From Fistulifera solaris (lineage: Eukaryota > Bacillariophyta > Bacillariophyceae > Naviculales > Stauroneidaceae), in NCBI GenBank assembly GCA_030295235.1, contig AP026157.1, positions 406,602 through 470,601 on the forward strand: a DNA stretch of 64,000 nucleotides, in the 5' to 3' direction. Of the stretch, positions 1-64,000 are shown one piece after another. The position numbers were made by a program, and so were the translations under genes. Under the pieces are notes generated by a model. The model worked only from the letters and a program-made list of their open reading frames with translations, was not told the DNA's origin and made no database searches. Positions within the stretch are counted from its first letter, which is position 1. The number at the start of each line of letters is the position of its first letter.

Positions 1-189
1 CATTGAATGAAGTAAATCACTTGAGCTCATTTCTCAAGATCCGTATCGATCAGGAGGAGGTACAGCAAAAGAAAGGGATTTACAAGAACCGAAAAGTACT
101 CGTAAACAAAGGTAGCTTCCCGTGTGAAAACATCATTTTAAATTTGTTCTCAGTACAAGTATTTATTTTTAATGCGATGTGTGCAACAG

Positions 190-720
190 GATGTTTTCAC
201 GTGACCCAAAAATTTGGGATTGTGTTGTTTTTACGTAGCCCGAAAATCTGGGAGAGTGCTGTTTTCACGTCCCCCGAAAGTCTGGGCATGTGCTGTTTTC
301 ACGTCCCCCGAAAATCTGGGCATGTCCTGTTTTCACGTGCCCCGAAAATCTGCGCATGTGCTGTTTTCACGTCCCCGAAAATCTGGGCGAGTGATGTTTT
401 CACGTCCCCCGAAAATCTGGGGGAGTGTCGTTTTCACGTCCCCCGAAAATCTGCGCATGTGCTGTTTTGACGGTCCCAGAAAATCTGGGCGAGTGCTGTT
501 TTCACGTCCCCCGAAAATCTGCGCTTGTGCTGTTTTGACGGACCCAGAAAATCTGGGGGAGTACTGTTTTGACGGACCCAGAAAATCTGGGCGAGTGCTG
601 TTTTCACTGCCCCCGGAAATCTGGGGATGTGTCGTTTTCACGTCGCCCGAAAATCTTGGCAGTGCTGGCTTCACGTCCCCCGAAAATCTGGGCGTGTAAT
701 ATTTTCACATCTTCCAAAAA
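190..720. repeat. Tandem array 1, unit about 34-35 bp, CCAGAAAATCTGG core
   Basis: About fifteen head-to-tail units of 34-35 bp. Each carries a dyad of the form CCC-N-GAAAATC-N-GGG followed by a T-rich stretch ending in TTTTCACGTC or TTTTGACGG. The units at about 470-600 carry the perfect form CCCAGAAAATCTGGG, with arms CCCAGA and TCTGGG. Units stay open in several reading frames on both strands only because the sequence is periodic; no conserved protein is recognisable. Flanks at 1-189 and 721-1208 show no gene. Confidence 0.9.
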
Positions 721-1208
721 ATCCGGGGTAGTGGTATTGTCGAACCGTTTGGTTCGTGTTTTACTCTTTTTCTTCTAATGAGCGCTCATCGGTTTGTATC
801 ATGTTGCTCGAGATGAATCTCAATGATAATTGTCTTTTCATTGCTTGTTTCGTGTTATTGGAACAAGACAACTTCTTTATGCACAAGCTGAATACGAAGT
901 ATTCATATTATTTGCGTGGAATGGATTCAGTCATGAGTCATGTGTCATGTGTCATCTACCGTTGACACAATGACTATACTGTCAATCGCACTTGTATAAC
1001 AAAAAACGTGAAAACCAATTGTTTATAGGCTTTGCTGTAGGTTACTTTTTCCTATACGGGGCTAAAAAATTATCACGCGTGAGAGAGCGGAGAAAAAACA
1101 GCCTCCGAGGCGACACATTCTGCTGCGCTCACGTCTTCTCGTTCTTTCACAACAACAAATAATGGCTTCTCATTCTCAATCTCCCGTCTTTTCCAAAATG
1201 ATGCAAAC
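721..1208. other. Intergenic, upstream of peroxidase-like gene
   Basis: No supported gene. The segment runs from the end of repeat array 1 to the ATG of the peroxidase-like gene and presumably holds its promoter and 5' leader. No motif was recognised with confidence. Confidence 0.5.
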
Positions 1209-3268
1209 ATGTTGACTTCTTCTTTGATTCTTTTGTGCTTCGTTTGCGTCCTTTTTCGTTCCTGTGACGCATTACCTGTGAAACAAGAAGATGCCGACCT
1301 TTCGAAAGAAGAGCACTGTCGCTTGTATTGCGAAGAATATAGCGCTATTTGTCCTCAAATCGATATCCAATCGAGAGCCCGCCGCAGTGAACAAGCCCAA
1401 TTGAGTCAGCCTCTTTCTTTGGAAAAGTGTGTAGCCGATTGTGTCAACAAAGCGAAATTCCGCTTCAACGGCACGCCGCAAGATTTCATGAATCGGAATA
1501 CCATTCAATGTCGACGCAATCATTTGCATATGCAATTACAAGAACAGAATTTAGCCACCAGTGATCATTGTTTACACGCCATGTTTGCGGGAAAAGAACG
1601 ATGCAACTCCATTTTGCCTTCGACCGTGTATTATTACGGACTCATGCGTGTGGGGAAACTCTATTTTGAGGATCCGTATTATGAACCGAAAACAACACTG
1701 CTGTTGAGTTACGGATTAGGATTGTATTACGAAGGAGCGATGCGGGGTCGTTTGCAAACGCGGATGCCGTATTTTGAAGTGCCCCGTCAAGGTGTGACTT
1801 GTCCAGCAGCCGCAAGAAAGTATCGGAGTGCCGATGGAACCTGCAATCATGTCACAATGCCGCGGATGGGAGCCGTGAATACACCATTGATTTCGACATT
1901 AGAACCATCACCACCTCGCACTCTACCTCCGGTGAAAGATGTGGCCGCCATACTGCGGCGGCCGGAGAATCCGTCGACGGTCGCACCGTTCAATCAAATT
2001 GCCGTGGCGTGGATCCAAATGATGACACACGATTGGTTTCAACACGATCCTACGAATCCTGACAGTAAAATGAATCGCGTGACGCATTGGTGGGATGCGT
2101 CGCAATTGTACGGAAGTACGCTTACGCAACAAAGGGCCGTCCGCGTTCCCAACACGGGAAAGTTGCGGCTCGACAAACACCAGGAACTGAATTACACGAG
2201 CACCGGCATTCCCATTACTGGATTTGCGGACAACTGGTGGGCTGGTTTGCATATGATGCATACACTCTTTGTTCGAGAACACAATTGGTTGGCGGATCAA
2301 TTCGAACTTCAATATCCGGGAGTGTATACGGCCAACGACAAATTTCAATTGACACGGTTGTGTCTGTCGGCTCTTTGGCCAAAATTCATACCATCGAATG
2401 GACCCCCACGTTGCTGGACAATCCCGTGGCAGCACTAGGACTGCATACCAACTGGCGGGGTGTCGATGCCATTTTGGAGTATGGGACACAATTTGAACTG
2501 CAATTGGCGTACCGGATTGTGGGGGGAGATCAATCGGTGCCGCATGCGGGAAATGGAACCACACGGGAGACTATGTACAATACGACCTTTGCCATGACGG
2601 AAGAGTTTGTTGCCGTGTATCGCATGCACCCTTTGCTTCCGGATGACATGGAGATTGAAGGAATAACTTTGACATTGAATGATCTATCGTTCGTGGATGC
2701 CCGCAAATTGACCAAATCCGTGAAAACAACACAAACACTGCTGCAGGCGTTTGGGACAACGCCGGCGAATACGCTGTCGCTACAAAATTATCCCCGTCAA
2801 TTGTATGGTTTGGAGAAGCCGGGAATGTCACAACCCATTAACTTGGCAGAAATCGATTTACAGCGCGATAGGGAACGAAATTTGCCGCGGTACAATGACA
2901 TGCGCCGGCAGTTACTGCTGAAACCGTACAAGCGACTCGAGGATTTGACCGACGACGAAACAGAACTCAATTTATTGAAGAGTGTGTACCAGGATATCGA
3001 CCAAGTCGATTTGATGGTAGGGTGTCTCGTGGATAAAGATCGCCCGTACGGGTTTGCTTTTGGTATTGTCCCGTTTCACGTTTTTCTGGTGATGGCTTCG
3101 CGACGCATTCTGAACGATCGGTTTTTCATGGAAGACTTCAATGCAAAGGTGTATACGGACTTTGGATACAACTACGTACAGTCAGGGTCTCTGAAGCAAG
3201 TGATGGTTCGCCATTTTCCGGAATTAAATGATCAGATACCCGACAATCCATTCATGAATTGGACTTGA
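1209..3268 (+). CDS. Secreted heme peroxidase, alpha-dioxygenase/cyclooxygenase-like, one frameshift
   Basis: Resembles the animal-type heme peroxidase superfamily, closest to alpha-dioxygenases and cyclooxygenases that oxygenate fatty acids. Residues 1-21 look like a signal peptide ending at a C-D-A junction. A Cys-rich N-terminal segment (about residues 36-150) follows. The distal heme motif THDWFQHD places a His near residue 274, followed by WWDASQLYG. The conserved AKIHTIEWTP segment and the proximal motif VYRMHPLLPD lie in the second half. In VYRMH the Tyr sits three residues before the His, the spacing of the catalytic Tyr and proximal His in cyclooxygenase. The two halves are in different frames, joined near 2355-2390, where one base appears to be missing. 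No intron fits there. A pseudogene is possible, but the rest of the protein is clean. Confidence 0.82.
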
Positions 3269-4004
3269 AAAATCTTTTAGCGTTAGTGATGAGAAGTCAA
3301 GAGTGTTTAAAGTGCGCGTCTCGTTATCGAGCTCGATGAAAAGAAATCCACCTGATGCTACTGAGGTTGGTTTCGCCCCGAATCGCAACCGCAATGCCTA
3401 AATCACTGCAGCTGAGAACGCGTTCTTAACACTCATGTGAAGATGGGATTCTCGATTCTCGGAGGCCAAAATGAATATACCTGGTATGAATGCCTAATAC
3501 CACCACCAGAAACGGACTTGTCTATTGATGGTGGAGCAGTCACCCGCCGAAATGCCGACATCAAGTTACTTTATAGGATTGCTAAGGCGTTGTGATCATA
3601 CATCAGACAACGAACCCCATGTATTGACAGCATGAGTCGATGATGTGATCAAGCGTTGCTAGAAGCTAAGACATGATAATAGAAGCAACTAAAAGGGATA
3701 ATTATTAAGGAGTACTCCGTATCATTGATGGGGAGCCCCGTTTACATTTCAGTCTATAGTAATTTTGGGAAAACGTTTTGCAAGCCTTTTTTACATCACG
3801 AGTCAATGCGAGCATTGAAATAATCAAGCCAAGCAGAATTCGCTAGTAGACAAAGAACTTAGTCAGAAACTTAGCTAGATTATTAAATCTCGAACGGAAA
3901 CATAACTTTGATTCATGACTGAAATTGAATTATGATGAAAACGGACACAAATAAGCGTTGAGTTATAGTGAGTTTCGACTAAATCGCTGCATTCATCTTT
4001 CACC
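3269..4004. other. Intergenic, no gene seen
   Basis: No conserved reading frame, RNA gene or terminal repeat was recognised between the peroxidase-like gene and repeat array 2. Confidence 0.5.
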
Positions 4005-6765
4005 CCAAGAGGTTCCAGAATTTCTGGAACAACCACAAAATCTCTGTTTGACCCCAAACTTCTGGAACGCCAAACGAATCTCTATTTGAGCGAAAACACC
4101 GATTCCAGAATTTCTGGAACAGCCACAGAATCTCTGTTTGACCATAATCACCAAATCCAGAATTTCTGGAATTACCACAGAAGCTCTGTTTGACACAAAT
4201 AACCAATTCCAGAATTTCTGAAACTACCACAGAAGCTCTGTTTGACCCAAATCACAAATCACCAATTCCGGAATTTCTGGAACTACCACAGAAGCTCTGT
4301 TTGACAGAAATCATCAATTCCAGAATTTCTGGAACAACCACAGAATCTCGGTTGGACCGAAATCTACCGATTCAAGAATATCTGGAACTACCACAGAATC
4401 TCTGTTTCTGTTTGACCCAAATGGTCAATTCCAGAATTTCTGGAACTACCACAGAAGCTCTGTTTGACGCAAATGGTCGATTCCATAATTTCTGGAACTA
4501 CCACAGAAGCTCTCTTGGACCGAAATCTACCGATTCCAGAATATCTGGAATTACCACAGAAGCTCTGTTGGACCTAATTCACCGATTCCAAAATATCTGA
4601 ACAACCACAGAAGCTCTGTTTGACCCAAATCATCGATTCCAGAATATCTGGAACTACCCCAGAAGCTCTGTTTGACCGAAATCATCGAATTTAGAGTTTC
4701 TGGAATTACCACAGAAGCTCTTTTTGACCCAAATCACGTATCCAGAATATCTGGAACTACCACCGAATCTCTGTTGGACCGAAATCACTGATGATTCCAA
4801 GATATCTGGAACTACCACAGAAGCTCTGTTTGACCCAAATCACCAATTCCAGAATTTCTGGAACTACCACAGAAGCTCTGTTTGACCCAAATCACCAATT
4901 CCAGAATTTCTGGAATTACCACAGAAGCTCTGTTTGACCATAATCACCTAATCCAGAATTTCTGGAATTACCACAGAAGCTCTGTTTGACCCAAATCATC
5001 GATTCCAGAATTTCTGGAATTACCACAGAATCTCTGTTGGACCGAAATCACCGATTCCAGAATATCTGGAACTACCACAGAAGCTCTGTTTGACCGAAAT
5101 TGAATTTCTGGAATTACCATAGAAGCTCTGTTTGACACAAATAACCTATTCCAGAATTTCTGGAAATACCACAGAAGCTCTGTTTGACCCAAATCATCGA
5201 TTCCAGAATTTTTGGAATTACCACAGAATCTCTGTTGGACCGAAATCACCACTTCCAGAATTTCTGCAATTACCACAGAAGCTTTGTTTGACTCAAAAAT
5301 TACTTATTCTCTTCCAGAATTTCTGGAACTACCACAGAAGCTCTGTTTGACAGAAATCATCAATTCCAGAATTTCTGGAATTACCACAGAATCTCTGTTT
5401 GACCGAAATTAGCTATTCCAGAATATCTGGAACTACCACAGAAGCTCTGTTTGACCCAAATCACAAATCACCAATTCCGGAATTTCTGGAACTATCACAG
5501 AAGCTCTGTTTGACACAAATAACCTATTCCAGAATTTCTGGAAATACCACAGAAGCTCTGTTTGACCATAATCACCTAATCCAGAATTTCTGAAATTACC
5601 ACAGAAGCTCTGTTTGACCCAAATCATCGATTCCAGAATTTCTGCAATTACCACAGAAGCTTTGTTTGACTCAAAAATAACTTTTTCTCTTCCAGAATTT
5701 CTGGAACTACCACAGAAGCTCTGTTTGACAGAAATCAGCAATTCCAGAATTTCTGGAACTACCACAGAAGCTCTGTTTGACCCAAATCACAAATCACCAA
5801 TTCCGGAATTTCTGGAACTATCACAGAAGCTCTGTTTGACACAAATAACCTATTCCAGAATTTCTGGAAATACCACAGAAGCTCTGTTTGACCCAAATCA
5901 TCGATTCCAGAATTTCTGGAATTACCACAGAATCTCTGTTTGACCGAAATCACCGATTCCAGAATATCTGGAACTACCACAGAAGCTCTGTTCGACCCAA
6001 ATTGAATTTCTGGAACTACCACAGAAGCTCTGTTGGACCGAAATCACCTCTTCCAGAATTTCTGAGATTACCACAGAAGCTCTGTTTGACTCAAAAATTA
6101 CTCATTCTCTTCCAGAATTTCTGAAATTACCACAGAAGCTCTGTTTGACCCAAATCACAAATCACCAATTCCGGAATTTCTGGAATTACCATAGAAGCTC
6201 TGTTTCACACAAATAACCTATTCCAGAATTTCTGGAAATACCACAGAAGCTCTGTTTGACCCAAATCATCGATTCCAGAATTTCTGGAATTACCACAGAA
6301 TCTCTGTTGGACCGAAATCACCTCTTCCAGAATTTCTGAAATTACCACAGAAGCTTTGTTTGACTCAAAAATTACTTATTCTCTTCCAGAATTTCTGGAA
6401 CTACCACAGAAGCTCTGTTTGACAGAAATCATCAATTCCAGAATTTCTGGAATTACCACAGAATCTCTGTTTGACCGAAATCACCGATTCCAGAATATCT
6501 GGAACTACCACAGAAGCTCTGTTTGACTCAAATCACAAATCACCAATTCCGGAATTTCTGGAACTATCACAGAAGCTCTGTTTGACACAAATAACCTATT
6601 CCAGAATTTCTGGAAATACCACAGAAGCTCTGTTTGACCCAAATCATCGATTCCAGAATTTCTGGAATTACCACAGAATCTCTGTTGGACCGAAATCACC
6701 TCTTCCAGAATTTCTGAAATTACCACAGAAGCTCTGTTTGACTCAAAAATTACTTATTGTTTCGC
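4005..6765. repeat. Tandem array 2, unit about 45-52 bp, TTCCAGAATTTCTGGAA dyad
   Basis: More than fifty units. Each has the dyad TTCCAGAATTTCTGGAA (8-bp arms, 1-base centre), then a second short dyad ACAGAAGCTCTGT (arms ACAGA/TCTGT), then a variable linker such as TTGACCCAAATCA. Variants such as CCAGAATATCTGG keep the arms. Blocks of several units recur: the variant with linker ACACAAATAACC appears at about 5130, 5510, 5840, 6205 and 6585, giving a higher-order period of roughly 330-380 bp. Periodic open frames across the array look like by-products, since both strands are open and no family is recognisable. Confidence 0.95.
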
Positions 6766-6789
6766 ATCTTTTGGAACGATTAACCGCAG

Positions 6790-6851
6790 GTACTGTTGCA
6801 ACAACAAAATCACTTTTTTTTCTTGTTTTTAGCAATTACATGGCATCATGA
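6790..6851 (+). promoter_or_regulatory. Candidate leader intron and 3-codon upstream ORF
   Basis: A possible small intron runs from a GTACTG donor at 6790 to a T-rich tract ending in TTTTTAG at 6832. It is followed by a three-codon upstream ORF, ATGGCATCATGA, at 6840-6851. The stop of this ORF overlaps the ATG at 6848 that opens the next gene. The overlap could couple termination to re-initiation, but this is inference. Confidence 0.3.
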
Positions 6852-7410
6852 ACGATACGAAGGATGAAATACGACGGCAGATTTTCTTTGATCCGCCGAC
6901 CATCGAGGACGCCCTCAAAAATTATACGAGTTGGTTCGTAGCACAAAATCAAGCGGCTACCCTCGAGGTTCTTTCATTGACGCGGATGCTTTCCAAGTGC
7001 ATCAATCAGCATACTTTGGATACGAACAATAGGCAGGAAATGATTCTCGCCTCTGTTTGGAATCCTGTGCAGCAAGATGAAAGTCGAAAGGTGACGCAAA
7101 CGTTCGGGCGAGTGGCTTTACAAGCCATTTGGAAGCACTTAAATCTTGTGTCATCGCGTAGAAAATCTGAAATAAACGCCGATCCCGAAGCAGACGACGA
7201 AGATCTTGCTGACTCCTTCTTCAACTTGTTTGAATCGGCGCTTTTGCTTCGCTAGAAGAGGATTCATTCGCTCGCTTAATATGGAATACCGATCGAGGCA
7301 AGGAAGAACTCACCCGACGAGCAGCTCAAAGAAGAGCGGATGCTGCGCAACGTGAGATCGTTAGAAAGGATGAGACTCAGCGACTCTCGCATATTGAGGA
7401 AATCGATTGA
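6848..7410 (+). CDS. Hypothetical acidic protein, probable frameshift near C-terminus
   Basis: No family was recognised. The first 135 residues are soluble and mostly helical in character, with an acidic stretch DPEADDEDLADSFF near the end, and stop at 7253-7255. Shifting by one base within about 7225-7255 continues a charged, coiled-coil-like tail rich in Arg, Glu, Ala and Gln (for example RRAAQRRADAAQ) to a TGA at 7408-7410. The tail has the look of genuine coding sequence, so one missing base is likely. The gene starts 80 bp after repeat array 2 and converges with the PH/RelA-like gene, whose end is only 60 bp downstream. Confidence 0.5.
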
Positions 7411-7469
7411 AGACGTCGTATTTAGTTCATAAATTTCAAGTAATGATAGCTATTAAAGGCGCTTTCTGA

Positions 7470-10130
7470 TCATACTTCCGACACATCAACCTTCTTTTCG
7501 TCCGACAATCCTTGTGCATTTTTGCCCCGAGACCCTCCATTTTGCACATCCAAAAAAGCGAATCGTTCTCGTCGGATTCTACGCCAGTGTTTCTTGCTAG
7601 CTTTTATTTCTTTTTGACGCTTCTCTTCTTCTTCCCGTTCTTTCTTATTGGGATCTACAATCAAATTAAACGCCTCCTGCGGTGCACTCATGAGCGAGTC
7701 CCATAAACTCTGACTCGCCTGTGTCTTTTCTTGATTGCGAAGGAGTTCCGCGGCTTTCACTTTGATCATAATCTCATTGGCTTCGTTGTGTTTTCCTTGT
7801 GCCTTGAGTGACTGAGTCAAGTATTTGTACAAATTCACAGTTTCGTGATGATCGGGTCCAATGTCAGGAGATTCGATTCGCAATCGAATCAGATGCTTGA
7901 AAATAAGTTCCGCCCAAACATCCAGGCCGTGCTTTAGAAAGATACCGGCTTCGGCAAAATAATCCAGGATTTGCTTTTCGTGATACCACTCCAAATTGTC
8001 CAGCGGAGTGTTCGCCACCGCTTCTTCAGCCATGACTATCAGCTCCGCCATGGTCTTGCGGTCCAGTCCATCCAAGGCATCAAATGGATCGTCAAACGTA
8101 TCTGTCTTGTACTCCAAACAGTGGCGATAATGCCGGAAACCCTCGACGCCACAAACCGTCCACATGGGCCAGATGTGGACCTGAATTTCACAAATGTGTT
8201 CTTTAATCTCCACATTGATGATACAGTCACGGTATCCGCCCGGTTTGGCGTCGTAGGCGGATTTTAATGATGACATTTTGACACGGCGGATCCAAGGGCC
8301 AAACGAATCACGTGCCAGTTCGAGCAGTGCCAAGAAACTGGGAAAATCCTTCACAACCAACAAGGCTCGACAGTAATCCGTTACTTTTAATAAATCGCCC
8401 TTGTACTTTTTCTCCGCTTTTCGAATGGCAGCATCGGCTTCTTTGATTGGTCCTACACCCACTTCTTCCATGCCCAAATTACCCGCTAATGCTTTGCAGA
8501 TTTCCACCAAAGTTGGTAGCACGGTCTCCGCTTTTTTGATCATGGAACGAGCCAAATCTGGGCTAGTCATTGTTTCATATTCCGGCAGCTTCTTTTGTGT
8601 CACTTCTTTGTCATGTTTTTCGTAGCCAGCATCTCCTGGATCATTGAGGCCCATCATACTGTTCAAATATGGATACACCGGATCGAGTTGCAATCGACGA
8701 AAGACCTCATCATACTTGTTGCGATCACGTAGTAAGCTACAAACCATGCGATAAAAGTCCCAAGAGTCTTTAATGATAGCGCGGCGCTTGGCAATGGCCT
8801 CGAGAGCTTCATCGTCGTCTTCGCCAGCATAGGCCCCGGCATGAACTCGTTGCGTCGTGTAGTAAATACCACCCGCGCCGCCACCATGTTTCTTTCCACC
8901 CGGTAGTGCCCCAGCGCGAATCAGATTGTGCGAGTAGCCTGCCAAATTAAGATACTGATCCTCAAACTCGTCTAGTTCGTCTTCATTCAGTTTTTCCTTC
9001 ATCCATTGGTTCCGTGACTGCAATGATGAACAACACGATCCAAGTGCTTGTCAGCATAGTTCTCAGAGTAGAAAATGACTATTTCTCTCTTTGATTTCAC
9101 AATACGCACCTTCGAGTTTTTATTCCTGTTCTTGGCCAACATAAGGTTCATGGCTTCCCACCACGCGGTCGCCGTGCGTTGCTCGCACGCCACCAAAGTC
9201 CCTACGCGGCCGTCCTCACCCACCACTTCGAGACCACGACGCGAACGATCCGGACTCGGCCGCGCCTGCACAATGCGCAGTTCTCGGATCAATTGGGTAC
9301 GATCCGTGCGCGTATGAGGTTCCGACATGAGACTGAGTTGCTGCGTCGATGTATCCAGACGATAAATGAGAATGCCTTCGGGGACACGATTGTACCGATT
9401 CTTTTCCGATACTCTTTTTCTTTTGTCGAATCTTTTCTCGTTTTGTTTTAGCGTGTTCCTGGCGTGCCTTTTCGGCCGCCGCTTTTTGTGCGCGATACTC
9501 GATCATGGGATCGCTTGTCGTGACGGCTCCAGTGTCAGACTGCTTTCCGCAGCAGAACCACCCTTTCTTTGTTTGGGGCGCATCGACTTGTACAACGGCG
9601 GAAGGATTGGGACGTTCCGGCGGCGTCATGCGTGCACGCATCGTGTCGGTCGTTTTAATGCTGGAATCGTCCAGAAATTCATTCAAAAGGGCCACTGACG
9701 CTTGTAATTCGATAGCATTCTGACCTTCGCCGTCTTTGGGAGGCCATGAATAAGCAGGATCGACAAAAGCCGCCTCGAGAATGGTTCCTGACGGGAAAGT
9801 GAGCGACAGAGAAGTCTCATCGGCGGCACTCTGTCGTTTTTGACCGTCCAAAACGGGTGGCGGATTGTTTCTGGTGCTTTTGGCGCTCGTTATTCTACTG
9901 GAAGTTCTCTCCAATAGATTGCTTTCTACGACCGAAATTTCATCTGCACTTTTCGTACACTCGTCATTATCTTGAGATGCAACTTGAAACACGCGAACTT
10001 GATCTGGCTCTACTTGCTGAATTTCTTCTTCGTCGTCCGACGCATCGTCGACCGATTCCTTGACAATCTTGGTCGATTTTCCGAGAAATAATTCCGTCAC
10101 CGAATCGAAAATGGAAGGTTCCGCAGCCAT
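7470..10130 (-). CDS. PH domain + RelA/SpoT-like fold protein
   Basis: Exon 1 spans 10130-9111 and exon 2 spans 9017-7470. The intron at 9018-9110 has donor GTGCGT and acceptor TTGCAG, and splices in frame. The N-terminal ~220 residues are acidic and low complexity. A basic helix then leads into a PH-like domain (ILIYRLD at the start, AWWEAMNLML in the C-terminal helix). Exon 2 carries a segment like the RelA/SpoT nucleotidyltransferase fold (DLLKVTDYCRALLVVKD, then PGGYRDCIINV and ICEIQVH), a TPR-like helical stretch and a basic tail. The usual ppGpp synthetase residues are not obvious, so it may be a non-catalytic version. A +1 shift is needed near 9385-9425, in A-rich sequence, to join the acidic part to the PH domain. 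PH domains suggest phosphoinositide or membrane binding. Confidence 0.62.
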
Positions 10131-12280
10131 CGTTTGTGTCGCTGAATTGAGTGTAAAGTAAGTGAAAGCTAAAAGAACGTATTAGCGTTGCCGCACAACC
10201 AAATGCGGAAAGCATCCATGAAGCGCAATAGGCCGATGAATGAATTGAAAAGATAGGGGCAGTCTATGTATCCGTTGGCCTTGCTAAGTAATCTCGATTA
10301 CATAGTAAAGCATTGGACGTTCAACGGTTTGTCACTTGTAAGTGAATGATGGAGTGAAGTGCCGCATGACAAAAAATACTAAGTATAAAATTAGTCACGA
10401 GTACGATTGTCGCAGCATCAATGCATTTGTCCAATGTGTTGCCGAAAATTTAGTGTGACTGAAAATCAGTCAAGGGGTTGAAAATTTAGGTTAAACATTT
10501 TCTCTCTCAATTACGCTAACAAAAAGGCCGTTTGATACTGTTTGTCATTCGTCGATCAACAAATATAGCGTACCTCACGGTCGACTCAAATATTATAAGC
10601 AACTTTGTTCCGAAAAAAAGCAATTGACGCTCACGAAATTATTAGATGTAAAGGCCCGACCTAGAATTCTAAGTTACTCTGCAATGCACGATCTACCATT
10701 CGATGTTTGCGTCAACAATCCGAACCTGATATCATTTTTCATGTGGTCTTGGGGAGCACTGTTTGACGTCTTACTCCTGCCAAGAGGCTCCTGCGCTTGT
10801 ATGCAAGGATCAAGCATCAAACACCGAGCTCTATGCAAACTAAAGAATAAGAGATTTATTAGGCTATTGATTACGGAGTCACGTATTTATCTTGTTAGTT
10901 TATCGTTTATAACACATCTTAGTCGTAGAGTGAAACGGAAAATGAAGAGGAAAATGAACGGGGCCTAAAACTAAAACACAACGTGACACGTTACTCATGT
11001 TTGAAATATTGCGGTGCTTATCTCGTACCACCTAAGATTTTCGCCCTTCTCGAATACTCCGTACTTCGTAATGAACAATGAACACCGACCGCGCTGTTCG
11101 CTCTTCCAAGAGAAAACCATCATGGTCACGATGTCGCGAAGATGATGATTTTTGATTCGCGGAAATAAGATGCGACAGAGACACGATCTGGAGTCTTTCT
11201 TGAATGCACTACACTTTCATGTCGAATCACTCGGAAGCCCGAAACCTCTAGAATCGGAAGCCAAGGTTTCATTCGTTTGTCTTTTGTTATGCTTCGCAGT
11301 CCCGCGTATAACTCGCCTTAAGAGATCGCATTTCGTGTGTCTCAGGTCCCAGGGAGGAATAGAGGGTTTGTTTCTTGCCCACGCAGTCTGTGAACAAAAT
11401 GTACATTCTACACCTCACCGAGGCTTGCACCGAGGTTCCGCTTCCGCAGACGTCTTCGCAGAAAGACTCCAAGCGGCACGACTGCAATTCACAAGATGCA
11501 TAAATGCATAAATAAAAAACGGCAGGCAATAGGCAATTAAAAATTTATGGTTTTAATCCCTCTTAGTTATGAGTTATGCAAATAAGGAGGGCCAAGACTA
11601 CGGGTGATCTTGTACAATATGCTTGAACATATCATGTGAATGTCGTGTTCCTCAAAACTAAGTCCGCACTCCGCAAAACGAAAGAAATGCCAGGTCCCAC
11701 TGGATGGTCGAAATCGACAGAATACGGAATATAATAAGTTCTCATCCAGCTTCAGTAGAGAAAGGAGAAGAAGGAATTTATCGGCGATCTCCGCGTTCAC
11801 CGATCACTGTATTCAGTATTCACTCTTCTGATCGTCAAAGCGGCCACTCTACTTTTCTCTATTGTTAAAAAATGGAAGCACCTGCGTTATGCGCTGGACT
11901 CACGATGTGTCTTGTCTACGTCGCTTGCCGTATTTGGAATCGTAGAATAACTAGCAACAACACTTGATAGTTTTAGTTATTTCTAAACTTCAGTTAGTCC
12001 GATCTCCCGTGTAGAAACATTATTGAAGTTTAGGGAAACCTGTCTTTCAGTGTCTCACTTTCCGGACCAAAAGACTAAGCCCTTTCTTCTACTGGATTCG
12101 GTTTTGGTGTTTTTGCGTTTCTGCACAGTTGACTCTTTCTGCTTCTCTACAACGACATTCCCACACGAATTCAACCAACTTTTTTCACCCGAAACATCAC
12201 ACAAAATACAAAAAATTATCAACGACTCCATTCATTTCCTTTTTTCATCAGCATACCGAAGCAAGTTGCTACAATTCAAC
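10131..12280. other. Long intergenic region
   Basis: About 2.1 kb without a supported gene. Short open frames at 10624-10968 and 11152-11511 lack recognisable domains and convincing composition. The 5' end presumably holds the promoter of the leftward PH/RelA-like gene. No RNA gene was recognised. Confidence 0.5.
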
Positions 12281-12802
12281 ATGACATCCTTCCTCTACTC
12301 ATCACACGAAGATCAAGAAGTCGGATCCTTCTTCTGTCAAGCTCCTCCGGAGAAGATTGAAAGCACACGAAAGCTCAACGGTGATTCTTTCCCTCGTAGA
12401 CCCGTGACGATGAGCAAGCTGGATTCTCTCACCAAGCCACCAAGATGTCAGACTCCTCGACTGCTGATAACGCCTTACAGTGACGATGTCTTTGACGATG
12501 AGAACGATGATAACATTTCTACAGAAATTACCGAACCGGAAGCAACACCGTGGCTGTTTCGACCGATCGCCCCACCCGATGACTCGGCGGAGTACGATCT
12601 CAACGAGCACGATACATTTCAGCACGTTGAAGAAGAAGACGAGATGTGGGATGCGTTTTTGACCGGAATACCTATGGAAATTGAAGTTGATCCAAGGTAT
12701 TGTATCGAAGAGGTGGACGAACAAGATAATCTCGATCGAATGCTGATTGCACTGCACGCACAAAGTCAGCAGCTGATAGATATGCCTAGGCGAAAATATT
12801 AG
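12281..12802 (+). CDS. Hypothetical acidic protein
   Basis: About 173 residues from the ATG at 12281. The in-frame ATG at 12023 would add a Phe-rich, low-quality extension, so the downstream start is preferred. The protein is strongly acidic, with clusters such as DDVFDDENDD and EEEDEMWDAF, and ends in a TAG. No domain was recognised. The acidic and aromatic WDAF-like motif could be an interaction or activation segment, but that is speculation. There is no neighbour in operon-like proximity. Confidence 0.45.
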   Translation: MTSFLYSSHEDQEVGSFFCQAPPEKIESTRKLNGDSFPRRPVTMSKLDSLTKPPRCQTPRLLITPYSDDVFDDENDDNISTEITEPEATPWLFRPIAPPDDSAEYDLNEHDTFQHVEEEDEMWDAFLTGIPMEIEVDPRYCIEEVDEQDNLDRMLIALHAQSQQLIDMPRRKY

Positions 12803-14362
12803 AAGCCAGGCACATGTGTTTAATCTGCAGCGCTATTCGGCTTTTGTACATTTCATAAATTTATAAAGTTAGTTTTGCTTTTCTTAGCTGATTCTCTATT
12901 TCGCGAGGAACGTTGTTAATCGTCCGCTCATGATATGCTGCGACAATGTCTACTTTCGAGGGTCAAAGTTACAACGATACGAATCGAGAGCAATAGCTAT
13001 GCTGGGTGATGAATTATTTTGACGTTAGCGCAAGAGCTCTCTTCCGAATAGAACCTATCTCGCTCTCGAACCGTCTACTCTTTTAGATCGTCGGCAAAAG
13101 ATGAATACTCAGGCAAATCGGAAAGCTCAGTGAGGTTAATACTTCAAAACAGCTAAATCGTAGCTTCTCGTTTCGACGACGTCGCTTGAAGGACTGTGAA
13201 TCATTTCATTCTCAAACAAGAACTTCCGTTTAAATTGTCGCGAATACCATTCTTTTTATTCCAGTCGATGATAGATGCAACTTTGGTCTCTCCTTACATC
13301 ACATTGTGTCGGTTGAAAACCTGTTGGCTCTATTCAATTGCAGCGATAGCAATCACGACACTCGACGCACGCATGAGCATAGTCGATAGCACAAAATTTT
13401 CTGAAAAGAATCAATTTGCTTTTTGTCAAATCGTTGCGTAAAACAGTGGTTGACTCCATTTCTTGAATTAAACATGATTTCTTATTCGTCTGTCTCCTAG
13501 CAGGCGAATGAGGCGATGCGAAGCGAAAAAATAGGTGCATTATCTTGCTTGCTGATTGCATTCCTAAAAACAAATTTTATAGTCTTTTGCGATCCTCGAC
13601 ACTCATTTAAGTATCAAAAATATCCCTTTTATTTCGTTGAAAAGAGAATCAGAATTATAGCAGCGTTCTAAAACGCTCTTTGGGTTCGGCAGCGCTCATC
13701 CGCTTCATCGATCGAACAGAGAACCTACTACGTTGCTTTTGCTTTCTTGAAGAAAGGACTGTTGCACCAACCAAGCAGTGTGTCGCAATGAGTTGTTACT
13801 TTTCCTTACTAACAAAGAAATAAGTTTGTTGGTTGATAAGAGAAGGAAGCGCATTCGACAACAACATTATCAGCAGCACCGGGCACCGCAGACACGTTGC
13901 GGTGTAATCGGCGCGGACAATCGTGATTCGAGACATAAACCAGTCTTGTCGAAAAGTAATCTACACATTAGTCTATAGTACCACGTCATTCACCCACTCG
14001 AAAGGATAGTGCGAACCTACTAACATGATCAGCGCGTTACAAATGATGCTGAAAACGATCGAAATGAACTAAGAATAAAGGCTGCTCGTATCAAGCTATG
14101 AAAAGAGCAAGAATTAGACAATAGTACTATGGGCAGTTGCTCGGATGAATTCATTCAAACAACCAACGTTCCGCGTGTGAGAGCGAGATCCGGTTCTCGA
14201 TACAAAGACAAATGTTTTAGTCAGTTCATTTCTGATGCGTTTGCTACTAAGGCATAAAAGACAACAGCGCAGCACATGCTACGTTTCCAAGCCACGCCGC
14301 AATCAGCAACGATCATCGCGAGTCTCGAATCAGATTTTAGAACAACTCAGATCACCAGTCAT
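12803..14362. other. Intergenic, no gene seen
   Basis: About 1.5 kb with only short frames of no recognisable family. It separates the acidic protein gene from the 3' end of the JmjC gene. Confidence 0.5.
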
Positions 14363-16494
14363 CTACAGATTTGGCGCCACCACGCGTATCACTTCTATTT
14401 CGCTGTCGTCGTCATCATCATCATCATCATCATCGACCTTTTCGTCATGCAGTGGAGGCACTTTGTGCATCGAATCACGATTCTCGACAGGAATATCCAG
14501 GCTTCCCATGATAGACGACAGAGTGAGAGGATCCGTCCAGATTTCCTGGTTGCGGTGAAGCTCCAAATCGCGTTCTACTCCCGGTGCAATGTCAGGAAGC
14601 GGCCCAAGTGAAGCTGACTCCGTTGTCGCCTCGTTAGCATCAACGTCCTGGACCGCTGACGTTTTTAGGGACTCGCAGTGCGCCCGAACCTTTCCAAGGT
14701 CGATTTTAATTCTTCATTACTTGTCCACAACATAAAGTATTTTCGTTCCGTAGGGCACCGACACATGAAATGACTGTGACGCAAGCAGCTCACTTTCGAC
14801 TGACTACACTGGCACGCCACTGCCGAAGAAAAGCATACGTGTTTGCAGAAATGACACAAGCGTCGATCATCGTAACTGGCACTCTTTTCGTCAAGTTGGT
14901 CTAAACTGTTGCGAGGAAGCGCAATGACATCTGACACATCACGCACGCCATCATCGCTTAGCTTTTTGCGCAAACGGAGCTCTTCTTCAACAACACGCTC
15001 CAATTCATTCAATAAACGACGGCAGGTTGAGTAGGATTTCACGTCTTCGAGATGATTGGCCATTGTAAAGGTCAGACGGTCCTGCGAGAATACAGCTGGC
15101 CGTCTAAAGGAGCGATAGCGTTCGTTCGCTTCAGAACCATAAGAAATCCAATCAGGAGTTGCAAAGTTCACAGCTTCGCCTACATTCGGGCCAAGACTAA
15201 AGCCAGAATGAAACGCTCTAGGAAACGTAACCTATTACATGAATGATAACAAGGTGAGCCGAGACAGTGTGACATGGATGCGACCCAAACATTGCTTACT
15301 CACAACAAATTCTCCCTCGTACTGTAATAGCTTACTGACCACCACGTCTGCATGTTGAAGGAGCCGTGGACTAAACATGGTAGTAATGTGATGAAGCAAA
15401 TCCGGATCATCTCTCATTTTCATGGAAAGATAGTTCTTGAAGACACGCTCGAGACCTTCCGCCGCCTTCTTCTCCCCTGGAACACCGTACCACTGCTTGG
15501 GTGCGCCTTTGTGGTGATAGTTGATGCTGTACATGTAGTTATCTTCATTGTGCCAGCAAAATGTCGTAAACAACGAACCAAAATACATCCACGGGCAATT
15601 GACACCATTGATACCGACTTTGACATACCGCAAAACGCTTCCCGGTGCACTCGGAATATTGTTGAGATTCCACCACGTCTCTTTGTAATAATCTTCCGTT
15701 CCAAATTTCGGTTCCGGCAAATGCATCTTTTCGGCGTTTCGGGTTCCGTGCACACTCCGGCCTCGTTCCGACAGCGGAAAGCCCGATCCAAAGTCATGCG
15801 TATCGACATCGTTCCCGTATTCAACCGCCACTTCTTTCGTGTGCGTCTCAACAACATCCCAGTAATCCCGCTCTAAGTTATCCGGTGTAAATTGTCGACG
15901 ACCTTCGCTCGTGTGACGAGCCAACAAGTCATGATCCGGATAGTGTGTATTCTTCCACGCTTTCGTGCGTTCACTCGAAACCTGCAAATACTCCTTCGCG
16001 GCGTAATCATTGCCATCCCCGAAGCTAACACCTTCTTGCAATCGATGCAGCATTTGCAATTTCGTAGCGAACGTTTTCGGATTTCGATCAATATCAATGC
16101 CTGTAGCGGGGAAACGCGATAGATAAGAGAGAAAGAACTTGAGAGACGAAGAAAGTAGAAATAAAAATAAATGCCTCTCTCACCTGTGAAACTTACCAAA
16201 ATAGCGAGAAGGATTCCATCCTTTCGGAGGCACGATCTTACAAATACCGTAACGTTCCGCGACTCCCTGTATCTTGGCAATATAATCCAGCGGATTGCCT
16301 TCCATTTCTTCGACTGTAGGAAAGAAGGCGGGAGCCCACGGAATATGGAGTTTCCCTTGCCGCGTGCGATCGAGTTTGGAATTTTGGATGGCTTGCGCCA
16401 AATAGCGTTCTTCCGTCGCGGTCGCAAATTGAAAGTAACTCGGAGGACGCCTTCGGCGACGCTTTGCGGCGCGGTGATTCGCGGTGCTGCTCAT
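14363..16494 (-). CDS. KDM5-like JmjN/JmjC/C5HC2 histone lysine demethylase
   Basis: Exons 16494-16197, 16100-15304 and 15231-14363; both introns (96 and 72 bp) have GT-AG ends and splice in frame. Order: basic N-terminus, JmjN (FFPTVEEMEGNPLDYI), JmjC, C5HC2 zinc finger, acidic tail. The JmjC domain contains FCWHNEDNYMYSINYHH, where His and Glu are iron ligands, and the third iron His is in FPRAFHSG, which is restored only by the second splice. The zinc finger reads CHFCKHVCFSSAVACQC followed by SCLRH and MCRC. The family removes methyl groups from histone H3 lysine using Fe(II) and 2-oxoglutarate in the nucleus. PHD and ARID domains of animal KDM5 are absent, so the layout is closer to plant JMJ14-18. 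One base seems missing at the A run near 14704-14707. Reading on in the shifted frame adds about 110 residues ending after a poly-Asp tract. Confidence 0.88.
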
Positions 16495-16854
16495 TCTAGT
16501 GAGTTTTTGTTTTATGAAATCAGTAGGATAATAAATGAATTACAAAGGTCGAATAGACATGCAAAGTTGATATCCCAAATGCAAAAAGACTTTAGCGACA
16601 ACTATGACAGGTCCGGCGAAATACGCGTGCAAGTGTGGACTTTTTGCGGCTTCCATTATTTCACCGCCAAAGTCCGCACTGTGTCCGCATGATTGACTAT
16701 GCAGGAAAGTGTTGCTTCTCTCGGAAAAGAATGGCCGTGCGGTATTCGCACAAATCCCAAATCATCCGAACCGAACTTTGGCCAAACGGACAGACGGCAA
16801 ATGAAGTCGGACGTCGGCCGGACGCCTCGGACGACGACAGGCAAACCAAAAACA

Positions 16855-17715
16855 CCCTCTTCAGAATTTCTGGATGAATCACCGAATGTCTGTAATCTGG
16901 AACTTCCACCAAACCTCTGTGTGAAGCGAAACTTCGACGTGTAGAAAATCTCTCTGTAACGCAAAACAACAAATCCAGATTTTCTGGAACATACACAGAA
17001 ATTCTGAATGAATAAAAACACCCATGGTCCAGAATTTCTGGACCAGGCACAATTTTGTGCAACACGAAGATAAACAGTTCCAGAAATTCGGGAACGTCCA
17101 CCAAATCTCTTTGTGTTGCAAATCAACGATTCCAGAATATCTGGAACGTGCAGAAATTGAACTGTGACGCGAATCAACAATTCCAGATTTTCTGGAATAT
17201 ACACAGAAATTCTGAATGATTAAAACAACGATGGTCCAGAATTTCTGGACCAGGCACAATTTTGTGCAAGACGAAAATAAACAGTTCCAGAAATTCGGGA
17301 ACGTCCACCAAATCTCTTTGTGACGCAAATCCACGATTCCAGAATATCTGGATCGTGCAGAAAAATCTCTCTGTGACGCGAATCAACAATTCCAGATTTT
17401 CTGGAACATACATAGAAATTCTGAATGATTAAAAATACCGATGGTCCAGAATTTCTGGACCAGGCACAATTTTGTGCAACACGAAGATGAACAGTTCCAG
17501 AAACTCGGGAACGTCGACCAAATCTCTTTGTGACGCAAATCCACGATTCCAGAATATCTGGATCGTGCAGAAAATCTCTCTGTGACGCGAATCAACAATT
17601 CCAGATTTTCTGGACCAGGCACAATTTTGTGCAACACGAAGATAAACAATTCCAAACTCTCGTTTACAAAATCTCTGTTCCATAAAAAGCACTTTTTCCA
17701 GAATTTCTGGAATTT
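16855..17715. repeat. Tandem array 3, dyad repeats with about 210-bp period
   Basis: A mixture of dyads in a fixed order: TGGTCCAGAATTTCTGGACCA (10-bp arms), a GCACAA-TT-TTGTGC dyad, CAGTTCCAGAAATTCGGGAAC, TTCCAGAATATCTGGA and TTCCAGATTTTCTGGAA. The block recurs at about 17020, 17232 and 17442, a period of about 210 bp. The core CCAGA-N3-TCTGG is shared with arrays 1 and 2. No gene is supported inside. Confidence 0.92.
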
Positions 17716-17761
17716 ACTCTTGACTGACTCATGACTTAAATGCAGTTATTGCGAAAATCTC

Positions 17762-18714
17762 ATGTTCTGCCTTTACTGCTGCCAACCACAAACACAAACG
17801 CAAAGAAATATGTTATCGATCAATTTAACCATAACATCATTGCTCCTACTTCTGTTAAAACTGCAATCAATTAACAGTTTACATATCCCTATTATTTACG
17901 AGTCAAAAGATTTCTTGGCGATCAACAAACCATCGGGAATTCCTTATCATTCGACGACCGACGAATTGGGCATCGTAGCACTCGTTCGACAGCAATACAA
18001 TCAAGAACATCCGACAGCGCGATTATACAGTGTTCATCGACTGGATCGAGTGACATCGGGCATCTTGTTGTTGGCGAAAACTCCAGAGGCGGCTCGAGAA
18101 TTAACCCGCTTGTTTCGAGAAAAGAATATTGTCAAATATTATACGGCACTCTCGTATCACAAAGCGACACAGAAAAAGCAGGGATGGATCCAAGGAGGAA
18201 TGGAACGCGGGCGACGCAAGTCGTGGATGTTAGTGCGCGAGTAGTGTTTGCTCAAACGCGATTCTTTAGTGCGGGCTTGGGGCAGTTGAGTGCTGCGGAT
18301 GGTTTGGCTCCATTATCTCTATCCAATTCGAAGGAAACCGCACCTTTGGCACCCCGTACCTTGTTGCTGTTGCGACCGTACACCGGAAAAACGCATCAGT
18401 TGCGTGTCGCTGCAAAAAGTGTTGGCTTACCGCTCGCGGGCGATCCCGTCTACAAGGATCGCTACGATTCATCGGCGACACTAGATCGAACCTATTTGCA
18501 TGCGACTGCTTTGGAGATTCCTGCGTCAAAAGATGATACTTCTATATGTTTCCCAGAAAGCATATCATTGTGGTGCCCGCCGCCGTTTGCACACTTTTGG
18601 CAGAACGAGAAAGAGTTCAACGAGGTTCTACAACGTTTGGTGGACAAGCATTGCGAGTCGGCAGAGCTGCGTGCTCTTTGTCGCGGGCCGTATCACGAAG
18701 AGATCTCGCCATGA
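17762..18714 (+). CDS. RluA-family RNA pseudouridine synthase, one frameshift
   Basis: The protein isomerises uridine to pseudouridine in RNA. The catalytic loop HRLDRVTSG holds the essential Asp; INKPSGIPYH lies before it, and GKTHQLRVAAKSVGLPLAGD after it is the classic C-terminal family signature. The first 40 residues (from 17762, or from the second ATG at 17810) are hydrophobic and Leu-rich, suggesting a signal or organelle-targeting sequence. The N-terminal part ends at a TAG at 18243-18245, and the C-terminal part is open in another frame, overlapping from about 18184. One missing base near 18200-18245 would join them. The order and completeness of the motifs argue for a single functional gene. 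Expected target: rRNA or tRNA, probably organellar. Confidence 0.83.
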
Positions 18715-19411
18715 AAGGAAATACATCTGAACTGTTACTTTGGTGCTCAGCCGACAGGATCTTTGGAACAGGCATTTCGAAATTTGTGAAAAAGCTCGGC
18801 GTTTGGGAAGTACTTTAGTGATGGCCAGTCGGAGTAGAGGCTACTAGAGGTTTGTCGGTGGTCGGCGGCCGTTCCGCTTGTTATAGCTAAAACACGTGTT
18901 GATGATGGGGTCACGATTGCACGGAAAGTTCTTGGTTCGAATGGCCGATCCATCGGCGGAGCACATCAAGAGAGGACGAGAAAATCACTCTCGGTTCGTG
19001 GCTAGATTGCGCAAAACCACTGTGACGTCATTTTGAGTCGTGAAGTGCTGTCACGCTTACACTCCGAGTACTTTGATACCCTCTTTGTGTACTCAACGAT
19101 TCCCGCGGTGTCTGTCGGTACGGCGCCTTTCTCGTGCCCTTAATTATTGAATACTTATGGATAGGCACGGATCTCCACACAGAAAGTACCAACGAGAGCG
19201 AGCCGACTACAGTAACTATGGTACAAATCCAATCGAACCTTTCGAACGGATATCGGAGACAATTCCGGTGAACCTTGAGCGCACTTTGAGAAATTTCTCG
19301 TTTCACTAAAAGCGTCCGTTCCTTCCTTCATTTGTGCTCACCTCCTTTGAGGCAGTATTGTTTGATTGAATGGAACATCACCTCTGACACCATCACCCCA
19401 TTGATCCAATC
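18715..19411. other. Intergenic, no gene seen
   Basis: About 700 bp between the pseudouridine synthase and the first membrane protein. No conserved frame or RNA gene was recognised. Confidence 0.45.
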
Positions 19412-20056
19412 ATGAAGTTTCCAACGCAACCCCGTAAAAGCCAAAAGCGGCAACAACGAACAGCCAAACCAGAACAGCCACGACGAGAAGACGAAGAAAT
19501 CATCAGTATTTCGTATTCGGATATGTACACGAGTTCCACTGTGGGTGAGCCCGCTTACGATATGGAGGCAGTGCAAGAAACATCCGAACCACAGTCCTCG
19601 ATGATGGTGTTTTCTACACTTCATCCGGAGGACACCCCTACCGTAACATCGTTCCCTACCGACGTCCAGAGTATCATTCGCCATCAGCGTTGCACTACAG
19701 AAGAGTTCGAAGTTGTGTTTCGACAAGTTGGAGAAGACTTTACTCCGAAACAAAAGAGTCAGATGCGATTGTTTCAACTACTGACTTCGCCGACGCAGTC
19801 GAGCAATTCTTCCCATGCTCCCAAGAGCGATGAAGACGAACTGGAAACGAGTTGCTTTGGTTCTCCGTGGGAACTTACGGTCTGGACGATTTCAGCTATT
19901 CTGGTGATTAGCGTGACGGTGATTCTTTGTGCTTTACTTTACAATCGTCGCATCGGTGACGATGCTCCCGTGACGGCTGTCCCCTTTTCGGCTTCCACGA
20001 TACCTCCGCAATGGACTTCAGACGCTTTGAATGTGACGACGACACCGAGTCCATGA
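19412..20056 (+). CDS. Single-pass membrane protein, hypothetical
   Basis: 214 residues. The N-terminus is basic and Gln/Lys-rich, followed by a Ser/Thr/Glu-rich disordered region. One clear transmembrane helix lies near residues 153-175 (VWTISAILVISVTVILCALL), ending in basic residues YNRR. The tail is short and Ser/Thr/Pro-rich. No domain was recognised. The arrangement of a disordered cytosolic half, one helix and an outer Thr/Pro-rich tail resembles the N-terminal part of diatom LRR surface proteins and is repeated by the next gene, 480 bp downstream on the same strand. The two may be diverged relatives. Confidence 0.6.
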   Translation: MKFPTQPRKSQKRQQRTAKPEQPRREDEEIISISYSDMYTSSTVGEPAYDMEAVQETSEPQSSMMVFSTLHPEDTPTVTSFPTDVQSIIRHQRCTTEEFEVVFRQVGEDFTPKQKSQMRLFQLLTSPTQSSNSSHAPKSDEDELETSCFGSPWELTVWTISAILVISVTVILCALLYNRRIGDDAPVTAVPFSASTIPPQWTSDALNVTTTPSP

Positions 20057-20535
20057 AATTTCTGTATGTTTCTATGTATTGTTTCGGAACCTCTGGTCAG
20101 CTACGGAGGTCTGCATGGATTGATTGTTTATTTTTCTAGAAAGGGGTTTATTGTGAGCCCGCGAACTTCACTGAATCTTTTCGCGCGCAAAATCTGCGCC
20201 AAAAAGTGAAGATTTTAGCTCTTTTCTTTCTATAGTAATATTTTAGTTAGACGTTGTTCCAGATTTCTCTTTTCAACGGCTATTTATCTGTTAAATACAG
20301 ATACTCTTTGAAGTGTGTTGTGCACGAATAGACGCGTCGCGGGCGCGCACCCAAAGGCCCTGAATTTTCAAAAGCCAAGAAAGCAGAAAGCTGCCGCCCA
20401 CCAAGAAAAAAAATGACTTGAAGCAACAACGCAAAAAGCTTTCCCCGTGCTATCGTTGTCTTTTCTCTCTTTCAAAGCATTGATTTTCGACCGGTTTACT
20501 TGTCCTTTATCAACGCACTTTACTTATAGATACGA

Positions 20536-21601
20536 ATGACAAATCGACAAACGGCGTTGCCTCTATTTGACGAGCCGACCTTGTCGGATATTTACATGAG
20601 CGACATGGAAGACGACGACGACGATGACTTGAGTGACGATTCGATAGCGAGCTCTGCCGTGTTTCCTGTACAACGGATGTCGCAACAGAATGATGTGTTG
20701 ATTGCGGAACTGCCAGCGAAAAGTCTATCCATGATAAAAACCGTGCCAAGTCCGATGAAAACAAGGAATCGCCACCATCGCTCGCGAAGATCACGTCATC
20801 GTCGACAACAACCGAGTCCTGGAGAAGATCCACCGGGATACGAAGCTTCGAGCACATTGGATTTGACACGCTTTATTTATACGTTACCGGATGTACATGA
20901 AGAAGAACCTTCCAAGGCATCGACGATGCCCAAGGACCCAAAATTCAGTGAATCCACCAACCCGTATGTGCAGCAACGGCGCCTTCATTTGTGTGTCATT
21001 TTCCTGACTTTCCTGTTCTTGTTGCTGGGGATTACGGTCGCCGTTATCGGTTCGACCATCTATCAAGAAGAGGAAGTCCCAACGGCCACTTCCGCCAGTG
21101 CCGCTCTCGAACAGGAAGATGGTGGTAGTTTACCCGCCGTGCCCATTGATCTCCCGGATAATCTTTTTTAGCGTTCGTCCTCCGTCACTGTCGCCGTCTC
21201 GTGGGGGTACTACATTTCCTTCGGCATTGAAAGATACCATTGCACTAACCGCCATGCCTACGTTGCGTGTATCCGAAGTAACTCCACCCATGGCGCCTCC
21301 TAGTATGCGGCCAACAATACGACCGACTCGAACACCCACCATTCAATCCACAGACCCACCTTCGTCGCCGCCGATCTTGGAACCTTTGGAAGTGCAAGTG
21401 TCTCCACCGTCGCGACCACCCACACGCTCATCTTTGACGGCCCGTCCGACACCGGTTCGATCGTTCGCTCCGACCCCCAGACGCGTTGAGTGGACGCCAG
21501 CGCCCGTAGAAGAGACGTTTGAACCCACGGTACCCGCCAAGAAACCAAAAGGAGAAAAAACGGCAATAAGGTTTAGTAGGATATGCTTTCTTTGTTTCTA
21601 G
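20536..21601 (+). CDS. Single-pass membrane protein with Pro/Thr-rich outer region, frameshifted
   Basis: The N-terminal ~150 residues are acidic then Arg/His/Ser-rich (MEDDDDDDLSDDS, then RSRRSRHRRQQ). A transmembrane helix follows near residues 155-177 (LHLCVIFLTFLFLLLGITVA). The frame stops at a TAG just after a run of six T at 21164-21169. Shifting there by one base continues for about 140 residues of Pro/Thr/Ser-rich sequence (RPTIRPTRTPT), the type used as a wall-spanning linker in diatom surface proteins. Past 21571 a GT...TAG stretch of only 31 bp could extend the frame to about 21840, but an intron this short is doubtful. No LRR domain follows, so the gene may be truncated. Confidence 0.58.
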
Positions 21602-21977
21602 ACTCATCATTGCGGAAAATGATTGCCCATTTGAAGTCGAACGTCACAACCGCTTTATCACCATGGTTACTGCTCATCGGAGAATGCCTTTGTTGACGAT
21701 TCAGCCGTTCTGGAGCTTCCTCCTTGTTTGTGGCTCAAATTTTGGAATCTCGTGTGTGCCAATTTCGGGATCATGTGTGTGCAATTTTCAGGCTCGATTA
21801 ACTATTACGACATGCTATCCATTCACTAAAGATTCGCTATGACAGAAGTGCTTCGTCGAAAACGAATGCTACCAAGTACCCACAAAATTTCGATTGCAGC
21901 AATGGCTGAAGCCTGGCTTTCATTATCAGCCGAAGGAGACGTCCTGCTGATTATGTTAACTGTTTCTATTTTTAATT

Positions 21978-23552
21978 TTATTTTGGCCAGTATTGCCCGT
22001 TCAATACTTCATATGCGTACTCTTTTCCGTAATACTCACTTTTGAATTTCACGATGGTGGGTTCGATGGGATCTCCATAATAAGCAACTGAGAACACCTG
22101 TCTATATGTACGTGGCCAATATGTGGTCCCCCACTTAAATCTTCCATCAGAGTAATAAATTTTGAGGGACAAACGTTGAGTAGATGTTGGAGATGTTTTG
22201 AAACATCTCGTTGTTACATGGAACCATAACATTCGACTGTTGACGGGCGAAGGTAGAATGACAATACTTTCAATGATGCCCGGCTCCGATTGATCGACTA
22301 CATGAGTTCCCATATCATAGTCGGAGAGCATGCCTGGAACAGTGGCCCCTGTCACTGTAGCTACCGTTGAAAAGTCAAAAGTAGGAAAAATAGAGGCTTG
22401 CAAGTTCCAGCGAGTTGCTGTAAATGGCTGTGGTGGCGTAATCTCCTTGCAAAGCTCTCCGACAGCATTAATAGCAGTTTCTATCACCGTACATGCTTTT
22501 TCGGCCTTATCGAGGGCCCTCCTGCAGGCAGCCGCAATGAGAATTCCTTCTCCCGTAGGTCCAGCTGCCAGCAAGTCGATAGCTGCCCCGATTGCTACGC
22601 ATGTTGTAGTTTTAAAGGTTTCAAGTTCAAGTGCGGTGCAAGTGAGGTCCACGACGTCAAGAGCAAGTTCGCAAACTTCCTCCACAGCTGTTGTATCGTC
22701 TTCCGTCTGGACATTGATCCAGAAATAATATTTGCCATTGGAGGGTGTACCCCACACGCAACCGTCTTTTGTGTAAGATTGTGAGTCTTCTGAGAGTTCG
22801 TAACAAAGACGAAGATTTGCGTCGGTGTACGGTTCACCACACTTGATGATTTGAAGCACGACACGTCGATAACCAGATGAAGTATCAGCGCTTCTAACAA
22901 CACTGTCTTCCAACACCTCGAATTCGAGTGTATCCCCTTCCTTGGCATCGCTCGGACTTTGAGAAACAAATCCATCAGGTTGCAAATTCACCGTCAAGTC
23001 AGCGGTACGCGAAGTGATGTTCGACGACGAAACTCGATTCGGGCCTTCCGTGTTCAACGATGTTGCGTATCGCGTACCGTTGATCTCCACTGCAATATCA
23101 GCCTCGTTAAGAGAAGTCCAGTTAATATCCAGGATGAAATCTTCCGCGGTGTTTGAAACTCTGCCAATGCGTCCGCTCTCATCAACACGCAAATTCACTA
23201 AGTCGGAATCGCCGCCGACAAAGAAATCAGTGACCGTGCTTGCGGTGCCGTTGGTGTTCTTCGTTCCGTGAATCTCAATCTTATCTCCCTCGTATGTTGT
23301 CGAAAGTATCTTGCTTCCTGGACCTGAATCGAAAGTAAAGTCGTTAACATCGATCTTCTCTTCCTTCTCTTCCTTGTCGCGAGGACCCTTGAAAAAGTAG
23401 CTACGATCTAAGAAGATGGAGTCCGCCGCTGCATTCGTTGAGTAAGCCGAAAACTGCGCGACCCCTTTCAACACAAGCAGCGCAGTAGTTACGACCCCGA
23501 ACAGGAGCGCAAAGCGGCCTGCATTGTAGAACTCACGTGTCGTGTTTGTCAT
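21978..23552 (-). CDS. Secreted or type II membrane protein, duplicated family, hypothetical
   Basis: 524 residues in one exon. A hydrophobic segment at about residues 13-30 (FALLFGVVTTALLVL) acts as a signal anchor or signal peptide. The ectodomain is Asp/Thr/Gly-rich with N-glycosylation sequons (NWTS, NGTR, NITS). A central Cys-rich helical part (residues ~240-370) contains CYELSEDSQ and CKEITPPQPF. No known family was recognised. A second, frame-broken copy lies at 31602-33178 on the same strand, and similarity also extends into the upstream region of both copies, so this is a segmental duplication. The present copy is open throughout and is the likely functional one. Confidence 0.7.
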   Translation of the reverse strand: MTNTTREFYNAGRFALLFGVVTTALLVLKGVAQFSAYSTNAAADSIFLDRSYFFKGPRDKEEKEEKIDVNDFTFDSGPGSKILSTTYEGDKIEIHGTKNTNGTASTVTDFFVGGDSDLVNLRVDESGRIGRVSNTAEDFILDINWTSLNEADIAVEINGTRYATSLNTEGPNRVSSSNITSRTADLTVNLQPDGFVSQSPSDAKEGDTLEFEVLEDSVVRSADTSSGYRRVVLQIIKCGEPYTDANLRLCYELSEDSQSYTKDGCVWGTPSNGKYYFWINVQTEDDTTAVEEVCELALDVVDLTCTALELETFKTTTCVAIGAAIDLLAAGPTGEGILIAAACRRALDKAEKACTVIETAINAVGELCKEITPPQPFTATRWNLQASIFPTFDFSTVATVTGATVPGMLSDYDMGTHVVDQSEPGIIESIVILPSPVNSRMLWFHVTTRCFKTSPTSTQRLSLKIYYSDGRFKWGTTYWPRTYRQVFSVAYYGDPIEPTIVKFKSEYYGKEYAYEVLNGQYWPK

Positions 23553-24154
23553 CGTGATTATTTAGCGTTAGGAGCGGTGTTTGAGAGTAAAAAGAGGAAA
23601 TAAACTTGCACAATGAGCACTGATATTGTTTTTGCGATGAATGAAATAATGAAATGCACATTGCGCTGTACGAGTAAGGTTACGTAGTAGTAACCTTAAA
23701 CCTTACAGGGTACATCGGCTTTTGTAGCTTGCCTACAGAAGACACCACAGTACTGTAAAACAATACTACGGAGTACGTACTACGAGTAAGACATTCAGTC
23801 ACGGACGTCGTGGACTTACCAGTTATCCGGGTTCTCCTCTGTCGATAAATTTCCTTAGCAGAGCTACGTGAAATTACATAGACATTCGAAGCGTTGGATC
23901 ATTCGTTCCATCATCGTTTTGTTTTCAAATCGTGGGCGACTCTTGCGTTCTGCTACGATACGAAGCAATTACGGTGGGCATCATGAAAGGGCTAGTCTAT
24001 TGTTTCACGCTTTGCAATTTTGCAGGCGAGACGTGTGAGTATCAGTCAAGGATACATCATCATCTTCTTTTGCATCGCTGAAGAACGCTAACCTTATCCA
24101 TTAACTGTTATCGGCCCCTCGTTTTTCTCCTGCATCGTCGTCCACTTTTATGAC

Positions 24155-24521
24155 ATCGAAAGAACGAAGCAAACACCTCTTCTTCTTATGCTCCTCTTAT
24201 CTGATTAATTGTTAAGTAAGCAAACGCAGGGTATTGACAGGTTGGAGTGTGAGCGTTGCAGCATCCACCGAGCGGGGAAAAGATCTTAAGTACGATATCA
24301 TCACGGCTTAAAAACTAACTGACAGAGAGTACCATTTATTCGAGAAAGCATGGAGAAAGATGATATTTTCGTCTCTCAATAATAAGAGATTATTCTATCG
24401 AAGAAATATCACGATGCGGTGCGCAGCAATTCAGTCAGAAGTCAAGCTAATAATTATCAGAGAGGACACCGCGACCGAGTGCCTAAACAGCAATCCGTTT
24501 TAAAGTTTTGTTCAAGAGTCG
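24155..24521 (+). repeat. Segmental duplicate, left half of Copia target region
   Basis: This segment matches 36337-36692 closely, sharing for example CGAAAGAACGA, TAATTGTT and TACGATATCATCACGGC. The match resumes after the retrotransposon at 31204-31260, which corresponds to 36688-36745 (CTGAGCGACAGCATGAGA). The unoccupied copy at 36.3-36.7 kb is therefore an empty-site paralogue. The last five bases, 24517-24521 (AGTCG), are the left target-site duplication. Confidence 0.85.
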
Positions 24522-24734
24522 AACGAGAGTTATTGATAGATTGAGTCACGAGTTACGATTCAACGTATGACGGACTTACGTCAGTGTATTGGCGAGCAAT
24601 CTTGTTCGAACGTAAGAAGTAGGATGATAATTATATAGTGTGTTGTGAGTTACCGATTGGCTTTGTTATCGAAGTTGATCTTGTTATTGCGGTTATTCAT
24701 TGGATAATCGCTCAGAGGAACATTTATCTTCGCT
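24522..24734 (+). repeat. Left LTR
   Basis: 213 bp, starting AACGAGAGTT and ending ATCTTCGCT. It is identical to the right LTR by direct comparison. The ends are not the usual TG...CA; they are fixed by the flanking target duplication and by the empty-site paralogue. Confidence 0.93.
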
Positions 24735-24746
24735 GGTTATGAGCCC
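24735..24746 (+). promoter_or_regulatory. Primer binding site, initiator-Met half-tRNA type
   Basis: GGTTATGAGCCC directly abuts the left LTR. Its complement GGGCTCATAACC is the anticodon stem-loop of a eukaryotic initiator tRNA-Met, with CAT as anticodon. Complementarity may extend to about 24756 if the host tRNA has GCGTG before the anticodon stem. This is the Drosophila copia/Ty5 style of priming from a tRNA cleaved in the anticodon loop, not from the CCA end. Confidence 0.75.
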
Positions 24747-24819
24747 AGATCACGCCGATTGGATTTGATTCGATTGAAATGCGTGAATCTGAGTGTGTTG
24801 AAGTCATTCTCTCTGGTGG

Positions 24820-26791
24820 ATGACTGATAGAGGAGAAGAAGAGGAAAGCCTTCCATCGTTGCAGGAAGAAGAAGAGGAGCCCGACAGGCTTCATTTGAAC
24901 GTTTTCTGGCAAGGAGAAAGAGATTCGGATTCGGATTCGGAGTCGGAAGAAGAAGAAAAGGATTCGGATTCGGAGTCGGAAGAAGAAGAAGAAAAGATGG
25001 CCGACGACGATAATTTGGACTATTTGAGCCAGAAACTCGGAGTTGCTCTGCGAGCGACCGACCGTACCACCCAGGAAGTTAAGAAGAAGAAACCTTTGGT
25101 CGGAAGCTAAGGATCGAGAAAGTATGAAGCCGAAGGAGAAGTCCCAGCTGCATGAAATTGCTACGGCGGGCATCGAAGCGAAGTTCGAGATCATGGATTC
25201 GATCAATTTGAATGATGGAGAAGCGGTTGCGACTCTGTCGAAGGCATACCGTGTTGATTTACGCATCGCTGAAGTTAGATGCGGTGGCGAACGTCGACAT
25301 GGATGATGTTTTTCAGATTCCGTCGGAGTTTGTGGCGCACCCGGATTTTTTCGGTGCCGATTCCGACCGCACGCAGCGAAATAGTGAATTTGTTTACTGG
25401 ATATTACAAGTTGGATATGGATACTATCAAGAAAGCTTGTGATTTCTACGCGGTGCGAGGTGCAGATTGGCAGGTCGAGAATTTGCAATGGACTGGGGAA
25501 TTGATCCTCAACTGTTGCTCGCCCGACTTGCGAACTCGGATTGAGACACAGGCCCAGAGTGTACCCTCACGGAAGAGGCGGCCTACCAGAGCGGGCCGGT
25601 CTACTTTAAGATGATGATGGATTACGTTATCGTGCGTGATTCGTCGGCTATCCGAGGGCTTATCAGTCAGTTCGAGTCGATTACGGTTAAGAACTTTCCG
25701 GGAGAAAATGTGCGCGACTATAATACGGTTGCAGTGGGCGTTTACAATATGCTCGCAAATTCGATGAACTTGTCGGCCAATGCGGCGATTCGGATATGGC
25801 GAAGCTTGTGAAGCGTGGATTGATCGCGAGCTCTACGCCGGAGTTTAATAGCGATTTGACAGCCCATTCGGTGCTATTGGGACGCGATTGTACCGTTGAG
25901 GCGTTGACCGATAAAGCCAACGAGTTGTATTCTGGCTTGTTGGGAGCGAGTCTTTGGGTTGCTGGCGACGGAAAGCAAAGCGACTCGGGATTCTTTGCCG
26001 GGAACTGCTACGAGTGCGGTGAGAAGGGACACAAGTCTGTCGATTGTCCGAAGAAGAAGAAGGATGGCGATGGAAATAACAACTCGGGCAACCGTGGTTC
26101 GGGCAATGGTCGTGGAAATGGCCGTGGTGGACGCGGGGGCCGAGGTGGAGGTCGTGGTGGTCGTGGCGGACGCGGTGGTGGAAGAAGCGGAGGCGATTCG
26201 AACGGTTCGAATGACAAGAAAGAAAAGGATCCCTTCAGTACCCCGCCCAAGAAAGGCGAAAGTCACACGAAGACCATCAATGGAAAGACTTACCATTGGT
26301 GTGGACGGTGCAATCGTTGGGTCGATCACGACACCGACCAGCATCGAGCGATGTTAGCGTTAAAAGCGAGCGAAACTTCGGATACCAAGTCGTCTGACAA
26401 GTCGGATGACAAGAAGGAGTCCGGAAACTTCGCAGGGCGTTTGACGCCAGCGTTTTTAATGGGCCGCTTCAGTGGCTTTCTGGACCACTGGAGCAGATGG
26501 CCCAAACTCTCCAGAATTGGAAAGGAGTTTATGAAGACAAGCTTCCGAAGCAAGCTCGGGATTATTGGGCTGTTACTTTGGTTGCTTATGGTTGGAGTTA
26601 TGATTTTCGAAGCGATTGTCGATGGTTCGTGTTCGGCGTCGATTGTTTTGATGGAAATGCCACTTCGCTTGCATTTTATGGCGGAGGGTGTGTTAGGATT
26701 TGGTTCTGTTGCCCCAGTTTGGTTTGACGTTACCGCGCAGACCGATTGTGCGCGACAGAGAGAGAGTTGGAAAGAAGAAGCGGCGTCGTAA
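24820..26791 (+). pseudogene. Copia gag region, frame-broken
   Basis: Gag-like coding region split over several frames (breaks near 25050-25110, 25290, 25600 and 25800). It begins with an acidic segment made of a duplicated Ser-Asp/Glu-rich block. A CCHC zinc knuckle CYECGEKGHKSVDC lies near 26010-26050. Next comes an RGG-type glycine-arginine box (about 26090-26200), then a second Cys/His segment CGRCNRWVDHDTDQH, possibly another metal site. A zinc knuckle with RGG repeats suggests RNA packaging. The frame breaks may be assembly errors, given the identical LTRs. Confidence 0.8.
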
Positions 26792-26929
26792 ACACGTGGT
26801 TTCGCAGGAGCAAGACTCGGGAGTCAAAACGCGTCACGAAAACGTCCTGGATTTCTAGGAGACGAGATTTCTGAGTGGATTAAAGGATGGGCAGATATAC
26901 CCGTTCGCTATGTTCCTACGATTCCTGAG

Positions 26930-29900
26930 ATGTTCGATGAAGCGTGCCGTGCCAATCCTGAATTTTTGGATCTCCTCTGTGGTTTTGGTCGATTCAAATG
27001 GCTACGGTGCCTCTCGTTGACAGAAAATCTGGCATTGACAGAAAATCTGGGTACATGCTTAGCGACACTCAAGCCGCTTGCGTACAACAATCTAAGCCCT
27101 GTTGATGGATGTGTTCAATTACAGAGCGTCTACTTTGGTGCAATGAATGATATCGCCCTATTGTGTTCGATACTGGCGCCTCAACTGGTGTTACCCCACA
27201 TCGCGATGATTTTATTGATTTCACTCCAGTGATTCGTCTTTGACCGGGATCGCTCAGCAAGCACGAAGTTTGTGGTTCGGGTACTGTATCCTGGACGGTT
27301 CGAGATGATACTGGACAAGAGCATGAATTGAAAACGCGGGCTCTTTATGTGCCTGACGCTCAAGTTCGTCTCTTTAGTCCACAAGTGCATTTGCAGATCG
27401 AAGCTAGAGGGGGTCGTGGTGAATTTCGGAGTCACGGAAAAGGGTTCTGTCTTTCGATTTCCTTTTACGAAGAAGTCGTTGACGTTCCATGCGACACATG
27501 ACCGACTTCCACGTTTAGCGACGGATGCTGTTGAAGACCTCTCTGCGTTTCCGAGTTTTACGCCGCCTCAGGTTGCTGTGGAAGAAAATGTTCATCTTTC
27601 ACCGGGGCAGTGCGAGTTGAAACTGTTACACGATCGTTTGGGACACTTTAATTTCCCTTGGATTCAGCGACTCACGCGAGTTCGCGAGGGGGATAGAGTG
27701 CAGGAGCCCATTTTGCGAACAAAATACAAGTCTACGTCCTCTTGTGCGCCGCCAATCTGTGCTTCGTGTCAGTTTGGCAAGGCAAAACGAAAGGCTATTG
27801 GAACGGAAAACAAGTCGAAAGTCCCAGAGAGAGACGGTTCGTTGAAAGAAGGTATCTTGACGCCAGGTCAGATGGTATCGACGGATCAGTACGTGTCAAG
27901 TGTGTCGGGTCGACGATCGCATACTTACGGGAAAGAGCAAGAGCAAGACAAGTTCAAGTGTGGGACAATCTTTGTGGATACGCTACGACGTACCTGTATG
28001 TCGAAAATCAAGTGTCCACGTCGTCAACGGAAACTATTCAATCAAAACATATGTTCGAGAGAGCTTCGTTCGTATGGAGTTGAAGTCAAGGAGTACCGCG
28101 CAGATTTAGGAGTGTTCAAGTCGCAGGAATTTCTGAAGGATTTGGAGTTGCAAGGACAGCGAATCCATTTCTCCGGTGTCGGTGCACACCATCAGAACGG
28201 AATTGCAGAGAACGCGATCCAAACTGTGACAGAAAGCGCGAGGACGATGCTACTGCACGCGATGATTCACTGGCCAAGCGAAACGTTGGTGGACTTATGG
28301 CCATTTGCGGTAGACTATGCGGTGTACTTATGGAACAGGTTACCGAAGCAGGATTCGGGACTTGCACCGGTCGAGCTACTGTCTGGAGTTACGATGGATA
28401 TGAGTGTACTTCAGCGAATGAGAGTGTTTGGATGTCCGTGCTACGTTCTGGATACTAGGATTCAAGACGGAAAGAAATTACCGAAGTGGAAGCCGAAAAG
28501 TCGAAGAGGTCAGTTCTTGGGAATGTCGAAGCGACACGCAAGTACAATTGGGCTTATTAGGAATTTGAGAACGGGAGCGGTTTCGCCACAGTTTCACGTG
28601 GTGTACAATGACAAGTTCACGACGATTCCGTTGATTCCGAAACCTGATGTCGAAGAGCCCGAACCAAAGGATTGGGAAGAGTTACTTACGTTTAGCCGAG
28701 ATAAAGTTGAACCCGAGGATGGACAAGAATTACCTTTGCTACACGAGGATTGGTTGACTGACGAAGAAAAGAAACAGAGAGAGTTGTTAATTCGACGACA
28801 AACACAAGAGAGAAACTTGGCTCCGGGACCTCGCCATCGAGAACCGAGAGTCGAGCGAATCAGATTCATGCGGATCAAGATCAAGATGAAGTTCCTATGT
28901 TTGCTCCAGAGAGAGATGATAGTGATGATGAGGATGTGGAAGAACCTGCTCCTCGTCGAAGTGAGAGACCGCTGACGTTGGAATCGCGAAGTATTACGGT
29001 TCCGATTTCGTAAATCGGCCTGTTAGTCGTGGAAGATTTTATGGGCCCGGCGATGACAACATTGAAGAAGTTTATATTGCTGAGCGCGATATGACGAAAT
29101 TCGGAAAGGAGACCGAGTCTGAGCTGATAGAGAAAGTACAGAAAGAGTTTGGTCTTCCGTCGGAGAATGAAGCTTTTCTGGCGAGTCTGGATTTTGATGG
29201 GGACATCTTGTCGCGGGAAATTGGGGTGCGCATGCTTTGTTGATGCGATCGAACGTCGATGAGGACGGATTGCTCGATGATTTGCATCCTTTGGCGTTTG
29301 CTGCGAAAGCGAACAACGAAGACACTCCGAATTACCACCAAGCGATGAATGGACCGAATAGTGAGGGCTATCGTCAAGCGATGGTCAAAGAGATCGAGTC
29401 GTTGGAAAGTTTGGATCCTTGGGACGTGGTTCCGAGATCTGACGCAGTTGAAAAGGGAGCGAATATCTTGCCGAGCACTTGGGCGTTCAAATGCAAAAAG
29501 ATACCCCGATGGTCGGATCAAGAAATTTAAGGCGAGATGGTGCATTCAGCGGAGATCGTCAAATTGAGGGAGTCGATTTCTTTGAGACGTATGCCCCGGT
29601 GGTTTCGTGGAGTACCGTTCGTCTGCTGTTGATTCTGTCGATCGTCTTGGGCTTGGCTACGAAGCAAGTCGACTATACGTTGGCGTTTGTGCAAGCTGAC
29701 CTGAACGAGGAAGTGTTCTGTGAAATGCCGAAAGGATTCGAGCGTCCGGGATACGTGTTGAGATTGAAGAAAAGTGTTTATGGGTTAAGACAGAGTCCCT
29801 TGAACTTCTTTAATTGTTTGAAGAAGGGATTGGAAGATCGAGGATTTGTTCAGTCGAAGAATGAACCTTGTTTGTTTATGTCGAGAAAAGTTGTTTGCTT

Positions 29901-30915
29901 GACTTACGTTGATGATTGCCTGTTCTTCGCACGTGAGGAACGCGACATCGATGCAGTGATTGACGATCTGTGTAACAACGAAAAGTTCCAGAGATTTCAG
30001 TTGAATATTGAAGACGATGTTGCTGGATTTCTTGGGATTTTGATTCAAAGAAAGGAAGATGGATCGATTGAGCTTTTGCAAAAGGGATTGATTGATCGGA
30101 TTTTAGTCACGATGGGTTTACAGGATTGTCGGACGAGTTCGACTCCTGCTGAATCGAAAACGCTTGGAAAGGATTCTGATGGAGAAGACTGTGTTGAGAA
30201 GTGGTCGTATGCCTCAGTTGTCGGAATGATGATGTATTTGGCGTCGAACTCGCGACCAGATATTGCGTTTGCGGTGCATCAATGTGCTAGGTTCACGCAC
30301 TGCCCGAAACGTATTCACGAGATAGCATTGAAACGAATTGGTCGTTATTTGAAAGCAACGAGTGATCGAGGGATGATTATTCGTCCGGATAAAGACTTGA
30401 GATTGGATCTTTACGTGGATGCCGATTTCGGCGGGATTATGGAATTCCGAAGACGCCGAACGATCCTACGAGTGTGAAAAGTCGTACTGGGTATGTTATT
30501 ACGCTTGGAGGTGTTCCGGTGCTTTGGGGATCTAAGTTGCAAAGCGAGATTTCGTTGTCTACTACGGAAGCGGAATTTATCGCAGCGTCTATGGCAATGA
30601 GACAGTTGTTACCCGTACGAAGTTATGGAAGAGCTGACGGAGCATTTCAAGATCGAGCGGAGTGCAGAGTCTACTGTTTCTATTGTGTGGGAAGACAACA
30701 ATGGAGCGCTTACTATGATGAACAACTCTTATCCAAAGATGACCCCTCGGACAAAGCATATTGCTTGCAAGTATTGGTGGTTCATTTCGCATATCAAAGA
30801 TGGAGAGATCGAAGCGAGACGAATCGATACAGCTGAGCAGAAGGCGGATATATTTACGAAGGGCTTGTCGAAAGGAGAGTTCGAAACAAAGCGCAGGTTA
30901 TTGATGGGTTGGTGA
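26930..30915 (+). pseudogene. Copia pol region (PR-IN-RT-RH), frame-broken
   Basis: Protease active-site motif FDTGAS lies at about 27166-27183. The integrase part, in one long frame at 27347-28975, has an HDRLGH...CASC zinc site, the core Asp in STDQYVSS, a second Asp in YRADLGVF and the Glu in HHQNGIAENAI. Reverse transcriptase spans about 29550-30450, with VDYTLAFVQADL and the catalytic YVDD box (LTYVDDCLFF). RNase H at 30540-30915 has STTEAEFIAAS and ends with ADIFTKGL. At least five frame changes interrupt it (near 27160, 28980-29240, 29520, 30440-30480 and 30600). All expected catalytic motifs survive, so loss of function is recent or only apparent. Confidence 0.88.
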
Positions 30916-30980
30916 GACTCGTCGAAGTTATATGTGTTTAGAGAGATTTAGGATTTTAGGAAGAAGTTCGAAGCTACGAT

Positions 30981-30990
30981 TGAGAGAGAG
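30981..30990 (+). promoter_or_regulatory. Polypurine tract
   Basis: TGAGAGAGAG immediately precedes the right LTR, as expected for the plus-strand primer of a retrotransposon. Confidence 0.7.
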
Positions 30991-31203
30991 AACGAGAGTT
31001 ATTGATAGATTGAGTCACGAGTTACGATTCAACGTATGACGGACTTACGTCAGTGTATTGGCGAGCAATCTTGTTCGAACGTAAGAAGTAGGATGATAAT
31101 TATATAGTGTGTTGTGAGTTACCGATTGGCTTTGTTATCGAAGTTGATCTTGTTATTGCGGTTATTCATTGGATAATCGCTCAGAGGAACATTTATCTTC
31201 GCT
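30991..31203 (+). repeat. Right LTR
   Basis: 213 bp, identical to the left LTR by direct comparison. The target duplication AGTCG follows at 31204-31208. Confidence 0.93.
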
Positions 31204-31601
31204 AGTCGCTGAGCGACAGCATGAGAGGCTTCTTGGTTTCTAGCCAAAACTAGGGCGATGTTTATTCCATTCACGAAAACGAATGCTTCCTATGCCGGGA
31301 CTGATTAGAAGGGGTTTAGTCGGACGAATTCCGAAAAGATTGATTATTATTCGCTACCTCGTAGAGCGAGCAAGCTAGGATTTATCAATGAAGTTACTCA
31401 AACAGACTCAACGCTAAACAAAGGGATCGCTTCATTTCGTGTTGTTGTGGATAATAGGCGTTCAGCATTAAGGAAGACTTTAAATGCGAAATGCATTTGC
31501 TTGCTGTCCTGCTTAAAAAAGAAATTGTGCGGAAATATTGCTGGAACAGTGCCATGATAAGTATCGCAAACGCCCTAGCTCCATTGTCCCTGTTTTTTGT
31601 G

Positions 31602-33178
31602 TTAGGGTAGTATTGCCCCGTTCATCACTTTGTATTCGAATTCTTCTCCGTAAGGTTGACTCTTAATATTAACCAGGTCGAGAACATTGGGCCGATTTGC
31701 GAAACTATACATGGAGACCTCTCTCCTAGGATTTCCTGGAGACCAAGTTACATGCCGAATTCTTTTTCCCTCAGAGTCATAAATGTTGAACGACACAAAT
31801 TGTTCACGGTACCATGGCCAAGACGTGAAACATCGCGTTGTGATTAAAAATCTTAATTGCCCAGGATAAGGTGCAGGTTGAACGAAGATACTTTCAATAA
31901 TGCCCGGCACAGACCAATCAATATCGTGAGTTCCCATATCAAAATCTGAGAGCATGCCTGGAACAGTTGCTCCTGTCACTGTAGCTACCGTTGGAGAAAA
32001 GTCAAAAGTAGGAAAAGTGGAGGCTTGCAAGTTCCAACGAGTTGCTGTAAACGGCTGTGGTGGCGTAATCTCCTTGCAAAGCTTTCCGGCAGACATGGCT
32101 GTGATAGAAGCTGATGCCATCTGGCATACTTTATCGGCCTTATTAAGGGCCCTCTTGCAGGCAGCCGCGATAAGAATTCCTTCTCCCGTAGGTCCAGCTG
32201 CCAGCAAATCTATAGCCGCACCGATTGCTATGCACGTTGTAGTTTTGAAGGTTTCAATTTGAAGTGCGGTGCAAGTGAGGTCCACGAGGTCGACGGCAAG
32301 TTCGCAAACTTCCTCCACAGCTGTTGTATCGTCTTCCGTCTGGACATTGATCCAGAAATAATATTTGCCATTGTACGGTACCCCATACGCAACCGTCTTT
32401 TGTGTAAGTTTGTGAGTCTTCTGAGAGTTCGTAACAAAGACGAAGATAGGGCGTCGGTGTACGGTTCGCCACACTTGTTGATTTGAAGCACAACGCGTCG
32501 GTAGCCAGATGAAGTATCAGCGCTTCTAACAATACTATCTTCCAGCACCTCAACTTCGAGTGCATCTCCTTCCTCGGCATCGCTCGGGCTTTGAAACCCC
32601 ATTCCTTCAGGTCGCATATTCACTGTTAAGTCATCCGTGCACGCAGGGTGGCATTTGGCAATGAAACTCGGTTCGGGCCTTCCGTGTTGAATGATGTTGT
32701 GTATTGCCTGCCGTTGATCTCTACAGCAATATCAGCTTCTGTAGGAGAAGTCCAGTTAATATTAAGGATGAAATCTTCCGCGGTGTTTGAAACTCTGCCA
32801 ATGCGTCCGCTCTCATCAACACGCAAGTTCACTAAATCGTAATCGCCGCCGACAAAGAAATCGGTGACCGTGCTTGCGGTGCCGTTGGTGTTCTTCGCTC
32901 CGTGAATCTCAATCTTTTCTCCCCGTATGTTGTCGAAAGAATCTTGCTTCCTGGACCTGAATCAAAAGTAAAGTCGTTGATATCGATCTTCTCTTCCTTG
33001 TCGCGACGGTTCTTGAAGAAATAGCTTCGATCTAGCAAGATGGAGTTCTCCGCTGCCTTCGTTGAGTAAGCCGAAAACGGCACGGCCCCTTCGACACAAG
33101 CAGTAATGCAGTAGTTACGACCCCAAACAGAAGCGCAAAGCGACGTGCATTGTAGAGCTGGTGTGATGTGTTTGTCAT
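31602..33178 (-). pseudogene. Broken copy of the 21978-23552 secreted-protein gene
   Basis: Begins at an ATG at 33178 with MTNTSHQLYNARRF, matching MTNTTREFYNAGRF of the intact copy. It keeps the hydrophobic anchor, the Asp-rich ectodomain, the Cys-rich helical part and the C-terminal region. At least four frame changes (near 33095, 32930, 32640 and 32440) break it into separate frames. Small coding indels elsewhere (for example an altered stretch after GKLCKEITPP) show genuine divergence between the copies. The upstream 360 bp also match the intact copy. It could be a pseudogene or a functional copy with assembly indels; true decay is more plausible here than for the housekeeping genes. Confidence 0.8.
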
Positions 33179-33718
33179 CGTGAATCTCTAGTCTTGGGAA
33201 CGGCGTTTGGAAATGAAACAGAGCAGATAAACTCACAATGCAGCCTTTTCATGTATTTGCGATGAAATGAAATTTTTGCTCAATTGTCACAAAATCTGTG
33301 ATTGCGACCTATGTGCATATCATCATGCTGTTCGAGTTCGAGGCGCGTGAGCTGTGAGCTGGAACGAGGTAAAACCAGGTACGATACTGTACATTGTACA
33401 TGGAACTACAGTTAAGCCAAACAGAACTGGGTGAACGGCTTTTGTAGGTTGCCCACAGAACACAGAATGCACCTATACAAATAAGACATTCAGTCACGGC
33501 CCGTCGTCGTCAAATACGTCGTATCAGTTATCCATCCCTAGATGACAAGGTTCATTGAGAGGTCCAATATAGTTGCGATTTTATATTCACTCCCAAGAGT
33601 TCACATGCGTGCGCTTAAATGCCGTGCAACACTGATGTGAACGGCGACTGGCCCGTTTAAGAAAATAAAGTGATGATGATTCGGAAAAGAACTCTACTTG
33701 TGATCAATTAATGACTAA

Positions 33719-34894
33719 TTACTGCGCGAATGCTTCCAAGAGTACGACCCCCAACACCAGTCCAGCTACATGAGAATAAAGAGCAACGGCATTGAAGAAG
33801 CGTCCCGATCCAGACGATGCAGGTGTTGTCGGTTCTTGGTTATTGTCAGACGAGTTGCTTCCAACACCCGAGGGTGAACCCGTTGTTTCGACTGGAGCTG
33901 CATCCGTAGCAGTAGGTGGTGATGGTGTCACAGGATTAGCGACAGGTGCTGGTGTGACAGGATTGGCGACAGGTGCTGGCTCTGGTTCTCCCTCGACGAT
34001 GCCTTGCGACTGCAACGTGAATTCAAACAATTGACCGTCCGAATTGGCGGGCTCGGAAACTAAAATGTAGTACTCGATACCAGTCTCGGCGGTCCACTCG
34101 ATTGTGGATCCCCATGTACTACCGGAGGTGACACAAACGTCTCTATCACCACTACGAGACTGGATCCCTAACACTTCTCGGGTATTGCCAGTGGTGGCTC
34201 GCAGAGCCAGCGATTCTTGAGCATAAGTGGTAGTGTACTTGAACCAAACTCCGTTTTCACCAAACAAACCGCAGACGTCTTGAGAAAAATCCGAAAGAGC
34301 ACCTACTGTGGTGAAATCCCCCCGAAAAGGAAGATCATCTTGTGTCAACGCAACAGCAGTCTCCATGCTGTCATTTGCGGGAGGCTCTAACTCTTCGACG
34401 AAAAGCGTATAGGGGTCACTCCCATCGGCGTCACTAAAGACGAAGATGAAATACTCGACTCCAACTTCTGCTTGGAAGACCAAATCGTTAAAAGTGGCAG
34501 ACGAATCTTCACATTTCAGAGACTCACAAGAGCCTGTAACAGCTACCGTTGCCACCGAAAACATAAATCCTTCCATCACCTCCACGGACACGCGGACCAT
34601 GGTTGGTTTCGAGGCAATGTAACGGAACCAAAAGCCAGCTGGAAACGCCGAAGATCCCGAGGCGAGAGCGTCATCGCAGATAGAGAGAGTGGAAAAATAG
34701 TAGGAATTATCCACAGGTTCTACCGATGACGGAGTGAACGAAAAAGGCGCCGTAATGCTTTGTGGAGCACTGCAAGACGTTTGAGCCTGCACCAGAGCTG
34801 TCTGGAGCGTCGTCGTGAGCAACGCTAGTAGTAGCGACGCCATCATGAAGCAGTAGTCATGGCGACGAAAAACAGGCGAGCGATGATGAATCAT
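33719..34894 (-). CDS. Secreted surface protein, Pro/Val repeat stalk, C-terminal anchor
   Basis: 391 residues, one exon. Basic N-terminus then a signal peptide (about residues 17-38, ending near VQAQ). Two beta-rich modules follow (about residues 40-170 and 175-300). Both contain WF-(R/K)-Y-type motifs (GFWFRYIAS, GVWFKYTTT) and an EYFIFV/EYYILV strand, like bacterial pre-peptidase C-terminal (PPC) domains. A stalk with the exact repeat PAPVANPVT follows, then a Ser/Thr/Pro-rich stretch and a hydrophobic C-terminus (VAGLVLGVVLLEAFAQ) typical of a GPI or tail anchor. The likely role is an extracellular adhesive or wall protein. The assignment of PPC-like modules is tentative. Confidence 0.68.
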   Translation of the reverse strand: MIHHRSPVFRRHDYCFMMASLLLALLTTTLQTALVQAQTSCSAPQSITAPFSFTPSSVEPVDNSYYFSTLSICDDALASGSSAFPAGFWFRYIASKPTMVRVSVEVMEGFMFSVATVAVTGSCESLKCEDSSATFNDLVFQAEVGVEYFIFVFSDADGSDPYTLFVEELEPPANDSMETAVALTQDDLPFRGDFTTVGALSDFSQDVCGLFGENGVWFKYTTTYAQESLALRATTGNTREVLGIQSRSGDRDVCVTSGSTWGSTIEWTAETGIEYYILVSEPANSDGQLFEFTLQSQGIVEGEPEPAPVANPVTPAPVANPVTPSPPTATDAAPVETTGSPSGVGSNSSDNNQEPTTPASSGSGRFFNAVALYSHVAGLVLGVVLLEAFAQ

Positions 34895-36928
34895 TTCAAG
34901 GCGTTGTTCAGATGGTAAGAGGAAAATACAACTGCAAATTATAAAAGATCTTTGTTGGCACTTTTTGATTTGGTTGCGATGATGTTGCGAGTTAGAAACT
35001 GCGAGGATAACATCGGGGGCAATGCTCTCTTCTGTGTAATAATTATTTTAATAATTATTTGATTTGTTATGTAAAAGGTTGTTTTGAACTGTACTGTTGA
35101 CTCACGCTAGAGTGACTGAAATGTGATAGGTGGCAAAGGAAGGGGCAATACTACACTGCAACTGGAGTATGATGTATAGTACATAAGAATGAATCTTCAT
35201 TCGACTTTCGACTATTCCGATTAGCGGTCGTTGACCCTACGTCATCATCCATTACCGGTTAGTCCGCCCGCGCCCTCCCATCCGGTTACGACCTTACGTC
35301 GACCGTTCGCCATGACTCCTTTTCGAGCGAGCCGGCTTCTAAAAAACTTCACCTGCTTTCCGTTGATGTTTTAAGTAATTATTCCTTCAAAGAAAATACT
35401 TAAAGAATTCCGTGACAAACTGCCAAATTCAAATCTTTGCTGGGTTCTTTCACGTCAAAACGAATCTCACCTCTCACACAACCACAACCGACAACACTCC
35501 TCTCACAACGCCCCCATGCATGATTTTTATGTTCACTGTTCACCATTTATTTGCGTAAGTGTTTGTGTTCGATTGATTGCTTGTTTCCTTTGCCACTTAC
35601 AACTTTCATTCGCCATTTTCGCAGATATTTTACGTCGATTAATGCACCGATCACCTCTTTCGGCGTATCGGTGTTCGTCATTCTTGCTCGTCGCATTGCT
35701 CGTTGCATTGCTTTTCTTTCTTCAAGAGTATTCTTTTGCTTAGTTACGTGAACTGCGATCAAGCGATTGAGTTCCCTTGCGAGCCGATTGGTTCACATCT
35801 GCTACGGTGCTCGACTTTTCCAATTGTTGATTGCTGGTTAGCCTGTTGGTCGGTCTTCTTTTTTTTGCTCATCTGGTCACTCACTTGTCATTCAATCAAT
35901 TGCTAAGTTGTTCAGTTCTTCAAGTTGATAGCTTCGATGATCTTTTCTTCCCTGTCCTTGCAATTAAACTTCGAATTGTTCGCTCGTTCGAGTGAATAAA
36001 AGCCTGTTTTCTCGCAGGTGAAACGTTCCCACACGAAGACACGTGAATCAGCGCATGCGCTGATGACTATGATTGCTAGTTTGACGGGTTCGGATCCTAG
36101 TAGCAGATTGCTTGCTTGGAGTTCGATTATTGTATTATAGACGTCGTAGCATAAGTAGCTACCTATTTGAGCTTTTTGAATAGAAACATCAATGTCAAAG
36201 CGGATTGATTCACATATCATTGTAATGCTTAGATTTATCTTCAAGTCTTCCTTTCATATCACCGCGGACTTCGAATTAAACTGATTTTGGCACAAGAACT
36301 AGAATAATAACATGAGCACTCTTCATTCACTTGATAAATCGAAAGAACGAGGAGACACCTCTTCTTCTCGCTCGTCCTATCTGCTTAATTGTTGAGTGAA
36401 CAAGCGCAGAGTAATGACAAGCTGAAGATGATTTGTTGCTGCATGCGTCGAGCGGGGAAAGAGCTGGTAAGGTACGATATCATCACGGCAAATTGATATT
36501 CTGACTCCATCCGTGAGAAATGCATAGTGAAACCGATATACCCAAACTCTCACTAATACGAAATTACGCTATCGAAGGCACAAAACATGGAGTACGCCCC
36601 ATTTCAATCAGAATCACGCAACAAATTATCATGAGGATGTCGCGACGGCCATGACTAAGCAACCATCCGTTGTAAGATCTTGTGCAAAAGACGCTGAGCG
36701 ACAGCATGAGAAGCTTCTTGGTTTCTTGCTAGAACTAGGCGGTGCTTCGGATCCTGTCTACTGACTCGATTGCGATTGGAGTTCTCAACAAGTATGTGAG
36801 CCCGGCGAGAAGAGACGACGTCGTAAACAGCTTGCAGACGCTTCTTGTTTTCTTTCGACTTGCAATAGCCCTGTGTAAAATGTGAGATTAACGCTCGAGA
36901 AAGCTATCGGTTGAGGGCAGGCAATGAA
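34895..36928. other. Intergenic region containing empty-site paralogue
   Basis: About 2 kb without a supported gene; Phe-rich frames at 35516-35906 look spurious. The part 36337-36745 is the unoccupied paralogue of the Copia target region (24155-24521 plus 31204-31260). Confidence 0.6.
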
Positions 36929-39900
36929 TCATCGTACCATCAGATCTACATTTGCCCTGACAGACTTTAACAAAAGTGCAACGGAGAGACTGAAAACAAC
37001 CTCCTTGTCGCGAAACATTTGAAGCAAGTCCAAGAAAATTCGAACGCCAGTAATTGTAGCGACCGAAGGTAAAAGCTCGTCGAAGCGTGCAACGTTCGAC
37101 AATGTCAAAAGGATCCACTCCAAGAGCTCAACATGCGGGAGACTCCGATTGCAGCTCCTTACAAGAGAAAATAGAATATCGGGCGCTCCTGCTTGCGTAA
37201 ATGCCGTGCAACATTGGCGTGAATAACGAGTGGCACGTTCAAGAAACTGGATCGAGTCAAGTATGTCCGAAAGGCCCGAGCTCTTTCGCAGCCTGATCAA
37301 GGCTCGCTTGGTTTTGTTGCATAACCGAAGATCGGGATTCATCGTCGAGTTAATCTTTGCGACTTGAACTCTCTGCATTCGGCTTGCCGCTAAAGGATCC
37401 TTTGCGCGAACTGAAAAACCACGGAATGCACCTTGAAGTTGAACGAAACCGGCTGTCATTTTTCGGAATGCCTTCTGCATTCGACACTGCTTCCAGCTTA
37501 AAGCTATTTTTCTGGCGGATGTGTGTTGCAACATGCGCCGAGAGTGTTCACGGTAACTGCACTGAATGATCCGAGCAGAGCGCTCTTTGCAGAAGGTCAA
37601 TGCGAGATGGTCATCTCTGCAAGATTCAGCGTGCTTTCTGCCCAACCAGCCACGAAACAGAGATTGAATAGTCACGGCGGAGAGCTCCATGCATATGAAA
37701 TACGTTACACTGACATAGGCACGCCACGCTCCTTGAATTTGAGTAGCGGCGAAATGCTGCAAGGCCAAGTCTGCTCTTTGGATGTGACCGCGGACAACTC
37801 TTTGCACCTGGGTGATGGCAACTTTTCGAACAAGAAACTTTGACCGAAGAAAAAACATCCTCAATGCGGCTTGGATTTTAATTGCACTAGAAGATTGTCT
37901 TCTTAGGTGCCGTACAACCAAAGATCGTCTTGCGGATGACTGAAGGCGTACTATGTCAGCCCTTCTCTGGGCAACTTTAGATACTGCGATGAAGCGTCGG
38001 GCAGCTGCCTGGATTTGAATGCAACTCAGGATGGCCATCATGTAATCGACATGCTTTGTGTAGCATCTCCAGGTTTTCTGAAGTTTTGTGGCGGCGCGAC
38101 CGCGCCGTATAGATACTCGAGCAAGGTAGCCCCGCACAAAGCGTTGAAGAACTACCGCCGCTGATAATTCTGCACGTGACTGAGAGAAGCGTGCTTTCAT
38201 GCTGTACATACGAACGGCCGATTGAATCCTTATAATTGACTTTCTCCGCTCATTAGCCGCTCGTCTTGCCATCCACATCCGCGCAACAGACTGAACAATA
38301 ACAATATCTACCAACTCGATGTAGTAATCGATTCGGGCTACATGCCCCCTGAATACACGTTGAATGTGCACGGCGCTCTTCCTCACATTCATAGTCTCTC
38401 TTTGCACAAGATAGCCACGGAATCGGCATTGAATGACTTGCGCGGCTCGTATTTCATTGTTTCGAGCTACGACCATCATATTCGTAGCGAGTTTTGCAAG
38501 CCAAACACGACACGCGCATTGAATCATCAACAAATTGGCTCTTCGGTTCTCAGCCAGCCGACAGGACAACCATTTCCGTACACAGGACTGGATTCGGATA
38601 GTGCTAGATCGAATCAGTGAATACCTTTTCGTAGCAATGAATGAGCGACAGATAGCTTGCGCGAAAATGATTTGCAAGCGAATACTCTGGTACTTTGCGT
38701 TTGCTGATTTCTGCCGTGTCCAAGCTTGAAGGACACTAGCAGAATTGTGCAATCGCAATATTTCGTTCCTCGATCTCATTCCTCGGATGCGCGCCTGTAA
38801 CCTCCTGACACCCAATTCGACTGTGGGCAATAGTTTGGTAAGATACCTGTCTCGTAATGAATAACGTCTCCAAGTTGCCTGAATGCAACACGCTGCGTGA
38901 TCAGCATGACGGAAGTGTTTTCGCGCTATTGCACTCCGCCAATAATTTTGAATAACAATTGCATGTTGTCTTAGCATGTGAAAGTGAGAACGTGCGACCT
39001 GACGCCTATATGCACTCTGTACGCGTAGGCAGGCGCTCGATAAGGTAGCTACGCGAGATATGGCAACATGTCGGCGCCAAGCACCCTGGATTTGAGTGGC
39101 AGCAAGGCGTCTCGACTCTATATCTTTCTCAATAAGGACCTTAACTCGATATCGAAGATAAGCGATCTGATTTGAAGAATCAAGTGAGCTCAATGAAACT
39201 GGAATAAAGTTGGAGTTTTTCAACAAGATACATACCTGAATACAACGGGCTGATTGATTTTCTTTGCGAGCCTTGCGAGCAAGAAGGTGACATTTGGTCT
39301 TTTCTTGCAAAAGTAGAACAGCTTGAAGACGCCTTTTATATTCCTGTCGTGCAAGGAAGCGCCTGGCCACGGCTTGAACAGTTATGATATCGATGAAAGC
39401 AAGCTGGAGATTGATCTGGGCCAGGAAAATCTTCCAAATACGCTGAATCTTACATGCGGATTGGACCATTCTATTGTGACGACGCGCTCGGAAAGATTTC
39501 CAGTGCTTCTGGATAACTGTGGAAGCCGCTTCCATCAACTGTTGATGCAATTGCGAAGCATTTCTACGCCACCAATGCTGGATCGTGACGGCCGCATCGT
39601 CTCGAATCATCTGCTTTACCATCATACGAGTCCACCACAACTGAATGATCACAGCTGCATTTATCCTCTCCATTACGACTCTCGTTCGCTTTGCTGCCAA
39701 AAAACGGCGTACATGTTTCTACCCAGCTGTGAGTCGATGACACGTCGTAAAGAACTCAAATTCACAATCATTCGCTTACCTGGATCACAATTGCCTTCTG
39801 GTGAGTCTGTTCCCGACTTTGTCGTAGTTGGGAAAACTTGTTCTTGTAGCGGAGTACAAAGTTTTCTAGCACAGCGACTGCTTTCGAGTAGATGCAGCGT

Positions 39901-42235
39901 TGTGAAGCGTAGTACACGTCCCGATGTGTCTCCCACGCACTCCAGATCAGCCTAGCTGCTTCTTTTCGTCGCTGCTCCATTTTTCTCTCACTGTGCGCCC
40001 GATAGGCAAATTGTATTAGGCGAGTCGCTCGGTCCTCCGCACTGGACGACATTAATCGAGAGCAAAGACAAGTTAACGCAAGCAACATGGATTCTTCAGA
40101 AGGTTTAGCTGGGATGATTTGATGCGGCATTCCGCCCAAACGAACCAACACTTTGTTGGCACGTTTCGCGTTTTCCTGAGCGGAATGCTCCGAGTAGTCG
40201 ATATCCTCAATACGTAGAAGCCGAGGGTGATAATAATGTATCAATATGCAGACAGCGACTCCATCAAAGAATGACGATGTCCAATTCTGTACAGACCGAC
40301 CGAAACGACGGCACACCAGATCAGCCCATATGAGCAGGCTGCCCTTGAGATCCGGTGGAAGAAAGGAGAAAGTCGAGAATGAACGAAGTCGTTCAAGTCG
40401 TTCGATTTCTTGGTGAACTCTCGCCACCGGGAGCAAATCATCCAAACAGCTCTTCGCTAAAAGTGTCCACAGCAGTAAAAAGACTCGATCGCGATACCCG
40501 TCGACAATATGATGAGCCAAAACTTTATTGTCGGGTACAAGATGCATCAGCTGTCCGAGAACACGTTGTAAATTACGGATTTTTTGTAGACGAGAGCCGG
40601 CGGGAATTTCCAGCTTTTGAATCAGCTCAAATCGGGGCAAGTGCAGTAACTCTTCGGCCCAACGTGCCAGGCGTGTCCCATCTCGTAGATCGGTAGCGAG
40701 ATTGGTAATGCGAAAATCAAGTTCATCGACTACCGACTGCTGATACACTACTTTCAAACCTTGTCGTTCCAGATGGCGAGCAAAGTTACCCTGACCATGA
40801 AGGACGATTCGACTCAGAGCATTCAAAATATCTTTCATTGCTTTGAACTTAGAATTCGCGTTGAAGAGTGGCTGGTCAAAACAGTGAGCCTGCTTTGCTT
40901 CTTCCAGAAAGAAGAAAAGTACCAGTACACGATACAACACAAGCTGCCGCATTTCCTGTTTGTAGTCCTTTTCAAACCGACCCGAGGGGACTTTGCATTT
41001 CCCTCGCGTATACTTTTGAGGAGTTTGCGATCGGACAGCAGACGATCCACGATGAATTCTTTCATGTTCATCTTGTTGGGCATATCACCCAACATTGTTT
41101 CGAGACCGAGACGTAGCCACTGCGGCTGAAAAGAACAAAGTAGCTCCATGACCTCGGCGCGAACAGTGAGATCCGCGTGAATATCTTTGTCGGTACGAAT
41201 GGTGACGCGGCCGGTCGAAATCTCGGAATGGAGCGTGTCGCGCGTGGTTGACATGCTAACAAACACGGCTCGTGCTTTCAATCGCGCCTTGGCGTATCGT
41301 TGATGCCATTGCAGCGTATCGGCTTCGTCGGGCGGACACAGAATGTAATTCAAAAATGTAGTGAAGGTTTCTTCTTGTTGACTAGCCCACGCCTCCTTGT
41401 TCTTCTTTTCGTCGGCACTCGTGGTCGCAGTCGGAGGCATCAATTGAATCGGAGACATGATCGTTGTCGTTTTTCCTTTTCCCGATCGTGATTTCTTGTG
41501 TGAGGAACGACCGGGAACAAAACTACTTTGTTTTCGAGGTATCGGTGGTTTCTTGGGTAGTCCTGTTCCCTGCGCGGCTTCGCAAAACATACTCGACAGA
41601 TCCATGCAAACTCCGGCTGACTTGGTCGTGCTCGGAGGCGTCATGACCGCTTCCATGAGCCCTTTCAATGCGGCATCGAGACTCGCATCCCCTTGTGATG
41701 TAGGAATTGGCTTCGGTGGTAGATTCTGAGGAATATCAGACGTATCAATGACCAAAGCCGGCGCCGTCCTGCGAACGATCATCGGAGGTGCTTTCACTGG
41801 AGCCGGAGATTGTCGAGGTGCTTCCGTGAATTTCTGCAAAGTCGACTTGAATATACTCGACTTCGGCTTCAATTCTTTTGATTCGACGGAATTGTTTTCG
41901 GTAGAATCGGGTATTGATTGTGACGATGGTACTTTTGTTGTGTTTGTTGTCGTTGTCGTCAAAACGCCCTTCGTAGGTAGCACGATGTCGTCTACTACCG
42001 GAGACGATAGCGAAATGAAAGAAGTATCTCCCGACAACTGTATTTCCTGTGTTAACATCGAGCGCGGTGTCAATGTCGCTCGAACCGCACGGCGAAACGA
42101 AGGCGTAGCATTTTCTGTAGCCGTCCTATCTCCAAATAATTGTTGTGACTGCTTTTTCTTCGCTGTCGACATTTTCACGTCCTGGTTGGTGCGTCGACCA
42201 AGTGGTTGTCGGCTTAAAGAGTGCAAGGCTTCCAT
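36929..42235 (-). CDS. ASPM-like spindle protein, calponin-homology and IQ repeats
   Basis: Exons 42235-39780, 39718-39236 and 39166-36929. The introns (61 and 69 bp) have GT-AG ends; the first restores KHVRRFLAAKR, a perfect IQ element. The N-terminal ~280 residues are disordered and Ser/Thr/Lys-rich. An ASPM-specific block (FTTFLNYILCPP, then WLRLGLETMLGD) precedes a calponin-homology region (TNLATDLRDGTRLARW, then a second half near SLLIWADLVCRRFG). About two dozen IQ motifs, which bind calmodulin light chains, fill the middle. An armadillo-like C-terminus follows. The family sits at spindle poles and organises microtubule minus ends. One A is apparently missing at the run at 41014-41017, where the frame changes from LLKSI to KYTRGKCKVPSG; everything else reads through. 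It diverges from the LRR gene, with 541 bp between starts. Confidence 0.86.
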
Positions 42236-42776
42236 TTTGGAATATTTCTTTTATTCAGGGAACAGAAAAGGCAGTTTGTGTTGTGATAAGGGCCATGGTC
42301 CTTGCGAATGCATGAATTATGAATTATCATGCTTGTTGTTTGTTTGTTGATCGATTGCCAGTTGAAACGACGAGGCCGGCGACAAGAAGTGTCTAAATGA
42401 AGGTAATTTGAAATACATATCTCGTTAAATCGGGCCCGTCACATTTTTTTGTTTTGTGTACCTTGTATAAGCGTATGTTGTTGTTTTATGTGTCACTCTT
42501 ATTTCCGTTGAGCTACGTTGACAGGCGACATAGGAGATGATTCGACTGTCCGTCGCTCCTCATATTTGACGGTGTTCGGGAGTGGATGACGTGGACCAAC
42601 GAAGACACTTCTTTCGAGTTTCGAGTTCCGACGAAAACGAGAAAAATGAATTTCATCGGAAGGAGAACAACAAAAGCGAAAGTCATAAGAAACACAAGCC
42701 AACGAAACGTTCCATGAACAAGACGAATCTCGATACATTTTCCTCTTTATTTCCTACCGTATAGCTCCGTCTGACG

Positions 42777-43946
42777 ATGGCGAATGTTACCGATTTGTTA
42801 CGCAGCAACCAGTTGCACAACTTTGACCCTGTGGGTATGCATTTTGCCTGTTTTCAAGAAGACACGGAAGAACTGTTACACGCCATTCGATCGAATGAAT
42901 CGGTGATCGGTTTTTGGTTTGATCCCTTCTTACCGCCCAGTGACGAAGATGACGCTCTACGACAAGATTACCTGAATTGGTGTTCTCAATTGCTCGATGC
43001 GTGCAGTCAACTGCGCGGTTTGCGACGCGCCTACATGAATACATCACATTTTCCGCTGTCTATGAAGCAATTATGTCAGTTTGTGCAGCAAACTCGGCAA
43101 CTAGAGCACTTTAGTCTTGGTTCGCTTTCGAGACTTGACAATTATGGTTCGTCGGATGGCACATACTGGCTGGGTAGTCCTTTATCACCGTTGTTGCATC
43201 ACTTGCGAGAACATTCCCATTTATTGTGTTTCGATTTGCACCTTCCGGATCAAAAGAGCGATACTTGCAGAGGGCTTCTAGAGCAGTTGTACTCCTTATC
43301 GAACTTGCGGGAGCTGCGAGTGTCGTTTTGTCGAGCCTGTCCGAGCGACCCGTATCAGTATCAGTCATCTTGCTGGATGAGCTCAACATTACAAAAGATG
43401 CCTCGGCTACAGCGTCTGACTCTTCGAAATGTAGTTCATGATCAGAGTAATAGCTTTCTACTTGCTTTGCAAGAGAACTTAAAGTTGCAAGAACTGCGCC
43501 TGGTTGACAATCATATGGATGAGCTGGGGTGGAATGCATTAGCACAATCACTGAGAACGAGTTGCCATCTTCAAATACTCCGCATCAGTCATGGAAATTG
43601 TCTTCTTGATAGATTCCTTCGCCTTTTTGCTCAGGCTTTGAACGACAATCAAAACACTGCTTTGCAAGAACTACATTTTGCCGGTAACCAGTCGGAAGAG
43701 GGCTGTGTAGCGCAAACCAACGCACTGTTACTGAACCTATTGTCCACCAATACATCTTTGCAACGCATCGAAATTGAGGGCCATGAATCCAATGAAGTGA
43801 TCGAATTGTATTTAAAACTCAATCGCGCCGGGCGGTCGAAATGGAGGTCCGATTTTGAAGCGTGTTGGGATTGTATGGTACACCAAGATCTCGATTGTAT
43901 ATATATCATGTTGCAAGAGAATCCAATCCTGTGCAGGCATTGCTAA
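42777..43946 (+). CDS. Leucine-rich repeat protein
   Basis: 389 residues, one exon, ATG at 42777. LRRs of the ribonuclease-inhibitor type run from about residue 75 to 350, for example LSNLRELRVSFC, MPRLQRLTLRNV, NLKLQELRLVDNHMDELG and NTSLQRIEIEG. There is no signal peptide or transmembrane helix, so it is probably intracellular. The Cys-rich end (CWDCMVHQDLDCIYI...CRHC) is unusual. The molecular partner is unknown; such LRR proteins are abundant in diatoms. It is transcribed away from the ASPM-like gene and converges with the small plastid-protein gene. Confidence 0.72.
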   Translation: MANVTDLLRSNQLHNFDPVGMHFACFQEDTEELLHAIRSNESVIGFWFDPFLPPSDEDDALRQDYLNWCSQLLDACSQLRGLRRAYMNTSHFPLSMKQLCQFVQQTRQLEHFSLGSLSRLDNYGSSDGTYWLGSPLSPLLHHLREHSHLLCFDLHLPDQKSDTCRGLLEQLYSLSNLRELRVSFCRACPSDPYQYQSSCWMSSTLQKMPRLQRLTLRNVVHDQSNSFLLALQENLKLQELRLVDNHMDELGWNALAQSLRTSCHLQILRISHGNCLLDRFLRLFAQALNDNQNTALQELHFAGNQSEEGCVAQTNALLLNLLSTNTSLQRIEIEGHESNEVIELYLKLNRAGRSKWRSDFEACWDCMVHQDLDCIYIMLQENPILCRHC

Positions 43947-44194
43947 CTGTTACCTTTTCAGAAGACTGTCGAGCCTTATATGGTGGATGGCGATCCGTTT
44001 GCAGCCAATTTATCGCTTGTTGGGATGTTTACAGCTGAAGTGTAATATTCTAGTAGGCTCCCACGACTGCAACGGAGCAAATCAGTTTTATTTAATAGCT
44101 GTAAATGAGCCAGCGGTTCGAATTTTACTTTTAAGCCGTTACAAAACAAGATGCTCCTTGAATAAACATCTGCGAGAGAAAATTTCTTTGAAAA

Positions 44195-44596
44195 CTAAAC
44201 GCTCAAGTCGATATCTTCGTCGTCCTCTTGAATGAAATCTTCATCGAATTTGTTCAATCGATCTTTCGGGTTCTTCACATTGATTCCCGCGATACTCGCT
44301 ACACCCAGCAATTCCGCCAATTCTTGTTTTTTGAGATTATCTTTATCGTCTCTTACTTTTCGCATAAATTCACCCCGATCTTGCAACCGATATCCCTCAA
44401 AAGCCTTTCGTTCTCCCCTAGCAAACTCTTCCGGGACCATTTCACGACTGTTACCGAGTCCCCATCCTCCGGTTCCTTCGCCGTATAAAACAGTCTTCGA
44501 TGACGATGAAACGGAACGAGCACCGCGTTCTGCAGGAAGAAAGGCGCTGGTGGAGGGAAGCAGGGCCGACGCCAGTAACAATAGAAGTCGCCACAT
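44195..44596 (-). CDS. Small plastid-targeted protein, function unknown
   Basis: 133 residues from the ATG at 44596, preferred over an upstream in-frame ATG because it places a clean signal peptide (MWRLLLLLASALLPSTSA) at the N-terminus. The cleavage junction S-A-F, followed by a Ser/Arg-rich transit-like stretch (ERGARSVSSSSK), is the bipartite signal for diatom plastid import, with Phe at +1. The mature part is hydrophilic with a Gly-rich start (GEGTGGWGLGNS), a charged helix and an acidic tail EDDEDIDLSV. No domain was recognised. It ends in TAG, which shows TAG is used as an ordinary stop. Confidence 0.7.
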   Translation of the reverse strand: MWRLLLLLASALLPSTSAFLPAERGARSVSSSSKTVLYGEGTGGWGLGNSREMVPEEFARGERKAFEGYRLQDRGEFMRKVRDDKDNLKKQELAELLGVASIAGINVKNPKDRLNKFDEDFIQEDDEDIDLSV

Positions 44597-45407
44597 AATA
44601 ACTATACTGAGATTTTTATAGGAGGCTGGAGCAAAGAGAAAAGACGAGTAAAGGTTTGTTTGCCCTTGGAAGAAGTTATTGACTGCAACAATATATAATA
44701 ACACGTCGCACTCGCACGCAACAGCGACCGCGACGATGACGCGACACGCTTACGTCATCCTCATGACAAAGCCAGTCATCACAAAAGGTCGCTTACACTC
44801 CTGGACTATAGTACATCTCAACATAAGCTACGTGGAGGAACTACAATGTTGTAGACAGTTGATATTTGCGCTTAGACGGCTATCATAGATAGTTAGCTCG
44901 CACATTCACTAGAATAACAGCTTTTATTGCATGGAACTGTAGCTGGTGACCGGACAAGGACCTATATTTATTCGCCCCATTCGTGACTGAATCTAGTCTC
45001 GCCGGAAAACGGAAAACAATTCAAGGCTATACAAGTAGTGCTCCTTCGACATGCTAAATTCGAATCATTACAAATCTTTCGCTCAGCTCAATTGTTTCTC
45101 GCTAGCTACGAAAAAGTGAATAAAAAGGAGGCGAGGTGACTAGGTTTATGACAACAACTACCAGTTGGAGATCCTTTATTTTTTTAGTAGAAAAAACCTT
45201 TGAAAAGAACGTCGACGGAATCTTGCTGCGACATAAATATATTTTTTAATTACGGAGTATTTATTTTAGTACTATCGGTGAAAATGTAGTCTTGACCGAG
45301 AGCAACGTTCCGCAAAATAGGCAAGAACATGCATAAACCGCCCTCATTTGTGTCATCGCATCGCTTGAAACAACAGCAAAGATACAACAATTCAAATTCA
45401 ACTCAAC
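44597..45407. other. Divergent intergenic region
   Basis: About 800 bp between two divergently transcribed genes (plastid protein leftward, E2 rightward). It should hold both promoters; no specific element was recognised. Confidence 0.5.
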
Positions 45408-46487
45408 ATGAATAACATAGAAAGCAACACATCGCGCAAGAATGAGATCATTGATCTAACGGCAGCAAGTCCCGTGAAGCAGCAAGCGCAACAAATGGTA
45501 ATTGATTTGTCGCTCGACGACGATGTTGGTGATGATTACACGCGCAACATGATGCAGAATTTCGCAGGCTCTCGAAGAAAGCGTAAGCGTCAGATGGAGA
45601 GCAAAACAGTCAATCCTATCAGCAGCAATGTGGAAGTTATTGACTTAGAAGCGCTCCCCGCTGCGACCTGCTCAGTTAGTGCGCAGCCTGTGACGACCGA
45701 GCAAGATGAAGAGACTCTTTACAAACAAGCGCTGGGACCTATTCGAATGGAATTCGTGCCCGAATTCAATCCAAAACACAAATTTGCGGAAACATTGCAG
45801 AATCCGACTATGAAGACGACTAAGCTGTATCAAGAGCTTCTCGAATATCAACTCAGTTTGCCCGTGCATCCCAGTAGTTCCATTTTTGTACGGGTCCAAG
45901 AATCGCGACTCGACCTGATTCGTGTTGCTATTACAGGTCCCGAGGGTTCCCCGTACGAGAATGGTGTCTTTCTCTTTGATTGCTTCTTGCAAGATTATCC
46001 GACACGTCCTCCGCGCGTCCAGTTCCTGACGACAGGAGGTGGAACGATTCGATTCAATCCAAATCTCTACAACTGTGGCAAGGTATGTCTCAGTTTACTG
46101 GGAACGTGGAGCGGTCCGGGCTGGGAGCCGAACAAATCGACACTGCTACAAGTTCTAATTAGTATTCAGGCTATGGTATTGGTCAAAGATCCCTACTTCA
46201 ATGAGCCGGGATTTCACCCCAACCAGCACAATGCTGCCGAGAAAAGTGAACAATACAATCGGCAGATTCGCTCCTACACGACAACCTACGCCCTGCGAGA
46301 CATGCTAAAACATCTTATTTCATCCGATCTCTATTCGGAGTTCGCCCCCGTACTGCATTTGCATTTTCGGTGCCGCGCGAAACGAATAGAGCATCAGCTG
46401 CAAGAGTGGGTAACGAAGAATAGCAATTTGGAAAAGACTGTACAAGAGATTCAAACACTTCTAGAGAAGCTTGGGACAGGTTCATGA
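45408..46487 (+). CDS. Ubiquitin-conjugating enzyme E2, UBE2O/BIRC6 type, with SUMO-interaction-like motifs
   Basis: 359 residues, one exon. The UBC fold spans about residues 140-300. It includes GPEGSPYENGVFLFD, YPTRPPRVQF and the active-site segment NCGKVCLSLLGTWSG, with the catalytic Cys at residue 227. LQVLISIQ and DPYFNEPGF are typical of the large UBE2O and BIRC6 E2 class. This protein is much shorter than those relatives, with no BIR or large N-terminal region. Instead the N-terminus has three SUMO-interaction-like cores, IIDLT (14-18), VIDLS with a DDD tail (31-39) and VIDLE (77-81), and a basic nuclear signal RRKRKR (56-61). The C-terminus is helical. Likely role: nuclear ubiquitin transfer, perhaps toward SUMO-modified targets; the second half of that statement is inference. 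Confidence 0.85.
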   Translation: MNNIESNTSRKNEIIDLTAASPVKQQAQQMVIDLSLDDDVGDDYTRNMMQNFAGSRRKRKRQMESKTVNPISSNVEVIDLEALPAATCSVSAQPVTTEQDEETLYKQALGPIRMEFVPEFNPKHKFAETLQNPTMKTTKLYQELLEYQLSLPVHPSSSIFVRVQESRLDLIRVAITGPEGSPYENGVFLFDCFLQDYPTRPPRVQFLTTGGGTIRFNPNLYNCGKVCLSLLGTWSGPGWEPNKSTLLQVLISIQAMVLVKDPYFNEPGFHPNQHNAAEKSEQYNRQIRSYTTTYALRDMLKHLISSDLYSEFAPVLHLHFRCRAKRIEHQLQEWVTKNSNLEKTVQEIQTLLEKLGTGS

Positions 46488-46777
46488 GAATGAGATTCGT
46501 TTCTATATTTCAGGTATTGTAAAGAAATCGGACCAGCGGCCATCGTCCAACTTTCCGTACCTCCGCATTTTAGATATTGTTTCTGCTGAACTCACTGGCT
46601 GGTCTTTTCGAGTAGGCTCTATTAAAAATATAAAATGATCTTTGGTGAGGAAGCGGAGAAGCTAGTGAACTTCATACGCCTAAACGACAGAAATATATAG
46701 TACAAAGTAATTCTTATTCGAAGTCTTTTACGTATGCTGCACGGTGAACTGGATCTTTTTCACTCAGGAAAAACTAT

Positions 46778-49700
46778 CTAAACTTCTGCCTCTTTAATGA
46801 GTGACCCCATGGAATCGGTTCGACTACTGTTGTGCAGACCCGATGCTTCGTAAAGTTCACCTCTGTCGGCAGGAGGATCTACAGCATTGTTTGGCGGTTC
46901 GATAGTCAAACCTTCTTCTGCTTTCGTGATGCTGTTATCGACAAGTGCTTCAGGTTGTTTTGGCGTTTCATCAAGTTCTACATTCGATGGCAGCTTTTCG
47001 ACGGTTTCAATTAACTCAAGATGCCCTACAGCGTCACTTCCGTTTCCTTCCTCGATTTGTGTTGAATCCGCCGCAGGGTTTTTAAGCTTCTCTTTTGGCT
47101 GTGATTCGGTAGTCAGATCATCACTTTCGTTGTCGGCGGAACCATCTTCCTTTGGCGCTTTCTCTGGCTCTGGGGTGGAGGATACACGTGTAACAAGCTT
47201 TTGGGTGAGACTCAAGATCTCTTCCTTTTGCAGCCGATACCGCCCAGCAAAATTGGCGTGATCCACTGCATTGAATTTAGGTGGAAGGCATCGAAACTGA
47301 AGAACCCATTGAGCAGCTCCTTCAACAAATCAGTAAATTTCGCATACACGAGTTCGTCTGCGTGAGTGTGGCCATACTCTAAAGCGACACGTTCGACCTC
47401 CAAATACTTTGCTATGAGTTTCCGCGTTTCCTCCGTGACTAGTTTCTGCCCGGCAGTTGTTCGAACCGGTTTACCGTCGTCGGGAGTGTGAGGATCAGTA
47501 CTTTCACTCATAGCGGCAATTTGCAATATAAAGCGATTCAGCCATTTTCTTGCATACACGGCTGTCTCAATATGGTCGGGTCTATCAAGATAAAAGGGGT
47601 TGAGAAACATTTTGCAAAATCAGCAAAAGTTCAAGCATTCAGGTCGATAATACTCACGCTCTCGGCAATGGCTCTTCTCTCTTCTTCATCCCCTTTGTAA
47701 GAAGTGAAGCCGCTTCCTCCCAATCTTGGATACCCGCCCCGAGGCCTGCAATAAGAAAGAGGCTCCATTTCATTGAGATGGCCAAACTATCGTTTGTGAG
47801 CAGTCGCCCGACAATAAAGATTGCATTGCTTCCAATATAACGTCGACTAGTGAGCAGCTTCTCTTCTGCGACAAATTCTTCTACGGAACTTAAGTATTCC
47901 CTTTCAGCCATTTCGGCATCCTTGGCCATTGACGACTCATCATCTGATTGTGTTTCTTGTGTATTGTTTGTGACCACTGTCGGTTTCTCGGGCAAACCTC
48001 TCACCGTCAAGCATCGACGCAACATGTGACACGCTGTCGCCCAGACGTCTTCGTTACGCAGGGCTGTGTTCAAATCTTTGACCAAGAATTCTTCCAATCG
48101 ATAAAGGCCACGGACGGCCACAGGTCCGCTGTCCGAAATAAGACAGTTGTTCAGAATTGCAAGAACTTCGTCGACGAGCGATGTGTCGTCAAAAGCATTG
48201 ATTGACCTCAAGCAGATGCTAATACACAAGTTCAACACCACATCAAATGTCGTGTCAAGCCAATCGGTGCCTGAAAAGGGAACCTCTTCGACAGCTTCGT
48301 CGGCTCCCTTCTTTGTGACTTTGGGAACCAAGAAAAGATCAATATCCTCTGGCAAAGCGGGTCGCTGGCTTTCTTCGTTATCGATTCCAGTCTCAGCAAA
48401 TTCCAAGACGGGAGTCAATATGCCACGGAAGATCAACTGCAGCGTCTGCATATTGTCATCTGAACTCTTGCCGTTACATAAACTGTTCTTATCACCAGGA
48501 AAGAAATACCTATTGATAATATGTTCGAGTGCCTCAATAGTTTTCGTTCGAATAGATAATCGTTCATCGCCAACTGATTTCGATAAACCAAGCAGAATTG
48601 GCCACCACAATTCGAGTTCCTTTGTAGAAATGTCCGTCTCTAAGGGAACCTCGCTTGGGCGACGTCGCCCCCTTGGTATTTCCGTTTTATTGGCTAGAAA
48701 TTTGGCCAAGATAAGCAATTTATCGATTGCCATTAAGCTAAGATCATTGTTGGGACCGTCTACAAGCCTCAAATAAGCTGTTGCACATTCGACGAAATGG
48801 TCATCCAAAACTCCAGCGTGCTCCGATGTTCGATTCAGACATGGTTCAATAGCTTGATTTAGAATTTCGCTGCTCATCTCCGCGATAGACTTCTCCACAT
48901 CCTGTCCGCCTAATCCCAAAATCGCCAAGAGAGGGACCCATCCGCTTCTCAAACCACCTCGATGAGCAGATGATTCATTCAAGTTCTCGCCGAAAACGTG
49001 AATGATACGTGCGACGCAATTCAACAACAGCTCCTTGGTACTTGTCTGTTTTGATCGACCCATTACAGTCTCCAGTGGTTTTAAAAATCGCTTTTGGAAT
49101 TCAAACACTTCTAGTTCTTCGCGTTGCAGATATTGAATACTCATCTGCCGAAAAGAATCCACTGCATACATTGCAAGCGCTGGATTTGGATGAAGTGCTG
49201 TTTCGGTGAGATGATCCGCTACAATGTTCCAAAGTTCCGCGAACAGCAACCGTGGTCTCGAGTCCATGTTGTAATGCGTGACCTCAACAAGCTTCTGTAA
49301 ATTGTAAATGTTGGGCTGGCTATGATGAAATGGATCTTTGCCCAATCCTTTTTGAGAATTAGCCAAAAGGACGTGATGATCGCGATATGCAACTGCAGTC
49401 AAATCTGTCTTCGTCCCTACTGCACCTTCCGTCGACACTCCCACTGAGATCTCCGATTTAGATACTCGACAAAGGTGAAGTACAAACTCTTCTCACTGCC
49501 ACGGGGCTTAAGGACGAAGAACGCTCGTATATGGCCTCAATGATAGTCTCAGAAACAGCGTCGTAGACTGCTCTGGCATTTGCTTCGTCGATAGCCTTCG
49601 AATCCATTTCCTCTTCTAGCTGGAAGTCGTCGTCGTCAAAAAAGGTAGACTCGGCAAGTGAATCCTCATCAGTCGAGTACGACGCATCGGTGTCGGGGCC

Positions 49701-52700
49701 GTTAATCGACTCTCCATCTTCCGCCGCTGCGCGCCTTTCCTACTCCTTGCGCTTGGCGTTCTTCGCTTCAAGCTTCGCGCGCCGGCGCTCAGCCGCGGCA
49801 CTGGCGACGCGGTCATTTCTGGCCATCATGTGAAATAGCTGATGAAATCGATTAATTTCGCTTAAAGCCTTAAACACATGCTCCCAAGATGTACCGAGAA
49901 GCTCGCCGCTTTCTTTGGCCAAACTCAACATAGTTTGAATACAACGTAAGTGACGTGGCTCGAGGAGCCTTCCGGAACCCAGTTGAGTGAAACCAGCCAG
50001 TGCACCCATGTAGGCATCCCGAGCAGTACTATTACCGCAAAGACCAGCCGTTGTAATGGCAAACCGAAAACCAGTCAAACAAACCTCTATCGTTTCAGCG
50101 GCATTCTCAGCAGCAACCTCTAACTCGTCATCAGATGCAATGTTTATCAAAGAACCAGTCCCATTCGCCGACTCCATAGCAGTCGAAAATGCGGCCAATG
50201 CCGGGCCCCAAGTAACGTCAAACATTGGAGAAACATACTCGTCGCGTAAACCGCTATCTTCTGCCATAACGAACCGCTGTGTATGATGTCGACTTGGCTT
50301 GTCAGTTTTCGATTTGACGCTTTTATGACCAACGTCAGACGGGCGGCGACGCTTTAGCAGTGATTCCGTGGTTCGCAAGATATGATCACGTTCCTTTTGA
50401 AAATTACTTTCCTTCGCGCGATCAGAATCTTCCTGTGCTGAAAAGAACGAAACAGTATTCGGGAGACTGACGACAGCAGCCCTCTCTCGTGCTTCGTCAT
50501 CTTCCTTCAAACTAATTGGGTTTCTTTTAATCCTGTCAAATATCGATGAAAGAAGATCTTCTGGCAAATCTTTGCCATCGCAAATGCCACGGTTGTTCCG
50601 AATAAAGCCCTCTTTGGTCATTCTACGTTCTTCTTTGATAGCAGGGTTGTGGAGGTCAGTGTTGAGCATGATGATCGAGAAGGACAATATAAATGCCGCA
50701 TCCGCAGATGGGAAAACGCCAGCATTTTGTTCGGTGAAGCGCTCTGCAAACTTTTCCATGATTCGATCAATCTAGCGGTTGAACCGCAACAGATATTGTG
50801 AGCATTATCTAATCATCGTTCCAAACACGCGATACTAACATCTGCCCTACCTTCTGAGCCTCACCCGGCAATCGAAATGAGCTGAGGAAGTATCTAATGG
50901 CGTCATCAAAAGGAAGTCCTTCGAAATTTAATAAACGCACGTACTCGTGCAAGACCTTGATGGAAAACCCGTTTTGATATTCCACTTCACGACCAAGGTA
51001 TTCACCGATTTGAGTCTTATCGAAAGCGTCTTTTAGCTGTAGAAGATATTTCGCAACTTCCTTCGGATCATCCCCGTCTAGATGTCCACATTTGACTGCA
51101 TAGGCGATCCCCGCAGAAGGCTTTTGGTTAAAACGTAAAATAATCTCCGTCTCTTCCTCGCGTCGTTTGACCTTTGATCCGTAAATTTCAACGAGATTTT
51201 GCTTTTCATCACCGTCTAAAAGTTCTTGAACTGCGGTCGAGCCGCCTTTCTGAGTAGAAGTATTTTCATCCTTTTGTTTTACATTTGCCGACAACGGCTC
51301 AATGATACATCCGTGTAAGCTAGCCAAAACCTGTCGGAGTGCTTTCATTGCCGTCAATCTCAATACTCGATTTTCGCTTCGCTGTCTTGCAACACGGGCT
51401 ACACCTTGGCTTCCCATGAAGAGTGTACTGCCACGTGATTGCTCTTGCAAGCCAGAACGCGAAACAGTTGATAGTGTGTTCACGATCCTGTGGAAGAGAT
51501 CAACAGCGCTGAGATCGCAATCGTAATTCAAAAAGATCTCAGCTAAAGTCTTTGGATCCGAACAAATTTCTTCGAACGTCTTGACGACTAGTGACTTGTG
51601 TTCAGCAGGAGAATTCTTCGAATCGAGAATGACAAAAAACACATTCGTAACAAACGCCTCAATCTCATTCTTCAGGATGGACCGAAAATTACGAACTAAA
51701 GGCACGAAGATTCGGAGACTGAGATTCACCACTTCTGTGTTATCTGAAGTGCAGTTTTTCAAAAGAGAAACGCAGAGATAGTTCTTGATAGCAGCATGAA
51801 ATTGCGGCCCACTTTTCTCGATAAACTCTTTTGTGACATTCATGTGTTGAAGCACGTACAGAATGAGCTCCAACGCCAGAAGTTTTGACTCAAGAGCAGG
51901 ATGAATCGCCGACGTAAAAAGTAAATGCGCATGTTCGTGCACGCTCTCACCTCCTCCATTGGCTTGCGTACCGCGAATGCCTTGGGTAGCATCCTGTCTC
52001 TCATCCCATGTATCAGCACTTCCGCTCGATTGCAAACCCACAAAAGAGCCGGCACTATCAACATCAGGAAGACTGCGCATACTAAGCTTGCAAAGCGACC
52101 GTAGCACCAAGAACACATCTCTGTGGTTTTGCGAAGGAAAATGGTCTTTTGTTGGCTCCATCTTATCCGTGTCCGTCAAAACTACACGGTTGAAGACACT
52201 TGTAGTGAGCTGCTGCAACGCAGCACGTGCAGTGGTGCGATTTGACATTGATTCTGTGGTTAAGTAGACGTGATAGAGCGTTCGAATCGATTGCAGCAAA
52301 TATCCACCGTGTAAAAGCGCTTCCCCGTTGTCTACCGTGCGACAGCCACTAACCAAGAGAAACTTCATGGCAGCCAGCTCGTTTCGGTCTAGACTAAGAT
52401 CTGCATTGAATATGGATTGTGTAAGCATATCAATGACGACCTTATTCTCCTGCTCGCCTACTCTACCAAGCGCCACGGATACACCATCGAGGCACCCGTG
52501 TGCCACAAGCTCCGACGCTGCGTCGAAAACACCCGACAAGAGGAGCGAAAACTCAAGCTGACCCTTGCGGTCTTTCTTCTCGAAGTTGCGCGAGCTAGCA
52601 TGGCCCCACATCGAAAACAAGTTGACAAACGCAGTAAGTGCACGCCGAGCTCGGTCAGCTGTATCTCCCGCTCCGCCCATGACAGCATTCACAACTCGAT

Positions 52701-53976
52701 CCGATTCGTCGGGGATCTCTTCTTCTTCCCCTTCTTCAAACAAGATATCCATCAATTCACGATAAGGAACAAATACAGGATCCTCCTTCGCACGAAAAAT
52801 GTAGCTCATGATAGGTCTTCCTTTCTTGCCCCCGTACGTTGAAATCACATTCTGACGAGTCTTGTGCGCGAATTTCCGAAGCAAACGAAGCGTGCCATCG
52901 GGATCCGGAATTGGTGTTTCATCTTTGATTTGACCTGGTCCAGATGAAGTTCGACGTTCATGAGTAGGGAGCGGGACAGACGAGGGCGTTTCGTTGGACT
53001 CGGAATGGTCGAATGCGTCCTCTAGGTGTTGCTTATCCTCTTCATTCATTTCTTTCCCTTGAGAGGGTGTGTCAGCAGTCTCGACAGGGTCTCCGCTATT
53101 GGCTTCCGCGTCCTCTGGGCCTTGCGCCGCAAGTGATCGCTGCATTGCATTCTCTTGTGATTCCGTTGACTGCTCTGTTTCAGAAAGTTGCTCGGCAGAG
53201 GGCACTTGAATAGTAACGGGAGGATCAGAGGGCGATTCCGCCGCAGTGATAGTCGCTTCATCAGCAGAGAGCTCAGCTTCATCTTTATTTAACTCCTGAA
53301 CCCCGTCGCCAACAAAAGACTCCTGAATAGCCTCATCATCATTCGAATCCTGCAGCTCATTAACTCCGGTTACGTCAGTTTCTGCTGCTGCCTCTTCGGT
53401 CACTGTGTCCGTGGGCTCCGCAGCTGGCGCTGGCGCTGCCGATCCAAACCACCCGCTGAAGTAGCTAGAATAAGAAGTCACTGGAGCATCCACTGTGTTC
53501 GAATTTGGCTGTGAATCCGAGAACGCTTCGTCTAAGGGAGATTCATCACTAGAATCTGCAGGCTTTTCGTCGACGCGCGTATCGGATAGAGGAGAATCTA
53601 CCTGTGTCTCCTCGGCTCTTTCTTCCTTGCTTTCCTCAGTAGGCGGGATATTTTCGGCAGGAGTCTCTTCTTCGGTTTCAACGCTGGTCTGCTGCTCATC
53701 TTCGGCGTGAGGAGGAACAGAAATGGTATCTTCAAGTGCCCCGCTCGACTCATCTTCAATCTGAGGCGCCGGAAGCTGTTCTACGAGATCTTCTTCGTTC
53801 GGTCGCAGCAAAGAAGGAGCTTGAAGGTTACTTGTGTCACCTGGCGGCGATTGCATCGCGCGTTTGCTGTTGTTACTCAATTTAGGGGTTTCCTCTTCGA
53901 CGGCGACAGTCAAGCCCGCAAATAATCCGGTCATTCGAACGGGAGACTCCGCCGACGTAGCGCCGTCCTGTTCCAT
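46778..53976 (-). CDS. BIG-type ARF guanine-nucleotide exchange factor (Sec7 domain)
   Basis: Exons 53976-50851, 50771-47658 and 47581-46778, with introns of 79 and 76 bp that splice in frame. Order: acidic disordered N-terminus (~370 residues), DCB/HUS-like helical region with LNYDCDLSAVDLFHRIV, Sec7 domain, then helical HDS repeats and a charged tail. The Sec7 active site contains the glutamic finger in FRLPGEAQK, completed across intron 1 by IDRIMEKFAERF, then FILSFSIIMLNTDLHNPAI. NNRGICDGKDLPEDLL marks the BIG subgroup. The family activates ARF GTPases at the trans-Golgi. Oddities: an in-frame TAG at 49740-49742 followed by 93 open, acidic codons; a shift near 49490, after which EFVLHLCRVSKSEIS resumes; and a missing base near 47327. 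One gene is favoured, with assembly errors or recent damage. Confidence 0.87.
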
Positions 53977-54329
53977 TATATCAAAACTTGTCTCTTACGC
54001 AATAATCTCTTTACCGCAATAAAGAGTATGGTACTACGCAAAATTAAAAACAGTTTGCTGTGAAGTCTTTTTATAAAACGCTTGCTGTTTACGACTTGCA
54101 GCGCATAATGATAATCTTTTCTCGTCGTCTCGCGTCCGTTTCGCTCTTATTTTCTCCCCCCGCGTCTTTTGGATCTCTCGCACACACACGCGAGGAATGA
54201 CGATGACCTTTCAACGGTCACACGCCGCTTTTTTGTAGGCTCTTACGTCAGGAACGTGACTAAAACGCAGCCGTGATAAAGAAAGAGCTACAAGTACTCG
54301 GCGGCTTCACGAAAATCACGTAGACATTC

Positions 54330-54940
54330 GAAGGAAAGGACTGCATCTTTTCTTTTTCTACGATTGAATGTTCGATTTGGAACCACTCTTCGCTCATCAC
54401 GCATTGAAACGATTTATTTTGATGTTGATGAACGTTCCGACGACATTGGACCAAAACAAGCAATATCCGGGCGTCCCGTGCATCGATAAATTTCCTACGA
54501 CGCCTACGTAAACTTAGCGTAGGCAATCGAAGTGCTGCACGGTTGCTCCATTTTATGTTTCGCGTTCGAACTTTCGGGTGCTTATTGCTTAAGGACACAT
54601 GTTATCCACGTTGAATAAGAAACCGTTGGTGGCAAAAACACCCGTGAAATGGAGACGCTGGAAATTCACAATATCTGGGTGCCCCCTACATCGATAAACT
54701 TCTTACGGCGGCTACGAGACTGAGACGTAGAAATTCAAAGGGCTGCATCTTTCTTCTTTTCTACGATTGAATAATACATTTGGAACCTATCATCACTTTA
54801 TTTAAACGACGTATTGATAGAGATGAAATTTCGACGAGATTGGAGCAGAACAGCCGAAAATTGATGAGGTCGAAAACAAGCAATATCCGGGTGCCCCATC
54901 TGTAACCTTAGAACGAGATGAACGGTTGATGGCGAAAAAC
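54330..54940. repeat. Degenerate direct repeats
   Basis: Two imperfect copies of about 200 bp (about 54333-54560 and 54738-54940), with part of a third near 54663-54725. They share TTTTCTACGATTGAAT, TTTGGAACC, AACAAGCAATATCCGGG and CATCGATAAA. No coding potential is seen; this may be the remains of a mobile element or a local tandem duplication. Confidence 0.6.
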
Positions 54941-55811
54941 GCGACAAGCGCAACAACAATAAAACGCGTTTTTACCACAGGTGTCAATTATAAGGGCTTT
55001 GTAACCTTAGGGGCTTTTTCTTGATTTAATTGTATATTTAATGCCTACAATCGTCGAGAAATGGGAACGAATAACTATCGGAAGCAGGATCTCTTGGCGT
55101 CTGATATTTGCGAACGAAAACGCGATCTGTAAGCTCGATTCTTGATGACCACGTTCGACGCTTGAGGCGCATTCAATCCAAAAATGCTGCATTCCTCTAC
55201 ATTCATAATCGAACATGACTTGTGGATATCACGGCATGAATTGCAGTTGACTTTGAATTCATATTCGGCCTTCCACATGTCGATGAGATTGCAAACACAT
55301 TCCCCGAAATGGACTCTCTTCCCCGCGTGTCGTACGTTCCTTGGCCTATCACTCTGGCGATCATTTGAACAACTCTTTCAGCCCGCCGAAACAAAATGAT
55401 ACTCAATTTCATTAGAAGGGTGGCTGGATGACAATGATGGCGATTTCTTCAGTCATGTGTTCGCAAGGAGCTCATTTTCCGTTTCAAATCTCGGGCGTCG
55501 TTACGATAAATCGTCCCAAATGAGAAACATAAAACATAAACAGACTAACTTCCCCCCAAATTCGTTATGTTCAACTACATACTTGGCGAGCCAGCGTCGA
55601 TACACACAAAACAGCAGTTGCCATTAAGAAGGACCTCACATGTATCCACGCGAGGCAGCCGGCTTCTCTTCAAAGTCCAACAACGACAATATGGTCGCTC
55701 AACGTGCAAAACGCCGTTGACAACCAAAGAAGCTTTTTCAAGCCATTCCACAAAATGTGAAGGCTGTGCAATCGACTGATAGTCAAAGCAACAGAGACAC
55801 TTCTCGGAAAC

Positions 55812-57101
55812 ATGGATCGGCAAATTGAAACCAGCGACAGTCCATGGGGACCGTCTTCGACAATCAATCAAGGTACGCGGAAAGCATGTCACAGCTGCAA
55901 GGAGCAAAACCTCATCTTTGGACCGATATCTAACAAGCCTGTATGAACCGTCGTTCCAACAGGAGAGTTTTCTTACATTCCTCATCAGAACTATTCACAC
56001 GGCACCCACCTCGCGGGTCGAGAAGATCGTATTTCAGGCGCGAAAGATCATCGATATGGTAAGAAGATCCCTCGAGAAGCTGATTGCTTTTTTTCATCGA
56101 CGAACACTAACACTCTTGTCACATTGTCCTAAAGGCCGTACCGAAAATGACAACAAAGCTTTCCCTTTCGTTCCCCGACAGGGAGAGATGCTCGTCGACC
56201 CGCACGCGCTTGATCGCGCAGGTCACTTTCGTCGAATTCCATATCCGCCATCTATTGCTTATTCTGACCGCGCGACTGAAGATATTCACCCGAAAGATTC
56301 GAGGGATGAGGTCCCTCACGACAAACATCGACGGATGCAATTTGAGGACCAAGGAATGTACATGGAGCCCGGCCAGGGCCCTTCGAACAATACCATTACT
56401 TCAGCAATCATCATCTTCAGCACGAAGGGAGCCATGTTAGCTATTATTACCACCACGGCATGAGTGTTCACCCGTATTGGCAGCAAGGTGACCAAGGATC
56501 CATTGTTGCACCTCCGCAGTATCCTTCGAACGCCCACCACGGACTCGGAGAAGGCCACGAACATTGTCAAGACTATCGGCATTTAATGAAGGCAGCAAAT
56601 ACAGGAACCTCTGTTCCTCGCACTGTTCCGCTTTTCATGAGTTGCGACCACGAAAGTCTTTCCGAGTATCAATGCCTCATTCGGAAGCAAATCGAACTAT
56701 TCTGTGCAACGAACTCAGACATAGAGTTGACTGTCCAAGGCCGAAACCGTCACATCGAAGCGGGACAAGTCGGCGTCCGCTGTCGCCACTGCGCCCATTT
56801 GCCAGTTAAGAAAAGAGCCCGCGGAGCCGTCTACTATCCATCGAAACTGAGTTGTATCTACCAGGCCGCTCAAAACATGGCAACAGTTCACCTGAGTAAG
56901 CACTGCACTCTTGTCCCTTCCTACATTCGCGCGGAGCTACTGAAAAAAGATCGCAAGTCTTCGGCTGGTAGCGGTAAGGAGTACTGGGCAGTAGGGGCGC
57001 GCACGCAAGGCGTCGTTGAGTTCGACGGGAGGCTCTGGTTCGAACATAACGTATTGGCTGCTTACAATCAACACGGATTTGGCCACTTTGGACAGCATTG
57101 A
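55812..57101 (+). CDS. CCHC zinc-binding-like protein, tandem copy 1
   Basis: First of three neighbouring paralogues. Proposed exon 1 is 55812-55872 (MDRQIETSDSPWG), followed by an optional 21-nt microexon 56038-56058 and a main exon from 56135. Skipping or including the microexon keeps the frame, because it is 21 nt in phase 1. The N-terminal half is disordered and His/Tyr-rich (YHYFSNHHLQHEG, VSYYYHHG). The conserved C-terminal domain starts at about 56635: SEYQCLIRKQIELF, VRCRHC, GAVYYPSKLSCIYQAAQNM, VHLSKHC, DRKSSAGSGKEYWAVGAR. C-x2-C-x32-H-x4-C is a zinc-ligand pattern like BED or CCHC fingers. One base seems missing at about 56371-56384. Function unknown; a nuclear DNA- or protein-binding role is a guess. 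Confidence 0.68.
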
Positions 57102-57492
57102 GAGGAGCGTTGTTGTGTAGATTTAACCCAAATAAGGCAAAAATAAATCAAGTCGACTGTCTCCGTAAACTTTCCTTAGCAATGTGTTTCGTCGACTTGT
57201 GAAGATTGCACATCCATTTGGCAATTAGTGAAGATAAATTCAGCCGATACCGTGAGATCTTCGAGACGCAACGGCACGCAAGTTTCGAAACGAGAAGATC
57301 AAGAAGATCGTGTTTTAGATCTATATCAACGTACTTGGTGACGCACTCCAATTCGCTACTCTGATGCAAGGGCTTGCGGATCTCACTGGATTTCGGAAGG
57401 TCATTCTTGAATCGGAAGCTTCACGCGAAAACCTATCCGCCATACACATACTCGCTTAATAGGGGAACACATAAACACATAAATCCACCAAC

Positions 57493-58948
57493 ATGAACCC
57501 ATACCAAAAACGAGAAGATTGTTCCCTTGCCAAGGAGGCAAAACAGCAACTGGTTCACCAGTCGACGCTCAAGTATTCGGGAAATGAACCAGCTGGTGAT
57601 CTTCACCAGCCATGCAGCACCGACAAGGGCAGCATCCATTTGGTTGAAGACCAAGGTACGTACAAAAGCGGAAAGAGAATGGAGTGCACCTCTTCGCCGC
57701 ACTATCTAACGAAGTAGCGTTGATTTCATTTCCCCCGTAGCAGCAATCCACGCACAAGACTCCTGGCATACCGAGGAAAGCCGGAGTAAGATTACCGGTG
57801 GTCTTGGCGCCTACGAAAAGACAGAAAGGAATCATGATGAAGGATTTGTAGGTAAGCTCAAGCTTGTAGAGCGGCAAAGGAGCACAACCACGATGCAAAG
57901 ACTCTCACACAACTGCCTGTTTCGTGTTGAAGGAAAGCGCCACAAATCGTGGCATCACGCTCCCAGCAACCCACCGGTCGAGGCATTTCCGGCCTTCTAC
58001 GTTGGCTCTTCCATGCCGTATCCTGTTGATTTTCTCTACGCAACGGACGATCACATGCCCGCGTTTTCCGTAGATGCAGAAACTCCAGCCCACGCTGGCA
58101 TGGTTCACGGAAGCTACTCGTCATTTCGACTAGCAAACCGTCGATGGGGCGATCAGCCTCACGAGTATCATGGTCATCTCGCTACAAATAGCTTCCCCGA
58201 ACTCCAGGTCCACTCCTTTACAGAAGACGGTCCGCTTTCTACCGGCTTTGGCGGAATTCATGACTACCCGCAATGGGTGTATCCCCCACACACGCAACAG
58301 TTTGCGTCCGTCACTCCCAATCCGTTTGCCAGCGAGTCCAACACGATGTACTACGGTGTTGAGAACCGTTCTTTGTTGCCGGCGTCGAATCACACGAGTT
58401 CGCAGTACTTTCATTCTCAGCAGGATACCGAAGAAGCGGTTGCCGAAGTCGAAAGTCCGCCGAGAGACTTTTCCGAGTCGAGAACAACGTCTTTGTACCT
58501 TGCGTGCGACGCCGATAGTCTTTCCGAGTATCAGTGTCTCATTCGCAAACAAATTGAATTGTTTTCCGCGACGTACTCGGATATCGAGATGACCGTGCAA
58601 GGCCGTAACCGCAAGATTCACGCGGGGCAAGTCGGAGTGCGTTGTCGCCACTGTGCTGATATTCCCATCAAGAAGCGAGCTCGCGGTGCCGTCTACTACC
58701 CATCGAAACTGAGCTGCATTTACCAAGCCGCTCAGAACATGTCGTCGGTCCATCTAGTGAAACATTGTACACGCGTTCCGGCTTCCATTCGAGCCGAATT
58801 GATGAAAAAAGACCGCAAATCTTCGGCAGGAAGCGGCAAGGAATATTGGGCCGTCGGGGCACGTTCGATGGGCATTATTGAAATTGACGGAAGACTGTGG
58901 TATGAAAGCGATGCGCCTGCATCCTGGAACGATACGGTTTCGATCTGA
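57493..58948 (+). CDS. CCHC zinc-binding-like protein, tandem copy 2
   Basis: Exon 1 at 57493-57655 and exon 2 at 57741-58948; the intron is 85 bp (GTACGT to CCCGTAG) in phase 1. This is the only copy without a frame break. The first ~270 residues are disordered, rich in His, Ser, Tyr and Pro. The conserved domain is at about 58490-58905, with VRCRHCADIPIKKRARG, PSKLSCIYQAAQNM, VHLVKHC and GKEYWAVGARSMGI. The first intron has the same CAAG|GTACG context and phase as copy 1, which supports tandem duplication. A GTAAG at 57850 could begin another intron, but the frame stays open without it. Confidence 0.75.
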
Positions 58949-59547
58949 GCACTTTTCAACGCAGAAACGCCATTGTGACGAATTCAGTCGTCTTTGATTA
59001 TCGACCTCTCTAGATATCTTTTTTACTGCATCATTGGATTAATACTACGCATTAGAATAATAAAAACAATAATGAAATGCTTTTTTCTTGTTCTCTTGTT
59101 GTGCATCGTTGATCGTTGATCGTTAACCTTATTGCTTGCTTCCCTCCTTCAATGACGATGGACAGACTCCGGAATACGGAATGCGAAAGTTCAAAAACGC
59201 ACACGTCAAGGAACCACAAAGACAATGACAGAATTTCCGTGCCCGCGTTCTACGCGAGCAGTAGTACTGAGATATGCGAGGTCGCTTAGTCATCTACGAA
59301 GTCTTGGGAAAATTTTTCTACTGTTTACTATTACATCTTCATTTTACCGTACCGTTTAGAGTCCTAAGTAATTTTTTTAACAGCACAAATGAATGTACCT
59401 TTCCGAATGTCAGTTCCGAGTCACGTTGTCACATTTTTTTCGGCGTTCGGCTTTTTATAGCTCATCGTCGCCCTTCGCATTTATTTGCAATCCGCGAGCG
59501 CCACCCGAGGGGCATGGGGTAAATGAACAATTCTTTGAAGAGGAAGA

Positions 59548-61048
59548 ATGGAAGGCGATTACTATGATTACGAAAAGAATTTATCAAGAAGTTTCGACTC
59601 CTCGGATCAAAATGGAAAGCATTTTGATTCTAGGAAAAGGCAACGAATGGAAGCGCCAACCTTTTCGGACCTCAAAGGATCGCCTTTGAGTGCAAACACG
59701 CCAGCACACTCAGCATCAGCCAAAGGTAAGCAATCTCGCATTGTTTGATTATCAAACGGCAGCAGCATCACCGCATAATTGATTTGATTTGACTGTCCCA
59801 CGGTAACTGACGCATTTTCTTACTTGGCTGTTTTAACTCTTACAAAATTTCGCTTCGCAGATCGATCGGCGTTTCACAGCAATTATTATTCCGACGACGT
59901 AGACGGCACCAGTCCAAGTCCATCAATTCACCAGCATCCATACTACAATTATGATTACTCCGAAAGGCGCACAAGCGGTCGCTCTTACCCAGGTGAGGCG
60001 GAATTATCAATTTTCGATCATCCCAGTCTACAAGGATCACACGATATCTCACAATTTGTGCGATGTTTTCTGTGTCTTGCAAAATTTAGTTCCCCCCTAC
60101 AAGCAACAGCCGTTTCCACAATATGGCGAGCACGCTGCTTCCTATTCTCACCCGTCAGTCACTTCCACGGATGTAAGCTCTGAGAGGCCGGCTTATTACC
60201 CCGACAATCCGCATCATTCATCGGGTCACTATGCACCTGTCCATTGGGATCCTTACAGCTATCATCACTATCATCACTATCAACAATTTCAACACACACA
60301 ACAACCCTGGAACAATCCTATTTCGAGATATCCTTTGAAAGACGATTCCCAGAATAGCGGTGCGGGTCCGCATTCATCGTTTCAGTACCCAAGCAAAGAC
60401 GAGCGACCTCCGGATTTTGTGCCGCCCGCAGCTCCTCCTTACCCATATTACTTCACCAATTACCCTGTACACTATCCACATCCACAACATGATTCCAGTT
60501 ACGGGAAAGGGCCACCGCTGAACTCTTTTATTCGGGCCCAGACGGAATGCCGCTGCACCCCGAAGACATGCCCCCTCCGCGGACCATGTCACTTTACATG
60601 GCATGCGACGAAGATCGTCTTTCCGAGTATCAATGTCTGGCACGAAAACAGATTGAAGTATTTTCAGCCACTTATTCCGATTTGAAAATGACGGTGCAAG
60701 GACGCAATCGTCAGGTCCTTCCGGGGCAAGTGGGCATCCGATGTCGTTTTTGTTCGCATATTCCCGTCAAAAAAACAAGCGCGGGCGTCAGTCTACTACC
60801 CATCCAAACTCGATTGCATCTATCAAGCAGCACAAAACATGGCGTCCGTTCATTTGGCAAAGTACTGCTCGTTCGTTCCGGAAGATATTAGAAGCGAGTT
60901 GCAGCGACACATGAAAGACCGAAAGTCTTCCGCAGGCGGCGGGAAGGAGTATTGGGCAGTGAGTGCTCGGTCCTTGGGGATTGAAGAATGCGATGGACGA
61001 CTCCGTTTCGCAACTCCGATTACCGACGACTCCTCACGTGCGACCTAG
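59548..61048 (+). CDS. CCHC zinc-binding-like protein, tandem copy 3
   Basis: Exons 59548-59725, 59861-59992 and 60090-61048; the introns of 135 and 97 bp are both phase 1. The N-terminus (MEGDYYDYEKNLSRSFDSSD) is followed by Tyr/His/Pro-rich sequence (HWDPYSYHHYHHYQQFQ). The conserved domain starts near 60600: SEYQCLARKQIEVFSATYSD, IRCRFCSHIPVKK, then VYYPSKLDCIYQAAQNM and VHLAKYC. Here the second His of the other copies is Tyr, so Cys is the likely fourth zinc ligand. Two frame changes, near 60500-60530 and 60785-60800, are needed. It is the most diverged of the three paralogues. Confidence 0.68.
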
Positions 61049-61179
61049 AGCGATGATACAGCAAATCTTAAATTAAATGAGATCGAATTCACACTAGGAA
61101 ACGATCTCCGACACGAACAACGACTGAGCTAGCTGACTCAACAAAAGAGTATTTGTGTAATAATATTACCGAATTAGAG

Positions 61180-62939
61180 TTAACCTAAATTCAGTTCATC
61201 ATGTAGGTGAAAATCAGTCCTCTCTGACAAAGTAGTCGGTAGCAAAAGGTTGACACTGTCTTCGCCGTCGTCCAAGTGAAATGTGCTCAGATCGATCTTT
61301 GGTACCACAAAAACTGCGAAGACTACCGTGAATCCCTGCAAAGCAGCCTTTGATTGTTTTACGTTCATTCGATAAATAAATATGTAAGCAACAGTTCAAT
61401 TTGATGCAACCACAGTACTATTCCGAGCTTTCTATTTCACTCACCTTGCCAAACTGAAACACCTCTTGTCGAGCAGCCTGAGCCAGTGGACCGATTTCTC
61501 CTCCCGCGTAAAATCCCAGACAAGGAATATTTGGAAAGGCCTTTCGAAATCGCTTTGCATCCGCCATCTCCTCGCGTAATAAATGGCTTGCTTCCGGTCC
61601 ACGCCCATTACAACTAATCATGAGAGCCCCTAAGAGCTCTTCATCTTTCAATGCGTCTTGCAGTTGCTGCATTCGCAAATCCATATCTTGCAAGCACGCG
61701 TCTCCGTTAATTTCAAAAAGGTCCATGTTCTTTCCTTGCAACGACTCACTTCCCATAGATGCATCAAACAGTAAAAAGAAGTCGACCATGCTCGAAAGTT
61801 GATGCACGTTGCATAATGTGAAGCCATCTTCATCCGGGTTGCGAAGCCCCACTAGCGAGGCTCGACCGAACTGCCGCATCATTTCCATGTACGTGTACAC
61901 CTTTCCTGTAGATCGATCTTCAATACTCGATATCTGGTGATACGGTGGCGCCGAGGAATCGGGAAAAATAAATCCGTCGTCGCCAAACCGTAAATACTGT
62001 GCTTCTTTGACCCAAAACGACGTCTCGGGTCGTGGCGGACCCATCAATGTCATACTGCGCATACCCCGTGACACCACCGAGCGTACCGGCACATCTCCTC
62101 CCATCATAATACCGAACACCCCTTCTTCCACCGTCTCGGCTATGTACTGCTGTCCTTGAACTATGTGCATTAAGTTTGAAACCAAGCTCTGTTTTTCCTC
62201 GACACCAATGGTCACGGAGCAACCCAAGTCTCTCATGATATTGTTCACTTCCAGTTCGGACAAGTTGGCAACGTCACCGGGCAGACTGCTGCTCGGGAGC
62301 GAGATAAAACCACTGGTACAGACTCCGCCTACAATTGTCGCTTGTGGGTATTTGTTTTGAATGAGTAAAATTGTCGATTCGAGTTTGGCGTAGCACAAAT
62401 TCTCCCCACACGCAAATATCATACAGACTTTGCAGTCGAATGAATTGTTGTCGTTGTCGCGTAGAATCTGATGCATGTCGCCTTGTTCCCCACTCTCCAA
62501 AAGAAAAGGAAGTATTGTGACGTCAGGGAAGCTTCCCAGCATAAGTGAATCACGGCTGCTACATTCAACTTCAGAAGACACACAACATTGAATACTTGCT
62601 GCCATTACACCCAGTTGAATTGTATCGGTCGGCAAGAATTGAGAAAGCAAATCTTCGGGCGGCGTACTTCCGAAATCGGCCTTGCCGAAGTAAAGAAACC
62701 AAACTGGGCTTGCATTGCAACTGCTGCACCGCGTCGCGACATACTTCGGGAAACGTGCGTTGGCGAGTTCGTACTTGCGGAATACGCGAGGTAGAAGCTA
62801 CCAACTGCGGTCCTCGCAATTTTTGGAAGCTGCGCACCAAGAATAAGAAGCGTTTCGACGTTGCCGCCAATCTTCCCGAATCCGGTACAGCGAGATACTG
62901 GATCACGTGCAAGAGCAAATCGGAATTCAAGACGTCCAT
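61180..62939 (-). CDS. FBXO22-like F-box and FIST-domain protein
   Basis: Exon 1 at 62939-61445 and exon 2 at 61335-61180; the 109-bp intron (GTGAGT to TTTGCAG) restores QFGKGFTVVFAVFVV, like the end of FBXO22. Start chosen at the ATG giving MDVLNSDLLLHVIQYLAVPD, a clean F-box; longer upstream sequence is basic and unconserved. FIST_N (PVWFLYFGKADFGST) and FIST_C (CNGRGPEASHLLREE, IPCLGFYAGGEIGPL) follow. F-box proteins recruit targets to SCF ubiquitin ligases; FIST domains are thought to bind small ligands. A one-base shift is needed near 62690-62705, in an A/C-run region. This is the last gene before the telomere, about 0.86 kb away, and is transcribed away from it. Confidence 0.83.
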
Positions 62940-63800
62940 TTTAGTGCGAGAAGTGAAAGAAAAAGAATGCAGATTGTTAATTAAGAATGATAGGTCTCGA
63001 TGATTCTCAATGATTTTGCTGTTGATTGATTTTTTTTGACGACGACGACACACTTCTTTTCGTCGCTCGTGACGAAAGCTCGGTGAGCAACAATCCAAAA
63101 AATACTATACAAGCAAGTGTAGAAAGGAAAGTGAATATGAATTAAAGTGTATACTACCTTTTCTTGGCGTAATTGTCAGTCATGAGCATTTTTGAGTCAT
63201 GAGCCGTGTGTCACGATTTACGATTGACACGTGGTACACTGTTAACGCATTCGAAACGGCTACTTAACGCTCACCGCTCACCCATCCGCCACTTTCGTTA
63301 TCCTGCGCCAAAGACAAAGAAGAAAAAAAAGCTCTCGATGCCATCAATGAATGAATGCATGATCAATATAAAACCTTTCATAGACAGAGAATATAAGCGG
63401 TGATGCTACCAAAAGAAATGCGAGGGAGTATTCCGGTTTTTTCTGAAGGTTCAAGCGAATTATCGTGCACTACTTGCTTTGTAAGCCTGCCGACGAAGGA
63501 TCATCTCACGCTCTTTTGAATCGATCGTTCGCCCCTTGCAGTAATGCTGCGTGAAGCTCCACATCCGATCTTATATCAGCTTTACAACGCAATAAATACA
63601 CGAAGCGGGTCATTACGATTCACCAAAATGATTTGCCAATTACAGCGGAAATTTTTGTCCGAGACGGAAAATGCTCCGTCGCCAATCTTACAAGAATTCA
63701 TGCTCTCTGACAATTTTCTTAGCAAGTTTGAGTCATGTTAGTGACTGATTTTCCATAGTATTTGTGTAGTCTACTACTTATACTACACAGAGACGGCGCT
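62940..63800. other. Subtelomeric spacer
   Basis: About 860 bp between the last gene and the telomere. No gene, array or terminal repeat family is evident; the sequence looks unique. Confidence 0.6.
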
Positions 63801-64000
63801 AGGGTTAGGGTTAGGGTTAGGGTTAGGGTTAGGGTTAGGGTTAGGGTTGGGGTTGGGGTTAGGGGTTGAGGGTTAGGGTTAGGGTTAGGGTTGGGGTTAG
63901 GGTTAGGGTTAGGGTTGGGGTTGAGGGTTAGGGTTAGGGTTAGGGTTAGGGTTGGGGTTAGGGTTAGGGTTAGGGTTAGGGTTAGGGTTAGGGTTAGGGT
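63801..64000 (+). repeat. Telomere, TTAGGG repeats
   Basis: AGGGTTAGGG repeats run to the last base, G-rich strand toward the chromosome end, so this is a right-hand chromosome terminus. Variant units TTGGGG and TTGAGGG are interspersed between about 63846 and 63958; the last ~45 bp are pure TTAGGG. Confidence 0.98.

Follow-up and report, generated by a model that had tools for sequence, protein, structure and literature searches.

In Meloidogyne, divergent satellite units have been described that keep one CENP-B-box-like motif, for which a protein-binding role was proposed (PMC3694981, PMC9673304), and short satellite arrays dispersed near genes have been reported for TCAST in Tribolium and for the Pacific oyster (PMC4537270, PMC3411249, PMC7492417, PMC8268682). 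Repeats specific to one subgenome are exemplified by the transposon relics of Xenopus laevis, which are cited in work on Fistulifera solaris (PMC5935921). In the same work F. solaris is described as an allopolyploid (allodiploid) whose subgenomes, Fso_h and Fso_l, were distinguished by their GC ratio and codon use (PMC5935921). A literature search at the level of titles and abstract openings, with the main F. solaris genome paper outside its scope, found no account of the arrays described below.

The window analysed here is a 64-kb stretch of one F. solaris contig (C42), the homeologous contig being C43. The three arrays placed by the initial annotation at 190-720, 4005-6765 and 16855-17715 were all recovered by TRF and by core counts. 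Array 1 (192-708, reverse strand) consists of about 15 single-dyad copies of a 34-bp unit, array 2 (4015-6747, forward strand) of about 50 copies of a two-dyad unit, for which TRF gives 52 bp at 4060-6747, and array 3 (16862-17710, forward strand) is a composite with 52-, 207- and 210-bp units at 16938-17614; the units of array 1 are thus oriented opposite to those of arrays 2 and 3. All are head-to-tail, non-coding units tens of base pairs long, as in minisatellite or satellite DNA, and no known RNA family was detected in the window at gathering thresholds. Array 2 ends within ~100 bp of a downstream unnamed open frame and array 3 within ~100 bp of a downstream pseudouridine synthase frame.

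The core CCAGANNNTCTGG (CCAGA-N3-TCTGG) occurs 44 times in the window, compared with 0.07 occurrences expected from shuffles. All three arrays had been said to centre on it, which holds for array 2 (30 exact cores) and array 3 (11 exact cores) but not for array 1, where only 3 exact cores are present. Among the 15 copies of array 1 with no more than two core mismatches, CCCAGA/TCTGGG is intact in 3, while the usual form is the asymmetric CCCCGA-N3-TCTGGG; the left arm reads CCGA or CCGG, breaking the dyad, in 11 of the 15 copies and CAAA in one. The strong dyad of array 2 is TTCCAGA-N3-TCTGGAA, and most of its 52-bp units carry a second dyad, ACAGA-N3-TCTGT, located 20 and 32 bp from its neighbours, which the initial annotation had overlooked. 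In array 3, units of the 52-bp type lie inside a 207/210-bp higher-order repeat in which the TTCC and TGGTCC classes are mixed; an example of the latter, strong TGGTCCAGA-N3-TCTGGACCA class is found at 17029-17041 on the forward strand, with matches in both core and arms.

The expectation that the core should recur in other arrays was borne out by a search of the genome (51,715,745 bases in 61 contigs), which gave 4309 matches to CCAGA-N3-TCTGG as against 30 to the same pattern reversed. The 21-mer palindrome of the TGGTCC class, with its perfect 9-base arms, is found 828 times genome-wide and never when reversed, and the sister dyad ACAGA-N3-TCTGT 1329 times as against 31 in the reversed control. 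The first 560 kb of contig C1 alone hold 15 clusters of the family. For comparison, 24 arrays were sampled: the three of the window, one on C43 and 20 on C1. Twenty of the 24 could be divided into units, and a typical unit of each was aligned. By eye, 17 of these 20 arrays have two dyads per unit in a common order, namely strong dyad 1, a short linker, the weaker dyad 2 and a linker with an A-rich stretch. The arms of dyad 1 are TGGTCCAGA or ATTCCAGA, whereas dyad 2 is (C)ACAGA-N3-TCTG(T) or, in units of 67-69 bp, of the CCCAGA type. Single-dyad forms of 34-35 bp make up the remaining three (array 1 and two others, L036 and L047), and in the remnant array on C43 the 34-bp and ACAGA types are mixed. 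The genome therefore contains many arrays of one satellite family, with 4309 cores and a common unit plan. The three arrays of the initial annotation are, judged by their sequence, variants of one minisatellite family dispersed between genes and not three inventions of a dyad.

What remains constant within this family is above all the spacing of the dyad. Genome-wide, CCAGA and TCTGG are separated by 3 bp in 4309 cases, by 4-12 bp in 370 cases altogether (control 131) and by 0-2 bp in 112 (control 22); in the 24 fetched arrays, 250 of the 257 sites with a gap of 0-15 bp have a gap of exactly 3. The distance from dyad to dyad, by comparison, ranges from 14 to 75 bp, the latter figure being the upper limit of the scan. 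In whole-unit alignments the arms proved to be more conserved than the linkers in every one of the 12 arrays that have a consensus dyad and six copies or more (Wilcoxon p 0.0005). Of the 23 arrays entered, the others were array 1, which lacks a consensus dyad, and 10 with an insufficient number of repeats or copies. Rotating the unit in three ways left the result unchanged: with L035 omitted, it was obtained in 11 of 11 arrays every time. This result retains some bias, since sampling arrays through the core favours conserved cores and six of the 12 arrays were taken from a list of sites with perfect symmetry. Nevertheless, the fixed gap together with the greater conservation of the arms shows that the dyad, rather than the whole unit, is the constant element. 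For 345 dyad-to-dyad distances a vector strength of 0.33 was obtained at 10.5 bp; because distances within an array are not independent, no inference on helical phasing is drawn from it.

The symmetry of the outer arms, which the initial annotation had emphasised, is a property of dyad classes and not of individual copies. Paired arm differences distinguish the classes CCC/GGG, TTCC/GGAA, TGGTCC/GGACCA and ACAGA/TCTGT. As 10 of the 24 arrays (L044-L053) came from the list of perfectly symmetric sites, a symmetry test on all 24 (p 0.00125) was discarded in favour of one on the 14 unselected arrays. In these, the first position outside CCAGA has a symmetric consensus in 13 arrays (p 0.011) and the second in 10 (p 0.021), while the third and fourth have one in 5 each, not above permuted arms (p 0.73 and 0.49); jointly, the four positions give p 0.054. 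The claim that arm changes compensate each other, and so attest selection on the dyad, did not survive a copy-level count, in which dyads were anchored on AGA-N3-TCT and compared with the nearest symmetric class of their own array. At arm positions 4-8, 149 one-arm changes were counted against 36 two-arm changes, only 15 of them symmetric, so that substitutions mostly break the symmetry; among copies, symmetry is thus lost at least as often as it is kept, the outcome by which the initial annotation had said its claim would fall. At positions 4-6, adjoining the anchor, there were 48 one-arm changes and no paired one, each class, ACAGA/TCTGT included, serving as its own reference. Among the 15 symmetric changes, 11 are switches of class, 3 reflect the different dyad of L035 and 1 is left over. 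The ACAGA/TCTGT class, itself a paired difference at position 5 carried by 56 of the 281 dyads in the unselected arrays, was counted as one class and not as many events. Given one common unit plan, the outer-arm differences amount, by our own count, to about four class-level changes rather than many independent compensations, and the predominance of one-arm changes within arrays speaks against pairing as the sole object of selection.

The strongest pattern, the restriction of the family to one subgenome, was not visible to the initial annotation. Homeologous contigs of the assembly lie next to each other in number. The guide-RNA targets published for each apt homeolog of F. solaris (PMC13276009) have one exact match each, on C38 and C39; silicon transporter loci are shared, with strong matches, by C15/C16 and by C23/C24; rare similar sites are common to C1/C2, C3/C4 and C5/C6, in the last two pairs by one 12-mer each; and the genes of the window are common to C42 and C43, the latter being 98% identical to C44. 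From the numbering we infer that the remaining contigs are also paired. For the dyad variant TTCCAGATATTCTGGAA, with 121 matches, 100 of 100 among the matches listed fall on odd-numbered contigs and none on even ones, forming 43 clusters on C1, C3, C5, C7, C9, C11, C13, C15, C17, C19 and C23. All 8 matches to TGGTCCAGAAACTCTGGACCA are likewise on odd contigs (C1, C5, C11, C23). Of the 22 matches to ACAGA-N3-TCTGTRTGACCG, 15 are distributed over C5, C9, C17, C19, C23 and C25, so that up to C25 15 of 15 are odd, and the other 7 are on C28, C38, C40 and C47; past C25 the parity of the numbering shifts, C38 and C42 being the lower-numbered members of their pairs. Since matches to other patterns do occur on even contigs, the odd-only result is not a fault of listing.

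Comparison of the window with its homeolog is in agreement with this distribution. In the corresponding gaps of C43, arrays 1 and 2 are missing, array 3 is matched by a short, degenerate stretch (C43:321,920-322,138), and a two-dyad site at C42:401,433 is matched by a decayed one in the same C43 gap. TRF detected no such array in 40 kb of C43 and 21.5 kb of C44. When the flanks of each array were joined and aligned with C43 as an empty site, the scores lay above shuffles by z 12.7, 9.0 and 13.0 for arrays 1, 2 and 3, respectively, with junctions too gapped to reveal a target duplication. GC content, compared in order to assign the two contigs to the named subgenomes, differs in no clear direction: across 15 aligned blocks it is higher on C42 in 9, equal in 1 and lower in 5. 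The family accordingly qualifies as a subgenome-specific repeat, occupying the chromosomes of a single progenitor apart from two degenerate remnants on C43; amplified in one subgenome, it is apparently almost missing from the other (among the matches listed and in 40 kb of C43). The simplest history would be an old seed in the common ancestor, followed by amplification in one progenitor lineage.

As to what the dyad does, the initial annotation had offered a hairpin or a dimeric protein site, having argued that the dyad itself is selected. The special status of the dyad is upheld by the 3-bp gap and the arm conservation in 12 of 12 arrays, although the covariation on which that argument was built is not. 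We favour, at about an even chance of being right, a minisatellite of one family that expanded in one progenitor and whose dyads are putative homodimer sites, inverted repeats separated by a fixed gap of 3 bp. A binding site for a homodimer is the most likely role suggested by the conservation of arms relative to linkers: a homodimeric DNA-binding protein would read both arms across the fixed gap, and this would account for the persistence of arm letters and gap alongside linkers of changing length and sequence. The arrays would presumably enlarge and contract through unequal exchange or slippage and presumably also spread. Some observations run against dimer reading, namely that a symmetry-breaking arm is retained in 11 of the 15 copies of array 1, that a fixed gap is partly expected from common descent alone, and that the outer-arm symmetry over four positions reaches only p 0.054 in the unselected arrays. 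The hairpin option, by which dyads fold at replication and template switching mends imperfect palindromes and promotes array growth with no binding protein involved, seems rather doubtful. In single-stranded DNA the strong dyads do fold well (-8.5 and -5.7 kcal/mol, z -4.7 and -3.5), and the 828 copies of the TGGTCC class have perfect 9-base arms; a mutation process that mends palindromes may therefore be at work. However, the absence of paired changes beside 48 one-arm changes at positions 4-6 is not what folding would leave, the gap length is nearly invariant although loops of 4-5 would fold, and the usual copy of array 1 folds no better than shuffles (z -0.4), yet was amplified. Because letters and gap are fixed without covariation of pairs, recognition of sequence by a putative dimer is the better fit of the two options.

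It is unlikely, in our estimation, that the family is simply a passive satellite in which the dyad is a relic of the founding unit, core and gap being maintained by descent and homogenisation with no binding partner. One unit plan does recur in all the arrays aligned (20 of 24), most arm changes break the symmetry, the presence and size of arrays vary freely between homeologs, and satellites are commonly restricted to a single subgenome. Passive descent accounts for the common plan but not for the difference between arms and linkers, which every array tested displayed (12 of 12, and 11 of 11 at each rotation), nor for a gap that does not vary while linker length does. Carriage by a mobile element, with the arrays as its end or body repeats and a transposase binding the dyads, as in the Helentron-carried satellites of oyster, is highly improbable. 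In its favour are the dispersal of arrays over many contigs, a separate element on C42 (390.1-391.1 kb) whose ~1-kb body is bounded on either side by dyad arrays with a different core, and paired sites ~960 bp apart that recur three times elsewhere; against it, no flank-to-flank similarity was found among 9 arrays (up to 1.2 kb per side). The putative dimer-read dyad thus remains the preferred reading. An extension of it, by which the dyad arrays of one progenitor bind a single dimeric protein and would give the subgenome a chromatin or segregation identity of its own in the hybrid nucleus, kept since hybridisation, is a long shot; possible roles of the arrays would then include those of dispersed kinetochore-like, boundary or expression-bias elements.

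Several known kinds of element were also considered and set aside. The core of the CENP-B box is TTCG-N4-A-N2-CGGG, and no exact copy of it was found in the 17 array regions scanned; with one mismatch, 17 copies occur in the window compared with 14.8 expected, 1 of them in array 2 and 3 in array 3. The heat-shock element is composed of TTC/GAA trimers spaced as GAA-N2-TTC-N2-GAA. To the eye, the arms TTCCAGA/TCTGGAA resemble such trimers, yet 16 of 17 array regions (L035-L040 left out) lack the canonical three-trimer spacing, and the seventeenth, L051, has it once, as a palindromic match. A transposable element carrying the satellite was rejected, since the flanks of the 9 arrays compared have no sequence in common, and so was a viral source, TGGTCCAGA-N3-TCTGGACCA having no matches in viral contigs. 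Scattered matches to TTCCAGA-N3-TCTGGAA do occur in viral contigs, in at least 120 stretches, of which 80 loci were scanned; in the part of viral locus L108 that was examined, three sites lie 132 bp apart and appear by eye to belong to another repeat.

A one-sided repeat family offers an independent chromosome paint for the subgenomes of F. solaris and could be used to trace homoeologous exchanges, for instance the flip that has been reported for chromosome 10 (PMC5935921). Biased expression has been reported for ~61% of gene pairs in this diatom (PMC5935921), and as arrays 1 and 2 are present on one homeolog only, the adjoining gene pairs lend themselves directly to comparing expression in the presence and absence of an array. 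Should the dyad indeed have a protein partner, this diatom would possess a satellite-binding factor whose natural sites number in the thousands.

Among the systems described in the sources cited, the Meloidogyne satellites share with the present family a short conserved box within divergent units and copies along the chromosomes, but their box is a 17-bp CENP-B-box-like sequence, whereas that of F. solaris is a fixed-gap dyad, mostly two per unit. The short arrays scattered through gene-rich DNA recall Tribolium TCAST and the oyster, from which the family differs, as far as those accounts go, by its dyad core, its restriction to one subgenome and the absence of a mobile carrier in the flanks of 9 arrays. 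Like the subgenome repeats of allopolyploids, among them Xenopus laevis and plant satellites, it marks the chromosomes of one progenitor; unlike the cases reported there, it is a dyad minisatellite in a diatom. Satellites with a conserved box are already known; what appears new here, within the literature searched, is a repeat family in one diatom subgenome whose units mostly hold two fixed-gap dyads.

Between the window and its homeologous contig, C43, the identity rises across the gap around array 3 (16,862-17,710). The stretch at 17,836-24,521 matches C43:322,278-329,013 with an identity of 91-100%, whereas the segment at 14.4-16.5 kb and most of the earlier bins share only 84-91% with their C43 counterparts. 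The high-identity stretch is likely to represent a tract of homoeologous conversion or exchange. Its near edge falls inside the gap at 16,526-17,836, the same one that contains array 3; this is a single case, and the coincidence is possibly due to chance. Duplicated, mutually similar sequences are clustered close to the chromosome end, at ∼20,320-38,632 of the window and at C43:326,690-343,461, and the layout of the cluster differs between the two homeologs. The window terminates together with its contig, C42, in TAGGGT telomere repeats (63,800-64,000).

At the opposite side of the window, an animal-type haem peroxidase is encoded in two overlapping frames (1,209-3,268), 500 bp downstream of array 1 (192-708). 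Such a split would follow from an intron or a frameshift, or from an error in the assembly.

An element of ∼1 kb (locus L033, C42:390,042-391,162) is located ∼15 kb ahead of the window start and carries at both ends 155-bp direct arrays, which are 89% alike and are built on a different dyad core, GAGAGAAA/TTTCTCTC. Outside L033, the exact dyad was found 11 times, on contigs C3, C9, C19, C28, C34 and C40, with six of these copies forming three pairs ∼960 bp apart.
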